Under the pieces are notes generated by a model, which was not told where the DNA came from, did not search any database, and saw only the letters and a program-made list of their open reading frames with translations. A stretch of DNA of 64,000 bases from positions 1-64,000 of the forward strand of contig CANCJV010000015.1 in NCBI GenBank assembly GCA_947378425.1. Reading direction: 5' to 3'. Positions 1-64,000 of the stretch are shown here, one piece after another. Position 1 is the stretch's first letter. Each line of letters starts with the position of its first letter. Source of the DNA: Synechococcaceae cyanobacterium. Lineage in GTDB: Bacteria; Cyanobacteriota; Cyanobacteriia; PCC-6307; Cyanobiaceae. The position numbers and the translations under genes were made by a program.

Positions 1-38
1 CGCCGCTGGAGTCGAACCACCCGCTGTTGGCGTCAGCC

Positions 39-68
39 GGAGGTGGTCTGGATCAATCAACCACCTCC
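39..68. repeat. 9-bp inverted repeat (hairpin)
   Basis: GGAGGTGGT at 39-47 is the exact complement of ACCACCTCC at 60-68, with a 12-base loop. No T-run follows on either strand, so a terminator is not supported. I see no supportable gene in the first 142 bases. Confidence 0.45.
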
Positions 69-142
69 TGAAAACAGCATCATTCCGACTACGTTGGTGA
101 TGGCCGCCTGATCCGCGGCAGGGGCGTCATCTTTCCTGGCAG

Positions 143-331
143 TCACCGATCGTGGCTGAAGGATTCCCAGGCATTGCCATCAGGGCTGTCGTCTTCACGC
201 ACCGTGCCCCACTGCCGTTCGCTCAGATAGGGGCCCCACTTGCGCCACGGATGGAGGCCCTCGTTGGCCTCCTTCAAGCGTTGATGTTCGGCTGTCTGAT
301 CCGGAGCGACTTGGCCTGCGGACGTTTCCAC
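143..331 (-). pseudogene. N-terminal remnant of an MGH1-like glucosidase
   Basis: This 62-codon reading frame carries the strongly conserved opening of large bacterial and cyanobacterial glucosidase-like proteins of the mannosylglycerate hydrolase-like family. The recognisable string is [20 protein letters not shown], followed by [13 protein letters not shown] and SPDGNAW. The family normally runs to roughly 800-900 residues, but here a stop follows directly after the SHDR stretch and no later motifs are seen downstream. It is therefore a 5' fragment left by a deletion, not a functional enzyme. The family assignment is from memory of the motif and could be tested by a protein search. Confidence 0.55.
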
Positions 332-569
332 GGAATGAATGCGCGTTGGAGTTGGAAATGAATGGAGGCGAGGTCCAGCCGGATCTAACGCATGCCATCT
401 CGATCTACTTTCGCATCCGCAGCTGCGGCCCCTCTCATCCCCGTCACGGCTTAACGACCGCAGCTAGGGCACCCTGTTGAAACGCCGCAAGGAACAGACG
501 CGAGTCCAGACCGATGGGTTGACCCGTGGGGCAGTTGACTGGGTGACCCGTCGAACGAGGCCGCCTGGG

Positions 570-1562
570 ATGACATCACGCACGCGGGCCGTGGTGCTGG
601 TGCTTGTGGTGGTGCTCTGCCTGGTGATGACGGAGCAGATCGCCCGCGGGCTTGGCATCGAACGGGCCGCGGGCCTGCTCAGCCTGGCGAGCCTGGCCAC
701 CCTGGTGATTGGGATCAAGCTGGGCTGGCGTCAGGCCCTGCTGGGTGTTGGCAGCCTGGCGGTGCTCACCATCCCGGCCGCGCTGAGCCAGGGCGATCCG
801 GCTGCGGGCACCGTCGTGATGACGCTCACCGCCCTCGCCCTGGGCCTGAGCGCCCGCTGGCAGCTGCAGCCGGTCTACTGGCTGATGGTGGTGAGCCTCT
901 GCCTGCTGGTCACCAACAGTCCGCTGGCAGCCACTCCCACCAGCAGCGACCTGGCCAGGCTGGTTCTCGGCGTGCTCGCCTCAGGCAGTGTCACCACCCT
1001 GCTGGTCAGCAAGCTGGCGCCCCGCCCTGATGGGGCAGCCACCCCAGCGGCTTTTGCGGTGGCGCACAGCTGGCGCCGCGCCCTGGCCTATGGCTCGCTG
1101 CTGGCGGCCACCACCTTGATCACCACCCCGATCGCCCTTCAGAACCACTGGCACACCAATGGGCTGTGGTTGATCCTCACGCCCTTTCTGGTGCTGCGGC
1201 CGTTCGTGCGGGATGCCTGGAGGGTTGCCCTGCACCGCTCCCTGGGAACCCTGGCCGGCGTTGCGCTGGTGATCCTCGTGGCCCGGGCCCTGCCCCACAC
1301 CCTGCCCCTTCAGGTGCCGGCCATCGCCCTGGCCGCGATCACCGCTGCAATCGCCGCCCGCAAGGGCCATCCAGCTCTGATGGTCACCGTTCTTACGGCC
1401 ACGATCGTGCTGTTCAACAGCAACGCCGCCGACCTGTCGCTGATGGCTGATAAACGTCTGCTTGCCTGTGCCATCGGCATCGCCATCAGCCTGGGCGTGA
1501 TGGCCCTTGCCCACCCGATTGAGCAGCGCTTCCTGGCAGTCCGCGGCGGAGAGGGCCGTTGA
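570..1562 (+). CDS. FUSC-like integral membrane protein
   Basis: The 330-residue product is almost entirely hydrophobic, with about ten predicted membrane segments in two halves separated near residue 165 by a short polar loop (PRPDGAATP). The second half shows the pattern of the FUSC/aromatic acid exporter family: a tryptophan-containing helix (HTNGLWLILTPFLVLRP), then an arginine-rich turn and R-S-L-G-T-L-A-G. Such proteins sit in the inner membrane and are associated with efflux of aromatic or toxic organic acids. A longer form could begin at the TTG at 477, but that adds a polar 31-residue leader; I chose the ATG at 570, directly before the first helix. The substrate is unknown. Confidence 0.6.
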   Translation: MTSRTRAVVLVLVVVLCLVMTEQIARGLGIERAAGLLSLASLATLVIGIKLGWRQALLGVGSLAVLTIPAALSQGDPAAGTVVMTLTALALGLSARWQLQPVYWLMVVSLCLLVTNSPLAATPTSSDLARLVLGVLASGSVTTLLVSKLAPRPDGAATPAAFAVAHSWRRALAYGSLLAATTLITTPIALQNHWHTNGLWLILTPFLVLRPFVRDAWRVALHRSLGTLAGVALVILVARALPHTLPLQVPAIALAAITAAIAARKGHPALMVTVLTATIVLFNSNAADLSLMADKRLLACAIGIAISLGVMALAHPIEQRFLAVRGGEGR

Positions 1563-1610
1563 TCGCTACACAAGGGATTTCTCCAAGCCCGTGACAGGGG
1601 CTGTCCGCAG

Positions 1611-1729
1611 AGCCACGTCCGCCCACTGAGATCGAGCTAAGACCACCCTTGCTGTAGCCGCAGGCCCGCGAAGCGGTAGTTGAAGCGCAGCGGGCCCAGG
1701 CGGGTGGAGCGGCGGAAACGGAAGCCCAT
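1611..1729 (-). pseudogene. Broken second copy of a DUF4236 gene
   Basis: From the ATG at 1729 the frame reads M-G-F-R-F-R-R-S, then R-L-G-P-L-R-F-N, matching the intact DUF4236 protein encoded at 2049-2453. It then runs into an inserted segment (1651-1678) and stops at 1637. Beyond the insertion, in another frame, homology resumes (KGGLSSIS, GGRGS) to about 1611 and is then lost into the 3' end of the neighbouring + strand gene. The gene is thus disrupted by a roughly 22-base net insertion and also 3'-truncated. It is the last gene of a duplicated two-gene unit. Confidence 0.7.
1651..1678. repeat. Short palindromic insertion element, copy 1
   Basis: These 28 bases replace 6 bases expected from the intact paralogue (2049-2453), shifting the frame. 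They contain TAGCC, a short spacer and CCGCGAAGCGG, a near-palindrome. The same arrangement (TAGCC, spacer, CCGCGAAGCGG) occurs as an in-frame 24-base insertion at 45108-45131. The insertion boundaries come from comparison with the paralogue, so they are good to a few bases. Confidence 0.5.
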
Positions 1730-1732
1730 GGT

Positions 1733-2056
1733 TCAGCGGCTCTTTACGCAGTAGTTGCCGGAGCTGAACCAGCCCAGCGGGCAGGACTTGCCGGTTTTCT
1801 GAATCGCCTCCCGCTCGTTGCTGGGGCTGCTGAGGCAGTAGTTGCCAGACGAATAAAAACCCAGCGGACAGCCAGCACCACTTTTCTCAATGGCGCCGCG
1901 GCCGTTGCCCCCGGAGCTGGGGACGCAGTAGCCGCCAGAGCTGTAGTAGCCAAGCGGGCAGCCTCCAACCTTGGGCAGAGGTTGCACTGGCTGCTGGGCC
2001 AGCGCCGCGCTGGCACTCAGCAGCATCCCGGCGGCGATCAACAGGGTCTTATTCAT
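1733..2056 (-). CDS. Secreted Cys-rich CPLG-repeat protein, copy 2
   Basis: The 107-residue product starts with a signal peptide (MNKTLLIAAG onward, likely cleaved after ALA). The mature part consists of three repeats of the form C-P-L-G-(Y/F/W)-(Y/F)-S-S-G-x-Y-C, so six cysteines are available for disulfides. The start at ATG 2056 overlaps the stop of the DUF4236 gene by 8 bases (ATGAATAA), which suggests translational coupling. An alternative upstream ATG at 2080 would put 8 residues in front of the signal peptide. It is nearly identical in its last repeat to the protein at 2459-2803. The function is unknown; an exported surface or envelope protein is my inference. Confidence 0.75.
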   Translation of the reverse strand: MNKTLLIAAGMLLSASAALAQQPVQPLPKVGGCPLGYYSSGGYCVPSSGGNGRGAIEKSGAGCPLGFYSSGNYCLSSPSNEREAIQKTGKSCPLGWFSSGNYCVKSR

Positions 2057-2453
2057 TGCTGGTGGGCTTTGCCAGTTCATCCAGCAGGCGGCTCACCAAG
2101 CCCAGCTCCCAGAGCTGCTGGCCGGTGGAACCGGGAGCAAAGAGTTGCTGGTGCAGCACCGCCAGCAGTTCAGTTTTGAGGCTTTCCAGCTGACCGGGCC
2201 GCAAGCGGCGGCTGTTGGGTAGCCCCTGGGCCGCACCCGCCGAAATCGCCACAGGCCGATCGGGCGTCTGCTCCATGCTCCAGCTCAGGCCGGTGCCAGG
2301 CAGGCCCACCGTGGTGCGCGGACCGCCGCTGCGCGCCACCGGAATGTTGAACGACGCCCCGCGGCCACCCCCTGAAATGGAGCTGAGGCCGCCCTTGCCA
2401 AAGTTGAAGCGCAAAGGGCCCAGACGGGCAGAACGGCGGAAACGGAAGGCCAT
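2049..2453 (-). CDS. DUF4236 domain protein
   Basis: The first 60 residues match the DUF4236 family: basic M-A-F-R-F-R-R-S, then GPLRFNFGKGGLSSISGGGR, then the glycine/proline-rich T-V-G-L-P-G-T-G-L. The remaining part to residue 134 is a helical extension (LESLKTELLAVLHQ, VSRLLDELAK). The family is widespread and its role is not established. It lies 5 bases after the first CPLG gene and overlaps the second one by 8 bases, so the three genes should be one transcript. A decayed second copy sits at 1611-1729. Confidence 0.8.
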   Translation of the reverse strand: MAFRFRRSARLGPLRFNFGKGGLSSISGGGRGASFNIPVARSGGPRTTVGLPGTGLSWSMEQTPDRPVAISAGAAQGLPNSRRLRPGQLESLKTELLAVLHQQLFAPGSTGQQLWELGLVSRLLDELAKPTSNE

Positions 2454-2458
2454 GGCGA

Positions 2459-2803
2459 TCAGTGGTTTTTCACGCAGTAGGAACCGGAGCTGAACCAGCC
2501 CAGCGGACAGGAGTTGCCTGTTTTCTGGATGGCCTCCCGCTCATTGCTGGGGCTGCTGAGGCAGTAGTTGCCGGAGGCGTAGAAGCCGAGCGGACAGCTG
2601 TTGCCGACCTTCTCGATGGCGCCGCGGGTGTTGCTGCCCTTGGACGGGACGCAATAGCTGCCGGAGCCGTAGTAACCCAGCGGGCAGCTACCGACCCTGG
2701 GCAGAGGGCGCACCGGTTGCTGAGCCAGGGCGCCACCACTGGCCACAACGGTCACCGCAGCAGTCAACGCCGCAGTCAGCAGCAGGAACCAGCGCACGAG
2801 CAT
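2459..2803 (-). CDS. Secreted Cys-rich CPLG-repeat protein, copy 1
   Basis: The 114-residue product has a signal peptide (MLVRWFLLLTAALTAAVTVV, cleavage near ALA-QQ). Three CPLG-(Y/F/W)-(Y/F)-(G/A/S)-S-G-x-Y-C repeats follow, separated by short linkers with REAIQKTG or RGAIEKVG. I used the ATG at 2803 because the signal peptide begins exactly there; the open frame upstream is not protein-like. It heads the minus-strand unit that has been duplicated downstream. The final third is almost identical to the copy at 1733-2056, which points to a recent duplication or gene conversion. Function unknown. Confidence 0.75.
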   Translation of the reverse strand: MLVRWFLLLTAALTAAVTVVASGGALAQQPVRPLPRVGSCPLGYYGSGSYCVPSKGSNTRGAIEKVGNSCPLGFYASGNYCLSSPSNEREAIQKTGNSCPLGWFSSGSYCVKNH

Positions 2804-2947
2804 CACGACTCCATTACCCCTTCCACAGTGCCCTGCCTTGGTGGCTGGCAGCCCATCCATGCAGACATCGCATGAAGAAATCAGCAATGGCGCAGGGCTG
2901 TCAGGCTTGTTGGTTGCCACTCCTGGGGTATCCCCACGCCCCAACCC

Positions 2948-3604
2948 CTGAAGCCACAGCTCCTGCTGCTCCTGGCGATCGCTGCCAGCATCCCCAGCGC
3001 TGCTCCTTGGCCCGCGGCCGCCGCGCCAGCCACCGAGTTCCGCGCCACCGTCCTCTCGATCGGCGACGGCGACACCCTGCGCGTCAGCCGCCAAGGCCTG
3101 CCGATCACCATCCGCCTGGCCTGCATCGACGCGCCGGAGATGGCCCAGAGCCCTTACGGCCAGCAGTCCCGCAACTATCTGCAGACCCGTCTGGCCAAGG
3201 GGCGGGAGGTCACGATCCTTCCTCACACCACTGATCGCTACGGCCGCACCGTGGCCGAGGTGATCAGCGACATCAACATCAACCTGGTGCTGGTGGAGGA
3301 CGGCCAAGCCTTTGCCTACCGGCAGTATCTCGGTGGTTGTAAGGCCAAGGAGTACCTCGATGCCGAGTACCGGGCCAGCCGCCACCGCTACGGGGTGTGG
3401 CAGGTGGAGGGCGGCATCACCCGTCCTTGGGACTATCGCCGGGGGCGCCGCAACCCTGTGATTCCCGATGGCACCACCCCCGGCGGCCGCCGCTACCGCT
3501 GCAAAGAGATCGGCTCCTATGCCAGGGCTCAGGAGTTGCTGCGCCAGGGGCACAGCTATCTCGACAGCAATGGTGATGGGGAGGCCTGCGAGAGCCTGCG
3601 CTGA
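2948..3604 (+). CDS. Secreted thermonuclease with C-terminal Excalibur domain
   Basis: The core matches staphylococcal-nuclease-type enzymes: IGDGDTLRV, RLACIDAPEM with the catalytic-site Asp and Arg region, and TDRYGRTVAEV carrying the second catalytic Arg. The last 37 residues form an Excalibur calcium-binding domain, ending D-S-N-G-D-G-E-A-C-E. It should cleave DNA or RNA outside the cytoplasm. No ATG precedes the conserved region except one inside it (3140). A CTG at 2948 starts a good signal peptide (MKPQLLLLLAIAASIPSAAP if read as Met). That start codon is my inference; a sequencing error upstream is the main alternative. Confidence 0.75.
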   Translation: MKPQLLLLLAIAASIPSAAPWPAAAAPATEFRATVLSIGDGDTLRVSRQGLPITIRLACIDAPEMAQSPYGQQSRNYLQTRLAKGREVTILPHTTDRYGRTVAEVISDININLVLVEDGQAFAYRQYLGGCKAKEYLDAEYRASRHRYGVWQVEGGITRPWDYRRGRRNPVIPDGTTPGGRRYRCKEIGSYARAQELLRQGHSYLDSNGDGEACESLR

Positions 3605-3825
3605 CAGGCCTCAGCCCCTGCCAGCTAGGTCAAGCTGAAGGGCGCTATCTTCCAGCCGTCGTGTCGCTCTGCTGTTGCCATGACGGCCATCAACCGCTGC
3701 GCCGTTGGCATCGACCAAGCTTTTGAGCAGCAGGTACGGCAAGCCGTGCAGGATTCACCGATGCCTTGAGCACACGTCGATCAGTCGTGGCAATAGGGTA
3801 GTGAAATAACTTTCCCCTATTCACC

Positions 3826-4191
3826 ATGCTGATCGGAACGGAACTACTGGCCAAGGTCAAAGAGCTCGGCGACGGCTCCAAGTCTGACCTGGTTCGTGCC
3901 GCTGGCTATGTCAGCACCAAGAAGGACGGCACCGAGCGGTTGAACTTTACCGCCTTCTATGAAGCCCTGCTCGAGGCCAAGGGCATGAACTTCGGCGCCG
4001 GCAGCAGTGGCGGCAAGGGCCGTCCCGGTCGCAGCCTTAGCTACGCCACCAAGATCCAGTTCAACGGCAACCTGATGGTGGGCAAGGCCTACACCGCTCA
4101 GCTGGGCCTGGAGCCCGGCGATGAATTTGAAATCAAGCTGGGCAGGAAGCAGATCAAGCTCATTCCCCTGGGGGCTGCCGAGGAGGAGTGA
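3826..4191 (+). CDS. cyAbrB-type transcriptional regulator
   Basis: The 121-residue protein is a typical cyanobacterial AbrB-like regulator. It has the N-terminal ELLAKVKELGDGSKSDLVRA and YVSTKKDGTERLNFTAFYEA segments and a C-terminal swapped-hairpin DNA-binding part (GNLMVGKAYTAQLGLEPGDE, then FEIKLGRKQIKLIPLG). In cyanobacteria these proteins bind DNA globally and influence nitrogen and carbon metabolism and stress genes. The length is normal for the family. A 29-codon reading frame at 3680-3769 upstream has no support. It is one of the best indicators of the host lineage. Confidence 0.9.
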   Translation: MLIGTELLAKVKELGDGSKSDLVRAAGYVSTKKDGTERLNFTAFYEALLEAKGMNFGAGSSGGKGRPGRSLSYATKIQFNGNLMVGKAYTAQLGLEPGDEFEIKLGRKQIKLIPLGAAEEE

Positions 4192-4271
4192 GTGAGTTGG
4201 CAGGCCGTCGGTCTGCCGGCCTCCAGCATTTCTGGTGCAATGTCAAAATCCGCAGATCCATTCTCTGATTC

Positions 4272-4305
4272 TCCAGATTCAAGGCTTCCGGTTCTTGAAT
4301 CTGGA
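4272..4305. repeat. Perfect 12-bp inverted repeat
   Basis: TCCAGATTCAAG (4272-4283) and CTTGAATCTGGA (4294-4305) are exact complements around a 10-base loop. It lies 80 bases after the cyAbrB stop and upstream of the HEPN-PhnD gene. There is no T-run, so it could be a processing or regulatory hairpin, a factor-assisted terminator, or an operator. Confidence 0.6.
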
Positions 4306-4445
4306 AGACCCACTTCCTTGGAAACTGCATCAACGAACAAGGAACTGGAGCAAGCCCCACGCTCTGTTGGTACCGGGTAAGTAGCCGCGCAGGAGAGGTG
4401 TTCCAACCCCTCGGACGGGCCTCAGGGCTGGGTGGTGACAGTTCA

Positions 4446-6212
4446 ATGCGGTCTCGATCGGCTCTTCTGAACGCCTCATCGGCGAGGTGGGTACCTGTGG
4501 CAGCATGCGCCACTGGTACCCAAACGACGCAGTCCTTGCCCTTGTCTGAGCTGGATGCGTTGTCGCGGCAGGAGCAGGTGGCGTTCATCCTGATCCAGTC
4601 GCTTGATGCCCTCCGGGATGGCCTGCGGCCGTTCGTCGTCAGCATCCTGGAAGAGAAGGAAGGCCCCCAGTGGTACGCCCATCCCCGGATCCAACGGATG
4701 CTGCCGGCCCCACCCACCTTGGTTGACGACGTTCCCTTTGGGCCTGATGAGCCCGTGCTGGACCTGGCGCTGCTGCTGAAGCTGATCGGATCGGATTGCT
4801 ACTGGTATCGCACCTTCCGCCAGCGATTGCCAGGGATCAGCCGCTGGCAGATCGACAGCTTGCGTGAGCTGCGCAACCGGGTCGCCCACAACGACGGTGA
4901 GGATCCTCTGCTCAAGGCATCTGCCCTGGTCCTTCCTTACCTGGGCACCATGGAGGAGCTGTTGCGAGTGGTCGGCAGTGAACAGGCTGCCGTCATCGGC
5001 CAGCTGCGATCGCGTCTGCAGCGTTCACGACGCCTGGCCATCAGGCAGCTGGTCCTCGGGCGCAGCCATTGGTCGCTGGCCTTCTGGCTGGTTGTCTTCG
5101 CTGCTTTGGGGGGCAGCCTCTGGCTGCTGGACTATGGGCGTTCCCCCCGGTTGTCTCGCGGCACGCTCGTCATCGGCACTCCCGACCGCCGCTTGGAGCG
5201 CTACGCCCCCCTGGAGCAAGACCTAGAGGCACGCCTACGCCCTGCCCAATTCTGGCGGGCCTTGCGCGGGGAGAAGATCGATGTGCGCATCGAAGGAGCA
5301 CGGTCTTATCCAGAGGCCGTTGCCCATCTGAGAGCCCGCCGCTGGGATGTGCTGCTCGGCTTCTCTCCAGTGGTCTCCATGGAAGCCGTCCATGCGGGCT
5401 ACAGGCCGATCGGTCGGATGTTCCCCCAGGAGCCTGAATACCGCTCCATTCTGTTCACACGAAAAGGATCATCCCTTCGTACTCTGCAGGACATTAAAGC
5501 CAGCACCCGAATTGCTCTCGGTGACTTTTTCTCGGCCACGAAGTATTACGTTCCGATGAGCTTACTGCAGGGTCGAAGTGCTCGCGTGATGGTCAACTTT
5601 TCAACCGCTGAAATCGCCGAGCAGGTGCGTAGTGGCAAAGCAGACGTCGGAGCGATGGCCGGCAATCCAGCGAGCTTTGAGCGTACCAATCCCGGGCTGA
5701 TGGTGCTCACCACGAGCGCTCCTCTACCGCCTTCGCTTGTAGCGCTTTCACCCGATCTGGCGGATTTGGATCGCGATCAGCTGCATAGGGCTCTGCTCAC
5801 TGCTCCTCTTTCGGTTCGCGGTGCATCGACAGCCAATTTTGGCCCGGGTCAGCCACCGGATTATCGGCGATTTGCCAGGCAGGTGGCTGAAGGGAAGGCA
5901 TTCAGCGCTTGCCTGCACAACCGAGGCGGCGTGCTGAATCTCCGCTGTCCAAACTCGGATCGGATCGAAGTCGTGGAGGGATGGATCGAAGACATCCGAC
6001 CAGAAGGCGAGCGCATCCGGCTCCAGCTCTCGACAGCAGACCACCGGCTTGTCGCATTGTTGATTGAGCATTCTCTCTTGGAGCAGAGCGCCGTGTTTCA
6101 GGTCCTGAATGAACTTAAGGGTCGTTCACTAAAAGTGATCGCATTGCAACAGATGTTCGCCACACAACCCGTTGTGCTCGAAACCCCCCACCAACTGGAG
6201 ATCAGGCCTTAA
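4446..6212 (+). CDS. Swt1-type HEPN domain fused to a PhnD-like sensor domain
   Basis: About 588 residues. After a poorly conserved leader, residues of about 30-185 look like a Swt1-type HEPN domain with the motif LRELRNRVAHNDG, which contains the R-x4-H signature of HEPN ribonucleases (here R-N-R-V-A-H). A single membrane helix follows (LAFWLVVFAALGGSLWLL, about 210-228). Residues of about 240-485 resemble PhnD/SsuA-type periplasmic binding proteins (GTLVIGTPDRR, DVLLGFSPVVSMEA, IALGDFFSATKYYVP, AEQVRSGKADVGAMAGN). A tail of about 100 residues is unassigned. The likely topology is a cytoplasmic HEPN and an outside ligand-binding part. A palindrome at 4488-4522 lies inside this reading, so translation may really begin at TTG 4536 or 4542; GTG 4398 is the longest form. 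No PhnC/PhnE transporter genes are nearby. Confidence 0.65.
   Translation: MRSRSALLNASSARWVPVAACATGTQTTQSLPLSELDALSRQEQVAFILIQSLDALRDGLRPFVVSILEEKEGPQWYAHPRIQRMLPAPPTLVDDVPFGPDEPVLDLALLLKLIGSDCYWYRTFRQRLPGISRWQIDSLRELRNRVAHNDGEDPLLKASALVLPYLGTMEELLRVVGSEQAAVIGQLRSRLQRSRRLAIRQLVLGRSHWSLAFWLVVFAALGGSLWLLDYGRSPRLSRGTLVIGTPDRRLERYAPLEQDLEARLRPAQFWRALRGEKIDVRIEGARSYPEAVAHLRARRWDVLLGFSPVVSMEAVHAGYRPIGRMFPQEPEYRSILFTRKGSSLRTLQDIKASTRIALGDFFSATKYYVPMSLLQGRSARVMVNFSTAEIAEQVRSGKADVGAMAGNPASFERTNPGLMVLTTSAPLPPSLVALSPDLADLDRDQLHRALLTAPLSVRGASTANFGPGQPPDYRRFARQVAEGKAFSACLHNRGGVLNLRCPNSDRIEVVEGWIEDIRPEGERIRLQLSTADHRLVALLIEHSLLEQSAVFQVLNELKGRSLKVIALQQMFATQPVVLETPHQLEIRP
4488..4522. promoter_or_regulatory. 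Operator-like palindrome at the HEPN-PhnD start
   Basis: The arms TGGGTACCTGTGGC and GCCACTGGTACCCA are complementary at 13 of 14 positions around a 7-base centre. The position, just before plausible TTG starts at 4536 and 4542, suits autoregulation of the HEPN-PhnD gene. The regulatory role is inferred from symmetry and position only. Confidence 0.4.
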
Positions 6213-6467
6213 GCAGTTAGCATCATATTCCTCGGTCTTTTCATCTTGGTCCGGCTTTGATGACAACGAGGTTAATAGATATAGGGAGCCAGTCATGATA
6301 TTGGAGAGTAAGCATCGCGACGGGTAAGTCAACGGCGTGTCGCGCAAGAACCATCCGCCTCGCTGAAGCGCTTGCGTAATCGGGACTTGGAGTCATTCAT
6401 GATGAGGAAAGGGCTTCGTACGGCTTCTCATCCATGGTTGTTGAAGGATATAGATCAGGTATTCCGC

Positions 6468-7466
6468 TCACCTCACCAGCACCGGCTCCACCCATTCCAT
6501 CGGGGCGGCCACCGGGCCCACCAACGGTGAGAGGGCGCGCCAGAGGCCCCGCTGCCAGCCACCGTTGGTGGTGCCGACCGAACCTGCTGTCTGGCGCTGC
6601 AGCTGGTAGTTCTTCCCCAGCCACACCGGTGCTTTCACCCCATCGTCCGAGGAGCCATGGGCTGACTTCCCCCCACCCCCGAATCCCTTGGCGCCTGGCA
6701 CAGGCGGGATCTCCCCTTCGCTCACCAGGTGCTGGGCGTAGAGCTGCACCAGCAGGGCATGGACGCAGAGCTGCTCCATCCGCGCCGCCGTGCCTTTGAC
6801 GCCCTCGGCGTCCCACTCCCAGATCGTGGGGCTGAAGTCGGTGTGCTCCGGTTGCTGCGCCTTGGCCGACGGATCGAGCAGGGAGCTGGCCAGATAGGTG
6901 GAGCCGTCCTCCCCGAGACCGATACAGGCCAGGCCGCCGCCGGCCAGCTCGAAGTTGTCCGGTAGCCAGCCTTCCATCGCCCGCACTTCGGCCACCAGCA
7001 CCGAGCGGATCTCTGGGCCCTCCTCGCTGAACAGGGTGCCCTTGGGCAGGAACAGCCGGAAGCAGGCGATGTCGCGGGGGAGATCGGGCGTGAGCCGTGG
7101 CTGCTCGCTCTGCTGAAAGGCCAGTGCCAGGGCGGGCGAGAGATAGCGGGGCTCAGCACCGATCTACCTGGCCCAGCGGCAGACCATCGCCCCCCAGAGG
7201 CCCACGTGGTCGTGAATCTGCTCCGAGTGCTCCTGGGCCAGCTCGACCGCCACCGCCTTGGCCCAGTGAGAGCTCCAGCTGGCGAAACCCGCCGGTGAGC
7301 GATAGAGGCCCTCGCCCACCATCAGATCGGGCCGGTGCTGGCGGAGCAGTGCCGGCAACTGGCGGACCAACTGTTCGTCGCCACCGGAGGAGCCTGGGAT
7401 GGAGCGCCTGGGCATGGTGAGGAAACGGGAGGTGCCGGTTCGCTCCAGGTTGGCAAGAACCCCCAC
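6468..7466 (-). pseudogene. Unrecognised gene split by an in-frame TAG
   Basis: One frame runs from ATG 7466 to TGA 6468 (332 sense positions) and is interrupted once, by TAG at 7164-7166 after residue 100. Both parts look coding: TSRFLTMPRRSIPGSSGGDE before the stop, then EPRYLSPALALAFQQSEQP and IACFRLFLPKGTLFSEEGPE after it. Without the stop it would be a soluble protein of about 332 residues; TGG or CAG is the probable ancestral codon. I do not recognise the family. The downstream part could be translated on its own from a later start, for example ATG 7001. It is divergent from the gene at 7640. No function can be assigned. Confidence 0.55.
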
Positions 7467-7639
7467 TCACCGGTAGCGGCTTGGTCTCGCTCACTCGCGG
7501 TTGGAAGCGGTTCGCTTCTGCGGTAGGGGCAAGACCACTTCGATTCCTCCGGGCGCCTTGCTGGCTCTGGGATCAGCTGGGGCGTCACGCTGGCCTCTGG
7601 CTACCCTGGGCCAGCCAGAGTCTGGATTCGGGGCCATCC

Positions 7640-8428
7640 ATGCCAGAGCCCAGCGGACGTGGCCGTCGAGAATTTCTTCCCTCCGCCAACCAGGCCATTG
7701 CGGAGCTGGAGGAGGCCACTGGCAAACCGGTGCTTGTGGTGGAAGCGCCGGAGCTGAATGTGCTCGCCACGATGCGGCAGGCGGGCCCCGAGGACCCCAG
7801 CCATGTGCTGCGCATCAAGGGGGGCGGCCAAAGCCGGGTGGCCGACTATCTGATCGTTTTCCAATGCCGCATGGTGCTGCGGGATGGCCCGGGCCCCCGT
7901 GCGGTGGTGAGGGACAAACCGCCGGTACGCGAGCGGGTGATCAGCGAATGCGAGAAGCTGCACCGCCAGCTGCAACTGGCCAAGGCCCGTGAGCTGGGCA
8001 CCTTCATCTATGACGGCCTGATCCTGCAGCTGCGCTCGATGGGGCCGGGGCTATTGGTGGACCGCTGGATCCGCCAGCACTGCCCGGATCTCAGGGAGGC
8101 CCAGGAGCAATCGATCGAGTCGGAAATCACCAACAACCTGGGGGCGCTTCAGCCCAGCACTCGCGCCAACTATCCAGCGACGATCTACGAAGCCAGCATT
8201 GCCATGAATGCGGCCTATGCAGTTTTTGGCGGTGATCTGCTGGGCAAGCCCTATCTCGCTGTGCCCTACATCTCCCAGGGCTATGGGGAGCTGGCCCGCC
8301 GTCTGGTCTCGCTGGCCCTTGGGGATGGGAACCCGGCCAACGAGCCGGGGGACCGGGTGGTCATCGACAGCTGGGCACAAGAGCTGAGCGTCTCCGGCTG
8401 GTATGACTGGAGTGAGCTGTCCGAGTGA
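7640..8428 (+). CDS. Hypothetical protein paired with TPR gene
   Basis: The 262-residue soluble protein has no domain I recognise. It contains a block typical of folded alpha/beta proteins (IAELEEATGKPVLVVEAPEL, then HVLRIKG, ADYLIVFQCRMVLR) followed by a helical half (ECEKLHRQLQLAKARELGTF) and a tyrosine/glycine-rich segment (PYISQGYGELARRLVSLALG). ATG 7640 is preferred; the frame stays open upstream to 7481, but that part is basic and not protein-like. Its stop lies 2 bases before the ATG of the TPR protein, and a GTG start there would overlap it, so the two should be co-expressed and may interact. Confidence 0.65.
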   Translation: MPEPSGRGRREFLPSANQAIAELEEATGKPVLVVEAPELNVLATMRQAGPEDPSHVLRIKGGGQSRVADYLIVFQCRMVLRDGPGPRAVVRDKPPVRERVISECEKLHRQLQLAKARELGTFIYDGLILQLRSMGPGLLVDRWIRQHCPDLREAQEQSIESEITNNLGALQPSTRANYPATIYEASIAMNAAYAVFGGDLLGKPYLAVPYISQGYGELARRLVSLALGDGNPANEPGDRVVIDSWAQELSVSGWYDWSELSE

Positions 8429-8430
8429 GC

Positions 8431-9537
8431 ATGAGCGAGCCGCAGCCAATCCGCTTTTCATTGCCTGAGGCAAGGTTCGATCTGAACCTCCTGCCGGAGG
8501 CTGCACGCCAGCGAGGCAGCCAGGCGTTCCACGAGGCCGTCACCGTCTACTACAAAGACGCCTACCGCGAGGCGGGCGGGCGCGTGGATGTGGGCTTCAG
8601 CGACGGGGTGATCGAGGTGAACTGGGAGCCCCAGGCGGGGCAGGTTCCAGCGAGCACCACCATCGCCGCCCAGCTGGCGGCAGGGCGTTATGACGAGGCG
8701 ATTCCGCTGTTGCGGACAAGGCTGCAGCTGGAGCCCGACCATGTGGAGAGCCTCTACAACCTGGGCATGGTCTACAGCGACCGGATGCAGCTCACCGAAG
8801 CCCGGGAGCTGCTGGCGCGGGCGGTGGAGCTGGATCCCGGCGATGCCAATGCCCAAGTGGCCCTCGGCATAGCAGCCCTGCGCGACAACGATCCCGATGC
8901 CGCCCAGGGTCCTTTGGAAAAGGCCGTAGTGCTCCAGCCCCGCAATCCCTTTGCGCTCCGAACTCTCGGCCAGCTGATGCTGATGAAGGGCGACGCACCG
9001 ATGGCCTTGCCCCATCTGCGGGCCGCAGCCACGGTGGCACCGCAGGATCCGATCAACCTGTTCACCTACGCCCAGTGCCTGCTGGCAATCGAGGGCGCGT
9101 CCCATGAAGCGGAAGCCGATGAGCTCTTCCAGCTGGCCCTGCGGCTGGCACCTGTGGGTGAGCTGGCCGAGAAGATCAAGAACCAGCAGCGCCGGCTCGC
9201 GGACCGGGTGATGCGTGCCAACGCCCAAGGCATGCCCCGCATGGATGCGGTGATGTATCTCAGCAGTGCACTGGAGGCCTACCGCGAGCTGGACCCCGTC
9301 GGCCAGAAGCAACTGCTGGGGGAGGTCACGGCGATCAGCCAGAAAGGACTGGCGATCAACAACCCCGACCAGAAGCATCACCTCCGCCAGTACCGCGGCG
9401 GCACCACCGTCTCGGCCCTGCAAGCCGCCTGCATCTTCTACGTGGGTGTTCGGTTGCTCCTGCCTGGCCAGGACGCAGGCATCGACTTCGCTCGTGAGTA
9501 CGAGCTGGCCAAGGGGATGGAGGGGGTGAATCCGTAG
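8431..9537 (+). CDS. TPR-repeat protein
   Basis: The 368-residue product has an N-terminal region of about 75 residues with the segment AFHEAVTVYYKDAYREAGGR. At least four tetratricopeptide repeats follow (about residues 75-210), with typical spacing: RYDEAIPLLRTRLQLEPDHV, then YNLGMVYSDRMQLTEARELL, then QVALGIAALRDNDPDAAQGP. The C-terminal 110 residues have an unassigned helical domain. TPR proteins act as scaffolds for protein complexes; the natural partner candidate is the protein encoded immediately upstream. No signal peptide is seen, so it should be cytoplasmic. A GTG at 8425 would give two more residues. Confidence 0.75.
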   Translation: MSEPQPIRFSLPEARFDLNLLPEAARQRGSQAFHEAVTVYYKDAYREAGGRVDVGFSDGVIEVNWEPQAGQVPASTTIAAQLAAGRYDEAIPLLRTRLQLEPDHVESLYNLGMVYSDRMQLTEARELLARAVELDPGDANAQVALGIAALRDNDPDAAQGPLEKAVVLQPRNPFALRTLGQLMLMKGDAPMALPHLRAAATVAPQDPINLFTYAQCLLAIEGASHEAEADELFQLALRLAPVGELAEKIKNQQRRLADRVMRANAQGMPRMDAVMYLSSALEAYRELDPVGQKQLLGEVTAISQKGLAINNPDQKHHLRQYRGGTTVSALQAACIFYVGVRLLLPGQDAGIDFAREYELAKGMEGVNP

Positions 9538-9998
9538 TCCGGCCCCCCCGAGTGAGGGACCATTGCCGCCAGATCCGGGAAGCCCGTCATCTGATCCGCA
9601 CCCTGCGGCAGCAGATGTTGAAGGCAGGGGAGAGCCAGGCAGGGGCTCCGGGGCCTTTTGAGGCCGGTCATCAGGGCTCTGGTCTCAGCGCGGCAGCCGC
9701 CGAATCCGGTTTGCTCCAGGGTGGCAAAGGGTTCGGCGATGAAAGCATGCAATAACTGCATGGAGATGGAAGCGAAGAGAATGGGGCTGTTGGCGCTAAA
9801 GCCCCAGAGATGCTGTAAAACAAAGCTAAGTGCTGCTGGGCCACCCAACGCCATGGGCCGATTGACGCTGATCCATCGGCCTGGCGTGGCGGGTTTGGCT
9901 CCGTCTTGGTTGCTGCCAGCCCTTCCCTGCCAGCGGCAGCAGGGCGGCTGGGGTCGCCAGGCCGCCGCCGATCAGCAGGCCTGCAACCGGCTTTTCTG
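9538..9998 (+). other. Intergenic region before the defence operon
   Basis: This 460-base stretch has only weak reading frames (for example GTG 9552 to 9755, 67 codons) without recognisable features. It should carry the promoter of the downstream helicase-methyltransferase operon, but I see no convincing -35/-10 pair. Confidence 0.4.
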
Positions 9999-12900
9999 AT
10001 GGATGTCTTTTCGTTCCGCGACCAGGTCGTCGAGGACTACGGCCAGTTCAGCCGCAGTTTTACCAGCATCCAGGCTGAAGATATACGCGATTTCATTGAT
10101 GGTCGCTATAGCGATGAGGAATACTGGCCATCGCCTCTGATCCAGCTCAATCCCAGCTTTGTAGGAGGAGGCCGGATCGGTGAGCTGGTGGACCAGGGGG
10201 TACTGGATGCGGAGTGCCGCCAGATCTTCCGTTGGGGTAAAGACAATGGAGCAGGCGAGGAGTTGCAACTCCACCAGCACCAGCTGGAAGCCCTGCGCAT
10301 TGTGCTGGCTGGAGAGGGTGTCATCATCACGACCGGCACCAGCTCCGGCAAGTCGATCAGTTACATCCTGCCGATAGTGCAGCGCATCATCAAGCTACGA
10401 CAAGCAGGAGATCACAGCAAACGCATTCGGGCCATCATCATTTACCCGATGAATGCGCTGTGCAACAGCCAGTTCAAAGAGCTGGAAAAATACCTTTGCC
10501 TCGGCTATCCCGATGGCTGCGAAAAGGTCACCTTTGCCCGCTACACCGGCCAGGAGTCAACCCAGGAACGCGAAAAGATCCAGAACAGTCCGCCCGATAT
10601 TCTGCTCACGAACTACGTGATGCTGGAGTACATCCTTACCCGCCAGAACCCGCTCGACCAGCAGGTGATCCGCGCTGCCCAGGGACTGGAGTTTCTGGTA
10701 TTGGATGAGCTGCACACCTACCGCGGCCGGCAGGGAGCTGACGTGGCGATGCTGGTGCGGCGCGTGCGGCAACGGCTCTGCCCGCACAACAGCCTGATCT
10801 GTATCGGCACTTCGGCCACCATGGCCAGTGAGGGCAGCGCCGACGATCGCAATGCCGTGGTTGCCTCGATTGCCAGCAAGCTGTTCGGCACCGAAATCCC
10901 TGCTGACAACGTTGTCACCGAGACACTGGAGCGGGTCACCGAAGGTGAATTGCCCAGTGGCGAGGAGCTGCGCCAGGCCCTGGAGAACGGCCCTCCAGTG
11001 CAGGAGAGGAAGGGAGGAGATATTGCGAAACTGCGCTGTCACCCTCTCTCACGTTGGGTGGAACTGAAGCTCGGGCTGCGGCGAGAGGACGATCGTGCCG
11101 ATAGCAAATGGGTGCGCTCCAATCCTAGTGCCTTCCGCCAGGCTGCCGAAGAGCTGGCGACTCTCAGTGGCGTGGATCTCCAGCAAGCGCGGGATGGTTT
11201 GCGTGCCTTCCTGCTGGCCGCCTACCAGGTGGAGATTGCCCCCAACCGACGCTTCTTTGCCTTCCGCCTGCACCAGTTCGTCTCGGCAGGGGGTGATATC
11301 TATTGCACCCTGGAGGAACCGGGATCTCGTCATCCGACGCTCAAGGGCCAGATCTACCGGCCGGGTAGCAACCGCCAGGTCCTGCTGTTCCCGCTGGTGT
11401 TTTGCCGCAGCTGCGGGCAGGAGTTCCATCCGGTCTGGGCCCATCTGCAGAGCAAGCGGCCGGCGCGGCTGGAGCCCCGCGATTTCAGCGACCAGAGCAG
11501 CCTGAAGGACAAGGAGGTGCTGCCTGGCTACTTCATGCCCGACGCGAAAGGGGTCTATTCCACGGACGATCCGGAGCAGGCCAACTACCCCGATGGCTGG
11601 CTTGAGCCCAGCAAGGACGGAACATTGGCACTGCGCCAGCACTACCGCCAGGCGGCACCGGTGGCCTGTCGTTTCCGTCCGGATGGCCAGGCCAGCCCGG
11701 AGGGTCTGCCGGGTTGGTTCCTGAGCGGCAGCTTCCGGTTCTGCCCCAGCTGCGGGGTCGAGCACAACGTGCGCGGCAGCGAGTTCCGCAAGCTGTGCGG
11801 GCTGAGCTCGGAAGGGCGCAGTTCCGCTACCACCACCTTGAGCCTTGCGGTGCTGCGGCACCTGCTCAACTTCCCCGCCGACGAGCTACCGGATAACGCC
11901 CGCAAGCTGCTGGCCTTCAGTGACAACCGGCAGGACGCCTCCCTGCAGGCGGGGCACTTCAACGACTTCATGCGAGTGCTGCAGCTGCGGGCCGCTCTGG
12001 TGGCGGCACTACAGGCTCAGAGTGGACGGGAACTGAGCCTGGAAATCCTGGCCCAGGAAACGGAGAAAGCCCTGCGTCTGGAAGCCGACGACTTCATCGC
12101 CCAGAAGGACATTGTGCCGGCTGTGGAGGGCAAGTTCCGCAAGGCGTTACGGGAGGTGCTGGAGTACCGACTGGTGGTCGATTTGCGCCGGGGCTGGCGG
12201 CTCACCAATCCCAACCTTGAGCAGCTGCAGCTGCTGGAAATCGACTACGACGAGCTCGTCAACTGCGTGGAGGATCAGGCTCAGTGGTCGGGGCAGCATC
12301 CGTTGCTGGCTCAGTGCACCCCGATCGAGCGATATCTGATCTGCCACCGCCTGCTGGAGGAACTGCGAGAGCGGTTGGCGATTGAAACCAATGTCTTGTT
12401 TGCGGAGGAGTTCGAGCGACGGCGTCGGGCCTCGGCTGAGCTGGAAGAGGTCTGGTCGATCGGCAGCGACGAGAAGGGAGAGCTGGCACGCAGCGTGGTC
12501 TTTGAGACGGTGCCCCGTGATGCCCGTGGCAAGGGGTTCCGCGGCCTGGAGGGTCTCTCCTTACGGGGTGAATTCGGGCGCTGGCTGAAGGCCCGGGAAC
12601 GCTGGCTGTCCCAGGAGGATCTGCACGCGACGCTCAAGTGGAATGAAGCCCTCTATGAGCAGATCACCCGAGGGCTGGTGAGCGTCCTCGGCCGTTATCA
12701 CCTGCTAAAGGAGGTGGACCTGCGGCTGAGCCGTCGTGGCAGCGAACGCAAGACCGGTTGGCGACTGAGCAGCAGCGCTCTGCGCTGGACACTGACAAAG
12801 CCTGATGCCCAACCGGTGGATGTTTACCAGGCGGCGTTATGGCAGCAGCGACGGAACTCAGGTCGCCGTGGGCCAGTGAATGCCTACTTCCGCCATCTGT

Positions 12901-15479
12901 ATCACGATCTGGCCAGCACCCTGGGCCAGCAGGGCAGGCCGTTTTTGCAGACCCTGCTGGCGCGAGAGCACACGGCCCAGGTGGATCCGCTGGAGCGCGA
13001 GAAGCGGGAGGAGGCCTTCCGGGAAGCGCGGCTGCGACTGCTCTATTGCTCCCCGACGATGGAACTCGGGGTAGATATTGCCTCACTCAATACCGTCTAT
13101 ATGCGCAATGTGCCGCCAACGCCCGCCAACTATGCGCAGCGCAGTGGTCGTGCCGGTCGCAGTGGCCAGCCCGCGCTGGTACTGAGCTATTGCGGCGCAA
13201 CTTCACCGCATGATCAGTATTTCTTTTCTGCACCTGCCCGCATGGTCTCGGGAGCCGTCAGTGCGCCGACGCTGGAGCTGGCGAATGAGGAGCTGCTCAT
13301 CGCCCACTTCCGCGCCCTCTGGCTGGCCACCACGGGCAAGGCCCTACCCAGCAAGGTGAAGGACTTGGTCGAGCTGGACAGCGACACCAAACCGGTGTCC
13401 GCCGAGATTGCGGAGTCTCTGGACAGCCCAGCGGCGCGGGATCGTGCCCTCAAGGATTGCCAGGCGATCGTGGCGGATCTGCAGCACAATCAGTGGCTGG
13501 GACCTTCTCCTCCCCCCTGGCTCACGGACAGCTGGCTGGAGGCTCTGATCAGCGGCACCGGCCGGGACTTCGACGGCTCGCTCAACCGCTGGCGGGGGCT
13601 TCTCGATGCCGTCACCAGTCAGCTGGTTCAGACGGGCAAGGACATGGTCAATTACGCCCTGCCTGAGCGTGAGAAGAAGAGCGCCGAGCAGCGCCAGCGG
13701 GCGGCGCTCCTGCAGCGGGATCTGTTGCTGGCCTCCCGCAGCGGTCCCCAGGGCACGGGAGGTGACTTCAGCACCTATCGCTATCTGGCCAGCCAGGGGT
13801 TCATGCCGGGCTACAACTTCCCGCGGCTGCCGCTGTTGGCCTTCATCCCAGGCAGCCGCGAACAGGTGGGTGGTGGTACCTATCTCAGTCGGCCGCGATT
13901 TGTTGGCATCAGTGAGTTCGGGCCGCACTCATTGATCTATCACGAGGGCAACACCTACAAGGTGAGTGGCGCCATCCTGAACCTGCAGGAGCAGGCGGGC
14001 ACCGCAAACAAGACCCTGGCCACCCGCGATGCGCTGATCTGCGGCGCCTGTGGCCATGCCCATCTCGGCGAAGATGCCATACAGGAACTCTGCTGTCATT
14101 GCGGTGCCTCGCTCAAGTCGTTCCCCGATGGCACGGCACTGAAGATTCCAAGTCTGTATCAGATCGAGCAGGTCACCACCCGCCGGGCTGATCGGATCAC
14201 CTCCGACGATGAAGAGCGACAGCGGCTGGGCTATGAACTGCTCACCACCTATGAGTTTCCGAAGGACAACAATCAGGTACGGGTGGCGATCGCCGAGGTG
14301 AGTGTTGCTGGCAGGTCACTGCTGTCATTGAGCTATGGCGCTGCCACCCAGATCAGTCGCATCAATTTGGGCCGGCGGCGGCGAGAAAACCCCACCAACA
14401 TCGGCTTCCCGATCCATCCAAACAAGGGCACCTGGGGCAAGGAGTCCGATCTGCTGACGAGCAGCGACGAGGAGGTGGTCGATTCGGAACAGGGCTACGT
14501 GAAGATCACTCCCTATGTGCAAGACCGCAAGAACGCCCTGCTGCTGCGCTTCCACACCCAGTGGGAACCCCGGGATCTGATCACGGTGCGCCATGCGCTC
14601 AAGCGCGGCATTGAGGTGGCCTTCCAGCTCGACCCCAGCGAGATCGCGGCTGAGCTGATGCCGAATGAAGCCCAGGCCACAGCCCTGTTGATCTATGAAG
14701 CGGCGGAAGGTGGTGCCGGCGTGCTCAGCCGCCTGGTGGAAAGCCCCACAGCCCTGCAGGTGGTGGGCCGCACGGCCCTGGAGGTGTGCCACTGGGATTG
14801 GCAGGGGCCGTTGCCGCGGCAGGAGGTGGAGCTGAGCAACAGCGATGAGGAGTGCGAAGCCGGCTGTTACCGCTGCCTGCTCAGTTACAACAACCAGCGC
14901 GATCACGAGCTGATCGATCGTCGGCTGGGGTCCTTGAAGCAATTCCTGCTGGACCTGGCCCGCGCTGATGTGGTGCCCCAGGGCGGCCATGGCGGGCGCA
15001 GTGAGTTGATGGAGAGGCTGCTGCCCCTCAGCCAGAGCGGTCTGGAGCGCCTGTGGCTGCGCACCGTGCAGGAGCGCGGTTATCTCTTGCCTGATAAGGC
15101 CCAGTCGCCGGTGCCGGATCACTACGTGGTGCCGGACTTCACCTACAGCGATGCGCTTGGGCTGGTGTTCGTGGATGGGCCCCATCACAGCAAGCCGTTG
15201 CAACAGGAGTTGGATGCCCGCAAACGCCGCGAGCTGGATGACGCCAGCTATCACGTGGTCGTGTTCGGGCCGGAGCCCCGCGAGTGGGAGGCGGTGTTCG
15301 CCGAATACCGCTGGCTGTTCGGGGAGGGCCACGCCGAGCCGGCGGCTTCTGCCCCAGTGGCGGGAATGCCAGCTCCAGGGGCCTCACCAGCACAGGCCGA
15401 CATCGGCGAGCAGATCGCAGCGGTGTTCGCCGACCACGGCGATCTGCTCGGTGGCAGCCGCAGCAGTGGTCAACCATGA
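9999..15479 (+). CDS. Giant DEAD/DEAH helicase with DUF1998 and terminal nuclease-like domain (DrmA/DrmB-like)
   Basis: About 1826 residues. Helicase motifs are clear: TTGTSSGKS near residue 112, LDELHTYRGRQGADV near 235, IGTSATMA near 272 and QRSGRAGRSGQ near 1047. Zinc-knuckle pairs occur at CRSCG (about 469), CPSCG (about 583), CGACG (about 1348) and CCHCG (about 1366). A DUF1998-like region lies at about 1550-1650 (EAAEGGAGVLSRLV, CEAGCYRCLLSYNNQRDH). The C-terminus has PDF, then VFVDGPHH, then YHVVVFG, resembling Vsr-type PD-(D/E)xK nucleases. In DISARM, DrmA (helicase) and DrmB (DUF1998) are separate proteins; here they look fused and a nuclease is added. ATG 9999 is chosen; TTG 9906 would add 31 residues. 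It overlaps the next gene by 4 bases. It should translocate on DNA during phage restriction. Confidence 0.7.
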   Translation: MDVFSFRDQVVEDYGQFSRSFTSIQAEDIRDFIDGRYSDEEYWPSPLIQLNPSFVGGGRIGELVDQGVLDAECRQIFRWGKDNGAGEELQLHQHQLEALRIVLAGEGVIITTGTSSGKSISYILPIVQRIIKLRQAGDHSKRIRAIIIYPMNALCNSQFKELEKYLCLGYPDGCEKVTFARYTGQESTQEREKIQNSPPDILLTNYVMLEYILTRQNPLDQQVIRAAQGLEFLVLDELHTYRGRQGADVAMLVRRVRQRLCPHNSLICIGTSATMASEGSADDRNAVVASIASKLFGTEIPADNVVTETLERVTEGELPSGEELRQALENGPPVQERKGGDIAKLRCHPLSRWVELKLGLRREDDRADSKWVRSNPSAFRQAAEELATLSGVDLQQARDGLRAFLLAAYQVEIAPNRRFFAFRLHQFVSAGGDIYCTLEEPGSRHPTLKGQIYRPGSNRQVLLFPLVFCRSCGQEFHPVWAHLQSKRPARLEPRDFSDQSSLKDKEVLPGYFMPDAKGVYSTDDPEQANYPDGWLEPSKDGTLALRQHYRQAAPVACRFRPDGQASPEGLPGWFLSGSFRFCPSCGVEHNVRGSEFRKLCGLSSEGRSSATTTLSLAVLRHLLNFPADELPDNARKLLAFSDNRQDASLQAGHFNDFMRVLQLRAALVAALQAQSGRELSLEILAQETEKALRLEADDFIAQKDIVPAVEGKFRKALREVLEYRLVVDLRRGWRLTNPNLEQLQLLEIDYDELVNCVEDQAQWSGQHPLLAQCTPIERYLICHRLLEELRERLAIETNVLFAEEFERRRRASAELEEVWSIGSDEKGELARSVVFETVPRDARGKGFRGLEGLSLRGEFGRWLKARERWLSQEDLHATLKWNEALYEQITRGLVSVLGRYHLLKEVDLRLSRRGSERKTGWRLSSSALRWTLTKPDAQPVDVYQAALWQQRRNSGRRGPVNAYFRHLYHDLASTLGQQGRPFLQTLLAREHTAQVDPLEREKREEAFREARLRLLYCSPTMELGVDIASLNTVYMRNVPPTPANYAQRSGRAGRSGQPALVLSYCGATSPHDQYFFSAPARMVSGAVSAPTLELANEELLIAHFRALWLATTGKALPSKVKDLVELDSDTKPVSAEIAESLDSPAARDRALKDCQAIVADLQHNQWLGPSPPPWLTDSWLEALISGTGRDFDGSLNRWRGLLDAVTSQLVQTGKDMVNYALPEREKKSAEQRQRAALLQRDLLLASRSGPQGTGGDFSTYRYLASQGFMPGYNFPRLPLLAFIPGSREQVGGGTYLSRPRFVGISEFGPHSLIYHEGNTYKVSGAILNLQEQAGTANKTLATRDALICGACGHAHLGEDAIQELCCHCGASLKSFPDGTALKIPSLYQIEQVTTRRADRITSDDEERQRLGYELLTTYEFPKDNNQVRVAIAEVSVAGRSLLSLSYGAATQISRINLGRRRRENPTNIGFPIHPNKGTWGKESDLLTSSDEEVVDSEQGYVKITPYVQDRKNALLLRFHTQWEPRDLITVRHALKRGIEVAFQLDPSEIAAELMPNEAQATALLIYEAAEGGAGVLSRLVESPTALQVVGRTALEVCHWDWQGPLPRQEVELSNSDEECEAGCYRCLLSYNNQRDHELIDRRLGSLKQFLLDLARADVVPQGGHGGRSELMERLLPLSQSGLERLWLRTVQERGYLLPDKAQSPVPDHYVVPDFTYSDALGLVFVDGPHHSKPLQQELDARKRRELDDASYHVVVFGPEPREWEAVFAEYRWLFGEGHAEPAASAPVAGMPAPGASPAQADIGEQIAAVFADHGDLLGGSRSSGQP

Positions 15480-18439
15480 GCACCTCCACCCCCCACACCC
15501 CCGGCTCGATCGTGCGGGCCCGTGGCCGCGAGTGGGTGGTGCTGCCCAATCCGGCGCCCCAGACTCTCAAGCTGCGGCCCCTGGGCGGCGGCGAACAACA
15601 GGTGGCGACTCTGTTTCTGCCGCTGGAGGGCCACGACGTGGCGCCAGCCACCTTCCCCTGGCCCGATCCTGGCCAGAGCGGTTCCCAGAGCTCGGCGCTG
15701 TTGATGCGCGATGCGCTGCTGCTCAAGCTCCGCGCTGGCGCGGGGCCGTTTCGCAGCCTGGGCAACCTGGCCTTGGAGCCTCGGGCCTATCAGCTGGTGC
15801 CGCTGCTAATGGCGCTCAAGCAGAGCATCACGCGGCTGCTGATCGCCGATGAGGTGGGTCTGGGGAAGACGGTGGAGGCGTTACTGATCGCCCGAGAACT
15901 GCTCGATCGCGGCGAGATCCGCACGATCACCGTGATCTGCCCGCCCCATCTGTGCGAGAAGTGGCGCAGCGATATGGCCCAGCAATTCCACCTGGCGGCG
16001 GAGGTGGTGCGGCCCGGCACGGTGGGACGCCTGAGCAAGGACCTGCCGGTGGGGCACTCCCTGTTTGAGGTTTATCCGTTCACGGTGGTGAGCCTGGACA
16101 CGATCAAGCGCGACGACTACCGCGATGGCTTTCTGCGGGGCTGCGGTGATTTCGTGATCGTCGATGAGGCCCACGCCTGCACCAGCGGCAAGGGCCGGGG
16201 CCGGCATCAGCGCTATGAACTGCTGCGGGGCCTGGCTGCTCGATCCGATCGCCATTTGCTGTTGCTCACCGCCACGCCCCACAGCGGCGACAGCGAAGGG
16301 TTCAACCATCTCCTGGGGCTGCTGAACCCGAAGTTCAACGCCCTGGGCACCATGGCCGAGGGCCCCGAACGCGAGAGTCTGCGGGAGGAACTGGGCCAGC
16401 ACTTCGTGCAGCGACGCCGCCAGGACATCCGGGCGGAATGGGGCAGTGAGGGGGCCGACTTCCCGGATCGGGAGACACGGGAGAGCACCTACGAGCTGAG
16501 CGGCGACTGGGGCGCCCTGTTTCACGATGTGCTCGATTACGCCCGTGCCCTGGTGAGGCGCAGTGCCGGCCAGAGCCGGCTGCGGCAGCGGATGAGCTGG
16601 TGGGCGGCGCTGGCCTTGCTGCGCTGCATCAGCAGCAGCCCGGCGGCAGCGGCCGCCTCGTTGCGCACCAAGCTGGCGGGGCTCTCGAGCGATGGCGAAG
16701 CCGGCCTGAGCGAAGAGCAACAGCTCAGCGAGCTGGAGGCCCTGGCCAGTCAGGGGGTGCTCGATGGACTGGATGAAGCGATGAGCGAAGAGGAGGCCGC
16801 CCCGGGAGCTGACCTGGCGGTCGAGGCCGATCGGCAGCAGCTGGAGGGAATGATCAGCCGCGCTGAGGCTTTGCGGGGCCCGGCCTCGGACCCCAAGCTG
16901 CGGCAATTGATCCGCCAAGTGCAGGCCCTGCTGAGCGAGGGCTATCGGCCGGTGATTTTCTGCCGCTTCCGCCCCACCGCCCATTACCTGGCGGAGCAGC
17001 TCACGGCGGCCCTGCCGAAGCGTTCGGTGGTGATCCGGGCGGTGACCGGCGAGCTACCTCCGGAGGAGCGGGTGCAACGCATCGCCGAACTGGAAGCAGA
17101 AGCCTTTGCTGCCGACAAACCGAAGACCCCGGTGCTGGTGGCCACCGACTGTCTGTCGGAGGGGATCGACCTGCAACAGAGCTTTGATGCGGTGGTGCAC
17201 TACGACCTCTGCTGGAATCCCACCCGCCACGAGCAGCGCGAAGGCCGGGTGGATCGCTTTGGCCAACCGCGGCCGGTGGTGCGTGCGCTGATGCTGCACG
17301 GCGCCTGTAAAGACCCGAGCCGCCGTAACCCGGTGGATGCCCGGGTGCTGGCGGTGATCCTCAACAAGGAGAAGCTGATCCGCAAGGAGCTGGGCGTGAG
17401 CGTGCCGGTGCCGGGTGACATGAACTCGATCACTCAGGCGGTGCTCGCCGATGTGCTCGGGGAATCAGTGCAGCAACTGGGCCTCGATCTGGGCTTCAGC
17501 GGTGCCACGGCTGGGGGCATGCCACCGGTGCTGGCGATGGCGGGCTGGGAGGCGACGTTGGATCAGCAGTGGCAGAGCGCTAAGGAGAACGCCCGCCAGA
17601 GCCAGACGATCTTTGCCCAGCGGCGCCTAAGGCCTGAAGATGTGCTGCCGGAATGGCAGAAGAGCAAGGAGGCCCTGGGGGATCAGACCGCCGTGACGCG
17701 GCTGCTGCTGGAGGCCTGCTCGCGCCTGCGCCTACCCCTGCCCAGAAGCGTCAACGGCAACTGGCTGTTTGACCTGGCCCAGATCCCGCCTGAGCGAAGA
17801 GCGTTGCGGGAGCGGCTCGAGGCGCAGGGTCTGGAGGGAACCCTGAGCTGCGCCACGGCACTGCCCTGCCGTGATGGCGCCCAGTTGCTCACCCGCTCCC
17901 ATCCGCTGGTAGTGGAACTGGCGGAGTTCGTGGCCGAACGGGCCTTGAGTGGCGAAGAGCCCGAGCTGGCGGCCCGCAGTGCTGTGGTGCGCACCACGGC
18001 GGTCAGCCGCCGCACCACCATCTTGTTGTTGCGGTTGCGGCACCAGATCCAGCAGGAACGCCGCACCGAAAGCGGCTACACCCCGATGCTGCCGCTGCTG
18101 GTGGAGGAATGTCTCACCGTGGTGCGCCGCGAGGAGGGATTGCAGCTGCTCACGGAAGCGGAAGCCCTGGCCCTGCTACAGGCCCCACCAGCCGGCAATG
18201 TGCAGGCCCCGCAGCGCCAGATGGAACTGGAGCGGGCCCTGGCCGCCCTGCCCGAACTAGAGGCTGACTTGCGGCTGCTGGCGCAGGACCGCGCCGCGCA
18301 GGCTGAAGACGATCACCGCCGGGTGCGCCAGGCGGCGGTGGGCAGCAGCGGTGCCCTGCGGATGCGCTTTCGCTGCGAGCCAAACCTGCCGGTGGATGTG
18401 ATCGGCCTTTTCGTGCTGCTGCCGGCACCGAAGCTGTAG
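15476..18439 (+). CDS. SNF2-type helicase (DrmD-like)
   Basis: The 987-residue protein shows a complete superfamily 2 helicase core of the SNF2/HepA type: LIADEVGLGKTVEALLIARE (about residue 121), IVDEAHACTSGKGRGRHQRY (about 227), LTATPHSGDSEGFNHLLGLL (about 263), VATDCLSEGIDLQQSFD (about 555) and QREGRVDRFGQPRPVV (about 587). The C-terminal 350 residues are helical and unassigned. Class 1 DISARM uses such a helicase, DrmD, beside its methylase. ATG 15476 overlaps the previous TGA (ATGA), and the methyltransferase starts 2 bases after its TAG stop, so the three proteins are translated together. A general RapA-like role is less likely given this context. Confidence 0.75.
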   Translation: MSTSTPHTPGSIVRARGREWVVLPNPAPQTLKLRPLGGGEQQVATLFLPLEGHDVAPATFPWPDPGQSGSQSSALLMRDALLLKLRAGAGPFRSLGNLALEPRAYQLVPLLMALKQSITRLLIADEVGLGKTVEALLIARELLDRGEIRTITVICPPHLCEKWRSDMAQQFHLAAEVVRPGTVGRLSKDLPVGHSLFEVYPFTVVSLDTIKRDDYRDGFLRGCGDFVIVDEAHACTSGKGRGRHQRYELLRGLAARSDRHLLLLTATPHSGDSEGFNHLLGLLNPKFNALGTMAEGPERESLREELGQHFVQRRRQDIRAEWGSEGADFPDRETRESTYELSGDWGALFHDVLDYARALVRRSAGQSRLRQRMSWWAALALLRCISSSPAAAAASLRTKLAGLSSDGEAGLSEEQQLSELEALASQGVLDGLDEAMSEEEAAPGADLAVEADRQQLEGMISRAEALRGPASDPKLRQLIRQVQALLSEGYRPVIFCRFRPTAHYLAEQLTAALPKRSVVIRAVTGELPPEERVQRIAELEAEAFAADKPKTPVLVATDCLSEGIDLQQSFDAVVHYDLCWNPTRHEQREGRVDRFGQPRPVVRALMLHGACKDPSRRNPVDARVLAVILNKEKLIRKELGVSVPVPGDMNSITQAVLADVLGESVQQLGLDLGFSGATAGGMPPVLAMAGWEATLDQQWQSAKENARQSQTIFAQRRLRPEDVLPEWQKSKEALGDQTAVTRLLLEACSRLRLPLPRSVNGNWLFDLAQIPPERRALRERLEAQGLEGTLSCATALPCRDGAQLLTRSHPLVVELAEFVAERALSGEEPELAARSAVVRTTAVSRRTTILLLRLRHQIQQERRTESGYTPMLPLLVEECLTVVRREEGLQLLTEAEALALLQAPPAGNVQAPQRQMELERALAALPELEADLRLLAQDRAAQAEDDHRRVRQAAVGSSGALRMRFRCEPNLPVDVIGLFVLLPAPKL

Positions 18440-18441
18440 AC

Positions 18442-21400
18442 ATGCCCCGCCGCCGCTCAGCCACCCTTCAGTTCAACGCCATCCGGCTGGTGGGTGGATT
18501 GTTGCCGGCGTCGTTGCTGGAGCAGATCGCTCGCCAGGAGGCGCCGCACCAGAAGGCGGCCGACTACGGCCTGGCCAAGAACCTGCGGCTGCAGGTGGCG
18601 GTGGATCAGGCCTGGAGCTACGCCCGGGCGCTGTGGCAGGAGGCCCAGGAACTGCGCAGCCGGGGGGACGACACGCCGTGGCGCCTGTGGTTCAGCTCTC
18701 GTCTGCTGCGGGAGGTGTTCGGCTGGGACGACCTGGCCAGCTGTGAGCCGCACCGGATCGAAGAGAGGTTGTACCCGATCAGCCACCAGGCCTTTGGGGG
18801 CACGGTGCCCCTGGTGCTCACGTCGGTGGAGAGCGAGCTGCTCGATCAGGGCAGCAAGGCCTACGGGCAGGACGGACGCCGCCGCTCACCCCACAGCTGC
18901 CTGCAGGAGTGCCTCAACGCCGATGACAACAGCAACTGGGGCGTGCTCTGCAACGGCAGCAGCCTGCGCCTGCTGCACGACAACCCAGCCCTGCTGAAGC
19001 CGGCCTACGTGCAGGTGGGACTGGAGGCGATCTTGGATGGGGGATTGTTTGACGAGTTCGCGGTGCTCTGGCTGCTGCTGCACGGCAGCCGCTTCCGCTG
19101 CGCTGAAGCCGGTCCCAATGCCCAGCCCACCTGCCCGCTGGATGGCTGGCGGGAGCTGGGGCAACAGAGCGGCGAGCGGGCCCTGACCCGGCTGCGTGAT
19201 GGCGTGCAGCGGGCCCTTGAGGAACTGGGCGAGGGTTTTCTCAGGCATCCCGCCAATGGCGACCTGGTGACCAGGCTCGAGAGAGGTGACTTGAGCACTA
19301 CGGAGTTCTTCAGACAGCTGCTGCGGCTGGTGTACCGGCTGCTGTTCCTGTGTGTAGCGGAAGACCGCCAGCTGCTGTTCTCACAGAGCGTGCCTTTGGA
19401 GCTGCAACAGGTGTACCGCGAGGGCTACAGCCTCAGCCACCTGCGCGATCTGGCGATCCGCAGCGGCAGCCAGGAACACCAACACAGCGATCTCTGGAAA
19501 GTGCAGCGGCTGGTGTTCGCCCAGTTGCAGGAGGACGGCTCCAGCCTGGGGCTGCCGGCACTGGGCGGCCTGTTCAATGACGACCGCTGCCGTGATCTCG
19601 ATCCAGCGGAGTTGAGCAATGCGGCGCTGCTGGCAGCGGTGCGGGCGATCGGCTGGTTCTACGACGAGCAGAGCCAGAGCCGTACGCGCATCAACTACCA
19701 GGCGATGAACACCGAGGAGTTCGGCAGCGTCTACGAAAGCCTGTTGGAGCTCCACCCCCAGGTGCGCGCCAGTGGCGGCAGCCTGCGCTTCTCGTTGGGC
19801 GGTGTGGCCGGCAGCGAACGCAAGACCAGCGGCAGTTACTACACGCCGGACGATCTGGTGCGGCTGTTGATCCACTCGGCCCTGCTGCCGGTGATCAGCG
19901 ATCGCCTGAGCAAGGCCGACACAACCGAAGCCAAGGAAGCGGCCCTGCTGGCGATCCGGGTGCTGGATCCGGCTTGCGGCAGCGGCCATTTTTTGTTGGC
20001 GGCTGCGCGGCGGCTGGCCTTGGAGCTGGCGCGCCTGCTCGCCGGTGATGACGAACCCAGCGAAGAGCTGCGCCGGCAGTGCCTGCGGCGGGTGGTGGCC
20101 CATTGCCTCTATGGGGTCGACAAGAACCCGATGGCGGTGGAGCTCTGCAAGGTGGCGTTGTGGATGGAGGCGATCGAACCGGGCAAGCCCCTGGGCTTCC
20201 TCGATGCCCATATCCAGTGCGGCGATTCTCTGGTGGGGGTGTTCGATCTCCAGATGCTGGACGCTGGCATCCCCGATGGGGCCTACAAACCGCTGACCGG
20301 GGACAACAAGACGATCTGCACCAGCCTGAAGAAGAAAAACCAGACGTTTGTGGTGAAAGGTCAGGCGGATCTGTTCACCGCCCAAGCGATGACCGTGGCA
20401 CTGCCGAGTGCCACGGGTTTCGAGGCGATCGAGGAAAACGATCTGGCGGCGGTTCGCCGCAAAGAACAGGCCTATCAGGCCTGGCGCAACGATCCAGCCA
20501 TCCGCCAGGAGCTGCAGAGGGCCGATGCCTACACCGCCGCCTTCTTCCTGCCCAAGCAGGAAGGCAAGGAGCACCTGGTGCCCGTATCTCAGAACCTGGA
20601 TGCCATCCAGCGAGGAGCAGCGCTTTCAGGCTCGATGGCAGAAGCTGTTGCCAGGGCAGCGGAGAACTTTCGCTTCCTCCACTGGCATCTGGCCTTTCCG
20701 GATGTGATGCGCGCTGGAGGCTTTGATTGCCTATTGGGCAATCCACCCTGGGAGCGGATCAAGCTGCAAGAGAAGGAGTTCTTCGCGGCGAGATCAGAGG
20801 CCATTGCCACAGCTCAGAACAAGGCGGCACGGGAGCGGCTGATCCAGGCCCTCAGAGCACCAGAGGCCTCGGAGGTGGATCAGCGCCTGGTGCAGGAGTT
20901 TGAGCTCGCCAAGCGGGAGGCTGAGGGAAGCGGCGAGTTCATCCGCGGCTCCGGTCGATTTGGCCTCACTGCGGTGGGGGATCTGAACACCTATGCACTG
21001 TTCGCAGAGCTGTTTCTGAACCTCATTGGCCCTGGTGGGAGGGCTGGGTTGATCGTGCCTACGGGGATAGCTACAGACAACAGCACCAAGGCGTATTTCG
21101 ATGCGATTTCCAGTGGCAACAGGCTGATCAGTCTTTACGACTTCCGAACAGGGCCTGGATTGTTCTCTGAAATCGGCCACCAGCGCTTCAAGTTCTGCTT
21201 GATCACGCTCGGACAAGCGGAAAAGACCGATTTTGTCTTCTTTGCCCTGCAAGTGCCTGAGCTCGCGGATCACCGTCGACACTTCACCCTTGAGAGCGAC
21301 GATTTCTCTCTTCTGAACCCCAACACCCGTACCTGTCCAGTGTTCCGCAGCCAGATGGATGCGGAGCTCACCAAGAAGATCTACAGGCAGGTGCCGGTGC

Positions 21401-22308
21401 TGATCCATGAGGCACTGGGGGAGCAGGGCAATCCCTGGGGCATCAAGTTCATGACGATGTTCCACATGTCGAACGACAGCCATCTGTTTTTCGGCGAACC
21501 CGCCTCCGATCGACTACCGCTCTACGAAGCCAAGCTGATCCACCACTACGACCACCGCTGGGCCACCTACGGTGCCGATGGCTCCAGCCGTGATGTAACG
21601 CTTGATGAGAAGCAGGATCCTGCGTTTCAGGTGACCCCTCGCTACTGGGTGGAGCGGGACGAGGTGGAGGCAAGGCTTAGGGCACAGGGCTGGGATCGGC
21701 AGTGGCTAATGGGGTGGCGAGATATCTGCCGTGGGACTGATGAGCGAACAGTAATTTCATCAGTCTCGCCAATGGCAGGGGCCGGAAATAAGATGCCTTT
21801 AATTGTTCCAAAAGGAGCTATTTCTAATGTGAGCAACATGGCAGTGCTAGCTGGATGCCTCTCGTCTCTTGTGTATGACTTTTGCGCTAGACAGAAGATC
21901 GGTGGTACCACTATGAACTACTTTATCTTCAAGCAGATCCCGGTTCTCCCTCCAAACTTTTTTGTCCCATCCGCCATCGACTTCATCCACCCCCGCGTCC
22001 TCAAGCTCACCTACACCAGCCACGACCTCAAGCCCTGGGCCGATGACCTCGGCTACGACGGCCCACCCTTCCGCTTCGATCCCGAGCGCCGATCCCTGCT
22101 GAGGGCCGAACTCGATGCCTTCTACGCCCACCTCTACGGCCTCAGCCGCGATGAGCTGCGCTATATCCTCGATCCCGCCGATGTGATGGGCCCCGATTAC
22201 CCCAGCGAAACCTTCCGCGTGCTCAAGAACAACGAGATTCGCCAGTTCGGTGAGTACCGCACCCAGAGACTGGTGCTGGCGGCGTGGGATCGTCTGTTTG
22301 GATCATGA
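18442..22308 (+). CDS. Large Eco57I/DrmMI-type DNA adenine methyltransferase
   Basis: The 1288-residue protein has the N6-adenine methyltransferase motifs VLDPACGSGHFLL (SAM binding, about residue 506) and LLGNPPWERIKLQ (catalytic NPPW, about 764). About 480 residues precede motif I. The C-terminal part from about 900 contains the target-recognition area, with blocks such as GRAGLIVPTGIATDNSTKAY and FIFKQIPVLPPNFF. Size and motif order fit PglX, Eco57I and DrmMI types rather than a simple solitary methylase. It should mark host DNA so that the two helicases spare it; the recognised sequence cannot be read from the gene. It overlaps the McrB gene by 4 bases (ATGA). DNA at 21.7-21.9 kb is more A+T-rich than its surroundings, as expected of a swapped specificity segment. 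Confidence 0.8.
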   Translation: MPRRRSATLQFNAIRLVGGLLPASLLEQIARQEAPHQKAADYGLAKNLRLQVAVDQAWSYARALWQEAQELRSRGDDTPWRLWFSSRLLREVFGWDDLASCEPHRIEERLYPISHQAFGGTVPLVLTSVESELLDQGSKAYGQDGRRRSPHSCLQECLNADDNSNWGVLCNGSSLRLLHDNPALLKPAYVQVGLEAILDGGLFDEFAVLWLLLHGSRFRCAEAGPNAQPTCPLDGWRELGQQSGERALTRLRDGVQRALEELGEGFLRHPANGDLVTRLERGDLSTTEFFRQLLRLVYRLLFLCVAEDRQLLFSQSVPLELQQVYREGYSLSHLRDLAIRSGSQEHQHSDLWKVQRLVFAQLQEDGSSLGLPALGGLFNDDRCRDLDPAELSNAALLAAVRAIGWFYDEQSQSRTRINYQAMNTEEFGSVYESLLELHPQVRASGGSLRFSLGGVAGSERKTSGSYYTPDDLVRLLIHSALLPVISDRLSKADTTEAKEAALLAIRVLDPACGSGHFLLAAARRLALELARLLAGDDEPSEELRRQCLRRVVAHCLYGVDKNPMAVELCKVALWMEAIEPGKPLGFLDAHIQCGDSLVGVFDLQMLDAGIPDGAYKPLTGDNKTICTSLKKKNQTFVVKGQADLFTAQAMTVALPSATGFEAIEENDLAAVRRKEQAYQAWRNDPAIRQELQRADAYTAAFFLPKQEGKEHLVPVSQNLDAIQRGAALSGSMAEAVARAAENFRFLHWHLAFPDVMRAGGFDCLLGNPPWERIKLQEKEFFAARSEAIATAQNKAARERLIQALRAPEASEVDQRLVQEFELAKREAEGSGEFIRGSGRFGLTAVGDLNTYALFAELFLNLIGPGGRAGLIVPTGIATDNSTKAYFDAISSGNRLISLYDFRTGPGLFSEIGHQRFKFCLITLGQAEKTDFVFFALQVPELADHRRHFTLESDDFSLLNPNTRTCPVFRSQMDAELTKKIYRQVPVLIHEALGEQGNPWGIKFMTMFHMSNDSHLFFGEPASDRLPLYEAKLIHHYDHRWATYGADGSSRDVTLDEKQDPAFQVTPRYWVERDEVEARLRAQGWDRQWLMGWRDICRGTDERTVISSVSPMAGAGNKMPLIVPKGAISNVSNMAVLAGCLSSLVYDFCARQKIGGTTMNYFIFKQIPVLPPNFFVPSAIDFIHPRVLKLTYTSHDLKPWADDLGYDGPPFRFDPERRSLLRAELDAFYAHLYGLSRDELRYILDPADVMGPDYPSETFRVLKNNEIRQFGEYRTQRLVLAAWDRLFGS

Positions 22309-24521
22309 CATCAACACCACTCAATCACCAATCCGACTCTTCCAGCCCCTGTTGGTTCGTAGGGGCGAGCTTGGGCAAGGAAGATCAAACTGAACGCTTC
22401 CTGGAGGCAGGAATCTGGGAGCACGGATTCGAAGATCGCTATCTCGATGTCGTGCGCTCGATGCGTGTAGGCGATCGTATCGCGATCAAAGCGGCCTATG
22501 TTCGCAAGCAAGGCCTACCTTTTGATTCCCGTGGCCAGACGGTCTCCGTGATGGCCATCAAGGCGATTGGCACCATCGCAGAGAACCCAGGCAATGGAAA
22601 GCAGATTCAAGTGCTTTGGAGGAAGATCAGCCCACCCAGGGAGTGGTACTTCTATACCTACCAGCGCACCATCTGGAAAGTGCGTCCTGGCGACTGGGCA
22701 GCCGATGCACTGATCGCCTTTGCGTTTAGTGATCAACCTCAGGATCTGGATCGTTTCCGCAATGCTCCCTTCTGGAGAGAGCGCTTCGCCACTGATCCAG
22801 CCGAGCTCAAGCGCTTCCAGTGGATTCGCTTCTACCAGGCTATCGCCGATGCACTTGTCCCCTTCTCAGGCAACCGCAAGCCTCTGATTGACTTCCTTCA
22901 GAAACTCCAGCCTCATATAGAGGTACTTGGCCTGCTCTCAGGTGATCAGTTCAAAGACGGCAGCAAGGGCTTCATCCGTGATATCGACCCCTTCACATTC
23001 TTCGGACTCTTCAACCGAGGCATCAAGGACAGCAATCGCATGGCTATTGCTACAGAGTTTGCCAAGTTCCTGAATGTCAGCGAACCGGTGCCAGAGAACT
23101 TCGAGGGAATCCCGGTGTTGCATGCCCAGCAATCCTGGTTGTTTCCGTATGCAAAAGAACGAGCAGACGAGCACATCGACAAGCTTTGGCAGGTGTTCCA
23201 AAGTGGCCTACAGCTAGCTGATGCGGAAGATGAGGCTGTCCAGCAGCAATTTTCATCCGCCTTTGATACGGCCATGGAACTCAAAGGCGTGGCTTGGAAT
23301 CTCACGATTGGCCTTTACTGGTGCAGGCCGTGGAGTTTTCTGTCCCTTGATGAGCGCTCTCGCAAATACATCACCGAAAAGCTACGGTTGCCGATTGGCC
23401 AGAACAGTCCCAAGGACCGCAGTACTTCCTCCGATTATCTCCAGTTGCTCGACAACCTTCGGCAGCGTTTCGAGGAGCCGGACTTCAGTGTGCATTCTTT
23501 TCCTGAGCTCTGTCTGGGGGCATGGACCTACACCAATGCAGCTGTCGTGCTGCCTGATCCTCCTGACAAAAAGCCTACCACCGGCACGAAAGAACCCACG
23601 ATCGTGGTACCGGCCACGACGAAAATGCCTTATGGAATCGAAAACATTCTGGCCGAGGGTAGCTTCTTGTCCAGAGAAGAACTTGAACGCATCCTGAGCC
23701 GTTTCCGCGAGAAGAAGAACCTGATTCTCCAGGGGCCTCCCGGCACCGGCAAAACCTGGTTGGCCAAGCGCCTTGGTATGGCCCTGATTGGCCATGTGGT
23801 GCAAGAGCCCCAAATACGTATCGTTCAATTTCACCCCAACCTTTCCTACGAAGACTTCGTGCGCGGCTGGCGGCCCGCTGGGAACGGCACCCTTGTGCTC
23901 CACGACGGTGTGTTCATGCAGATGGTCAACGCTGCCCTGGCCGAACCCTTGGCTCGGTATGTGCTGGTGATCGAGGAGATCAATCGCGGCAACCCTGCCC
24001 AGATCTTCGGCGAGCTGCTCACCTTGCTGGAGGCCGGCAAGCGCACACCCCGCGATGCCATGCAGCTCTGTTATCCGGATCCCGATGGGGTGAACCTTCC
24101 GGTGTATGTGCCGGAGAACCTGTTCGTGATCGGCACCATGAACATCGCGGACCGCTCTCTGGCCCTGGTGGACATGGCCTTCCGCCGCCGCTTCGCCTTC
24201 ATCGACCTGGAGCCCACCCTCGGCGAGCCCTGGCGCACCTGGGTGCTCAACCAGAAGCAGATGGAGCCGGGCGCCGCCTCGGCCATCGAGCAACGCCTGG
24301 AGCAGCTCAACAGCACCATCAGCGCCGATAGCCGGCTCGGCAAGGCCTTCCGCATCGGCCACAGCTACGTGACCCCCAACCAAAGCCTCGAAGGCCGCTC
24401 CTCCCGTGACTGGTTCGCCGAGGTGGTGGCCAGTGAGCTCAGGCCCCTGCTGCGCGAATACTGGTTCGATGCCCCTGAGGTGGCCGAGCGGGAGGCGGAT
24501 CGGTTGCTGGAGGGGTGGTGA
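22305..24521 (+). CDS. mcrB: McrB-type AAA+ restriction GTPase
   Basis: The 738-residue protein has an N-terminal segment (CWFVGASLGKEDQTERFLEA, then VGDRIAIKAA) that resembles EVE/PUA-like modified-base readers; that part is tentative. The AAA+ module shows Walker A GPPGTGKTWLAKRLG (about 476), Walker B VLVIEEINRGNPAQIFGELL (about 553) and the McrB signature GTMNIADRSLALVDMAFRRR (about 610). McrB assembles into a hexamer that reads modified DNA and drives the nuclease McrC by NTP hydrolysis. The start overlaps the methyltransferase stop, tying McrBC to the DISARM-like operon. McrC lies 620 bases downstream, separated by two small genes. Confidence 0.85.
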   Translation: MTSTPLNHQSDSSSPCWFVGASLGKEDQTERFLEAGIWEHGFEDRYLDVVRSMRVGDRIAIKAAYVRKQGLPFDSRGQTVSVMAIKAIGTIAENPGNGKQIQVLWRKISPPREWYFYTYQRTIWKVRPGDWAADALIAFAFSDQPQDLDRFRNAPFWRERFATDPAELKRFQWIRFYQAIADALVPFSGNRKPLIDFLQKLQPHIEVLGLLSGDQFKDGSKGFIRDIDPFTFFGLFNRGIKDSNRMAIATEFAKFLNVSEPVPENFEGIPVLHAQQSWLFPYAKERADEHIDKLWQVFQSGLQLADAEDEAVQQQFSSAFDTAMELKGVAWNLTIGLYWCRPWSFLSLDERSRKYITEKLRLPIGQNSPKDRSTSSDYLQLLDNLRQRFEEPDFSVHSFPELCLGAWTYTNAAVVLPDPPDKKPTTGTKEPTIVVPATTKMPYGIENILAEGSFLSREELERILSRFREKKNLILQGPPGTGKTWLAKRLGMALIGHVVQEPQIRIVQFHPNLSYEDFVRGWRPAGNGTLVLHDGVFMQMVNAALAEPLARYVLVIEEINRGNPAQIFGELLTLLEAGKRTPRDAMQLCYPDPDGVNLPVYVPENLFVIGTMNIADRSLALVDMAFRRRFAFIDLEPTLGEPWRTWVLNQKQMEPGAASAIEQRLEQLNSTISADSRLGKAFRIGHSYVTPNQSLEGRSSRDWFAEVVASELRPLLREYWFDAPEVAEREADRLLEGW

Positions 24522-24571
24522 AAACAGCCCCAGGTACTCAGTCCGGCTGGCGGCGGCAGCAGAATGGGCCC

Positions 24572-24919
24572 ATGCCAACAGCCACAACAGCACCGATGGA
24601 GCAGCGGCTTGCCGGAATGGCCGCTCAGATCCGCCAGCTGATCCCGGCGGCAGAGGTGCGCCTGTTCGGCTCCAGGGCCAGTGGCCAGGCCCGCCCCGAC
24701 TCCGACGTCGACCTGCTGATCACCGCGCCAGACGCCTGGCTGGCGCAACGTGATCGTTTTGCCCTCCTCGGTGAATTGTGGGGCGCTGTGGCCCAGCCCG
24801 ATCTGTCGGTCGACCTCGTGCTCCACTCCAGCAGCGAAGCCAGCCGCCGAGCCCAGGAGCCGGGTTCTCTCGTCTCCGAGGCCCTCCTTCACGGCATGTT
24901 GCTTGATGGCCAGCCCTGA
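24572..24919 (+). CDS. MNT-type nucleotidyltransferase (antitoxin-like)
   Basis: The 115-residue protein has the minimal nucleotidyltransferase motif RLFGSRASGQARPDSDVDLL, with GSxxxG and two catalytic aspartates, and a later aspartate in LSVDLVLHS. Such proteins pair with HEPN toxins and inactivate them by adding AMP. Start choice: ATG 24572 or 24596; an open frame from 24515 gives a basic, unlikely leader. Its 3' end overlaps the HEPN-like gene by 14 bases. It is unusual to find this pair between mcrB and mcrC, and because the partner is truncated this may be an orphan antitoxin. Confidence 0.75.
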   Translation: MPTATTAPMEQRLAGMAAQIRQLIPAAEVRLFGSRASGQARPDSDVDLLITAPDAWLAQRDRFALLGELWGAVAQPDLSVDLVLHSSSEASRRAQEPGSLVSEALLHGMLLDGQP

Positions 24920-25136
24920 AGCCACGCCACCACCAACGCACGACCTCGCCCGTCTGCTGTTGCTGCTCAAGGAAGCCGGCGTCGACATCACCGAGCTACT
25001 CCCGCTTCGGGCCTTCACCACCTTTGCGGTCCAGTACCGCTATGACGACGAACCAGAGGAGCTCAACCTGGATCGCAGCGACTGGTGCAATCGCGCCGAA
25101 AACTTGATCGAGCAGGTACAGGAGAGGAATCGGTGA
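24906..25136 (+). pseudogene. C-terminal half of a HEPN toxin
   Basis: The 76-residue product begins MASPEATPPPTHDLARLLLL, which matches the middle of HEPN proteins (the T-H-D-L block and following helices, ending AVQYRYDDEPEELN). The usual first half, with the two long helices carrying the F-H-A-Q-Q-A-A-E-K-like motif, is absent, and I find no trace of it in the other frames upstream. It is therefore probably a decayed toxin, or a minimal domain kept for binding. It starts inside the nucleotidyltransferase gene and ends 7 bases before the mcrC TTG start. Confidence 0.55.
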
Positions 25137-25143
25137 GCGGCCT

Positions 25144-26259
25144 TTGAACATTCCCGTCCGCAACATCTGGTGGCTGATGCTCTATGCCTCAGACCTCGGC
25201 AAGAGCACCGATCCGGCCCAGCTGGCGGCGGAAGACCTGCCGGAGGAGATTTCCGATCTGGTGGCGGAGATCCTGGCCCGTGCTGTCGAACAACGCCAGC
25301 GCCGCAAGCTCTCCACCACCTTCCGACAACGGGAAGCGGTGCTCAGCCGCGTACGCGGGCGCATCGATCACCTCACCACCACCCGCCGGCAGCTGCTGGC
25401 CAGGGGTCAGGTGGCCTGTCGCTTCGAGGAGCTCACGATCGACAGCCCCCGTAATCGCTACGTGCGAACAGCCCTCGAAACAGTCGCCCGGCTGGTGAGC
25501 CAGGTTGAACTGGCCCATCGCTGCCGCAGGTTGGCCTACGGCTTCCGCCTCCAGGGCGTCGTTGGTGAGGCCCCCAGCCGGCAGCAGATCAGCAACGAGC
25601 GTTTCGGCCGCCAAGATCAGATCGATCAGCCGATGTTGGCGGCGGCGCGGCTGGCGATGGATCTGGCCCTGCCCACCGAGGAGGCCGGCCCCAATGCTCT
25701 GTTGGATCCAGAGCGCTGCGTGCACTGGCTCAGGCGGCTCTATGAGAAGGCGATCGGCGGCTTCTACCGCCTGCACCTCGAACAGTCCCATTGGCTCGTG
25801 AGCACCGGCAAGACCCTCAACTGGCCGACCAGTGAGGCCACCAGCGACATCGCCAAGGTGTTCCCATCGATGCGCACCGACATCGTGATCGACCGACGCG
25901 ATCGGCCAGAGCGCCTGGTGATCGACACCAAGTTCACCCATGTCTTCGGGCGGGGCTGGTATCGCGACCACACACTCAGAACCAGCTACGTCTATCAGCT
26001 CTACGCCTATCTCCGTTCCCAGGAAGGGCGGAACAATCCAGACGCTGCCTGGGCCGATCACGCCAGTGGGTTGCTGCTGCACCCTGCCATCGGTGCGGAT
26101 GTCGATGAATCCGTGCAGATCCAGGGGCATCGGCTGCGGTTTGCCACTGTGGATCTGACAACCAGCCATGCCGCCCTTCGGGACAGGCTCCTGGAGCTGG
26201 TGGAAACTATGCGATCAATACATGGCTTGGCCATTCCTGGTTGTTCTATCGTTGGTTGA
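25144..26259 (+). CDS. mcrC: McrC-type restriction nuclease subunit
   Basis: The 371-residue protein begins NIPVRNIWWLMLYASDLG, typical of the McrC N-terminus. Its C-terminal half holds the PD-(D/E)xK nuclease core: SMRTDIVIDRRDRPERLVID followed by T-K-F (D near 246, D-T-K near 261). McrC binds the McrB ring and cleaves DNA carrying modified cytosines or similar marks. The start is TTG 25144; no ATG precedes the conserved first residues. The stop TGA falls within the first unit of a 10-bp tandem repeat. Length is normal for the family, so it appears functional. Confidence 0.85.
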   Translation: MNIPVRNIWWLMLYASDLGKSTDPAQLAAEDLPEEISDLVAEILARAVEQRQRRKLSTTFRQREAVLSRVRGRIDHLTTTRRQLLARGQVACRFEELTIDSPRNRYVRTALETVARLVSQVELAHRCRRLAYGFRLQGVVGEAPSRQQISNERFGRQDQIDQPMLAAARLAMDLALPTEEAGPNALLDPERCVHWLRRLYEKAIGGFYRLHLEQSHWLVSTGKTLNWPTSEATSDIAKVFPSMRTDIVIDRRDRPERLVIDTKFTHVFGRGWYRDHTLRTSYVYQLYAYLRSQEGRNNPDAAWADHASGLLLHPAIGADVDESVQIQGHRLRFATVDLTTSHAALRDRLLELVETMRSIHGLAIPGCSIVG

Positions 26260-26294
26260 TCCCCGTTGATCCCCGTTGATCCCCGTTGATCCCT
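26255..26294. repeat. Tandem 10-bp repeat (GTTGATCCCC x4)
   Basis: Four head-to-tail copies of GTTGATCCCC (the last ends in T) fill the space between mcrC and the next gene. The first copy supplies the mcrC stop. Copy-number change would alter the spacing to the following ATG at 26296, so slipped-strand variation of its expression is possible but unproven. Confidence 0.85.
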
Positions 26295-26295
26295 C

Positions 26296-27168
26296 ATGGG
26301 AAGTCAAGCCACAAACCTGAGCCTCAGTACTATTGACACGAAGGCGTATCTCCTTGCTTTACTCTCAGCGATTGCTGCGGACGGAATCTATTCCTCTGAG
26401 GAGATGATCCGAATCTACACTTTATTTGCTCTTCTTGCGGTTCATCGTTCTGCAAGACTTGAGTTACTGGAGAATCTGATCCGTGGTCGCCATGGTACCT
26501 CGGGGGATGAGCAGATTGCCGCTGGCATTGTTCAGAATGAGGAGGCCAGGACGTCGCTCGCGAAAGACTTGATGTTTCTGGAGTCAAAGTCAGATGATAA
26601 CCGCACTCTCAACCTGATTCGCAACTATCTCAAGCAATTGGAACTCACTCCTGAACAAGCCAATGTGATCCGAAACTTCGTGGTTATCGAAAACCAGATA
26701 CTTGAACAGCTTGGCGCAGGCAAGGAATGGCATGCGGACGCTGATAGTTGGAAAGAGCTTGCCGGCAGGGCTGCAGCGGTTGGTGTTCCGCTCGCGGCGC
26801 TCAATATAGCTGGGATTGCAGGTTTCAGCGCAGTCGGCATCACATCAGGACTGGCAGCCCTCGGCAGCATGTCTGGATTGGTGGTGTTGGGGCTAAACCC
26901 AATGACAGCTGGAATCGGTGCCTTGATCCTGGGTGGGGTGGCTGTCAAGAAAATTGCCGACTTCGCCTTTTCTGGAGACAACTCGGACCAATCACAACTT
27001 CGCGCTTTTCAGCAGTCACGACTTACGGCACGAGAAGCACTGGCAACTGATCTGGCCAGTGTCCGGAATGGTCGTAAACGTGAGATATTGCTTTTCTGGC
27101 GGGGTCGACGCCGTCGCGCTCTTGTGACTGGGATGAGCGACGCTCTCACAGCACTCAACCTCAACTGA
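26296..27168 (+). CDS. TerB-like protein with glycine-rich membrane segment
   Basis: The 290-residue protein has a TerB-like N-terminal helix pattern (TKAYLLALLSAIAADGIYSS, then EEMIRIYTLFALLAV), with the acidic A-D-G-x-x-x-x-E-E motif of this fold. A helical middle follows. Residues of about 160-215 form a long Gly/Ala-rich hydrophobic stretch (GIAGFSAVGITSGLAALGSM, then GLNPMTAGIGALILGG) that could insert into membrane. The basic tail has RNGRKREILLFWRGRRRRAL. It directly follows mcrC across the repeat. An effector that damages the membrane on McrBC activation is my inference; the family itself is not one I recognise. Confidence 0.6.
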   Translation: MGSQATNLSLSTIDTKAYLLALLSAIAADGIYSSEEMIRIYTLFALLAVHRSARLELLENLIRGRHGTSGDEQIAAGIVQNEEARTSLAKDLMFLESKSDDNRTLNLIRNYLKQLELTPEQANVIRNFVVIENQILEQLGAGKEWHADADSWKELAGRAAAVGVPLAALNIAGIAGFSAVGITSGLAALGSMSGLVVLGLNPMTAGIGALILGGVAVKKIADFAFSGDNSDQSQLRAFQQSRLTAREALATDLASVRNGRKREILLFWRGRRRRALVTGMSDALTALNLN

Positions 27169-27230
27169 TGCCACAGTCGGTAGTGCGATGAATGGCAGGG
27201 TCGTCATGGATTGGAAGCAAGATTATAGGA

Positions 27231-27839
27231 ATGGCTGAGCACAATCCTCAACCTCCAGAACCCAGCTCTGCCGCCGCTGCCCGCCGCATTGCGCTGCAGA
27301 TGCTTCAGGAGAGGGGCCGTGGCGCCGTGCTGGTGGGCGTGGCCCGGGTGGATGCGGCCCTGGAGCGACTGCTGCAGGCCATGTTGCTGCCATCTCCAGC
27401 TCGGAGCGATTTCCTGTTCCAGACCGATCGGCCTCTGGGTTCCTTCGGGGCGCGCATCAGCCTGGCCCATCGCCTCGGGCTGATCGAGACAGCCGTGGAA
27501 CGCGCCCTCCACACCTTGAGGCGCGTGCGCAATGCCTTCGCCCACTCCAGCGATTCCGCTTCCCTCAGCGATCCCGCCTATGCCTAGCGCCTGACCCAGG
27601 CCTACCGAGACGCTCGCGCCAATCCGCTCTGGGGGCCCCTTGAGTCGGTGCTCTCGAAGGCCAGCGGTGCCTCCGAACCGTCAGTGGATCCAGCCCTCAG
27701 GGACTACATCCTCTTGATCACGATCCTGGTGGCCTTCCTGGAAGCCACTGCCCAGCAGCTCTCGCCTCAGCCGCCGGCGGTGGTGATGGGGTTCGGGGGG
27801 ATTCAGTCGCCACGCTCGGAGCCTGATGAGCCCGCCTGA
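27231..27839 (+). pseudogene. MltR/DUF4145-like gene with in-frame TAG
   Basis: From ATG 27231 the protein reads ARRIALQMLQERGRGAVLVG, then FQTDRPLGSFGARISLAHRL and RRVRNAFAHS, the pattern of the MltR/DUF4145 HEPN-like family. A TAG at 27585-27587 follows residue 118, but the same frame continues coherently (AYRDARANPLWGPLESVLSK, then RDYILLITILVAFLEATAQQ) to TGA at 27837-27839. This looks like a single nonsense mutation in a gene of about 202 codons, or readthrough. The end overlaps the next gene by 14 bases. These proteins bind or regulate partners in several defence and sugar operons; here the role is unknown. Confidence 0.6.
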
Positions 27840-28398
27840 TGCGCTGCCGCCCTGGTGCCCCCTTCTCAGGAGTGCCCGAGAGCGTAAGGGGCGCTCACCC
27901 CAGGCCCGCTGGCTGCAGCTGGCCACGGTGGCTGCCGATGGCACGCCAAGAGTGCCCACCCTGGTGTTCCGGGGCTGGGCTGGCTCCTCGGCGTTGGATC
28001 TACTCACCGATGGCCGCAGCGCCAAGCCCGCCGAGCTGGCCCATCAGCCTGCAGTGGAATTGTGTTGGTTGCTGCCCCGTGCCCGCTCGCAGTTCCGCCT
28101 ACGCGGAAGCCTGCAGAGTTTGCCGGCTGAACAGGAGCAGAGGGCGCGCGAATGCCACTGGCAGATGCTCTCGCCGGGTGGGCGCGCCCTGTGGGGATGG
28201 CCCCCGCCCGGGGAGCCCTTGGATCGTGAGGCAGTCTTCCCCGAGCGGCTTCCGGTCGGGTCGGCGATGCCTGATCACTTCCAGCTGCTGCGCATCGCCC
28301 TGAGTCAGGTGGAACTGTTGGAGCTCACGGGGCATCCCCACCGCCGTAGGTGCTGGAGAGAGAGCACGGGCTGGGTAGAGGAGCCCCTCAACCCATGA
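27826..28398 (+). CDS. Pyridoxamine 5'-phosphate oxidase-like flavoprotein (Alr4036 type)
   Basis: The 190-residue protein fits the PNPOx-like family with an FMN-binding split barrel: QARWLQLATVAADGTPRVPT and LVFRGW at the start, then LDLLTDGRSAKPAELAHQPA, and VELCWLLPRARSQFRLRG. The final residues (DHFQLLRIALSQVELLELTG) match the C-terminal strand of the cyanobacterial Alr4036-like group. The substrate is not established for this group. It overlaps the upstream MltR-like gene, so it may share its transcript. It marks the end of the defence island. Confidence 0.75.
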   Translation: MSPPDALPPWCPLLRSARERKGRSPQARWLQLATVAADGTPRVPTLVFRGWAGSSALDLLTDGRSAKPAELAHQPAVELCWLLPRARSQFRLRGSLQSLPAEQEQRARECHWQMLSPGGRALWGWPPPGEPLDREAVFPERLPVGSAMPDHFQLLRIALSQVELLELTGHPHRRRCWRESTGWVEEPLNP

Positions 28399-28661
28399 GC
28401 AAGACAACGAATAACACCTCATTGGAGACGTCTCATTCGACGACGAAAACCTCAAGCAAGCCCGAACAAGGCGTGCAAACAAAGCACGCCTTGAATTCTG
28501 GCGAAGCAGGACAATCTCGGTCGACTAACGCCGTCTCGGCAACAGGAGGTAACCCCTCCTCCACCAATGCCCTCCGCCATGCGGTTGGCCGCTGCCGCCG
28601 CCTCCCATGGCCTGCTCACAGGCCAGATCGTGTTCTCAGCCGTCTTCGTGGGTGCCTGTGA
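28395..28661 (+). CDS. Possible Ser/Thr/Asn-rich small protein
   Basis: An ATG at 28395 overlaps the previous stop by 4 bases and opens an 88-codon frame rich in Ser, Thr, Asn and Lys (SKTTNNTSLETSHSTTKTSS). The A-rich base use differs from its neighbours. The second half overlaps the next gene and turns arginine-rich, so if expressed the real protein may be shorter. No homology is recognised. Confidence 0.25.
   Translation: MSKTTNNTSLETSHSTTKTSSKPEQGVQTKHALNSGEAGQSRSTNAVSATGGNPSSTNALRHAVGRCRRLPWPAHRPDRVLSRLRGCL
28544..28559 (+). promoter_or_regulatory. Ribosome-binding site within a small hairpin
   Basis: AGGAGGT (28544-28550) is an almost perfect anti-16S match, and GGAGG pairs with CCTCC (28555-28559) over a 5-base loop. 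It lies 16 bases before the ATG at 28567, which is long; the pairing could mask the site until unfolded. Confidence 0.35.
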
Positions 28662-28815
28662 GCTGCCCAATTGGATCCATTCACCACGGCAGGTGAACGC
28701 CTGCCTGGAGCGCTGGATGACGGCCAGCGCCCTGTTCTTCCCCTCCGGCATGCAGACCGCCATCGGGAAGAACCAGCCGGCTCTGGTGCCCGGCCGGCGG
28801 GGGGTGTTCCGATGA
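28567..28815 (+). CDS. Small protein upstream of lysin
   Basis: The 82-residue product has one hydrophobic stretch (residues 6-30, LAAAAASHGLLTGQIVFSAV) followed by a polar, tryptophan-containing half (CELPNWIHSPRQVNACLERW). It overlaps the C39 lysin start by 4 bases (ATGA), a strong sign of joint translation. Position and a single membrane-like segment suggest a lysis-associated protein, but the hydrophobic part is too weak for a confident holin call. I do not recognise the family. Confidence 0.6.
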   Translation: MPSAMRLAAAAASHGLLTGQIVFSAVFVGACELPNWIHSPRQVNACLERWMTASALFFPSGMQTAIGKNQPALVPGRRGVFR

Positions 28816-29576
28816 GCCGCTCGATCTCCGTTCGCGACTACGTCGAGCACTTCGATCCTGAGTTGGCTCACCACAGAGCCTGGCTGGAGGCAGTGCTGGA
28901 GCGGCTGGTGGCCCATGAGCCCCAGGCCCTGCAAGAGGGCGGAACGCTGCGATGCCTATGGACGGCACATCAGGCCGCGGAAACCGGGTCCCCCGCGCCA
29001 TCGACTCTGGTTCCAGTCCAGGCGACAACCACCGCCAGCCGCGGCAACCCGCTCTCAGTGCCTTGGTTCGCCCAGCTGGACTCCGCCACCGATCAGGGCC
29101 GGCGGATGTGCTTCTCCTCCAGTTGCGCCATGCTCCTGGCCTTCCTCAAGCCAGGCGTCCTGTCTGGGCCCAACGGGGATGACCAGTACCTGGCCAAGGT
29201 CCGCCAGTTCGGCGACACAACGGACCCCACGGCCCAGATCAAAACCCTGGCCAGCTATGGCATCACGGCCGGCTTCTGCAACCTGGCCAGCTTCTCCACG
29301 CTGGAAGAACAGATCGCCGCTGGCATTCCCGTCCCCTGCGGCTACCTGCACCGCGGCCCGGTCAGCAGCCCGGCCGGCGGTGGCCACTGGCTGATCGTCG
29401 TCGGCATCACCCCCACCCATCTGATCGTGCACGACCCGTTGGGGGAGGCGGATCTGGTGAACGGCACCACACTGGGCGGCACTGCTCGCTTCTGCCGCTA
29501 CAGCCGCCGGAACTTTGCGAGGCGCTGGATGGTGGAAGGAGAGGGCACGGGCTGGGCGGTGTTGGCTCAGGGGTGA
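28812..29576 (+). CDS. C39-family peptidase, probable phage lysin
   Basis: The 254-residue protein starts with a helical segment often seen at the front of cyanophage lysins (SVRDYVEHFDPELAHHRAWL). A papain-like C39 peptidase follows: catalytic Cys region GRRMCFSSSCAMLLAFL (about residue 98), His in GGGHWLIVVGI (about 195) and Asp in LIVHDPLGE (about 208). There is no signal peptide. It should cut the peptide part of peptidoglycan. It lies about 14 kb from the capsid gene and on the opposite strand from the virion genes, so its link to that module is inferred. Confidence 0.75.
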   Translation: MSRSISVRDYVEHFDPELAHHRAWLEAVLERLVAHEPQALQEGGTLRCLWTAHQAAETGSPAPSTLVPVQATTTASRGNPLSVPWFAQLDSATDQGRRMCFSSSCAMLLAFLKPGVLSGPNGDDQYLAKVRQFGDTTDPTAQIKTLASYGITAGFCNLASFSTLEEQIAAGIPVPCGYLHRGPVSSPAGGGHWLIVVGITPTHLIVHDPLGEADLVNGTTLGGTARFCRYSRRNFARRWMVEGEGTGWAVLAQG

Positions 29577-29780
29577 GGCACGGTCCGCTCATGGACTGGT
29601 TCTGGTCCAGCGGCTGATCGGCGCCACCACCGGCCCTAGGGGTTGGAGACCTGCGGCCGATGGCCTGCGACATCACGCCCCTATGGGGCCTTGCGCCGGC
29701 CCTCTCCAGGCTATGGCCCTCCTGATGTCGGGCCATGGCTGGGATCGGTCCCGTCGCTGCGCCCCCGGCGCACTTCACCC

Positions 29781-30119
29781 ATGGTTGTCACGGCTGCTCC
29801 CTCACCGTTCTGCTCGCCTGAAGAGGATCCGTTCCTGCTGCTGCAGTCCACCCTCAGCTGCGTGGAGCGAATCCTGCAGCGCTCATCTGGCCGGCCGTTG
29901 CGCCGCACCTGGATTGAGTTCCCCTATGGGGAAGAGGAAATCACCCTGCTGGAAGAGGAGGTGATCCCCGCGATTCAGCAGTGCCTGCAGCGGGTCGATG
30001 CGATCGATGCCGCCCTCCAGGAGGAGCAGGAGGCGCGGATCGCGATTGAGCAGCTGCGCCAGCAGTTGGCGGGTGATGCCGAGGGCAGCGGTGCCCTTGA
30101 TGCCCTGCTGCCCCTCTGA
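29781..30119 (+). CDS. Hypothetical helical protein
   Basis: The 112-residue acidic protein has no recognised domain. Residues 15-45 contain DPFLLLQSTLSCVERILQRS, and the second half is a probable coiled coil (AIQQCLQRVDAIDAALQEEQ, then EARIAIEQLRQQLAGD). A good Rho-independent terminator follows 13 bases after its stop, which supports it as a real transcribed gene. The start ATG 29781 lacks an obvious ribosome-binding site. Confidence 0.6.
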   Translation: MVVTAAPSPFCSPEEDPFLLLQSTLSCVERILQRSSGRPLRRTWIEFPYGEEEITLLEEEVIPAIQQCLQRVDAIDAALQEEQEARIAIEQLRQQLAGDAEGSGALDALLPL

Positions 30120-30131
30120 TCGCCGGGGCCT

Positions 30132-30158
30132 GCCGGGAGCCCTTATCCCGGCTTTTTT
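30132..30158 (+). terminator. Rho-independent terminator
   Basis: GCCGGGA (30132-30138) pairs with TCCCGGC (30146-30152) around a 7-base loop, followed by six Ts. It ends transcription from the lysin/helical protein side. Confidence 0.85.
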
Positions 30159-30225
30159 GTCATGCCCCCAGGGCGACGGTCAGGGCGGGTCAGACGGCTG
30201 GCAAGAACGCTGCTGGGGTCGCGGT

Positions 30226-30255
30226 CGGTCCTGATGGTGCCCCCCATCAGGACCG
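30226..30255. repeat. Perfect 12-bp inverted repeat
   Basis: CGGTCCTGATGG (30226-30237) and CCATCAGGACCG (30244-30255) are exact complements around a 6-base loop. No T-run follows. It lies between the terminator and the next small gene. Confidence 0.6.
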
Positions 30256-30361
30256 GTGTCGGTCAAAGCGCACCAAGCGAAGCGGGGCCTGGGTTGCCAA
30301 CAGGTCGGTGCGGCTGGCCGGGTCGTCTAACGCCGCCTGGGCCTGCACCGGCGCGGGCCGT

Positions 30362-30409
30362 CCGGCAAGGGCTGACGCGAATCCCTCGCAGGCTCGGGCC
30401 CCTTGCCGG
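30362..30409 (+). promoter_or_regulatory. Structured leader of small-protein gene, copy 1
   Basis: CCGGCAAGGG (30362-30371) pairs with CCCTTGCCGG (30400-30409). Inside lies GCTGACGCGAATCCCTCGC, which resembles segments before the small genes at 45036 and 49531. A GTCGTTCGCC box follows 10 bases before the ATG at 30458. A role in expression is inferred from its recurrence. Confidence 0.35.
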
Positions 30410-30457
30410 CCGTCTCCTTGCCGGTGCGGTTTGGCCCGGTCGTTCGCCTTTCCGGCC

Positions 30458-30673
30458 ATGGCCTTCCCATCCCCCTCTCGGCCCTGCTGCCCCATCCGCA
30501 TCGTCTCGGTGCATCTGCTTGATGCCGCCGGCCAGCTGCTGCGGGTGCTGTTCCTCGATCGCGAGGGCCACATCAGCGCCCAGCCGCACTACGTGCCCCG
30601 CTCCGAGGCCCTGATCCTGGCCTCGAATCAGCAGATCGTGCTCGGGCCCCAGGCCCAGGTGCGGGTGCTCTGA
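30458..30673 (+). CDS. Small-protein family member 1 (71 aa)
   Basis: The product contains CPIRIVSVHLLDAAGQLLRV, then LFLDREGHISAQPHYVPRSE, ending Q-V-R-V-L. It is clearly paralogous to the 82-residue protein at 45036-45284 and weakly similar to that at 49531-49746 (C-x-I-R-x-x-x-V-H start, V-x-V-L end). The fold may be a small beta-rich domain. No function is known to me. The gene stands alone, without close neighbours on its strand, preceded by G+C-rich hairpins and a GTCGTTCGCC box. Confidence 0.65.
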   Translation: MAFPSPSRPCCPIRIVSVHLLDAAGQLLRVLFLDREGHISAQPHYVPRSEALILASNQQIVLGPQAQVRVL

Positions 30674-31087
30674 GGCCTCGCCACCCCTGCGGTGCCGGCT
30701 TCTCGTGGTCTGGCCCGCAGGGGTTTGCTGCATCGGCATCGAGGCGACATCGAACAATGAGCCAGCTATTCCGAGGACCGGTTGACATGGCTCCCGCTGG
30801 TGGAGTGCATCTGATCCGATGAGATCCTCTCTCCCTTGGGTGATGCCAACCCAAATGGCCTATTCATACAAGGTGGACCTGCTAGTGAATGCGGCAAACG
30901 AACACATAAGCCGCGCCTGAGTTTTCGTTGTGCAACCTGCCACTTGAATGCTGGGGAATACCGAGCTCGACATCGGAAGCAAGGTCAGCACCTTTATAAT
31001 CGAGAAGCGAGAACTCAGTGAGTGGCGTTCACTTACTGGGGCCATGCGTGCGGCCAGCCTCGATCGGGCCATTGCGACACCATGACA
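30674..31087. other. Intergenic stretch, nothing recognised
   Basis: No reading frame here looks coding. Base composition drops from about this point to 34 kb compared with flanking DNA, which suggests a separately acquired segment. Confidence 0.4.
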
Positions 31088-31411
31088 CTACTCACAGACC
31101 GTGTAGATAGGGCCAAAAAGATCGGGGCTGGATCGACAGCGAATCTTGCCGCCGTCGGAATCGGTGATGGTGGAATTGGTATTGCCCAATAGGTCGGGAC
31201 GGCTTTCAATGGTGGTTCCCTCTTCAGAGCGGCAGTGATGAGTCCCGAACCGACCTTGGCGACAGCTGAATTCCTCCTCGGCAGCGACTGGAGACAGTCC
31301 AATCTCCGCCGAGAGGGCATGCAGTACAAGCAAATCGATGCGATGCAAATAACGCACAGAGCTCAGTCCTGAGAAACCAAGATCTTCATTTTTTAGCCTG
31401 AAGACGGTCAA
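31088..31411 (-). CDS. Possible small hypothetical protein
   Basis: A 107-codon frame reads MTVFRLKNEDLGFSGLSSVR, then IDLLVLHALSAEIGLSPVAA, with four cysteines in the second half (FSCRQGRFGTHHCRS). Amino-acid use is plausible for a protein, but there is no recognised domain and no neighbour to support it. It may equally be a fragment of a longer gene. Confidence 0.3.
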   Translation of the reverse strand: MTVFRLKNEDLGFSGLSSVRYLHRIDLLVLHALSAEIGLSPVAAEEEFSCRQGRFGTHHCRSEEGTTIESRPDLLGNTNSTITDSDGGKIRCRSSPDLFGPIYTVCE

Positions 31412-31522
31412 CCCATGGGTCTATTTGATATGCATAACCCGTGCATTGGGCCGGCAAGCCGGATAAGCGCCAGTACTGATACATTGTCGCGTACATTTCA
31501 GACCACGGCAGTAGATCCTTGC

Positions 31523-32641
31523 TTACTGGGGTGAAGCAGGGTCAAACAGAGCTTTATTGTTACGCTCTCTTTTAAGGGGGGGATACATAAAGAAATCACC
31601 TCCTTTCCATCTCCAGGCGGGGACCTCGTCGCCCACGCTTCGGCCCTCGAGATCCTGGGATCGAATTACTAGCACAGGGTTCTCTCTGGCGAGCACTGAA
31701 GTAAACCTTGCAGATGTCGTCCGGAGACATGGCACAACAACGAAGTCGATTTCTTTGCTTTTGGGAACAGATTGAGACTTAATTTCTTGTTTGGTGCCCA
31801 GCGTATTTTCCAGGTAATCTTCCAGTACTTTGAGGAGCTTGTAGCCAGCATCGCTGTGGGTCAGGAAATACCTGTCATTACCTTTCAGCATGTACGGAAC
31901 TAGCTCCCAGTTGTCGTCGAAGACGGATCGCTGACGTTGGTATTCGAGCAGCCGAGCCGGGGATAAATAGACTTTCAGTGAATCGCCGACCCCGCAGTCG
32001 CCGACGTCCTCCGCCAAAAGCACCGGTACTCCAAGGGCATACGCATCTTGGATTTTGCCGTTGTTCGCGAGATCTGCGAGGCGGCTGGTCAGAAGCAGGC
32101 TGCACTCCTTCTTGAGGACAGCATCACGATCGTCCTTGCTGATTAGAAACAGGTTCAGGTTTTTCTTCAGGTGGTTCTGCGCTTGTATGAACTGCTCATC
32201 GAGGTAGTGGTTTGCCTTGGCACAGGCGACACCCAGGCCAGCCTCGATTTCGACATTGGCTTCCACCCACGCAGCCCCTGACTGTATAAAGGGCTGCGTG
32301 GGTGCAACAGTGACAGGATCAACTATGTCACCATCCGCTCTAGACACTAGCGGTTGCAAAAATTGTGGCGCTCCCTGCTGATCTACAACCTCCTCTTCTT
32401 GAGCATCTTCTTCCTGCTGAGCCGTGCCGAGGGTATCCTCGCGCTGGATTCCATCAGCAGCAACCACGGTCGGGATGGGGATGATCCGATGCCCGTTCGG
32501 CAGGTCCGCATGCGACCCGTGCCGGCGGAAAGCGGACCTCCCCCACAGCCACACCACGACCCCAGCAGCGACTGCAAGGCAAACAGCGATCCATGCCATA
32601 AGGAGAAAAAGGGTTGGCTTACTCAATCTAAGTCTTATCAC
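31523..32641 (-). CDS. Membrane-anchored protein of unknown function
   Basis: The 372-residue protein has one N-terminal membrane helix (TLFLLMAWIAVCLAVAAGVV), an acidic linker rich in Glu and Gln (QQEEDAQEEEVVDQQG), and a soluble domain from about residue 130 to the end. Blocks in that domain include VEANVEIEAGLGVACAKANH, KDDRDAVLKKECSLLLTSRL and EIDFVVVPCLRTTSARFTSV. The domain should face the periplasm or lie in the cytoplasm close to the membrane. I do not recognise it. The lower G+C content suggests acquisition from elsewhere. Confidence 0.65.
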   Translation of the reverse strand: MIRLRLSKPTLFLLMAWIAVCLAVAAGVVVWLWGRSAFRRHGSHADLPNGHRIIPIPTVVAADGIQREDTLGTAQQEEDAQEEEVVDQQGAPQFLQPLVSRADGDIVDPVTVAPTQPFIQSGAAWVEANVEIEAGLGVACAKANHYLDEQFIQAQNHLKKNLNLFLISKDDRDAVLKKECSLLLTSRLADLANNGKIQDAYALGVPVLLAEDVGDCGVGDSLKVYLSPARLLEYQRQRSVFDDNWELVPYMLKGNDRYFLTHSDAGYKLLKVLEDYLENTLGTKQEIKSQSVPKSKEIDFVVVPCLRTTSARFTSVLARENPVLVIRSQDLEGRSVGDEVPAWRWKGGDFFMYPPLKRERNNKALFDPASPQ

Positions 32642-33215
32642 AGGGCATAGTCCAAGGCTGCTCCGCGCATCCGCCCACTCGTGCCATTAGCCAATATCTC
32701 TTTCCAGCTGGCCTCTACTCTTCCATTACTTATCTCTGCGTTAAAGTAGCTCTGCCGCCAAATAAGTCACCTTCAGTCTGCAGGTTCAGAATCAGCTCAG
32801 AGCCTGAATCGTCCTCCGGAAGGGCTCTTCTTCACGGTCCAAGTAGGATAACGTTTAACTCTCATGTGGGATAGCAGCATCGTCATCAGGCTCCCCTTGA
32901 GTGACGGCATTGCTCAAATGCACTCCTTGAAAAGGCTCATCAAGTAAATTGGCCTGAACACTTCAATGGAGAACGGCAATCCACCAAATTCAAAATAGCA
33001 GAAGCCTATATTAAACCACCAGCCGTCTGGGCCAGAACATATGTGCATAAAATACACTAGGCTAGGGTCAATCTAGAAAAACACGGGCTGTCAGCCGGTC
33101 CAATGAGAGAGACTCATGTCCTCCCATTGATGGAAGCTGAGGCTCTAGCTTTTGGCTAGATGGTCCACTAAGGCCACTTGTCCTGCGATTTTGACCCGTA
33201 ATGCAACCTATGGAA
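32642..33215. other. Intergenic stretch, nothing recognised
   Basis: These 574 bases are A+T-richer than the flanks and carry no convincing gene on either strand. They separate two orphan minus-strand genes and should contain the promoter of the upstream-facing gene ending at 32641. Confidence 0.45.
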
Positions 33216-33983
33216 TCACATCCCCAAGGCAGGGAATAGGATCGCCAAAATACGTCTCACTACTAAGCCCGTTGTGTCTCCGATTATATGGCTTGGAGTG
33301 ATATCGTGTGGAGTCACGAGTTGATATATCTGCGAGAGCTTGGCATTGGCGTCTGCGCATGATGATAGTGTCATAGCATGCATGTCAAGAACTGGATAGA
33401 TTTGGCTTGGATGCGTAAATTCTGTTTCATTGCCAGCTATCTTTAGCGAAATCGATTCATGCAGCTTTTGACCGGGCAAGACAGTCGTTGAATTCATGCA
33501 CTTGTGATGTTCCGTTAGATGTTGGTAGAGTCCCTGGGATATTTGACCAGCAAGTCTTGTATAGTCTTTGTAGCATTCGATGGTGTCGGCAAGATTGCTG
33601 CAAGCTCTTGCCTTATCCAAAAAGAGGTCGCGCAGGCATATGATTGTTGCTGGCGCAGTCATAAGCTCAGTATCCTCTGTGTAAAGAAAACTGAATATGA
33701 ACACCTCGGATGCTTGCGTGGCTGCTTTTTTTAAGCGCAATAGACGATCCAAGTCGGTCTGCCTTGCGACTTGCTTGAGATAGATAGCGGACTCCGCGAT
33801 TTTATCAGCAGAGGCGTTAGTGGTCAGCTTGCTGATAAGCCCGAACAGGCTATCGCATGACTTATTATAGGCAAGCTGAGACGGAGAGGTTTCTCTCTCA
33901 AGCTGAATAAGCTCATTGAGCTTTCTGTCAATGGAAAGAGCCGAGAAGTATGTTGCAATATCAAAAGAATTGGGGGAGTTCAT
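33216..33983 (-). CDS. Orphan hypothetical protein
   Basis: The 255-residue protein is mostly helical and soluble, with segments LNELIQLERETSPSQLAYNK, AESAIYLKQVARQTDLDRLL and RDLFLDKARACSNLADTIEC. The final residues (VVRRILAILFPALGM) are hydrophobic. Six cysteines are present. No domain is recognised. Codon and base use are clearly more A+T-rich than in the virion genes next to it, which indicates recent acquisition. It lies about 400 bases downstream of the end of the virion operon on the same strand. Confidence 0.6.
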   Translation of the reverse strand: MNSPNSFDIATYFSALSIDRKLNELIQLERETSPSQLAYNKSCDSLFGLISKLTTNASADKIAESAIYLKQVARQTDLDRLLRLKKAATQASEVFIFSFLYTEDTELMTAPATIICLRDLFLDKARACSNLADTIECYKDYTRLAGQISQGLYQHLTEHHKCMNSTTVLPGQKLHESISLKIAGNETEFTHPSQIYPVLDMHAMTLSSCADANAKLSQIYQLVTPHDITPSHIIGDTTGLVVRRILAILFPALGM

Positions 33984-34384
33984 TCTGCGGTCGGTTCATC
34001 TAACTTCTGTGAATATAGCAAGATGCCTGCAGATGTCAACGCCGCACCTCGTCGGGCGAATCATCCATTGAAGACCTGCTCTATCCAGTAACCTCCATCA
34101 TGGCAATACCTGCCTATCAATAGCTGAGTCGGGGTGTCGGTCGTGACCACATACCATCCCAGGATCTGCTTTGCGGCAAGGGTCCGGTTGTACAAGCTGA
34201 CCGACGCCACTCGGCATGTGCTGGCGGCCTGGTCCTACAACCACCAGCCCCTGGGGCTTGCACCTCTGCGCTAAGGCCGATCGGCCATTCGTGATCACCT
34301 TCCCGGCCCATGGGACGCGGGCGTCAGCGGCGGCCAGGCAGTCCAGCTGAAAGGCCATGCACATGGTCATGGCCCGCCCTCTGG
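33984..34384. other. End of virion operon, weak reading frames only
   Basis: A minus-strand frame at 34098-34370 (90 codons, MTMCMAFQLDCLAAADARVP) is protein-like in part, but I cannot match it to a family. It may be a gene remnant. No terminator with a T-run is evident after the last virion gene. Confidence 0.35.
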
Positions 34385-35629
34385 TCAGACGCCCCTAGGC
34401 CAAAGTAATCCTGTGGTTGGCCTGGTCAGAGCATTGCTCCCATCACCCCCGCCACTGCCGCCACCACCAGAGCTGGAGAGCAGCGGCCCCTGCTGCGGGT
34501 GCTGGCGGGTGCCGGCGGCACTCATCGGCGGGAAGTGGCGGATGAAGTCCGCCGTGCCCGTCACCAGCTGCAGACCCACAGGCGGCAGGCCCCCAGGGGG
34601 CAAGCCGCTGATGAAGTGGAGCTCGTTGCATTCCCGCCAGTAGCTCAGGGCAAAGACCGACATCCAGGGGCTGGCCTGGCTGTGGCTGGTGCCGCTGGGC
34701 AGCCAGAGCCAGATGTCGTGGGCAAGGGAGCGCTGGCCCAGCTGCAGCATCACCCCATCGGGGCGGGTGACCTTGCCGAAATGGGTGCTGGCGCCGCGGA
34801 TGGTGGTGGAGCCGATGAACAGGGGTGCTGGCAGCTGAATCAGCGGCGGCGGGGAATCGAACAGGCCCTGGGCTTGGAGAGTGAAGTCGTAGTGGCTCAG
34901 GGCAATGCCGCTGCGCAGCTGGTGGCCATTGGCGTGGAGGCTGCTGCTGATCGCCGAGGGCAGGCCGCCAAAGCGGCTGCCCGAATAGCCGTGCAGCACC
35001 ACCTGCCCGTAGAACTGCTTGCTGGTGCGGGGGAAGACGGCGATCGAGTTCCACCCCGTGGTGCCAGGGCTCTTGTAGAGGGCGTGGCAGCAGTCGCGGT
35101 GCAGGTCATCGTTGCCGCCATGGGTCTTGAGGGCCCAGCAGAAGAACTCCTGTCCAGGGGTGGTGTCCTGGGCGATCAGCAGGATCGCGCCGATGGAGGC
35201 GGCTCCTGCGGCGGTGCTGTCGAGGTAGGCCAGGCCGGTGCCGTAGGCGCTGGAGTTGCTGTAGGCGCCGTAGCCGCCGTTGCTCGTGTTGTTGGTGAAG
35301 GTGCTCGCCAGCGCGCTTCCAAAGACCGCGCTGCTGCTGCTCTGGGTGTCGCCTTGCGGGACGATCCCGGTGGTTTCGGTGAGGAACCAGAGGTGCGCCG
35401 GTTCAACGGGGTCGCCCAGCTGCCAGGTGTAGCCCCAACGGTTGGCGGTCGCATCGGCATGGGAGCGCACCACTGAGAGGGGAGTGCTGGCGTTATTGGG
35501 GAGGGCATTCACCAGGGCGGCAAAGGCCCGGAAGGCGGCGTCGAGCTGCATGCCCACCCCGGCGGGGTCCTTGCCGGTCCATTTCCAGTTGCCCGGTGCG
35601 AAGGACTGGCAGAACACCTGATAGGTCAT
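34385..35629 (-). CDS. Virion-associated structural protein (distal tail/fibre gene)
   Basis: The 414-residue protein starts MTYQVFCQSFAPGNWKWTGK and is rich in Gly, Ser and aromatic residues, as in tail or adhesion proteins (STFTNNTSNGGYGAYSNSSA, then QFYGQVVLHGYSGSRFGGLP). The C-terminus is a Gly/Ser-rich linker. It is the last gene of the operon and overlaps the previous one by 4 bases (ATG 35629). The longer open frame to 35704 is antisense to nothing useful and lies within the neighbour. The assignment rests on context and composition, not on a recognised domain. Confidence 0.6.
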   Translation of the reverse strand: MTYQVFCQSFAPGNWKWTGKDPAGVGMQLDAAFRAFAALVNALPNNASTPLSVVRSHADATANRWGYTWQLGDPVEPAHLWFLTETTGIVPQGDTQSSSSAVFGSALASTFTNNTSNGGYGAYSNSSAYGTGLAYLDSTAAGAASIGAILLIAQDTTPGQEFFCWALKTHGGNDDLHRDCCHALYKSPGTTGWNSIAVFPRTSKQFYGQVVLHGYSGSRFGGLPSAISSSLHANGHQLRSGIALSHYDFTLQAQGLFDSPPPLIQLPAPLFIGSTTIRGASTHFGKVTRPDGVMLQLGQRSLAHDIWLWLPSGTSHSQASPWMSVFALSYWRECNELHFISGLPPGGLPPVGLQLVTGTADFIRHFPPMSAAGTRQHPQQGPLLSSSGGGGSGGGDGSNALTRPTTGLLWPRGV

Positions 35630-36549
35630 GGCGCCGCGCCTCCCTGTGGGGCGGCTGCGTCCTTGGTGCGCAGCAGGAGGCCATGACCGCCGATCGCCAA
35701 CCATTCGCTGCCATCGGGCGGCTTGAAGTAGCTCATCGCCCCGCTGCTGAGATTCAGCGCCGCGAAGTCCGTCGGCAGCAGCAGCGGCTCCCAGAACTGG
35801 GCCGGTTCATTGGCGCTCTCGTAGGCGCTCCAGTCGGTGGTGGCGAGCACCAGCTCGGCGGGCTGGCGGATCTGGATCGGGGTGGAGGAGTTCTCACGCA
35901 GCAGGGTGCGGGAGCCGGCGGGCTGGCCGGAGCGGGCGTTCCAGCTCACAGCCCGCAGCACGTCAAAGGTCGTGGAGGGCGGCGAGGCCGCCAGGATCCA
36001 ATTGCCCGACACCTGGTCGCGGGCGATCAGAAGCGGCACCGCCTGGCGATTCGAGAAGCGGTGCTGGCTGTAGGCAAAGACGAAATATTCGGCGCCAGGC
36101 TCCAGCGACCAACCCAGCTGTGCTGTCAGCGGCAGCGGCGTGGTGCTCCAGGTGCCGCTGCTGGTGCCGACATCAGCAGCGGGGTAGATCCAGCCCTGTT
36201 GGTTATCAGCGCCGACGAATGGCTCGCTGTTGCCTATACCTGGTCGGATCTCGACGGTGTTGCCGGTGAGGAACACCTCGAGGAGCAGCACCGCCGGTGA
36301 GCCGCCGGGGGTGAGCTGCGACAGGGTCGCCTCCAGGCGCCAGCCGCAGGGATCGCTGGCGGTCGCATTGGGGTTGGGGGCGGTGGCGATGCGCAGCTGG
36401 TGCTGGTTCACCTGGGTGTTGGCGGCGTTGATCCAGGTCTGCAGGTAGCCGTTCACCTCAACGGCAACGGAGGGCCAGGTGACGTCGGTGCCGAGACGGC
36501 TGATGTCGAGCAGGGTGCGGCTCATCGGGCGTGTCTCATTGGGCGTCAT
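35626..36549 (-). CDS. Virion-associated structural protein
   Basis: The 307-residue protein (MSRTLLDISRLGTDVTWPSV from the second ATG at 36525) has the beta-rich, Trp/Tyr/Ser-rich composition of baseplate or fibre proteins (LTAQLGWSLEPGAEYFVFAY, then WNARSGQPAGSRTLLRENSS). The start is either ATG 36549, which immediately follows the upstream stop, or ATG 36525. It overlaps the last gene by 4 bases. No domain is recognised; its role is inferred from its place between other tail-region genes. Confidence 0.6.
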   Translation of the reverse strand: MTPNETRPMSRTLLDISRLGTDVTWPSVAVEVNGYLQTWINAANTQVNQHQLRIATAPNPNATASDPCGWRLEATLSQLTPGGSPAVLLLEVFLTGNTVEIRPGIGNSEPFVGADNQQGWIYPAADVGTSSGTWSTTPLPLTAQLGWSLEPGAEYFVFAYSQHRFSNRQAVPLLIARDQVSGNWILAASPPSTTFDVLRAVSWNARSGQPAGSRTLLRENSSTPIQIRQPAELVLATTDWSAYESANEPAQFWEPLLLPTDFAALNLSSGAMSYFKPPDGSEWLAIGGHGLLLRTKDAAAPQGGAAP

Positions 36550-36978
36550 TCATGGCGCCAGCACCACGGCGGTAACGGTGACGGCAATGGCGGCCTGAGC
36601 GGTGCCGGTGTTCCGCACCAACACCCGCAGCAGAGGGGGGCTGGTGGGAGCCGTGGCCCCGTCGCTGCAGAAGTAGGTTCCGCCGGGCGGCGCTGTGATG
36701 GTCAGAGCAGCGGCGGTGGTGGCCAGATCGAGCAGCACCCCGCTCCCCGGGGCTGGGTCCTGGGTGATGGGGCGGCTGCCATCGCCCTCGCGGGCGGCCA
36801 CCGAGCTGTAGAAGCTCAGCCAGCCCGGGGCATCGGTGCTGATCGCTAGGAAATGGCCCAGCCGCCCCAGACCCGCCAGATCCAGCAAGGCACTGGCCCC
36901 CGGCAACAGCGGCGTGGTGGTGGCACTCACGCTGACTGATTGACCGGGGACCTGGGTGCGCGGCAGCCAGCTGGCCAT
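36550..36978 (-). CDS. Small virion-associated protein
   Basis: The 142-residue protein is beta-rich and Ala/Thr-rich (ISTDAPGWLSFYSSVAAREG, then LVRNTGTAQAAIAVTVTAVV). This composition suits a small decoration or receptor-binding domain. Its stop is directly adjacent to the next start at 36549. No family is recognised. Confidence 0.6.
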   Translation of the reverse strand: MASWLPRTQVPGQSVSVSATTTPLLPGASALLDLAGLGRLGHFLAISTDAPGWLSFYSSVAAREGDGSRPITQDPAPGSGVLLDLATTAAALTITAPPGGTYFCSDGATAPTSPPLLRVLVRNTGTAQAAIAVTVTAVVLAP

Positions 36979-37020
36979 CAGCCCATCTCCATTCCGATCA
37001 GCATCTCCCGGATTCCACCG

Positions 37021-38265
37021 TCAAGGCAGCACCTGAATACGGCGGATCGCCCGCACCTGGGTGGCCGTCGCCAGCGTCTTGCTTTCGGCGAACTGGCTGC
37101 CCATGTACGTGGTGCGCTGATAGGCGGTGCCACTGGCCGCCTGGGTGGAGGTCCAGTGGAAGAAGGGATCGTCGCCGACGTTCTCGTCGAAATGCCGCAA
37201 CGTCTCCGCCCCGCTGGCACGGAAGGCCAGCACGCCCGTCAGGGCCGGGTTGCTATCGGTGTAGTTGCCGCCCTGGGGCACCGCATAGGGGTTGGCGCCG
37301 TAGGTGGCGCCTGCATAGGTGCCGTTGGCTGTCGCCTCCGGCTTGAAGGCCCGATACAGAACATCCCATTCCTGGGATGCCGGCAGATACCAGTCGTCGT
37401 AGCCGCCGATGTTGAGCGAACGGCAGAGCTGCGCCGCCGGATGGCTGGCGTTGTTCATCGCCTCGCTGTTCGCCCAACCGTCGTAGACGCTGGTCGTACC
37501 GGCGCTGGTGGTGTTGGCGCTCTTCCAGGCCACGTTGAGCAGCGAGCCTGCCGTCTTGGGCGAAATGATCAGCGCATGGGTGGCCACGCCGTTGGCGGTG
37601 TGGCTGATCAGGCCGGCATAGAAGCCGCCCTGGAACGAACTACCGATGGCCGGAAGGTCCGCCACCCGGATCGGGCCGAGCACGTAGACAGTTCCCGTCG
37701 TCAGATCGAGGTAGAGGTCACCATCCACAGCGCCGGGAATCGTCGCCGGTGGGGCACCACTGCCGGTGAACCAGCCCGTGCCGCGGGGGCCGATCAGCCC
37801 ATCGGCACCGGCCGATCCCTGGATGCCCTGGGGGCCCTGCGGGCCAGCCGGACCTTGCGGCCCTGATGCGCCGGCCGGGCCGGCCACACCAGCTGGACCC
37901 TGGGGTCCCTGGATCGAACCGCCATTCACCCAGCTGTTGGTGCCGCTGTCCCACACCCGCAGGGAGTCGTCAGCCTGCACCAGGTAGGCATCACCCTGCG
38001 CGGCGCCCGTCGGCAGGGCCGCCAACGTGGCCACCTGCCCCTTGAAGTTGATGCCGATCCCCGCCGGACCCTGGATGCCCTGCGGACCGGTCGGACCCGC
38101 CGTACCGGTTGGGCCGCTCGGACCGGCCGGACCCTGTAAGCCCGATGGCCCCTGCGGTCCCTGAGGTCCTGCCGGACCCTGGGGGCCCTGAACGCCGGGA
38201 GAGCCCTGGGGTCCGCTGGGCCCCTCCGGACCGCGGATCGTACCGGAGGTTTTCCAGGAACCCAT
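37021..38265 (-). CDS. Tail-fibre protein: collagen-like repeat plus DUF1566-like tip
   Basis: The 414-residue protein has Gly-X-Y collagen-like repeats at about residues 12-75 and again at 120-160 (for example [20 protein letters not shown]). These would form a trimeric stalk. From about 200 to the end it matches the DUF1566/Lcl C-terminal fold: the [20 protein letters not shown] block followed by FHWTSTQ and VRAIRRI. Such combinations occur in phage fibres and bacterial adhesins. Between the two repeats lies the segment [20 protein letters not shown] that is common in phage collagen-like fibres. It is a candidate for host recognition. Confidence 0.75.
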
Positions 38266-38342
38266 GGCAAAAGCAGTGCAGGCCTGGCTTTACAGCCGGG
38301 CGGATCACGCTCTATTGCCATGTACGTGCCCCCGTTAGGGGG

Positions 38343-39782
38343 TCAGATCACGAGCTGCCGCAGGTTCACCGCCGAGCTGTTGAGCAGCATATGGATGTAA
38401 ACGATCTCGGTGTTGCCATCTCTGTAGGTCACATCAAAGGCCGTATCACCTACTACGGCAGTGCCCTGGGGATAGAGCATGGTGGTCCAGCCATCCATGG
38501 CGGATTGGGCGAAGTCGTAGCGAAACCAGCGGCTGCTGTTGTCCTTCTGCAGATAGAGATAATCGCCGTTGTAGGCGAGCTTGGTTCCTGCCCCAAAGGT
38601 TTCCGTTGCCGGGGCGTACGCGAGAGCGTTCTCCCAGGTGTTGGCGGCGATGTCATACCGATCCAGCAGGGCACCGGCGCCACCACGGAAGGAGTAGAGA
38701 TAACGGCCATTGCGGATGGTGTTTTCGTTGGTCCAGTCACTGGCACTCACCGAGTGGATCCAGTGGCCGGAGAGGCCTGCCCCCGGCGCCGCACCGCGGG
38801 CGGTGGTGGGCGAAAGGGTGGACCAGCTGTTGGCGCTGATGCTGTAGCGATACAGCGTGATGGCGTTGTTGCCGATGAAATAGAGAACATCGTCGTTGCC
38901 CTCGAGGCTGTACTGCGTGGTGGCATCGGGAGCAGTACTCCAGGCGCTGCTCAGCGTGAGGGTGGTGGTGGTGTTACTCGCTACGGTGCGGATCTGACCA
39001 GCACCCGTGCCGGAGGTGAGGCGGAGCTGGCTGTTGGTCCACTGATTGCTGGCCCAGTTCTTGGCGGCGTTGGTGAGGGTGGTGGCGCCCCCTGCGGTGG
39101 CTGTGCCTGTGGCGAATACCTTGAAGCCGTTATCGATCCAGGCGGGGGTGGCGATCAGGCGGCCATCGGTGCCGATCGTGGCTGGCAGGCCGGTGTGGGC
39201 GAGGGTGATCCAGCTGTTGGTGGCGAAGTCGTACCGCTTGAACGAACCACTGGCGAGCGTGCCGGCCCCCAGCACGTAGAAGCTGGGGGTGAGCAGGCGG
39301 TACTGCGTGGTGGCATCAAAGGCCGTCGCTTCCGCCTCCGTGAACTGGAGCACGGCATTGGCGCCAAGGGTGTTGGCGGCGATCGTCTTGAGCCGGCCGG
39401 CATTGGTGCCACCGACGATCAGGACGCAGTAGCCGCGCAGATCACGCTGCAGGTTCTGATTCGTGGTGAGGCTGGTGGTGGTGCCAGCAGTGGCGGTGAG
39501 GCTGGAGGCGGCGGCGGTGGCCCCGGTGGAAAAGGAAGCGGCCGTGCCGCAGGCACCAGCACCAAAGGTGCCCGCCAATGCAGGGGAAGGAACCTGCACC
39601 CAGCCATCTTCCGCTGGGTTGTAGAGGTAGGCGGCGGTGTTGGATTGCACCAGCAGTTGCTGCTGCCGGTAGTGGCGACTGGAAACAATGAAGTGGCCGG
39701 TGGCGGTTGCGACGGGTGCGGGGGTACAGAACTCCCAGCGCTTGAGATCAAGGATCTTGCGATTGCCGTTGCTGGTTGGCAT
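38343..39782 (-). CDS. Tail-fibre or tail-tip protein with repeated beta units
   Basis: The 479-residue protein contains repeated blocks of two kinds. One is kelch-like (RYDFATNSWITL, RYSISANSWSTL, RYDIAANTWEN). The other ends TQYRLL or TQYSLE after G-A-G-Q-I-R-T-V-A-S-N-like strings (GRLKTIAANTL, GAGQIRTVASNT). This is typical of large phage tail-tip proteins built on beta-propeller or beta-helix units. It overlaps neither neighbour and lies 1 base from the upstream gene. It is likely part of the tail fibre complex with the collagen-like proteins. Confidence 0.65.
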   Translation of the reverse strand: MPTSNGNRKILDLKRWEFCTPAPVATATGHFIVSSRHYRQQQLLVQSNTAAYLYNPAEDGWVQVPSPALAGTFGAGACGTAASFSTGATAAASSLTATAGTTTSLTTNQNLQRDLRGYCVLIVGGTNAGRLKTIAANTLGANAVLQFTEAEATAFDATTQYRLLTPSFYVLGAGTLASGSFKRYDFATNSWITLAHTGLPATIGTDGRLIATPAWIDNGFKVFATGTATAGGATTLTNAAKNWASNQWTNSQLRLTSGTGAGQIRTVASNTTTTLTLSSAWSTAPDATTQYSLEGNDDVLYFIGNNAITLYRYSISANSWSTLSPTTARGAAPGAGLSGHWIHSVSASDWTNENTIRNGRYLYSFRGGAGALLDRYDIAANTWENALAYAPATETFGAGTKLAYNGDYLYLQKDNSSRWFRYDFAQSAMDGWTTMLYPQGTAVVGDTAFDVTYRDGNTEIVYIHMLLNSSAVNLRQLVI

Positions 39783-39783
39783 C

Positions 39784-40116
39784 TCAGCTCACCGTGATGT
39801 TGCGCCGGAGCCCATCAGCCGAAAGGTGCATCAGGGCGGGGATCTGATCGTTGGCGCTATAGCCGCCCACCTGGCTTTGGTTGGTGAGGTTGCTGAGAGT
39901 GGAGCAGGTGGTGACGGTGGTCACGGTGCCGAGGTTCCAGGTGCCGGATTGGCTGGCCGGCACAACCGCTGGAGAGGATTCCAGCGTCACCCGCATGCGA
40001 CCGGACGTATCGGGCGTCAACAGCCCCACCGTTCGGGTGAGAGCAGCAACAGCCAGGCGCAGCGCCTGCAGCGTCGAGTCCAGGGCCAACTCGTCAAAAG
40101 CATTGCGCAGGGCCAT
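39784..40116 (-). CDS. Small virion-associated protein
   Basis: The 110-residue protein (MALRNAFDELALDSTLQALR) has a helical start and a beta-rich rest (GTWNLGTVTTVTTCSTLSNL) ending GLRRNITVS, typical of small phage connector or fibre-attachment proteins. ATG 40116 shares a base with the stop of the preceding gene, showing tight coupling. Confidence 0.6.
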   Translation of the reverse strand: MALRNAFDELALDSTLQALRLAVAALTRTVGLLTPDTSGRMRVTLESSPAVVPASQSGTWNLGTVTTVTTCSTLSNLTNQSQVGGYSANDQIPALMHLSADGLRRNITVS

Positions 40117-40445
40117 CAGCTCACCCCGTCCTCGATGTAGAGGGTGAGAGCCCCGCCGCTGGTGTCCCACCACTGGTAGCGCTGGGCGCCCGCGAGTTGC
40201 TCGGTGGTCGGTGGGTTCGCCTGAATGAACAGGGGGTCAGCGACGGTGGGAGGCGTGGCCCATTCGCTGTCGTAGTCGTTGCTGCTGCGCTTGCGCAGGG
40301 TCTGACCGGCACTGCCCCCGGCTGGCACGCCTGCACCCTGGGATCCCGGCGGGCCAACCTGGCCTGGGGGGCCAATCTGGCCTTGGGGGCCGAGCTGGCC
40401 CGGTGGTCCCAGCAGGGAGGCCAGTTGCGTCCAGAACAGGGCCAC
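40116..40445 (-). CDS. Short collagen-like protein
   Basis: The 109-residue protein carries a collagen-like run from about residue 13 (GPPGQLGPQGQIGPPGQVGP) and then the motif DSEWATPPTVADPLFIQ-like typical of phage fibre linkers. The C-terminus has RYQWWDTSGGALTLYIEDG, which resembles the small structural domain found at the ends of phage fibres. It is likely a short fibre or a linker. Confidence 0.65.
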   Translation of the reverse strand: MALFWTQLASLLGPPGQLGPQGQIGPPGQVGPPGSQGAGVPAGGSAGQTLRKRSSNDYDSEWATPPTVADPLFIQANPPTTEQLAGAQRYQWWDTSGGALTLYIEDGVS

Positions 40446-40466
40446 GGCGGCGAGGAGAAGCGGCGA

Positions 40467-41246
40467 TCACTGACTCTTGCCAGGGCCAGCTCCCAGGCCA
40501 TCGCCATCGGTGCCATTGGCCAGCAACTCACCGAGGCGGCGGGCGAGCAGGAGCAGCTCCTCCTGGCGCTGGTGCTGGTGGTCCGCTCGGACTCTCTCGC
40601 GCCGCTCGCTCGCTGCTGGCTGCAGCTCAGCTCGCTCGTCGTAGAGGCTCAGCAGCAGGGCGCGATGGCCGGGGCTGGTGTCGCAGCCCACCGGACACAG
40701 CAGTGCAGCGCTCGCCCTGGCACCAGCGGATGCACCGGGGTCGGGATTGAGGGGCAGGGCCTCCGGCTGCTCGCTGGCGCAGAGGCCAAGAGCGAGATGG
40801 CCCAGGGCCCTGGCCATCTCCACCCCAAGCAACAGCTCCTGCTCGGCAGAGAGCCCCAGCTGGCTGACGCGACCGGCAGCCGCCAACACGGTTGCGCTGC
40901 TGCCCCCGTCCCACTGCAGCAGTGCCAGGGTGTGGAGGCCATCGCCACCGGTTTCGATTGCGCTGCGCAGCAGGGAGTGCACCTGGCTCTGGTGCGCTGA
41001 TACCTGCTCTTGCAGGGTCTGGAAGTGGGTGGTGCTCATCCGCTTGGCCAGATCCGGCTGCAGGGTGATCAGCAACCAGGCGGTGTAAAGCACCAGCCCC
41101 AGCAGCACGATGCGCGACAGGCGGTAGAGCAACTGCCAGGGATTGCGGGCATCAAGCACGTCGCCGACGGCCTTTTGGAGGGCATCGCTGGTGGCACGGG
41201 TGAACACCTCCACCCGCTCCGCCAGCCCTTTGTTGAGATCAGGCAT
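40467..41246 (-). CDS. Single-pass membrane protein in the fibre operon
   Basis: The 259-residue protein starts with an amphipathic helix (ERVEVFTRATSDALQKAVGD) and has one membrane segment (IVLLGLVLYTAWLLITLQ). A helical soluble part follows, with ALLQWDGGSSATVLAAAGRV and SLYDERAELQPAASERRERV. A membrane protein is unusual among fibre genes. Its plan (helix, membrane segment, helical rest) recalls the HpsJ-like protein at 45857-46717, though I see no clear sequence match. The start is ATG 41246. Confidence 0.55.
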   Translation of the reverse strand: MPDLNKGLAERVEVFTRATSDALQKAVGDVLDARNPWQLLYRLSRIVLLGLVLYTAWLLITLQPDLAKRMSTTHFQTLQEQVSAHQSQVHSLLRSAIETGGDGLHTLALLQWDGGSSATVLAAAGRVSQLGLSAEQELLLGVEMARALGHLALGLCASEQPEALPLNPDPGASAGARASAALLCPVGCDTSPGHRALLLSLYDERAELQPAASERRERVRADHQHQRQEELLLLARRLGELLANGTDGDGLGAGPGKSQ

Positions 41247-41251
41247 GGCGA

Positions 41252-42043
41252 TCAAGCACTGAGTTCGTAGACCTGGCCGGTGAGCCGATCCAGGTAGAAG
41301 TCGCCCACCGCCGGTGGTGGCTGCAACGGGGCCGCCGCGCCGCTCGGTGGGGCGCCATTGCCCGAATACCAGCGGGTGGCGCGGCTGCCGACACCTGATT
41401 CCTGCACCACCGCCAAGGCTGGTTCGCCGCTGCTGGGATCCGGCAGGAAGCCCAGGCCGCCATTGGGATGAAGCCGCAGGCGCCAGACCACCGCCTGGCG
41501 ACCGTCGTAGGGCTCACCGGTGATGCCGCCGCTGGGGATCAGCGGCTGGATGGTGCTGCTGCTGCTGGCACCGCCGCCATCGCGGTGGCCGATGAGCTGT
41601 TGGGGCGGCACGGGGCAGCCGACCAAAGCGACGGGCAGGGTGGCAATCAAGAGGCCCAACTGCACCTGGACCGTGACATCAGCCCGCTGGGCGTAGACGT
41701 GCCGCAGCCGCGGAGCGGTGCGGGAGGTGGCGGGCCAGGGCACCTCGTCGCTACTGCCATCCCCCCAGATCACAGAGATCGGGGCGGTGATGCTCTGGCG
41801 GGGGTTGATCAGCAGCTCGATGGCAGCTGAGGCGATTGGTTCATTCCAACGGCGATCGGCCGGCAGCCAGAACAGCTCCAGGTCGTTCGCCGGGACTGGG
41901 CCTTTGCGGTAACCAAGTTCTTCCCAGCGGCCGAATTCCATCGGCAGCACCCACTGCTCGCTGCCGGGGCAACCGAGTGGCGGGAGCAGCCGCACCCGTG
42001 CCCCGCCCACCGTTGATGGTTGCTCGGGCAGGGGGTAGGGCAT
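41252..42043 (-). CDS. Virion-associated protein with fibre-type tail
   Basis: The 263-residue protein (MPYPLPEQPSTVGGARVRLL) has a beta-rich body with a PKD-like block (ISVIWGDGSSDEVPWPATSR, then APRLRHVYAQRADVTVQVQL). The C-terminus NGAPPSGAAAP followed by GDFYLDRLTGQVYELSA is the phrase found after collagen-like regions in phage fibres. A TTG at 42049 would add two residues. Its stop lies 5 bases before the membrane-protein start. Confidence 0.6.
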   Translation of the reverse strand: MPYPLPEQPSTVGGARVRLLPPLGCPGSEQWVLPMEFGRWEELGYRKGPVPANDLELFWLPADRRWNEPIASAAIELLINPRQSITAPISVIWGDGSSDEVPWPATSRTAPRLRHVYAQRADVTVQVQLGLLIATLPVALVGCPVPPQQLIGHRDGGGASSSSTIQPLIPSGGITGEPYDGRQAVVWRLRLHPNGGLGFLPDPSSGEPALAVVQESGVGSRATRWYSGNGAPPSGAAAPLQPPPAVGDFYLDRLTGQVYELSA

Positions 42044-42061
42044 GGCCAACGAGCAGGGGGA

Positions 42062-42616
42062 TCAGATCAACGGGTCGTCAAAGAGGTCATCGGGCAGGGC
42101 GCTGAGCGACACGTCTGGATCGGTGATTGCTTCCGCGGCGGCTGGGACAGCACCTGACTCGGCGGCTGGCCCTGTTGCGACGTCACTGGCTGCTGAGCTC
42201 GCTGCCAGTTCGGTGCTGGATTGGGCGTCCGTCGATTCGTCGGCTGCCGGCGGCTCGGAGTCGGCATTGCCCTCCTCGTCTGCAATACCGACCACAGCTG
42301 GTGCTGTTTCAACGGCGGCGGTGGGTGGCTCCTCCTCCTTGCGGCGGCGCCCGCGCTTCCCGCGACCGGTGGAGGGCTCGGGCTCGGGCTCGATGGCAGT
42401 GGCTTGCGAGGTCAGCTCAAGGACGGCTGCCGGTGCCGTTACGGCCTGAGGCAGGGGCAAGTCGTCTGGGACGGCCGGAGCGTTTCCTGATCCAGCGACC
42501 CGCCAGCCCAGCGCCAGCCAGCCCGGCAGGTGAACAGGCCAGACGTAGTGCTCCTCATGGCCCTGGTGGATGCGCAGCATCCCCGCAGGGATCGGCCCCG
42601 GGTGTGACTGGGTCAT
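42062..42616 (-). CDS. Ala/Glu-rich low-complexity head-region protein
   Basis: The 184-residue protein begins with a short ordered part (GMLRIHQGHEEHYVWPVHLP, then GWLALGWRV) and continues into a disordered, acidic and Ala/Pro-rich region with a basic patch (GRGKRGRRRKEEE). Such proteins are common next to capsid genes, for example as head-tail joining or decoration helpers. It is 2 bases from the preceding gene. The assignment is from context. Confidence 0.55.
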   Translation of the reverse strand: MTQSHPGPIPAGMLRIHQGHEEHYVWPVHLPGWLALGWRVAGSGNAPAVPDDLPLPQAVTAPAAVLELTSQATAIEPEPEPSTGRGKRGRRRKEEEPPTAAVETAPAVVGIADEEGNADSEPPAADESTDAQSSTELAASSAASDVATGPAAESGAVPAAAEAITDPDVSLSALPDDLFDDPLI

Positions 42617-42618
42617 GG

Positions 42619-43056
42619 TCAGGCCGGCAGGGTGGCAGTCAGGCCCACCACCATTCCCTCGGGCGTCGAGGGGGTGACGACGGCCTTGGCAAAGCAGAGC
42701 GCCGGAAGGTCGGCGTTCGCGACATCGGCGGCATCCAGGTGGATGTCATGGCCGCTGATGAAGGCCTCCACCCGACCGCCCTCTGCGGGGACGGCGACGG
42801 TGCCCACCGGGATGAAGGTGCCGCGGGTGCCATCGCGCAGCTGGGGCGCCAGATGCAGCACCACCGTCACGGCAGCGCTGTGACCGGGATGGGAGACGAG
42901 CAGGGAGAAACGGGCAGCGGCATCGAGCTTGGTGTTGAGTTTCACCACCTCACCACTGCTGAACACTTTTTCGCTGTCGCGGGTTGCAGAGCGGTTGGTC
43001 CAGCCCACCAGCAGGGTGGCGGCATCCAGCAGGACATTGGCCTTGAGGGGAGTCAT
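42619..43056 (-). CDS. Small capsid-neighbour protein
   Basis: The 145-residue protein (MTPLKANVLLDAATLLVGWT) is beta-rich (AVTVVLHLAPQLRDGTRGTF, then GRVEAFISGHDIHLDAADVA). Directly downstream of the major capsid gene, it could be a capsid-decoration or head-completion protein. No family is recognised. Confidence 0.6.
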   Translation of the reverse strand: MTPLKANVLLDAATLLVGWTNRSATRDSEKVFSSGEVVKLNTKLDAAARFSLLVSHPGHSAAVTVVLHLAPQLRDGTRGTFIPVGTVAVPAEGGRVEAFISGHDIHLDAADVANADLPALCFAKAVVTPSTPEGMVVGLTATLPA

Positions 43057-43147
43057 CGGTTGGTCTCCAAGACGGAAAAAGCAGAAGGAGCAGTCGTTGG
43101 TCAGTTCTGAACAGCGCCACCCAGCGCAGCCCCAGCCCCATCACGAA

Positions 43148-43162
43148 GGGGGCTTTGCCCCC
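43148..43162. repeat. G/C hairpin between capsid and next gene
   Basis: GGGGGC and GCCCCC pair over a 3-base loop just after the capsid stop (minus strand). No clear T-run follows, so it may attenuate or stabilise the abundant capsid mRNA rather than end it. Confidence 0.4.
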
Positions 43163-43166
43163 CCCC

Positions 43167-44084
43167 TCAGGTGATCGGGGCGATCGAGTGGAGACGGCCG
43201 GCGGAGCGGGGATGCATGACGCCAAAGCCGACGTACCAGTCGATGCGGGTGCGGAAGACGGGGGCGTCCGGCACTTCACCTAGGTCGCGCACCGAAATCC
43301 CGTAGCGGCCTTGGAAGGGCCCCTGCAGACCGGTGACGGCCTGGTCACCAAAGGTGCAGCAGTAGATCGAGCTGCTGCCGCCGGCTTCTCCATAGCCGAG
43401 GACTTCCAGGCCCTGGGCGTCGCGATCGACGGTGAGGATCTGACACTCCTGGTAGTGATGCACCATCACTCCTAGGTTGTTGGTGGAGACGTTGTAGACG
43501 CCCTGGCCGACGGTGGCTCTGGCGAGGGCATTGAGCTGGCGGCGCATTGCCTTGCTCATCACCAGGTATTTCATGCCGCCGTAGGAGTTGACCGAGTCGA
43601 TCAGCTCATCGAGCTTGTCGAAATCGAGCGGCCCGGCGCCATTGTTCAAGGCCATCTCCATTCCGGGAGTGAGACGTTTGGCCAGGCCGTCAAAACCTCG
43701 GCCCTGGTTGGCGGTGGCGTCGCCATTGATCAGGGCGGCCTCCAGGGTGAGGCGCATCGAGCGGACCTTCATCTCCACCTGGGAGGCCCGTGCCTCGGGT
43801 CCCTGCAGATCGACGATCGACCGGTCCACATCGACGTCACCGCCGAAGAGATGCACGGCCTCGGACTGGGGGTCAACGACGCCGTAGCTCTGCTTGTAGC
43901 CCTCGTTCACCGCCCGGAAGCCGACCGAGGGGAGTTCTTTCTCGACGGAATAGAACAGGCCGCCGCCGGCGATGTTCATGAACGGCAGCCGCGAAAGCAG
44001 TTCCCCCTCGCTGAAGGTCTTGATCACCGCCAGGTGTTCCAGACGGCTTTCGTACTTGGCTGCCTCGATCAGGGTGAGACCCAT
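43167..44084 (-). CDS. Major capsid protein
   Basis: The 305-residue protein matches the pattern of HK97-fold major capsid proteins of the type found with DUF4055 portals. It begins TLIEAAKYESRLEHLAVIKT, shows the N-arm phrase ELLSRLPFMNIAGGGLFYSV, and then ALINGDATANQGRGFDGLAK, the typical loop before the A-domain. GGMKYLVMSKAMRRQLNALA and the final GVMHPRSAGRLHSIAPIT also fit. It would build the icosahedral head. VapBC lies divergently upstream. The operon order continues downstream on the minus strand. The absence of a leader with a protease site agrees with a separate scaffold gene (53282-54187). Confidence 0.8.
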   Translation of the reverse strand: MGLTLIEAAKYESRLEHLAVIKTFSEGELLSRLPFMNIAGGGLFYSVEKELPSVGFRAVNEGYKQSYGVVDPQSEAVHLFGGDVDVDRSIVDLQGPEARASQVEMKVRSMRLTLEAALINGDATANQGRGFDGLAKRLTPGMEMALNNGAGPLDFDKLDELIDSVNSYGGMKYLVMSKAMRRQLNALARATVGQGVYNVSTNNLGVMVHHYQECQILTVDRDAQGLEVLGYGEAGGSSSIYCCTFGDQAVTGLQGPFQGRYGISVRDLGEVPDAPVFRTRIDWYVGFGVMHPRSAGRLHSIAPIT

Positions 44085-44244
44085 CAGTGCTGCACTCCCG
44101 GGGATCGGCCCCAGTCACTTCACGGGCTACTGCCAGCGATCGTTGCGGCCGTGCACCGACAAGGGCCACGGGATGCTCGATGTGTATGAACCGATTAGGC
44201 TTTACACATCAGCAATGGTCACGGGTCCTCCGTGCGAACCGCCC

Positions 44245-44484
44245 ATGCGCACCAACATCGTCATTGACGACGCGCTGATGCGTCAGGCCATGCAGGCCTC
44301 CGGTGCCCGCAGCAAGCGCGAGGCGGTGGAGCTAGGCCTGCGCACTTTGGTGCGACTGCAGCAGCAAGGGGAGATTCGCTCCTTCCGCGGCCGGCTGCAC
44401 TGGGAGGGAGACCTGGAGGCTCAGCGGCTCGACACTGACCAGCAGCCTGTCGATCCAGTGGATCAGGAGCTTGCCAGCCTGTGA
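44245..44484 (+). CDS. vapB: VapB-type antitoxin
   Basis: The 79-residue protein matches the VapB family (DUF2191): MRTNIVIDDALMRQAMQASG, then SKREAVELGLRTLVRLQQQG, a ribbon-helix-helix DNA-binding part followed by a toxin-binding tail. It neutralises the PIN toxin encoded next and represses the pair. It overlaps VapC by 4 bases (GTGA). The pair sits divergently 160 bases upstream of the capsid gene. Confidence 0.85.
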   Translation: MRTNIVIDDALMRQAMQASGARSKREAVELGLRTLVRLQQQGEIRSFRGRLHWEGDLEAQRLDTDQQPVDPVDQELASL

Positions 44485-44870
44485 TTGTCGTCGACTCCTC
44501 GGTCTGGATCGATTTCTTCAATGGCGTCAGCACGCCGGAAGTGGAGCGGCTCGATGGTCTGCTGGGGCTGACGCCAGTGGCTATCGGCGATCTGATCCTG
44601 GTGGAGGTGGTGCAGGGCTTCCGGCATGAGAAGGACGTGGCCACCGCCCGCCAGCTGTTCCGCTCCCTGGCGCCGCTGCCGATGCTCGGGGCCAGCAATG
44701 CCTGGAAAGCGGCGGAGAACTACCGCGAGCTGCGGCGCCGCGGCATCACGGTTCGCAAGACGATCGATGGGATCATCGCCACCGCCTGCATTGAGGCCAA
44801 CCTGCCGCTGTTGTTCAGTGACCGGGATTTCCTGCCGTATGTGGAGCACCTGGGGCTGGAGGCGGCCTGA
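44481..44870 (+). CDS. vapC: VapC-type PIN-domain toxin
   Basis: The 129-residue protein is a complete PIN ribonuclease. It shows VVDSSVWIDFF with the first catalytic Asp, the conserved glutamate in ILVEVVQGF, and the acidic C-terminal cluster in TIDGIIATACIEANLPLLFS followed by DRDF. The start is GTG 44481. It should cleave RNA such as tRNA when free. All acidic residues are present, so it is likely active. Confidence 0.85.
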   Translation: MIVVDSSVWIDFFNGVSTPEVERLDGLLGLTPVAIGDLILVEVVQGFRHEKDVATARQLFRSLAPLPMLGASNAWKAAENYRELRRRGITVRKTIDGIIATACIEANLPLLFSDRDFLPYVEHLGLEAA

Positions 44871-44943
44871 GGCAGCCGGGGGTGATGCGTTGTCGGGCCA
44901 TGGGGCTGGACAAAACCTCCACCCGCTCTGCCCCGGCTCGGGT

Positions 44944-44989
44944 GGTGCGCCAGGGCTGAACGCGAGTCGCTGCGCGACCCTGGCGCACC
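44944..44989 (+). promoter_or_regulatory. Structured leader of small-protein gene, copy 2
   Basis: GGTGCGCCAGGG (44944-44955) and CCCTGGCGCACC (44978-44989) are perfect complements. The loop holds CTGAACGCGAGTCGCTGCGC, similar to the element before 30458 and 49531. The ATG at 45036 follows a GTCGTTCGCC box, as in copy 1. Confidence 0.4.
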
Positions 44990-45035
44990 GCAGCCAGCGT
45001 CGGGGCCTGGTCGGGGTGTCGTTCGCCAGCCAGCC

Positions 45036-45284
45036 ATGGCCGCCTCCGGTCTTTCTTCCCCTGCCCAGCGCTCCTGCTCCATCCGCCTGGTGTCGGTGCA
45101 TCTGCTCCTAGCCCACGGCTTCCGCGAAGCGGTTGCCGCAGGCCAGCTCCTGCGCATCCTGTTCCTTGATCCTGAGGGCCACTACAGCGTTACGCCGCAC
45201 TATGTGCCCCGCGAGCAGGCGCAGATCCTAGCGTCTAATCACCAGCGGGTGCTGGGTCGCCAGGCCGAGGTGCGGGTGCTCTGA
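45036..45284 (+). CDS. Small-protein family member 2 (82 aa)
   Basis: The product parallels the protein at 30458-30673: CSIRLVSVHLL, then AGQLLRILFLDPEGHYSVTP, and HYVPREQAQILASNHQRVLG, ending E-V-R-V-L. It is 11 residues longer, 8 of them due to an in-frame insertion (LAHGFREA, DNA 45108-45131) made of the palindromic element also seen at 1651-1678. A hairpin terminator follows the stop. The function is unknown. The gene stands alone downstream of VapBC. Confidence 0.65.
   Translation: MAASGLSSPAQRSCSIRLVSVHLLLAHGFREAVAAGQLLRILFLDPEGHYSVTPHYVPREQAQILASNHQRVLGRQAEVRVL
45108..45131. repeat. Short palindromic insertion element, copy 2
   Basis: This 24-base segment is absent from the paralogue at 30458. 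It contains TAGCC, a spacer and CCGCGAAGCGG, the same arrangement as at 1651-1678, and keeps the reading frame. Confidence 0.5.
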
Positions 45285-45856
45285 TGGCACAGTGCCCTGG
45301 GGGCTGCGGCCCCCTTTCCCTTCTTCCATGGCAGATGCCGAACGGAACGGATGCGGAAGGACCGAGAGGTCCAGCACAGCCTGTAAGACCAGCCACCAGC
45401 TATCGCATCGCTGTTGATCCGCTGAGATAAGGGGAAACGTCACTGCGCCAATCGCGGGTCAGCGAGGTCTGCTCCTCTGACAAGTCTGTGGGTTTTCAAT
45501 GCACCGGCAATGGGAGTTCCGCCCACCGCCGCAAGCTTACCCAGACCCAAAAGACGTCATCTTTGCAGCTGCAGCGCTGAAACACGCCCTCAGACGTTTT
45601 ATTCAGATCCTGCCGAGCCACGCTTTTACCTGTGTGTTGACGGCCGTGGCTATAGGAGGGGGTCTGGCAGCATTGTTCGAGGCGGGGCCGGATCACATCA
45701 GCGCGGCGATTCATCGTGGCAAACAGACCAGTTGCCTATCACCATCACTTCTCCATATCTGTGTGCCTTGCCTGTTGGCGGATGGACTCCCTCAAATGGC
45801 AAATCGGGCACGACTTCTCGGTATCCAGGTGAAGAAGGGGCTCGAGGGGGACAACG
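45285..45856. other. Intergenic stretch with weak reading frames
   Basis: Apart from the hairpin at its left edge, this region has no supportable gene. A + strand frame at 45499-45909 (136 codons) overlaps the end of the HpsJ-like gene and lacks any recognised motif, so I left it out. Confidence 0.4.
45300..45318 (+). terminator. Terminator-like hairpin
   Basis: GGGGGC pairs with GCCCCC around a 4-base loop, followed by TTT and a pyrimidine-rich tract. It lies 16 bases after the small-protein stop. Confidence 0.5.
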
Positions 45857-46717
45857 TCAACCACGGCGTCCTGAGGGGGGCTCGTCCTCCGCTTCCGCCT
45901 GTTCACTGAGTTGTCGAAAGAAGTCGGAATCGGCACCCCCCCGACCTGCACCCCAGCGACGGCTCGACCTACGGTAGAGCAAGTGCTCCCAGTCCAGCAG
46001 CAGCTCCTCCAGCAGCGAAAGCTCACTGCCTGGAGCGCGGGCCAAGCCGGCGAAGCCGGCGGCCAGGGCGATGCAGGCCACGGTGGTACGAACGATGTCG
46101 CCCACAAGGGCCCAGGGACTGGCGGGCGGGGCGCTGCTGCGGGCGCGTTCGACCCGGGTGGATGCCTGATCGAGAAGGGAGGCGATCCGGCTGCGCAGCA
46201 GTGGTATTGGCAGGCTGCGATCGGCCGCATCGAGGCTGGGACCCTGCACTGTGGCCATCCTTTGCTCCAGCTCGGGGATGCTCCTGGCGCTGTTGAGCAT
46301 CTGGCGCATCTGCTGGAGACGCTCCGTGGCACGAAGCAGCCCGCCGCTGGTGGCCAGGGCCTGGCTCTGCTGGTATTGCAGGTTGGCGCTGGCCAGCATT
46401 GGGGCAAGGAGCAGATAGCCGACCGCCACGGCCGCCGCCAAGTGGGCGGCGAGGCGATGACGATTCACCAGCAGCGCATCGCTGGGATCGAGGCTGGCGG
46501 AAAAATGCAGCAGGACCAAGCCGATCAGTGGGAAGGGGGAGGCGTTGATCAACACCCCACCAACCCGGAGCTGCCAGGCGGCATCGAGCAGGCGGACCGG
46601 CATCAGAGAAGCCGACAGGATCGTGAGAAACAGCACAATCAGCACCACACCCGCCAGAGAAATACCGCGAGCGGTGGCGGAGGACAGAGAGGGCGAAGGC
46701 TCGAAGCTGGTGGACAT
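45857..46717 (-). CDS. HpsJ-like membrane protein
   Basis: The 286-residue protein matches the layout of the cyanobacterial HpsJ-like family: an N-terminal helix (ISLAGVVLIVLFLTILSASL), a conserved block after it (RLLDAAWQLRVGGVLINASP, then FPLIGLVLLHF), another helix (LAAAVAVGYLLLAPMLASAN), a long helical part with LQMRQMLNSARSIPELEQRM, and a fourth helix (TTVACIALAAGFAGLA). HpsJ takes part in polysaccharide secretion linked to motility in filamentous species, but many unicellular cyanobacteria have relatives of unknown role. It is not a phage gene and supports the host assignment. Confidence 0.65.
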   Translation of the reverse strand: MSTSFEPSPSLSSATARGISLAGVVLIVLFLTILSASLMPVRLLDAAWQLRVGGVLINASPFPLIGLVLLHFSASLDPSDALLVNRHRLAAHLAAAVAVGYLLLAPMLASANLQYQQSQALATSGGLLRATERLQQMRQMLNSARSIPELEQRMATVQGPSLDAADRSLPIPLLRSRIASLLDQASTRVERARSSAPPASPWALVGDIVRTTVACIALAAGFAGLARAPGSELSLLEELLLDWEHLLYRRSSRRWGAGRGGADSDFFRQLSEQAEAEDEPPSGRRG

Positions 46718-46742
46718 CGGACAGGGTCAGGACAGACGCCAC

Positions 46743-46773
46743 AAAAAGCCCCCCCCCCAGAAAGAGAAGGGCT
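46743..46773 (-). terminator. Rho-independent terminator of the PEP-CTERM gene
   Basis: On the minus strand AGCCC pairs with GGGCT across a C/T- and G-rich loop, followed by five Ts. It lies about 20 bases after the PEP-CTERM stop. Confidence 0.55.
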
Positions 46774-46794
46774 GGGTGCTTCAACGATCCTCAA

Positions 46795-47460
46795 TCAGAC
46801 CGGAGTCTTGATCCTGCTCCTCAAGCGACGACTCCAGCCGAAGGCGGCACCGGCGCCGAAGAGAGGCAGGGGGCCGGGGACCGAGGCTGGAGCCGGAGCC
46901 GGAGCCGTGAAGATAAGGGAATTTGCGGAAGTTCTCGAATCAGTATTAAAAATTGTAGAATTACTATTCCTTAATGAGAGGGGATAGCCAAAGATGCCCC
47001 CTTGATTGCCCAAGAATAAAAGCTTACTATTGTCTAAACTTGCGTAAGATATATTGACGCCAGTTACCAGTCCTCCAGAGACATCAAACCCGTCTCCATT
47101 TTGATAATTTGCATCGATGAAAGTCGGCCAGCCGCCAACAGGAGTATTCGTGGCTGAGGTAATGGTTACTGTAAGACCTGTTGTCTGGTCGTTGAGGTTG
47201 TCAACAAGCCCAGAAACGGTCCCCGTGACCGTCGCTGGACTTGTTGGAGATCCAGTTCCATTAAAGGAGAAGTTGAAGCTGAGCGCTTGTGCGGCTCCGA
47301 CATGGAGGCAGCTGGCCAGCAGCACGACTCCAAAGGCAGCGCGGCCGAAGTTTTGGCTTGAGATGGTGAGGGCGTGAAGGCTTCGCTTCGACGCAGCTTG
47401 GCCTGACTGAACAACTAAAGAAGCAAAGTTTTGCCTCCTTGGGGATTGATGAAGTGCCAT
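46795..47460 (-). CDS. PEP-CTERM sorted exported protein
   Basis: The 221-residue protein has a long N-terminal leader with a hydrophobic core (GRAAFGVVLLASCLHVGAAQ), a beta-rich Ser/Thr/Asn body, and a C-terminal PEP-CTERM signal: VPGPLPLFGAGAAFGWSRRL followed by a basic end. Such proteins are exported and processed by exosortase at the cell surface. The gene is more A+T-rich than its neighbours. The start could be ATG 47460 or a later codon nearer the signal core; the first 35 residues are an unusually long leader. Confidence 0.75.
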   Translation of the reverse strand: MALHQSPRRQNFASLVVQSGQAASKRSLHALTISSQNFGRAAFGVVLLASCLHVGAAQALSFNFSFNGTGSPTSPATVTGTVSGLVDNLNDQTTGLTVTITSATNTPVGGWPTFIDANYQNGDGFDVSGGLVTGVNISYASLDNSKLLFLGNQGGIFGYPLSLRNSNSTIFNTDSRTSANSLIFTAPAPAPASVPGPLPLFGAGAAFGWSRRLRSRIKTPV

Positions 47461-47625
47461 CAGCAGGAGCCAGGTCTGCTGCAAATGTGCTGCATGCCCA
47501 GCCCCCCCCCCTGCAGGCTTGTGGCAGAGGGGCGATTGACCTCGCCGTGAATCAGTGCCCATGGTCCTTGCCAATCCTTTGCAGGGCAGTGGCCTGGCAC
47601 TTGCCGCCGATCTCGCCATCGCCCG

Positions 47626-48027
47626 TTGGCCGATGTCGTCGGCACTGCCTGGCTTGATGAATTGTTGTGGTTTGCTGAACCAATGGCTGAGCCAACCAGA
47701 CGAGGCTGGCTCGGTTGTTGGCGTGCGGTTGGCGAGCCTCTGGCGAAGCAACCACTCAGGCCACTGGGGAGGCCGCATCTGGCGGTGTCAGGCCCGAAGG
47801 CATCAAGGGCCATTGCGGCCAAGGTTGCGCTTTTGGCCGGTGCCGATGGCGAGCCGTGTCCGCTGGCTGGACGCGGTCGTCACCTGCTGAATCTCTGTCC
47901 ACTCTCAGGCGGACCCAGTATTGACCTCTTTCTGCCAACTGGTATCACGCATCAGGACAGGTCCCTGATTTGTTTCGAGCTTCACGATGCGGCATACGCG
48001 GGCGCCTTGGGCCGGCTGCTCGATTGA
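47626..48027 (+). CDS. Hypothetical protein
   Basis: A 133-codon frame with TTG start 47626 reads WLDELLWFAEPMAEPTRRGW, then GPSIDLFLPTGITHQDRSLI and CFELHDAAYAGALGRLLD. The C-terminal half looks coding; the N-terminal part is less certain. No family is recognised. Confidence 0.35.
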   Translation: MADVVGTAWLDELLWFAEPMAEPTRRGWLGCWRAVGEPLAKQPLRPLGRPHLAVSGPKASRAIAAKVALLAGADGEPCPLAGRGRHLLNLCPLSGGPSIDLFLPTGITHQDRSLICFELHDAAYAGALGRLLD

Positions 48028-48410
48028 TACAGACACATAGTGAGCTGAGAGGGTCAGATGTCGATTGGCAAAGGGGGGCTTCGCGGTTGGACTGACCAGT
48101 GCTGGCGGAGATGATCAGGGCCGATACGTCAAGGCCGCCAGCTCTCCAAGACCTGCGGATCGTCCAGCATCCGGGGCCACAGGTCCATGGTTGTGGAGTT
48201 GCATGGCCGTCAGCCGCGTCCAGGCAGCCCACGTTGGCTCACCAGCTCTTGATGGGGCGCCGCTCCGGACCTTTTCATGATCGGGGGACGCGTCAAGGGT
48301 GATGCGAGCCGGCCGTTGTTGACGTTGGCTGCGCTCCGCTCCGCATCGGACGAGGTGGCCGGCCCTTGACCCGCCCCCGCTGGCGGAGGGGTCCTATGCG
48401 GTGTCCATCC
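48028..48410. other. Intergenic stretch with G/C-rich inverted segments
   Basis: No gene is supported. GTCAAGGG plus GCCGGCC near 48291-48324 recur inverted near 48355-48368 (GGCCGGCCCTTGAC), giving a long imperfect stem upstream of the 41-codon frame at 48411. Confidence 0.35.
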
Positions 48411-48536
48411 ATGGCCCTCCTTTCCCGCAAGTCCGCTCTGCAGCAGTGTTCCTGGCAGGTGCTGGATGATCTGGCGTTCTGCACTCAGCGTTATCCGCGC
48501 CTGGCGGAGTTGGCGGCTCAGGTGCTTTTGGAGTAG
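48411..48536 (+). CDS. Possible 41-residue protein
   Basis: A short frame reads MALLSRKSALQQCSWQVLDD, then LAFCTQRYPRLAELAAQVLL and E, ending with TAG. The amphipathic helical composition and Trp/Cys use look protein-like, and it is the only candidate here. It has no recognised relative. Confidence 0.35.
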   Translation: MALLSRKSALQQCSWQVLDDLAFCTQRYPRLAELAAQVLLE

Positions 48537-48670
48537 CAGTGCGCTCGGCCTAGGGTGCCGGTTGATCCGGGACTTGAGGCGCTGGTGCCCTTCTGAGGGG
48601 GGCAGCTTTCAGCCGGCGGGGCTCCCCTGGAGCCTCGCTTTCTTGATGGTCGCGGAGGCCGATTGGGACC

Positions 48671-49133
48671 TCAATCGATGGAGGGCAACTCTGTTGACGG
48701 GAAGTCAGCACTGAGCAACTGCACGCCCTCATGGCCAGAAAAGCGTTGATCAAAGGTGAGCACCGGCAGGGCTCCAGCTCTGGAAGCACGGGCCAGGATG
48801 AGCTGGTCCGCCAGATCGCCTCCCTGCCGGAAGTGCTCCAAGGCATCGATCACCGCATCCATTCATGCAATCCGTGTCATCCACCACCACACCCCGGGTG
48901 CGGACCAGGCGCTCCAGCAGATCGTGGCGGGTGATCCGATCCAGGTCATAGCCCCGCAGCACCCAGGCCACCTCGGCCAGCACCACATCCGGGAGATCAA
49001 CACCTCCCGAGGTCACGGCAGCAGGGAAAGCCCGCTCCGCGATCGGCGTCTGCTGGGGGTCATCGCCGACCAGGAGACGCACGATCACATTGGTATCAAG
49101 GGTCTGCACGATTGACGGCAGCGGCGATCGCAT
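48671..49133 (-). pseudogene. VapC-type PIN toxin with a frameshift
   Basis: From ATG 49133 the protein reads SIVQTLDTNVIVRLLVGDDP, then VVLAEVAWVLRGYDLDRITR, a typical PIN N-terminus. After VVVDDTD near 48870 the frame shifts; the rest of the domain (AVIDALEHFRQGGDLADQLI, then ARASRAGALPVLTFDQRFSG) continues in a second frame to the stop at 48671. One base deleted, or two inserted, explains this. The toxin is therefore probably inactive, unless the shift is a sequencing error. The antitoxin overlaps its start. Confidence 0.75.
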
Positions 49134-49341
49134 GCTCCATGTCCTCCAGGCTCATCGTGCGCTGCACGACGGGACGGTGCCGGAACAGGTCCTCCGACTC
49201 GTACTTCGAGGGCACCAGAACCAAACGGCCCTGGTGATCAATGCTCGCCTGCAACCTGGCACCCGCCGCCAGGCCGAGGGCATCCCGGATCTGCCTGGGG
49301 ATGGTCAGCTGCCCCTTGGAGGTGAGCGTCACGGTCGTCAT
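49096..49341 (-). CDS. AbrB/VapB-type antitoxin
   Basis: The 81-residue protein is a swapped-hairpin AbrB-type antitoxin: TVTLTSKGQLTIPRQIRDAL, then GLAAGARLQASIDHQGRLVL, and a C-terminal toxin-binding tail (SLEDMEHAIAAAV). It appears intact while its toxin is frameshifted, so it may persist as a transcriptional regulator or because residual toxin activity remains. It overlaps the toxin by 38 bases. Confidence 0.8.
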   Translation of the reverse strand: MTTVTLTSKGQLTIPRQIRDALGLAAGARLQASIDHQGRLVLVPSKYESEDLFRHRPVVQRTMSLEDMEHAIAAAVNRADP

Positions 49342-49447
49342 GATCTGATCGTAAGGCGGATCGCCTTTCCTGCTGCATGGTCTCCAGACACCAGCCGGTG
49401 GCAGGCCTCAGCACTGGTGGGGGAAGTCGGCAACACCGATCAACGAG

Positions 49448-49471
49448 GGCCAGGACACCGCTGTCCCGGCC
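49448..49471 (+). promoter_or_regulatory. Inverted repeat before small-protein gene, copy 3
   Basis: GGCCAGGACA (49448-49457) pairs with TGTCCCGGCC (49462-49471) at nine of ten positions over a 4-base loop. Downstream at 49502 lies CCTGACGCGGGTGTCCCTCG, resembling the loop element of copies 1 and 2, and the ATG is at 49531. Confidence 0.35.
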
Positions 49472-49530
49472 GTCTCGTCCCTGCGGGCCGCTACAGCAGA
49501 GGCCTGACGCGGGTGTCCCTCGCCTCTCTC

Positions 49531-49746
49531 ATGTTGGCCTCCTCTTCCCCCAGCTGCGAAATCCGCCAGTTGCTGGTGCATGTCTATCCCGGTGGCAGCA
49601 AGGCCTCCGGTGCTGAGCGCCTCACGGTCTTCTATGGCCGTCGTGGCCGGCCGGTCAAAAAGCCCCGCTTCATGCCGGCGGGCCTGGCCCATCAGTGGGC
49701 ACGCAAGCTGCAGGCCCGGCGACTCGGCACCGTCTCGGTGCTCTGA
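49531..49746 (+). CDS. Small-protein family member 3, divergent (71 aa)
   Basis: The protein reads SCEIRQLLVHVYPGGSKASG, then AERLTVFYGRRGRPVKKPRF, ending G-T-V-S-V-L. Its layout (C-x-I-R, V-H about 5 residues later, a strand with F-(Y/L), P-(R/H)-(F/Y)-(M/V)-P, and V-x-V-L end) resembles the proteins at 30458 and 45036, although identity is low. It is more basic than them. The upstream leader also resembles theirs. Function unknown. Confidence 0.55.
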   Translation: MLASSSPSCEIRQLLVHVYPGGSKASGAERLTVFYGRRGRPVKKPRFMPAGLAHQWARKLQARRLGTVSVL

Positions 49747-49829
49747 GGGCTGTGGGCCAAGCCCCGATGGAGCATCAGCTCCCCGGGGCTCTTCCCTGGC
49801 CTGGCAGATCAGGTTGGCAGATTGCAGAA

Positions 49830-50006
49830 ATGGCCACAGCCGCAAGCACCATTGTTGATGGCAAAGCAGCGGAACTGGGCGACGGCTCCACGGTGCTGGG
49901 CATTGATGCGACCTGGACCGTTCATCAGCCCAGTGGCGTTGCTCTGCTGCAGCTGGGGGGCGCTGGCAAGAAACGCCACAAGAGAAGCAAGCCGTCAATG
50001 GCGTGA
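49830..50006 (+). CDS. Possible small protein, and an antitoxin-like scrap downstream
   Basis: A 58-codon frame reads MATAASTIVDGKAAELGDGS, then TVLGIDATWTVHQPSGVALL and a Lys/Arg-rich end. It may be a gene fragment. Just downstream, about 50031-50087, another frame gives LNLETLPSDYIERLISL before a stop, which resembles the end of an antitoxin or similar small protein without a beginning. Confidence 0.3.
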   Translation: MATAASTIVDGKAAELGDGSTVLGIDATWTVHQPSGVALLQLGGAGKKRHKRSKPSMA

Positions 50007-50123
50007 TCGTGGTGCAGGTGAATCCTGCTCCAGCTCAACCTGGAGACCCTGCCCTCTGATTACATCGAGCGGCTGATCTCGTTGTGATCCCAATCAGAGC
50101 TGACGTCCTTAGCCTTGGCCCCA

Positions 50124-51020
50124 TCAGGTCGTAGCAGTAGAAGCGTTCAGACCCGTGGAGTAGCCAGCATCATGCGTGCTGCAGACCTGGTCCCAGAACG
50201 TGAAGTAGAGCCCAAAGTGCACCGACGAACGGCGGTGGTGAAGGGCGTGGTGCGCCGGCCCAATCACCCAGCGACCCAGCCAGTGATGGGGGAACCGGCG
50301 GGGGAGGTAGTCGAGATCGAGGTGGTTCACGATTGCCCAGACAGTCATGGTACTGAGCACAGCCAGCAGGGTGATCAAGTGGAGGGGAATCAGCATCACA
50401 ACCACCACCAGAAACAGAGACTGCACCAAGGCTTCTGGAGGATCGAACGCAAAGGATGTCCAGGGTGTGGGCCGGCGAGAGCGGTGGTGCCCTCGGTGAA
50501 ACAGGGCATACAGAACTGGGTGATGGAATAGGCGATGGGTAAAATAGAATGCTGCGTCCTGCAAGATGAGCACTGTGAGATAACTCACGCCCAAATACCA
50601 CCAGTTGCTGGACTCGACACCCGCGTATAACCGGGTCATGCCATGGGCTTGCAGCCACAGCATCGCGGCCGCAGCCAGGGCGAACACCGCTGCCGAGAGC
50701 ACTGACAGGCGGATGTCATGGTGGATCCCGTCGCGGATCCGCCGGTTCTGAAGTTCCGACGATGCAGGTTTGACACGGGAACGGCAGACACGGACCAGGT
50801 ACCAACACCCTCCGGCAGCAAGGAAATAGCGACCCAGGATGATCAGAAAGAACACAAGGCTGTCGCTCCCGAAGGAATGCTCTGCCCACGTCCACCCGAT
50901 CCCATCAAAGACGGGGTGATGCTGAGGCGGTGGCTGGATGATTCCGATATCGCTCGCTGCGGTCTGACTATTCAGGATAGAGGGAATCAGGACCCCAAAG
51001 CGGCCGCAGGGATGCAGCAT
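50124..51020 (-). CDS. Sterol desaturase/fatty acid hydroxylase family protein
   Basis: The 298-residue membrane protein carries the histidine clusters of di-iron membrane hydroxylases: FYFTHRLFHHPVLYALFHRG followed by HHRSRRPTPW, and AHHALHHRR near the C-terminus. Several membrane helices surround them. Such enzymes introduce hydroxyl groups or double bonds into lipids, carotenoids or sterols; the substrate is unknown. ATG 51020 is chosen; ATG 51137 would add 39 residues. It sits between virion gene clusters, as cargo. Confidence 0.75.
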   Translation of the reverse strand: MLHPCGRFGVLIPSILNSQTAASDIGIIQPPPQHHPVFDGIGWTWAEHSFGSDSLVFFLIILGRYFLAAGGCWYLVRVCRSRVKPASSELQNRRIRDGIHHDIRLSVLSAAVFALAAAAMLWLQAHGMTRLYAGVESSNWWYLGVSYLTVLILQDAAFYFTHRLFHHPVLYALFHRGHHRSRRPTPWTSFAFDPPEALVQSLFLVVVVMLIPLHLITLLAVLSTMTVWAIVNHLDLDYLPRRFPHHWLGRWVIGPAHHALHHRRSSVHFGLYFTFWDQVCSTHDAGYSTGLNASTATT

Positions 51021-51184
51021 TACTGGATCCGCCACCCAATCCACCACAGCTACATGCCAAGGTTTGGCTTGATGTGCACATCTTGCGGCTGTGGCAAGAG
51101 AAGCCGACCGGTCGGATGCTGTTCTGATCACGGGCATGATCTGGCTGCGGCAAGCAAGCTGGAGAGCGCCGCGCGGTCTGACCC

Positions 51185-51589
51185 ATGCTCCGTTTTTTGC
51201 TGAACGTCCTCTGGTTTCTCCTGGGGGGCTTTGTGATGGGCCTGGGCTGGTGGCTGGCCGGACTGGTCGCGGCGATCACGATCGTCGGCATTCCCTGGGC
51301 CAGGGCCTGCTTTGTGATTGGCAACTATTCCTTCTGGCCGTTTGGCCAGGAAGCGGTCAGTCGCAAGGAGCTCACCGGGCGGATGGATTTCGGCACTGGA
51401 CCGCTGGGGTTGATCGGCAACGTGATCTGGTTTCTGGTGGCGGGTTGGTGGCTGGCGATCGGTCACCTCACCTCTGCAGTGGCCTGTTTCGTGACGATCA
51501 TCGGCATTCCCTTCGGGATCCAGCACATCAAGCTGGCCCTGATCGCCCTGGCCCCGATCGGCATGCAGGTGGTTCCGGAGCGGCGCTGA
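51185..51589 (+). CDS. YccF domain membrane protein
   Basis: The 134-residue protein is a full YccF (DUF307) member: FLLNVLWFLLGGFVMGLGWW at the start, VGIPWARACFVIGNYSFWPF, then NVIWFLVAGWWLAIGHLTSA and IGIPFGIQHIKLALIALAP. The two halves repeat the same pattern (helix, G-I-P motif). It sits in the cytoplasmic membrane; its function is not established. It lies 41 bases from the DoxX gene on the same strand. Confidence 0.85.
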   Translation: MLRFLLNVLWFLLGGFVMGLGWWLAGLVAAITIVGIPWARACFVIGNYSFWPFGQEAVSRKELTGRMDFGTGPLGLIGNVIWFLVAGWWLAIGHLTSAVACFVTIIGIPFGIQHIKLALIALAPIGMQVVPERR

Positions 51590-51630
51590 ACGAACAGGGG
51601 CAGACTGCCCCTCGTTGCCGTGAAGCCCTG

Positions 51631-52005
51631 ATGACCCTGCAGACCGCACGCCTGTCGGTGTTCAACCGGATTGCCCGAGTGCTGCTGTGCCTGGTGTTCA
51701 TCCAGGCGGTGATCGGCAAACTGACGGGCTTTGCCGCTGTGGCCGGGGTGATCGCCGCCAAGGGACTGCCGCTGGCGCCGGTGTTGCTGGTGGCAGCGAT
51801 GGCGCTGATGGCGGTGGGCTCCGCCCTGGTGATCAGCGGCTGGAAAGCTCGGCTGGGTGTCGTGCTGTTGCTGGTGTTCCTGGTGCCGACGACGCTGCTG
51901 TTCCACGGTGATGTGAGTGACAGCGGCCAGCGGATCCAGCTCCTCAAGAACCTGGCGATCATCGGCGGGCTGCTGCTGGTGGCCGACCAGGACAGTAGAC
52001 GCTGA
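51631..52005 (+). CDS. DoxX-family membrane protein
   Basis: The 124-residue protein has four membrane helices in the DoxX arrangement: FNRIARVLLCLVFIQAVIGK, then AKGLPLAPVLLVAAMALMAV, RLGVVLLLVFLVPTTLLFHG and IQLLKNLAIIGGLLLVADQD. DoxX-like proteins are linked to quinone or thiol redox stress; no substrate is known here. It follows YccF and is probably co-transcribed. Confidence 0.8.
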   Translation: MTLQTARLSVFNRIARVLLCLVFIQAVIGKLTGFAAVAGVIAAKGLPLAPVLLVAAMALMAVGSALVISGWKARLGVVLLLVFLVPTTLLFHGDVSDSGQRIQLLKNLAIIGGLLLVADQDSRR

Positions 52006-52304
52006 GAAGGATTTGCCGGAACTGAGAAATTTTCCGAGCGGCAATGCCGCCGTTTCCGGAAACAGGGGAATACCCCTCGGTTCAATGAGGTTCTGCAGGA
52101 AGCCCCAAGGAGTTGCTCCGGCCTGATTTTGAAACGCGAATTCCGAGGAGAATTTTCGATTTTTTCCGCGCTGCTTTCTCCCCTTTTGAAGGTTGGTTGT
52201 TGTCGCGCTGGTGATTTCCGGTTCCCGGGCGCAGTGAGCAGTGGCTGGTTCTGTTGGTGAAACAGTGGCTGGCTGTGTTCGTGTCGGCGTGCGTGGTGTG
52301 CGGC

Positions 52305-52661
52305 TCAACCTCGACGTTCAGCGGCATCCATGCGACGAGCGATCGACCGGGCCCAACGCAGTCCGGGGTTACCACCCCAGCCATCCCAGGCCTGGCGGCC
52401 TTTGCCGTAGGCGCTCCAGCTGGAGCCCTGCTTGTCGATGGCGTGACGGGCGAAGTAGCTGACCATGCGATCGATGGTGGTGGGCGAGAGCTCCTGGCGG
52501 TTGACCAGTTGCCTGGCCCGAGCCAGGCCCACCGGCGTCATGCCGCGCTGGGAGGGCGACTGCTGGGCCCGCCGTTCCAGGGCGCGACGGGCAGCAGCGG
52601 CGACAGGAGCTGGCGGCTGAAAGGAAATGCCGCGGTAGAAGTCCTTGCTCCGTCGCGGCAT
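52305..52661 (-). CDS. Small virion-operon protein
   Basis: The 118-residue basic protein (MPRRSKDFYRGISFQPPAPV) has a helical body (MTPVGLARARQLVNRQELSP, then TTIDRMVSYFARHAIDKQGS) and a conserved-looking end GKGRQAWDGWGGNPGLRWAR. Such a segment is frequent in small phage proteins encoded between protease or scaffold and capsid genes. It lies 5 bases after the preceding gene. Confidence 0.6.
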   Translation of the reverse strand: MPRRSKDFYRGISFQPPAPVAAAARRALERRAQQSPSQRGMTPVGLARARQLVNRQELSPTTIDRMVSYFARHAIDKQGSSWSAYGKGRQAWDGWGGNPGLRWARSIARRMDAAERRG

Positions 52662-52666
52662 GGTGA

Positions 52667-53104
52667 TCAGGCAGCTGCGGGCTGGTCGTTGCCTGGGTTG
52701 GCGATGGGATTGACGCTGCTGGAGTTGTCGTCTGCAGTGGCATTCAGTGCACCATCGGTCGCTACGACGACCTCAGTCACCGGCTTGGTGGCCACTTCCT
52801 CGACAATCGCATCTGATGTCTCCTCCTCCACAGGTGTGAGGGCCGGCACGAACTGGTCGAGGTAGGTGCCGATGGCGCTGAGCTGGCTGCTGGCGTCTTC
52901 AGCGCTGGCCTTCAGCTGGGCCATCAGCGCCTCGGCTGTTGCAGCCCGTTCCATTGCGGCCAGGGCATCCTTGCGGGCAGTAGCGATGGCGGCCTCGTCG
53001 GCTGCGTCATCGGCGAGGGCATCAGCGAGCTGTCGGCGCAGATCAGCCTCGCGGGACTGGAAGCGGGAGAAGACGCCGACGAGGCGATCGAGCAGAGCGG
53101 TCAT
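52667..53104 (-). CDS. Coiled-coil virion-operon protein
   Basis: The 145-residue acidic protein has a long coiled coil (READLRRQLADALADDAADE, then AAIATARKDALAAMERAATA) followed by a disordered, Thr/Val/Asn-rich tail. It is probably a small scaffold-like or head-assembly helper. ATG 53104 is preferred; ATG 53149 would add a short basic leader. Confidence 0.55.
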   Translation of the reverse strand: MTALLDRLVGVFSRFQSREADLRRQLADALADDAADEAAIATARKDALAAMERAATAEALMAQLKASAEDASSQLSAIGTYLDQFVPALTPVEEETSDAIVEEVATKPVTEVVVATDGALNATADDNSSSVNPIANPGNDQPAAA

Positions 53105-53281
53105 GGTTTTCAGGGTATAGAAGAGGAAACGAAGTAAGCGGAGGGCCATCGGACACCTCGAGGTAGAGCACTGGGAGGGATGAGCCGCGCAAGGCAACTG
53201 GCTGCACCACCAGCCCACCTCTCCCTCTTGCCAACCCCTTGGCTATCGCCCGGCACCCCATGTGAAAGGGGCCCCTGGCCC

Positions 53282-54187
53282 CTAGCGACGGGAGGGGGTG
53301 CGGCCGTTGATGGGGAAGGAGGCGCGGTAGAGCTCGGAGGCGGTCATGGCCTGGGGGTTGATTGGTTCGCCGTTGCTGCCGATGCCTGAGACGGTGAGGC
53401 CACCGGCGGCCTGCATGCCGGCGGGGCCGCGCTGCTGGAAGAGGAAGCCGTAGACGGGATGGATGCGCATCTGGTCGAGGAATTCGGTTGTCGTCATCGG
53501 GCGGCCGTCGTCACCCAGCAGCGGTTTGCCCTGGGAATCGAGTGGTTCGAGCCCGTCCTTGCCGTCGCTGCCGCTGCTGAGGCGAAAGCAGCTGCCCAGC
53601 TGACCTTTGAAGATGTCAAAGAAGGTGCCGCGACCGTCGCCGCCGGAGCGGCCCTCGGCCTGGGAGAAGACCCGCTCAAGTAGGCGGTCCTTACGCAACT
53701 GGAGGATCTGCTGTCTGGCCTCGTCGCGCTCGGAGGCGACAGCGGCGACCTTCTGGGCGGAGGCCTCCTCCATCTGGCGTTCGCGCAGTTCCATCTGCTG
53801 CTCGAGCACCTGCTTCTGGCGTTCGGCCTGCTGCAGGCGGGCGTACTCCTCGGGGTTGATCTCGGAGAAGCGGTTGAGCTGCTGGCGGAGGGTGCGGATT
53901 TCTTTTTCGAGTTGGTTGGACTTGCGGCGTTCGGCCCGCAGGGGTTCGGCGAGGCGGCTGTCGTCAGCGAGGGGAGCAACACCATCGGACTGGGCATTGC
54001 CCAAACTGTCGGCGCCGCCGCCGGCGGCAGAACCGCCCTGGCCGCCAGTGCCATTGGGATCACCCGTGGTCTGGGGACTGGTGGCGATTGCCTCACCGGG
54101 CTGGCCGGTGGCGGCGTAGTTGTTGTCAGCGCCCTGGCCGCTGGATGCGGCGGGGCTGGAGGTGGAAGAAGTAGTGGCCGTGGTCAT
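53282..54187 (-). CDS. Probable capsid scaffolding protein
   Basis: The 301-residue protein has a Ser/Gly/Thr-rich N-terminus, a long coiled coil at about residues 80-175 (RRKSNQLEKEIRTLRQQLNR, then ERQKQVLEQQMELRERQMEE), and an ordered C-terminal part (TTTEFLDQMRIHPVYGFLFQ) that could bind capsid. This is the usual plan of phage scaffold proteins, encoded between portal and capsid as here. The final S-I-N-G-R-T-P-S-R-R-like end is basic. About 9 kb of other DNA now separates it from the capsid gene. Confidence 0.7.
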   Translation of the reverse strand: MTTATTSSTSSPAASSGQGADNNYAATGQPGEAIATSPQTTGDPNGTGGQGGSAAGGGADSLGNAQSDGVAPLADDSRLAEPLRAERRKSNQLEKEIRTLRQQLNRFSEINPEEYARLQQAERQKQVLEQQMELRERQMEEASAQKVAAVASERDEARQQILQLRKDRLLERVFSQAEGRSGGDGRGTFFDIFKGQLGSCFRLSSGSDGKDGLEPLDSQGKPLLGDDGRPMTTTEFLDQMRIHPVYGFLFQQRGPAGMQAAGGLTVSGIGSNGEPINPQAMTASELYRASFPINGRTPSRR

Positions 54188-54287
54188 GACCCATCGCGAC
54201 TGTCGTGGATGAGCACCCCGTCCAGGCTGTGCTCCCCAGCTATTGCCTGGTCGGCCAATCGGCGGGCACGGCCAGCAGAGTGGGCCG

Positions 54288-54572
54288 ATGGAGAGATCCC
54301 GCCTCGGTTCGATGCAGCGCGAGAGCACCGCCCAGATGGCGGCCAACATCGGCCGCGAGGCCGGAGAGCTACTGGCCGCCCTGGCTGACTGCCGGGGGTT
54401 TCGGCTTGCAGAGCCCAAGGTCATGGCGGCGCTGCTGGCGCACCTGCTGGTGAGTAGCCGTGAGCTGCTGCAGAACCTGCTGATCGACACCGCCCGGCGC
54501 CCGAGGTTGCTCATGGCTGCTGCAGAACCGGATGGCACCCGCCCGGCAGAGGCACTTAGCCTTGAGCCATGA
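54288..54572 (+). CDS. Hypothetical helical protein
   Basis: The 94-residue protein (MERSRLGSMQRESTAQMAAN) is helical, with EAGELLAALADCRGFRLAEP and LLAHLLVSSRELLQNLLIDT followed by A-R-R-P. A partial copy lacking the middle lies at 61334-61456. The stop overlaps the DUF433 start by 4 bases, so it is transcribed with that toxin-antitoxin pair. Confidence 0.55.
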   Translation: MERSRLGSMQRESTAQMAANIGREAGELLAALADCRGFRLAEPKVMAALLAHLLVSSRELLQNLLIDTARRPRLLMAAAEPDGTRPAEALSLEP

Positions 54573-54784
54573 GCAGCCGCATCACCCACAACCCTGATCA
54601 GTGCGGCGGCAGGCCCTGCATCCGCGGCATGCGGATCCGTGTGCAGGACGTCCTTGAGCTGTATGCCGCTGGGCTGAGCACTGAGCAGATCCTCGCTGAC
54701 TTCCCCGATCTGGAGGCGGAGGACCTCAAGGCAGGGCTGGCTTATGCAGCGCGGGAAATCGATCACCCGGTGCTGGTGGGATGA
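54569..54784 (+). CDS. DUF433 antitoxin
   Basis: The 71-residue protein is a typical DUF433 member: RITHNPDQCGGRPCIRGMRI, then RVQDVLELYAAGLSTEQILA and DFPDLEAEDLKAGLAYAARE. These form a small HTH that represses the operon and binds the adjacent DUF5615 PIN-like toxin. The stop overlaps the toxin start by 4 bases (ATGA). Confidence 0.85.
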   Translation: MSSRITHNPDQCGGRPCIRGMRIRVQDVLELYAAGLSTEQILADFPDLEAEDLKAGLAYAAREIDHPVLVG

Positions 54785-55131
54785 AGCGGTGGCTTGATGC
54801 CCAGCTCCCGCCGCTGCTCGCCGGTTGGATCAACGCGCAGGGGTGGGGTCTCCATGCGGTCGGGGTGCGCGATGTCGGCATGCGCGATGCCAGCGACCCC
54901 GTGATCTTCCACGCCGCAAGGGATGCAGGTGTTGTCGTGATGACCAAGGACCGTGACTTCATCCGCCTGTTGGATGAACAGGGCCCGCCACCGCAGGTGA
55001 TCTGGCTACGCCTGGGGAACAGCAGCAACGCTGTCCTGCAGGACGTTCTCTCGACAACCCTGCCCAGGGCGATGGATCATCTCCGTAGCGGAGAGCCCTG
55101 GATCGAGATCCGACCAAATCAACAGAGCTGA
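54781..55131 (+). CDS. DUF5615 PIN-like toxin
   Basis: The 116-residue protein has the short PIN-like fold: KRWLDAQLPPLLAGWINAQG, then VGMRDASDPVIFHAARDAGV, and VVMTKDRDFIRLLDEQGPPP. The acidic residues (LDAQ, D-A-S-D, T-K-D-R-D-F) are all present. It should act as an RNase held in check by DUF433. Intact. Confidence 0.85.
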   Translation: MKRWLDAQLPPLLAGWINAQGWGLHAVGVRDVGMRDASDPVIFHAARDAGVVVMTKDRDFIRLLDEQGPPPQVIWLRLGNSSNAVLQDVLSTTLPRAMDHLRSGEPWIEIRPNQQS

Positions 55132-55787
55132 ACAGATCTGCCTGATTGGCAGGCCCTTGGAGAGGTAACGCTCCTCACGGCTCCTGCCGTCAGGAGCGGC
55201 AAGCCGGTCCCAGCAGTCAGATGTGATCTGCAGGGAGGCCCGCAAGGCGCGCTCAGGGTTTGATGGGGAGGCCAGGGGGTTGGTGTGCTGACCGTCATGA
55301 GCTGGGGACAACGGCGCTTGCTGGCTATTGCCGAGATTCGCTTGGAGCAGCAAAGACAGGCCCACCTCATCCAGGCCCCACGGCCTGCTGAAGTCGTGAA
55401 GGCGCAGATCCATGCAGCGATTGGAACAGGTGGTTCACGAGCCTGAGAACCATCGCTTCGATGGATAGAGCATCGGTAAAAGGCATTGCTCAAGAAAGAT
55501 TTTCACGGATCCTTGGCTCGACCAGCAAATAGCTATCGGAACCAAACAGTGTGGCTGAACGTGGCTTGTAGAACCACCCGATAACAAGTCAGAGAGACGG
55601 CGGCGGAGTGCCTTGCGCCATCAACAGCAAAAGAACATTGATCATATGGGTAGCAGCAGTTGAGACTTGCAATCACGCATCCAAAGGGGTCTATGCCATG
55701 AGGCAACGTAACGATCGGTTGCCAACCCACGCTCTTGCGGACTGCTGCAATCACTCTGACTACTAGGCGAGCAACCACCTTTTCCGA
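55132..55787. other. Intergenic stretch without a supported gene
   Basis: A 49-codon frame at 55297-55446 (MSWGQRRLLAIAEIRLEQQR) is helical and could be real. Longer frames on the minus strand lack any recognised motif. The right part should contain the promoter of the secreted protein at 55788. Confidence 0.35.
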
Positions 55788-56333
55788 ATGAAGAGACCTG
55801 CATCCCCATTCGTACCCGGAAGACCTCAAGGAAGGCCATTCCTGCGCCGGGTTCTTCTCGGTAGTCTCCTGCTGGGCAGCACCTTGCTGGGCGCCCTGCC
55901 AAGCCGGGCCGACACCCTCTACACCCTCGACACCTTCTGCAGCCTAAATGGCACCGACGCGGTGCGCTGCAGTGTCGCCGCTGTTAACAGCGGCGACGCC
56001 ACCGAGTATCGCCACCGCATCGGCACGAAGCAGGTCGTCTTCCGCATCGCGGATCAGCCCTATACGCGAGTTGAACTCTGGGATCCGGCCGGCAAGCGCT
56101 GGCAGAGCGCAAACTCTGCTGCTGCCATCTTCTCCCTCAATGCAGTCTGTCTCAACGGAACGGCGTTCTGCGTCGTCAATCCCAACTACCTCAACAGCGT
56201 GCGGGAGGACTTGGGCCGGGCTGCCAACGGGCGTGACGTGATGGAGGTGACCTTCGGAAAGGACGGTCGCATCAATGCCACGTGCTACGACGAGGGCTGC
56301 CCTGATCAGGGAAAGCTTGGCAAGGGGGCATGA
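55788..56333 (+). CDS. Secreted protein of unknown function
   Basis: The 181-residue protein has an N-terminal signal sequence (FLRRVLLGSLLLGSTLLGAL, cleavage near SRA-DT). The mature part has six cysteines and a beta-rich look (TKQVVFRIADQPYTRVELWD, then FSLNAVCLNGTAFCVVNPNY). The segment VREDLGRAANGRDVMEVTFG is probably helical. No family is recognised. It lies 6 bases before the next secreted-protein start and is probably co-transcribed. Confidence 0.65.
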   Translation: MKRPASPFVPGRPQGRPFLRRVLLGSLLLGSTLLGALPSRADTLYTLDTFCSLNGTDAVRCSVAAVNSGDATEYRHRIGTKQVVFRIADQPYTRVELWDPAGKRWQSANSAAAIFSLNAVCLNGTAFCVVNPNYLNSVREDLGRAANGRDVMEVTFGKDGRINATCYDEGCPDQGKLGKGA

Positions 56334-56339
56334 GTGGTG

Positions 56340-57389
56340 ATGAAGAATCTTCCTGTCCTGCTCACCGCCCTGCTGCTGCTGCCTTCTCCTCCAGTGGTGG
56401 CACGAGGCCTCGAAGCACCCTTTCGGGGTGCTCAGCCGACCACGGCTGACACTCACCCGCTATTGGCCAAGGAGCGCGGCGGATCCCGAGCAGGAGGCGG
56501 CAAAGGTGGCAAGAGCCATCACGCCCGCACGGGCCTCGGGCGCGATACCTCCAGCATTCGGCGTGGCGACAGGCGGCCGAGCGGGGGCTGGAGCCGCCAG
56601 GTGGGCGAAGGGGACCGGGCCCGACGCAGCTTCGATCGATCCAGCTTGGACCGCTCGCGCCTTGGACGAGTTGACCGGGGTGACCTGAATCGGGCCCAGG
56701 GGACCCTGCGGGATCGCGCCGACAGGATCGACAGCGACCGTGTGCGCCGCAATTTCAGCGCCGTCGACCGGAACGAGATGCGCGATCGGATTGGCCGCAT
56801 GGATCGCGACGACTGGAACCGTGCCCGCGACCGCGCGGATGATCGCTGGGATCAGGCCCGGGACCGGGCGGACGACCGCCTCGACCGGGCACGCGACCGG
56901 TGGGATGATCAGATTGACAATCGCTGGGACCGTGTCGACCGCCGGGTGGACCGGGCGGTCGATCGGATCGGCGACTGGGACAACCACTGGCCTGGCTGGG
57001 TGCGGCCCGGCTGGGGGGTGGCCCGACCCTGGAACGCCGGCTGGTACGGCGGCTGGAACAATCCGCCCTGGGGATGGTGGGGAGCCCGTTCGGTGGCCTG
57101 GGGTCTTGGCAGCCTGGCCACCGCAGCCGTGATCAACAACGCCGTGAACGACGCCATCACCGCCAGCAGCACCACGATCCTGGTGCCTCAGAGCGACTAC
57201 ACCCTCTACTACAACAGCGTGCAGCCCAGCAACGATCAGCAGATCAGATTCGTGGCGAGCAATGGTCAGAACCAGTTGACGATGCAAGCCGACTGCCGCA
57301 ACGGCCTGCTCAACGGCCAGGCCCCTTCGAGCGCCTCCGAGGCCCAGCTCCTCAATGCCGCCTGCCAGGTGGCGTTCGGCAGTGCATGA
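56340..57389 (+). CDS. Secreted Arg/Asp-repeat protein
   Basis: The 349-residue protein has a signal peptide (MKNLPVLLTALLLLPSPPVV). A long charged region of alternating Arg/Asp at about 95-215 follows (NRARDRADDRWDQARDRADD and similar), forming heptad-like units. Next comes a Trp/Gly-rich stretch (HWPGWVRPGWGVARPWNAGW) and a hydrophobic turn (WGLGSLATAAVINNAVNDAI). The C-terminus has a small domain with YTLYYNSVQPSN and CRNGLLNG. Similar proteins are seen in cyanobacterial genomes; the function is unknown, and an envelope-associated structural role is my inference. Confidence 0.65.
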   Translation: MKNLPVLLTALLLLPSPPVVARGLEAPFRGAQPTTADTHPLLAKERGGSRAGGGKGGKSHHARTGLGRDTSSIRRGDRRPSGGWSRQVGEGDRARRSFDRSSLDRSRLGRVDRGDLNRAQGTLRDRADRIDSDRVRRNFSAVDRNEMRDRIGRMDRDDWNRARDRADDRWDQARDRADDRLDRARDRWDDQIDNRWDRVDRRVDRAVDRIGDWDNHWPGWVRPGWGVARPWNAGWYGGWNNPPWGWWGARSVAWGLGSLATAAVINNAVNDAITASSTTILVPQSDYTLYYNSVQPSNDQQIRFVASNGQNQLTMQADCRNGLLNGQAPSSASEAQLLNAACQVAFGSA

Positions 57390-57847
57390 CCCAAGTCCTC
57401 CAGCCCCGCCACTTTCCGGCGGGATGGTAAGCGCGTCCTGGGAAGCATGTCGACGTCCCTGGCCTCGAGGCCACGGCGGACGGCGGCACCACGGGGACTG
57501 TGCAGCAAACGGGCTGGTGGGCGAGGACCTAGAGGGCATGCCAGCCAGGATGAACGTTGTCACACCCGTGGAATGGAAGATGGAAATGGCGCCTGCCTGT
57601 GGGGCAAGCCCACCGTGACTCAGTCTTCACCGACGCGGAAATCGGCGTTAACGAACAGCCTCCCCAGCAGGCATTCATTATAATTTGGCGCCGCATATGA
57701 AGCTGGACAGTTTTGACGCCAATGAAGACGGAGAAGCGAGTGCATTTCAGTTTCTGGTGATGACAATCCCATAGTTAACAAAGTCGAACCTTTCTCCTTG
57801 GCACCCAGATATCGACCGTACATTGGGCTGACTTAGAGGAGCCGACA
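57390..57847 (+). other. Intergenic region, likely promoter of the DUF1254 operon
   Basis: No gene is seen. TATAAT at 57679-57684 is a good -10 candidate, but no matching -35 is clear. AGGAG about 8 bases before the ATG at 57848 is a good ribosome-binding site. Confidence 0.35.
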
Positions 57848-59290
57848 ATGTCATCAGCCATGTCTCGCGCCTTGTGGAAGGCCAGATTTTGGCCCGTGAT
57901 TGCCGCTGCTCTTCTCATTCCGCTCGCAGTCGGGGGTTTGAGCGCACAGGGAATCTCTGAGCCGCCTCACGCAGTGACGTCGACTGTCTCGAAAAGTGAT
58001 CAAGAGATCATGAAGACACTGCAACTCGCATATCGCTGGGGGTATCCGCTGATGGCCATGGCCACAAACAACCGGGAGACCTACGGCTCAACGATCAACG
58101 CCTTCTACAACATGAAGACGGCGGCCAACGAGAAGTCGCAGCGCGACCGGGGTTTCAACGCGGAGACGCTCTATTCGGCGGGCGCGCTGGACCTCGCCAA
58201 GGAGCCCGTGGTCTTCAGCATGCCCAAGGTCGGTGACCGCTACGTCGTGTTCCCGGTCCAGGACGCCTGGGGCAACATCGACCACGTCATCGGCACCCGC
58301 ACCGAAGGCAACAACGGCGGCGACTACCTGATCAGCGGTCCGGGCTGGAAAGGCACTGTGCCCAAGGGCATGAAGCACTTCCGCGTGCATACCAACGTGG
58401 CGTTCATGCCGGGACGCTCGATGGTCAGGAGCCCGGAAGACGCCAAGGCCTTCGCCGACACGGTGCAGGACCAGTTCACCCTCACCCCGCTCAGCCGCTG
58501 GGGCAAGGGGGCTACCAACCCGAATCGCGATTCGATCAAGGATCCCCTCACGCTCGACCCGAGCAGGAACTACAACGCCCTTCTCCCCGCCACCCCCATT
58601 AACGACTACTTCAACCAGTTGAACGCGCTGCTGGTCACGAACCCGCCTTATGACTACGACAAGCCGGCGCTGCAGCGCTTCGCCAAGCTGGGCATCGGAC
58701 CAGGGCAGAAGTTCGACATCAATCGCTTCAGCCCCGCGGTGCGCAGCGCGATGGAGGAGTTCGGCCGCACCGACGTGCCGGCCACGGCCAAGCTGAACGC
58801 CGAGAAAGGCCTGGATTTCCGCATGAACAGGCTGTTGGGCAACTACGGGACGGCCTACTGGGAGCGTTACTACACGCTGTTCGGCGGGCTGGGCAGCAAC
58901 CTTCTGGAGGACGCCGCCTACTTCTGGCTGAGCAAGGATGAGAGCGGTGCCAAGCTTGACGGCAACCAGAAGTACATCGTGCGCCTTGAGGCCGCACAGA
59001 TCCCCAAGACCAAGGCCTTCTGGTCGCTGACGCTGTACGACAAGGACTTCTTCCTGCCGCAAGGGCTACCGATGAGCCGGCACGTACGCAACAGCATGGA
59101 CGACATGAAGCGGGCCCCTGACGGTTCGCTGGTCGTCTATCTCCAGCCGGACAACCCGGGGGCCGACAAGGAAGCCAACTGGCTGCCGACGCCGCGCGAC
59201 AGTTACTTCGTCGTCATGCGCGTGTACGGACCCGAAGGCGACATCCTCACCGGGAAGTGGCAACAACCCGCGGTGCGTCTGTCACCGTGA
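57848..59290 (+). CDS. DUF1254/DUF1214 exported protein
   Basis: The 480-residue protein has a signal peptide (ALLIPLAVGGLSAQG region). The DUF1254 part is at about 55-190 (AYRWGYPLMAMATNNRETYG, then NAFYNMKTAANEKSQRDRGF and VVFSMPKVGDRYVVFPVQDA). The DUF1214 part is near the C-terminus (FWSLTLYDKDFFLPQGLPMS, then DGSLVVYLQPDNPGADKEAN and WLPTPR). The function of this widespread family is unknown. It precedes an arylsulfatase by 46 bases, and both probably form one unit. Codon use and families suggest transfer from a proteobacterium; that is inference. Confidence 0.85.
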   Translation: MSSAMSRALWKARFWPVIAAALLIPLAVGGLSAQGISEPPHAVTSTVSKSDQEIMKTLQLAYRWGYPLMAMATNNRETYGSTINAFYNMKTAANEKSQRDRGFNAETLYSAGALDLAKEPVVFSMPKVGDRYVVFPVQDAWGNIDHVIGTRTEGNNGGDYLISGPGWKGTVPKGMKHFRVHTNVAFMPGRSMVRSPEDAKAFADTVQDQFTLTPLSRWGKGATNPNRDSIKDPLTLDPSRNYNALLPATPINDYFNQLNALLVTNPPYDYDKPALQRFAKLGIGPGQKFDINRFSPAVRSAMEEFGRTDVPATAKLNAEKGLDFRMNRLLGNYGTAYWERYYTLFGGLGSNLLEDAAYFWLSKDESGAKLDGNQKYIVRLEAAQIPKTKAFWSLTLYDKDFFLPQGLPMSRHVRNSMDDMKRAPDGSLVVYLQPDNPGADKEANWLPTPRDSYFVVMRVYGPEGDILTGKWQQPAVRLSP

Positions 59291-59336
59291 CCGTCCTGAG
59301 CTGCAGTTTGACTTTGACCAAAAAGCGGAGTTTGGT

Positions 59337-61223
59337 ATGACAGCATTTGGGATTGGTTGGATGCGCGGAGCCGTGACGAGAAGCCTGGTTGGGCTTGTCG
59401 CGCTCCTTGTGGCAGGAATCGGCACCGTTGCGGCGCAGACCGAAGCACCGGTCATCCGCAGGACCTTCGCCGAGTCGAAGCCCGGCACTGCCCCCACGCT
59501 GCCGGTTGCCAAGGGTGCACCGAACGTCATCTGGATCCTGCTCGACGATGTTGGCTATGGCGCTGCCAGCACCTTCGGTGGAGGTGCCCGCACGCCCGTT
59601 CTCGACAGTCTTGCCAAAGATGGGCTGACGTTCACCAACTTCAACACCACGGCGGTGTGCTCGCCCTCACGTGCGGCGCTGCTGACCGGGCGTAACCACC
59701 ACATGGTCGGCATGGGCCTGCTGCCGCAGAGGCTCATGGCGGCCGAATTCCCGGGCTACACGGGCCGCCTGCTGCCGAGGGACGGAACCATCGCCGACTA
59801 CTTGCGTGCGCGGGGCTACAGCACCTACATGCTGGGCAAGTGGCACCTGACGCCGGACGAGGAGGCCACCGACCTGGGGCCGTTCGATCGCTGGCCCACC
59901 GGCAAGGGCTTTGATCACTGGCTGGGCTTCCTCGGCGGTGCCGTCGACCAGTACAACCCACCACTGGTGGAAGACAACCAGCACGTCAAACCCGACGGGA
60001 GGCACCTGACCACCCAGTTGACCGACAAGGCGATCTTTTACATCGATCGCCAGCAGAAGCTGAACCCCGAGAAGCCTTTCTTCATGTTCTTCTCGACTGG
60101 CGCTACGCATGAACCCTTGCAGGTGGACCGCGAGTGGATCGACCGGAACAAGAGCCGCTTCGACGAGGGCTGGGACGTCTATCGCGAGAAGACGTTCGCC
60201 CGTCAGAAGGAACTCGGTGTCATTCCCGCCAACGCAAAGTTGCCCCCACGCAACCCGCGTGTGCCGGCCTGGGTCAGCCTCTCGGCTGATCAGAAGCGCG
60301 TCTATGCGCGATTCATGGAAATCTATGCGGGCTTCTTCGAGCACACCGATTACGAGATCGGCCGCCTCATCGCGCACCTGAAGGACAAGGGCCTCTACGA
60401 CAACACCGTCATCATGTTCATCGTCGGCGATAATGGGGCCGATCCCGGCGGTGGACCGATCGGCGAAACCGAAAACACCTTTCCCAAGCCGATCACGAAG
60501 ACCGAGCATGAACGATTAGCCACAATGGTTCGGGACTTCGACAAACTCGGCGGAGCGGAGACCTTCACCCACTACCCCATGGGTTGGGCGCAGGCCGCCA
60601 ACACGCCTTACCGCGATTGGAAGACCATGGCCAACTCGGCCGGCGGCACCCGCAATCCCTTGGTGATCCATTGGCCCAAGGGTCTTCCCAGGAAGGGTGA
60701 AGTTCGCACGCAGTACGCGCACCTGATCGACCTGCTGCCGACCACCCTTGAGATCGCCGGTGCCAAGGTTCCGGCTGATGTGCGCGGCATCAAGCAGACA
60801 CCAATCCAGGGCAAGAGCCTCGTCTATTCATTTGCCGATGCCAAGGCACCGGCGCGGCACACGACGCAGTACTACTTCCTCTACGGTTCGGGCGCCATCT
60901 ATCACAATGGCTGGAAGGCAAGTTTCGGCTATCGCCCCGACTTCATCGACCTGTACACATCGTATCCGCCGCCTCAGACCGCCGAGAACTTTGCGGGCAA
61001 GGAGGTCTGGGAGCTCTACAACGTGAACGAAGACCCGACCGAATTGAATGACCTGGCAAAAAGCAATCCTGTAAAGCTGGCGGAGCTGAAATCCTTGTTC
61101 GACAAGGAGGCGAGAGCTAACCAAGTCTATCCGCTGTTCAACTGGTCCGACATCTTCATCGGGATACAGGACTTCCAACGTAAGGCTGGCCTGTTGGGCC
61201 CCGCGGGCGCAGTCAAGAAGTGA
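59337..61223 (+). CDS. Exported arylsulfatase
   Basis: The 628-residue protein has a signal peptide (SLVGLVALLVAGIGTVAAQT). The sulfatase active-site motif is CSPSRAALLTGRNHH near residue 106, whose Cys becomes formylglycine. Metal-binding residues are seen in IWILLDDVGYGAAS, and further conserved blocks are GKWHLTPDEEATDLGPFDRW, MFIVGDNGADPGG and NPLVIHWPKGLPRKGE. It hydrolyses sulfate esters, supplying sulfate from aryl or polysaccharide esters. A sulfatase-modifying enzyme is needed but is not in the window. It is followed by a pseudogene fragment. Confidence 0.9.
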   Translation: MTAFGIGWMRGAVTRSLVGLVALLVAGIGTVAAQTEAPVIRRTFAESKPGTAPTLPVAKGAPNVIWILLDDVGYGAASTFGGGARTPVLDSLAKDGLTFTNFNTTAVCSPSRAALLTGRNHHMVGMGLLPQRLMAAEFPGYTGRLLPRDGTIADYLRARGYSTYMLGKWHLTPDEEATDLGPFDRWPTGKGFDHWLGFLGGAVDQYNPPLVEDNQHVKPDGRHLTTQLTDKAIFYIDRQQKLNPEKPFFMFFSTGATHEPLQVDREWIDRNKSRFDEGWDVYREKTFARQKELGVIPANAKLPPRNPRVPAWVSLSADQKRVYARFMEIYAGFFEHTDYEIGRLIAHLKDKGLYDNTVIMFIVGDNGADPGGGPIGETENTFPKPITKTEHERLATMVRDFDKLGGAETFTHYPMGWAQAANTPYRDWKTMANSAGGTRNPLVIHWPKGLPRKGEVRTQYAHLIDLLPTTLEIAGAKVPADVRGIKQTPIQGKSLVYSFADAKAPARHTTQYYFLYGSGAIYHNGWKASFGYRPDFIDLYTSYPPPQTAENFAGKEVWELYNVNEDPTELNDLAKSNPVKLAELKSLFDKEARANQVYPLFNWSDIFIGIQDFQRKAGLLGPAGAVKK

Positions 61224-61333
61224 TGATCCTTGCCTTTGCCACCTCAAGTCAGAGGATCGCGTTTGCCTTTTTCACCCACCAACAAAACAGACCCCCTGAC
61301 CGTTGCTTTGCTCATAGCCCTGCTGGGCCTTGA

Positions 61334-61456
61334 GCTGGGCCTCCCGCTCCTGCATCCCGCAACACCGCTGCGAACCTGGGCCACCTGCCGTTGGGTAGCC
61401 GCGAACTGCTGCACAATCTGCTGATCGACACGGCCCGGCGGCCGCAACCTCTATAG
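61334..61456 (+). pseudogene. Fragment duplicated from the gene at 54288
   Basis: This frame reads SRNTAANLGHLPLGSRELLH, then NLLIDTARRPQPL before its TAG stop. It matches the ends of the 94-residue protein at 54288-54572 (STAQMAANIG and SSRELLQNLLIDTARRP) but lacks about 30 residues in between and has no start. It marks a duplication flanking the inserted cargo between the scaffold gene and the LysM-HTH gene. Confidence 0.6.
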
Positions 61457-61458
61457 GT

Positions 61459-61884
61459 CTATCCCCGCGAGAGCTCCAGCTGCCGCGCCAGCCACAGCTC
61501 CACATCCTCGTAGGTGTAGCGGACGAGGTTTCCGAGCTTCACGAAGGCAGTCCCATAGCCGCTGGAGTTCCAGCTGTAGATCGTGGAGGTCGAGACGCCC
61601 AGATACGCCGCCAGGGTTTCGGGTGTGTAAAAGCCAGCCGGCAGGCTGGTGGTGCTGGTGTCCGCGTTGGCGGCGGCGCGGCGACGGGGGATGAACAACC
61701 AGCTGCCCACCGGGAGCGGATCGGAGGGCCGGCCGGTGAGGGTGGGGTTGAGGCCTCGCAGGGTGGTGACGGTGGTGAGGTGTCGCTCGGCCAGCAGGTT
61801 GAGGCTGTCGCCGGTGCCGACGACCACCACGCGGTTGGGCTTGAGGTCGGCCTGGACCCGCTCGCCCAGTCGTGGCTGGGTCAA
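61459..61884 (-). CDS. LysM-like plus HTH protein of the virion operon
   Basis: The 141-residue protein combines a LysM-like segment at about 20-70 (VVVVGTGDSLNLLAERHLTT, then VTTLRGLNPTLTG and LPVGSWLFIP) with an excisionase-type helix-turn-helix at about 85-140 (YTPETLAAYLGVSTSTIYSW, then NLVRYTYEDVELWLARQLEL). LysM binds peptidoglycan or spans small structural roles in phage baseplates, while the HTH implies DNA binding; the combination is odd. The stop lies 2 bases from the fragment at 61334-61456. The start overlaps the preceding gene by 4 bases. Confidence 0.65.
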   Translation of the reverse strand: MTQPRLGERVQADLKPNRVVVVGTGDSLNLLAERHLTTVTTLRGLNPTLTGRPSDPLPVGSWLFIPRRRAAANADTSTTSLPAGFYTPETLAAYLGVSTSTIYSWNSSGYGTAFVKLGNLVRYTYEDVELWLARQLELSRG

Positions 61885-62303
61885 CGAGCCGATACCGCCG
61901 GCACCATAGAGACCGCCGAACTCAGTGACCGAGAAGGCGGCGCCCTGCCCTCGGCTGGGGGAGGGCAGGGCGCCAGCAGGGCGGGGGTGGTGTTGGAGAT
62001 CGGCCGGATGCCAGTGGTGCTCCAGCTGATGGTGGAGCTGAGCCAGTCCCAGGGTTGGGAGGGCGTCAGAGGGAGTAGCGCCCCGCAGGTGAAGTAGCCC
62101 TCATAGGTGAAGTCCCCCGTGTCGAGGCCCGGAGCGTTCTCCTTGCTGGAGATTCCCCGCAGGCGCTTGAGGAAACCCTCGAAGACAAACCTCCCCGTGC
62201 GGGTGGAATCGAGCACGCCAGGGATGGCGTTCGAGAACAGCAGGATGCGGGCGTTGGCGTGGGGCTGCAACGCCGAGTGGGGCAGAGCGGACGTGCCGTT
62301 CAA
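61881..62303 (-). CDS. Small virion-operon protein
   Basis: The 140-residue protein (MNGTSALPHSALQPHANARI) has a middle part with STRTGRFVFEGFLKRLRGIS and TGDFTYEGYFTCGALLPLTP, then a Pro/Ser-rich end. It overlaps the LysM-HTH gene by 4 bases. Tight packing between portal-side and scaffold-side genes supports a head-assembly or connector role, but no family is recognised. Confidence 0.55.
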   Translation of the reverse strand: MNGTSALPHSALQPHANARILLFSNAIPGVLDSTRTGRFVFEGFLKRLRGISSKENAPGLDTGDFTYEGYFTCGALLPLTPSQPWDWLSSTISWSTTGIRPISNTTPALLAPCPPPAEGRAPPSRSLSSAVSMVPAVSAR

Positions 62304-62306
62304 GGT

Positions 62307-62825
62307 TCAGCCCCGTTTCAGCGCCACGGTGAAGCCATCGCCGCTGCCGCTGAGCTGGGGATCTCGGCTCCAGCCACCCAGGGACGGGAGCATCAGCAGC
62401 AGCGCCTGGGCATGACCGGCCCGCTGGCGCCGCATGGCAGCCTCGATCGAGAGTCCCTCGCCGTAGCGGGTGATCGTCTCCTCCCGCAGCAGCTCGGTGT
62501 CGTACTCGATCACGTCGGCCTTCTTGACGGGCAAGCTGACGTCCGCCGGCAGGGCGTCTGGCGCCACGGCCTTGCGGCGGGTCTCGATCGGGGCCTGCAG
62601 CTGCTCCGGGCCCAGCCCCGCAAGTTGAGAGTCGATGGCCGAAATGGCATCCACCTCCCGCCGGGCGGTGGGAAAGGCATCGGGGTCGAGCTGCTCCAGA
62701 TCCGCCATCGCGTCATTGATGGCGCCGACCGCCGGCATCAGGGCCGGGATCGAGAGGGCGACGCGGATCGCCTCCAGGTCAGCAGCACGCCAGAGGTTGG
62801 CTGGAGCTGTCGGGGTCTGGCTCAT
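62307..62825 (-). CDS. Virion-operon protein downstream of portal
   Basis: The 172-residue protein has a helical N-terminus (LEAIRVALSIPALMPAVGAI, then NDAMADLEQLDPDAFPTARR) and a second half with VSLPVKKADVIEYDTELLRE and ETITRYGEGLSIEAAMRRQR, suggestive of a small head-assembly factor. Its position after the portal and before the other head genes is consistent. No family is recognised. Confidence 0.55.
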   Translation of the reverse strand: MSQTPTAPANLWRAADLEAIRVALSIPALMPAVGAINDAMADLEQLDPDAFPTARREVDAISAIDSQLAGLGPEQLQAPIETRRKAVAPDALPADVSLPVKKADVIEYDTELLREETITRYGEGLSIEAAMRRQRAGHAQALLLMLPSLGGWSRDPQLSGSGDGFTVALKRG

Positions 62826-62913
62826 GCGACGGGGAAGGTGGCTGCCTCCTGTTGCCCGTCAGGCCAGGGGCCAGCAATCGCTGCCAGACTTCCACCAGGA
62901 GGCAGCCGTGAGC

Positions 62914-63120
62914 ATGAACGAGATCCTGTTTGTCGTGGAGGAGGCCGACGACGGCTCCTATCGGGCCAGCGCCGTGGGAGCGGCCATCCACACGGAGGCC
63001 GACAGCCTGGAGGAGCTGCACCGGGAGATCCGGGATGCCGTGCACTGCCACTTTGAGGAGGGAGAAGCCCCGCCCCTGATCCGACTCCACCATGTCCGCC
63101 AGGAATTGCTGGCCCTGTGA
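62914..63120 (+). CDS. hicB: HicB-type antitoxin
   Basis: The 68-residue protein matches the short HicB form: EILFVVEEADDGSYRASAVG, then AAIHTEADSLEELHREIRDA and VHCHFEEGEAP. It neutralises HicA. A GTG at 62908 would add two residues. The pair inserts between the portal and the following virion gene, on the opposite strand. It overlaps hicA by 4 bases (GTGA). Confidence 0.85.
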   Translation: MNEILFVVEEADDGSYRASAVGAAIHTEADSLEELHREIRDAVHCHFEEGEAPPLIRLHHVRQELLAL

Positions 63121-63362
63121 GGATCCCCCGCGACCTCAACGGTGCGGACCTGGGCAGGCGGCTGGCGGCCTATGGCTACAGCATCACCCGGCAAAGCGGC
63201 AGCCACATGCGCCTCAGCCGGCAGATCGGGGAGCAGCAGCAGCACCTCACCATCCCAGCCCACAAACCCATGCGGGTCGGCACTCTCCGGCAGATCCTCA
63301 AGGATGTGGCGAGCCAGACCGGAGTGAGCCTGGAGGAGGTTGTTCAGTCCATCGGGGGCTGA
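63117..63362 (+). CDS. hicA: HicA-type toxin
   Basis: The 81-residue protein has the HicA fold: LGRRLAAYGYSITRQSGSHM with the catalytic S-G-S-H histidine, then HLTIPAHKPMRVGTLRQILK and a helical end (LEEVVQSIGG). It is an mRNA interferase. The start is GTG 63117. Its 3' end overlaps the antisense portal gene by 19 bases. Confidence 0.85.
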   Translation: MRIPRDLNGADLGRRLAAYGYSITRQSGSHMRLSRQIGEQQQHLTIPAHKPMRVGTLRQILKDVASQTGVSLEEVVQSIGG

Positions 63363-64000
63363 GCGGCTGCCGCTTGATCGATGGGCGCATCGCGCCTCTC
63401 CCCTGCCCTGGTGGCCGGGCTGTCATCGAGCGTCGGACTGCTGATCGCATTGGCCGTGGCCAGCGCCAGCTGATGGCGCAGCTCCTCCCGGTTGATCACA
63501 CCCTTATCGAAAAGCTCGATCCATTCCTTCACCTGGGGCTGCGGCTGGATCGGCGGGGTGAGCGGGCTCACCGTCACCTGCAGGCCGGCACCGGGGGTAA
63601 GGGCTTCCCCCGTGAGGGCGCACCAGTGCAGCAGCAGGGTCGAGAACAGCGACGCCTTCTGGATCGCCATCGCCTGTAGCAGGGCATAGCTCTGGCTTGC
63701 CGTCAGGCTGATCTCCATCTCGGTGCGTGCAGCGCCGCGGTTCTGCGACGGGATCAGGGCATCGCGCCGCATGGTGTCATCGAGGATCTGCAGCCAAGCC
63801 CGATGCTCCGCCAGGGACCGGGCCCGGATCTCGACGAATTCAAAGGACGCATCGGCGGGCAGGTCCATGCAGGTGTTGGGGCCGAGCACCACCGGGCCGG
63901 CCTGGCTGTTGCCCATGGCATCGACCATCCCTTTGCGCACCCCCACCGGCAGGGTCGTGCGGGAGAGGAGCTCCTCGTATTCGCTCTTGCAGCGGAAGTG
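63344..64000 (-). CDS. DUF4055-like phage portal protein (3' part)
   Basis: The frame is open to the window end, so the start lies outside; 218 codons are visible. The segment SEYEELLSRTTLPVGVRKGM, then ALIPSQNRGAARTEMEISLT and ASQSYALLQAMAIQKASLFS, matches the C-terminal part of DUF4055 portal proteins, which form the ring at the head vertex through which DNA enters. The final 60 residues are a Pro/Ala-rich tail. Its presence, with the capsid gene, establishes a phage head module. HicA overlaps its end. Confidence 0.7.
   Translation of the reverse strand, partial: HFRCKSEYEELLSRTTLPVGVRKGMVDAMGNSQAGPVVLGPNTCMDLPADASFEFVEIRARSLAEHRAWLQILDDTMRRDALIPSQNRGAARTEMEISLTASQSYALLQAMAIQKASLFSTLLLHWCALTGEALTPGAGLQVTVSPLTPPIQPQPQVKEWIELFDKGVINREELRHQLALATANAISSPTLDDSPATRAGERRDAPIDQAAAAQPPMD

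Follow-up and report, generated by a model that had tools for sequence, protein, structure and literature searches.

Layout of the gene and its protein

The window, by which we mean the whole stretch of DNA analysed here (64,000 nucleotides), comprises bases 1–64000 of contig C15 (68,032 bases) in a cyanobacterial genome of 3.63 Mb. It carries a gene for a putative membrane protein having a predicted HEPN domain, a single hydrophobic helix and a PhnD-like binding domain, the latter followed by a small C-terminal domain, with the features listed below.

3826..4191, + strand: AbrB-like regulator gene (Pfam PF14250), upstream of the receptor gene
4542..6212, + strand: gene for the putative HEPN-TM-PhnD receptor, 556 aa with a TTG start; the homologous start gives an equal length in L057 and L056
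4596..4973, + strand: Swt1-type HEPN domain, predicted cytoplasmic (Pfam PF18731; model pLDDT 88.8)
4872..4889, + strand: R-N-x3-H motif (R111, N112, H116), from aligned Swt1 HEPN sequences
5073..5129, + strand: single membrane helix (hydrophobic stretch; helix 179–200 in the model)
5151..5909, + strand: PhnD-like binding domain, predicted periplasmic (Pfam PF12974; Foldseek and VIA matches)
5910..6209, + strand: C-terminal beta-rich domain, from the invariant Cys457 through Cys469 to the end (model; without Pfam match)
9996..15479, + strand: DruE-like helicase (PADLOC DruE3, E 3.5e-95), 3.8 kb downstream of the receptor gene

The original prediction had placed a HEPN domain, a membrane helix and a PhnD-like domain in this order, and our analyses agreed with it. 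HEPN_Swt1 (PF18731, E 6.5e-10, 39.7 bits against a cut-off of 27.5, found again using the 556-aa form) and Phosphonate-bd (PF12974, E 4.1e-21, 75.9 bits against a cut-off of 27) were the only Pfam families above cut-off in the window protein, the HEPN match coming first, with one hydrophobic stretch between the two domains (residues 178–196 of the 556-aa form). The R-x4-H motif that had been noted ahead of the helix, RNRVAH, corresponds to residues 111–116 of that form. The C-terminal domain behind the PhnD part, at about residues 457–556, gave no Pfam match. Modelling with AlphaFold2 resulted in a mean pLDDT of 88.0 and a pTM of 0.65 for the whole protein (56 sequences), and in a helical structure with a mean pLDDT of 88.8 for the HEPN part (28 sequences). 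The claimed ATG start at 4446 had to be revised: the gene probably starts with TTG at 4542, since reading from TTG, GTG and GTG, respectively, gives a length of 556 aa for each of the proteins of the window, L057 and L056, and the frame of L056 has no start codon between its last upstream stop and this GTG. A near-perfect inverted repeat with GGTACC ends was seen by eye at about 4490–4520, between the AbrB-like gene and the TTG start, and is preceded by the upstream ATG.

Alignment of 28 Swt1 HEPN sequences revealed the R-N pair in 28/28 and the H in 27/28, L040 being the exception. All three residues were retained in each of the six HEPN-TM-PhnD proteins described below, so that the R/H pair, the loss of which in homologues had been named as evidence against the original prediction, is conserved. 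For two of these proteins the Swt1 HEPN match reached 118.4 bits (E 2.5e-34; L110/L146) and 47.9 bits (E 1.9e-12; L106/L142). Comparison of the HEPN model with solved structures using Foldseek gave no match at E <= 0.001. The model aligned with Csm6' (8pe3) at Z 5.0 (rmsd 3.2, 98 aligned), tied with unrelated helical bundles, while Csm6, which we take to be a HEPN protein, and MtlR were found at Z 3.5 and Z 3.4, respectively, amid unrelated helical proteins. A sequence search of the PDB with the HEPN domain yielded no relative, the best match (E 0.078) being an unrelated cellulase. As Csm6' was tied with unrelated bundles in the structure comparison, the HEPN fold and the Swt1-type identity predicted for this domain rest on the Pfam match. 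In Anantharaman et al. 2013 (PMC3710099), MtlR is counted as a HEPN protein and the eukaryotic Swt1 HEPN domain is judged inactive.

The fold assignment of the binding domain came from several structures, with residues 206–456 of the model aligning with XAC2383 (5ub3; Z 18.7, rmsd 3.0, 241 aligned), ArrX (6x9g; Z 17.7, rmsd 3.3, 231 aligned), PtxB (5lv1; Z 17.7, rmsd 4.1, 241 aligned) and PhnD (3p7i; Z 16.0, rmsd 5.2, 242 aligned). Foldseek concurred on a PhnD-like fold, with PhnD, PtxB, ArrX and XAC2383 among its matches; the cut-off of the NCBIfam PhnD model (TIGR03431) was missed by the window protein (16.8 bits against 261.1). The loop aligned with STS of PhnD, which presumably holds the anion in that protein, reads S331-A332-T333. 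Ser331 was retained in 52/56 sequences of the module formed by the PhnD and C-terminal domains, and position 334 was Ser or Thr in 50/56 and Lys in the four picocyanobacterial proteins. From the PhnD-like fold we infer that the ligand of the predicted outer domain is probably an oxyanion, and because Lys334 lies beside the anion loop in the picocyanobacterial clade, the ligand there may differ. The proposed lack of transporter genes nearby is shown for ABC transporters only: the genome has 57 ABC_tran matches, and contig C15 carries none of them, but a FUSC-type protein is encoded at 477–1562 of the window. The best Phosphonate-bd match of the genome was found on contig C31, with an ABC ATPase beside it.

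Relatives and a sensor module with swapped partners

Searching for the same domain order, as had been suggested together with the original prediction, we found six HEPN-TM-PhnD proteins in three cyanobacterial lineages, four in picocyanobacteria, two of these being nearly identical, and a single one in each of two distant lineages. Full-length relatives were present in 3/42 genus genomes, the window included, and any match in 6/42; L056 came from a record set other than these 42 genomes, and L055 was taken as the same sequence as L058 (G403:C162). The picocyanobacterial relatives were 99, 67 and 70% identical to the window protein. Searching with the plain sequence across 386 genomes from this phylum gave no full-length match besides the window's own, and L146 and L142 were found by profile search alone, in which at most five candidates were scored per genome, so that the counts are lower bounds. 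Carriage of the full protein by phage or plasmid was considered and rejected, with no relative in viral_contigs using a pattern scan and tblastn, and with seven matching plasmid records, none of which covered over 80% of the query. In L071 (G403:C132) we noted what is left of a second copy, namely part of its C-terminal end, which is 61% identical and contains an in-frame stop.

Among divergent picocyanobacterial pairs (63–70% identity), synonymous exceeded non-synonymous change in every domain, with dS saturated in several stretches. The HEPN domain gave dN/dS of 0.159/1.19, 0.198/0.90 and 0.220/1.22 in three such pairs, the window–L058 pair being too close to be informative, and the linker together with the helix was the fastest-evolving part.

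Profile A2, made from 16 rows covering the PhnD domain and the C-terminal domain, was run against 388 genomes belonging to one cyanobacterial order and gave at least 52 matches at E 1.5e-81 or better, from 48 genomes; the next match was at 7.4e-44, from which point on shorter PhnD-like proteins were found. Judging from these sequences, the PhnD-plus-C-terminal module is a predicted sensor common to several domain types behind a membrane helix. It occurred together with a Ser/Thr kinase in 14 proteins given this label (on the basis of Pfam in 8 and of similarity in 6), with NERD (L015/L139 and L124), with a CHAT-like domain (L118, E 6.7e-15; L116, 9.1e-5 and thus below cut-off; L119, by similarity), with an adaptor-like domain without Pfam match (L103, L112 and L117) and with HEPN_Swt1 (L110/L146 and L106/L142, the two recognised among the 52 matches), and some module proteins had no N-terminal domain at all. 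A C-terminal SNase was found in four module proteins (L123 and L014/L130 by Pfam, L121 and L128 by tblastn). The family, having one predicted outer sensor exchanged among several conflict-type domains, is a stronger finding than the single protein.

Some individual members may be mentioned. A NERD-TM-PhnD-SNase fusion of 815 aa (Pfam) is encoded on a Nostoc cf. commune plasmid (L124:5065-7509), adjoining a gene annotated as 5'-nucleotidase, lipoprotein e(P4) family; L059:5768-8593 encodes DUF4145, then a Ser/Thr kinase, a membrane helix and the PhnD module; and a small adaptor-like domain precedes the helix or a kinase in L103, L150, L163, L061, L062 and L104. In a tree of 59 modules, with the interrupted module of L169 left out and the picocyanobacterial branch being long and of odd composition, well-supported branches gave at least three changes of the HEPN label, although three such changes may also be one gain and two losses.

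Several indirect lines, from which we infer the topology, came from the same set of proteins. Cys457 and Cys469 were invariant in 56/56 module sequences, which fits an oxidising environment. Of the 31 solo or SNase forms listed, 5 had a lipobox pattern close to the N-terminus, with L151 having a similar motif outside the pattern, and the homologues carried kinase, NERD or CHAT-like domains at the position of HEPN, and SNase behind the sensor. The invariant Cys pair and the lipobox-bearing solo homologues, together with these swapped domains, suggest that the sensor lies outside and the HEPN domain inside, on opposite sides of the membrane rather than on the same side, the latter being the arrangement that had been named as incompatible with the original prediction. 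The number of K+R in the 15 residues before/after the helix was 4/3 in the window protein, 4/2 in L057, 4/2 in L056, 3/4 in L146 and 2/1 in L142, by which the positive-inside charge rule weakly favours HEPN inside, L146 opposing it.

Neighbouring genes and the defence island

An AbrB-like match was found upstream of the receptor gene in 4/4 picocyanobacterial loci, and the genome has eight AbrB-like genes. Since it contains an in-frame stop in L056 (about 4993–5310) and has only 31–32 residues left in L057 (13070–13168), the AbrB-like gene is linked yet no strict partner, and was rejected as a necessary one.

On the other side of the receptor gene, consecutive genes at 9996–27165 of the window form a defence island; they encode a DruE-like helicase, a DpdE/DrmD-like helicase, a type IIG-like methylase, a McrB-like AAA protein, McrC and a BnzA-like protein. 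We do not assign the island to any one named system; no Druantia components besides DruE were among the best 25 matches listed for nine window proteins, and neither the window protein nor L146 was among the PADLOC listings.

DruE-like genes (tblastn E <= 1e-8) were found at 3/6 HEPN loci, 0/50 other module loci and 0/33 ordinary PhnD control loci, a count in which two of the three positive loci (the window and L142) supplied queries and in which the flanks usually covered about 6 kb in each direction, less where a contig ended and more in the case of the window and L056. As the window and L056 are related, the association represents two independent cases. In L056 the DruE-like gene lies about 6.1 kb downstream and is cut by the contig end, and in L142, a separate HEPN-PhnD lineage, a DruE-like helicase of 1,910 residues (E 5.4e-127) is found 0.16 kb off, tail to tail. 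No DruE-like gene was seen within about 3.4 and 3.3 kb downstream in L057 and L058, respectively. Such genes were scarce in the genomes, with one in G000, two in G702 and one each, on other contigs, in G420 and G403, the latter also having a further weak match in a 725-aa frame; G471 had none at E <= 1e-10. Next to L146, 0.14 kb downstream and on the same strand, we found a BnzB-like gene of 319 aa (E 1.1e-62, profile 202–503 of 504), which is the sole BnzB match in that genome, this locus having supplied the query. On the module tree the HEPN form occupies three places, with defence genes nearby in each. GajB-like UvrD helicases were present at 5/56 module loci, all adaptor-bearing, and at 0/33 controls (the query locus L061 included), with a sixth adaptor locus, L104, having a GajB-like fragment only. 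Further downstream in the window, at 34385–44084, minus-strand genes with collagen-like repeats and a possible capsid protein look, to our eyes, phage-like.

A proposed receptor, its alternatives and known systems

We consider it fairly probable that the window protein is a single-pass membrane receptor, in which an oxyanion-binding outer part signals to a Swt1-type HEPN domain that cuts RNA in stress or phage defence, and this is the best supported of the readings considered. Such a receptor would reside in the inner membrane, with the outer PhnD-like domain and the small C-terminal domain binding an oxyanion such as phosphate, a phosphate ester, a phosphonate or a nucleotide, and a ligand-induced change would be relayed through the one helix to the cytoplasmic HEPN domain. 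Active HEPN enzymes cut RNA as dimers, and the domain would likewise, as a dimer, cut RNA and so slow or stop the cell. The protein belongs to a cyanobacterial family whose one sensor module is exchanged among domains of kinase, NERD, CHAT-like, adaptor-like and HEPN type, and its HEPN form most likely serves stress or phage defence. For the window protein itself, RNase activity, ligand control, switch direction and physiological role are assumptions. The original prediction, of a one-protein receptor converting an outside signal into RNA cleavage inside, was right on the content of the protein and plausible with regard to function.

Adaptor-like small domains at the position of HEPN in other family members bring up another possibility, namely that the HEPN domain serves here for dimerisation or as an adaptor rather than as an enzyme, with the ligand assembling a complex with a separate effector such as the DruE-like helicase or BnzB. 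A profile of the adaptors from six PhnD receptors, with the L142 helicase excluded, matched the N-terminal part of that helicase, which is DruE-like and encoded next to the HEPN-PhnD gene (E 1.4e-12), and in L059 the kinase comes after DUF4145, a domain that according to PMC3710099 overlaps with a HEPN family. The DruE-like helicase of the window itself, however, did not match this profile, which at E <= 0.1 had no further match in the examined loci beyond its own training proteins, and the R, N and H, retained by each of the six HEPN-PhnD proteins, would be dispensable in a mere adaptor; we judge this reading to be unlikely. We are similarly doubtful about a nutrient receptor that would sense phosphate, nucleotide or phosphonate and tune translation to phosphorus supply, having no defence role. 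The best fold matches, being PhnD-like proteins that bind phosphate, phosphite or phosphonate, would suit it, as would acid phosphatase genes or fusions and SNase genes or fusions, each found at 7/59 module loci and 0/33 controls, counts that are partly circular because query-supplying loci were counted in (five of the seven for acid phosphatase, i.e. L059, L060, L121, L123 and L124, and for SNase the window, with its gene at 3140–3604 upstream of the receptor gene). Against such a nutrient receptor speak the defence genes among the neighbours of the HEPN forms and their patchy occurrence, at full length in 3/42 genus genomes.

The broken and truncated AbrB-like genes of L056 and L057, and the C-terminal remnant with its in-frame stop in G403:C132, could also be seen as signs that a HEPN gene and a binding protein were fused by chance, or that their fusion has decayed, with no receptor function. 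The full-length frames are open, however, synonymous change exceeds non-synonymous in every domain at 63–70% identity (with dS saturated in several stretches), and HEPN-TM-PhnD proteins occur in two further lineages; we regard such a fusion as highly improbable. Extending the single-pass receptor that we favour, the PhnD-type module could serve cyanobacteria as a periplasmic plug-in sensor of nucleic-acid breakdown products, or of another phosphorylated sign of attack, beyond the membrane, wired to interchangeable conflict effectors such as a HEPN RNase, a kinase, NERD, a CHAT-like domain or helicase partners, with the window protein being a transmembrane immune receptor analogue that fires an RNase and is coupled to a DruE-type helicase; this extension is speculative and, we believe, rather unlikely. 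A defined outer domain of a familiar binding fold, the six natural HEPN versions and the swapped versions provide built-in comparisons, which make ligand, topology and RNase control directly testable, and the DruE-like/BnzB link suggests that envelope sensing may feed defence systems usually considered intracellular.

That one bacterial protein could turn an outside signal into RNA cleavage inside was predicted in 2013 (PMC3710099), and no worked example was found in the open literature searched. That paper describes a predicted cytoplasmic HEPN domain on a membrane helix with possible external sensing and predicted stimulus-dependent RNA degradation, in three bacterial membrane arrangements: a WP-signature helix with a DUF4145-type HEPN, a HEPN domain C-terminal to one helix after an all-alpha domain, and a HEPN domain and a Zn ribbon around two helices, one group belonging to the Abi2/SWT1 family. 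The window protein is alike in its predicted cytoplasmic HEPN domain joined to a membrane helix with possible external sensing, but has an N-terminal HEPN domain, one helix and then a PhnD-like domain, an outer domain found in none of the groups as described there. Neither PhnD together with HEPN nor Phosphonate-bd together with Pkinase was found in the open-access literature, and PMC2877116 makes no mention of the four binding-protein terms looked for. The HEPN-TM-PhnD arrangement is thus new relative to the open literature searched, with membrane HEPN sensing itself already predicted.

Other known systems share parts of this architecture. Caspase-TM-PBP proteins of conflict System 4 (Kaur et al. 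2020, PMC7159879) likewise combine a conflict-type domain, a helix and an extracellular binding-protein domain; System 4 is, as described there, a two-gene and mostly actinobacterial system of EACC1 and a caspase-superfamily peptidase with no HEPN domain described, the word 'phosphonate' is absent from the text, and the window protein has no caspase-superfamily or cyclase domain above the Pfam cut-off. Histidine kinases such as TtrS (PMC5408782, which lists 838 histidine kinases with PhnD-like sensors) also have a PhnD-like domain on a membrane protein as a likely oxyanion sensor, but there the output is phosphotransfer to a response regulator rather than a HEPN domain. ArrX, AioX, XAC2383, PtxB and PhnD are alike in fold and anion-loop region, although they are separate proteins, whereas the window domain is fused and has no ABC partner on the contig.

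Other cyanobacterial Swt1-type HEPN proteins, many of them in frames of 1,100–1,180 aa, share HEPN_Swt1 with R-N-x3-H, but no membrane helix was found after HEPN in 47 of the 51 loci, many frames ending at the locus edge; the four rows with such a helix were the HEPN-PhnD proteins L048, L049 (the window) and L050, and the multi-helix L047. Another Swt1-type HEPN domain, from a genome in the same genus, is encoded by L063:209-1333; several hydrophobic helices come after it, but no binding domain. In L041:1465-2691, L053 and L052, finally, a Swt1-type HEPN domain is found in fusion with a part that we take to resemble RNase III.
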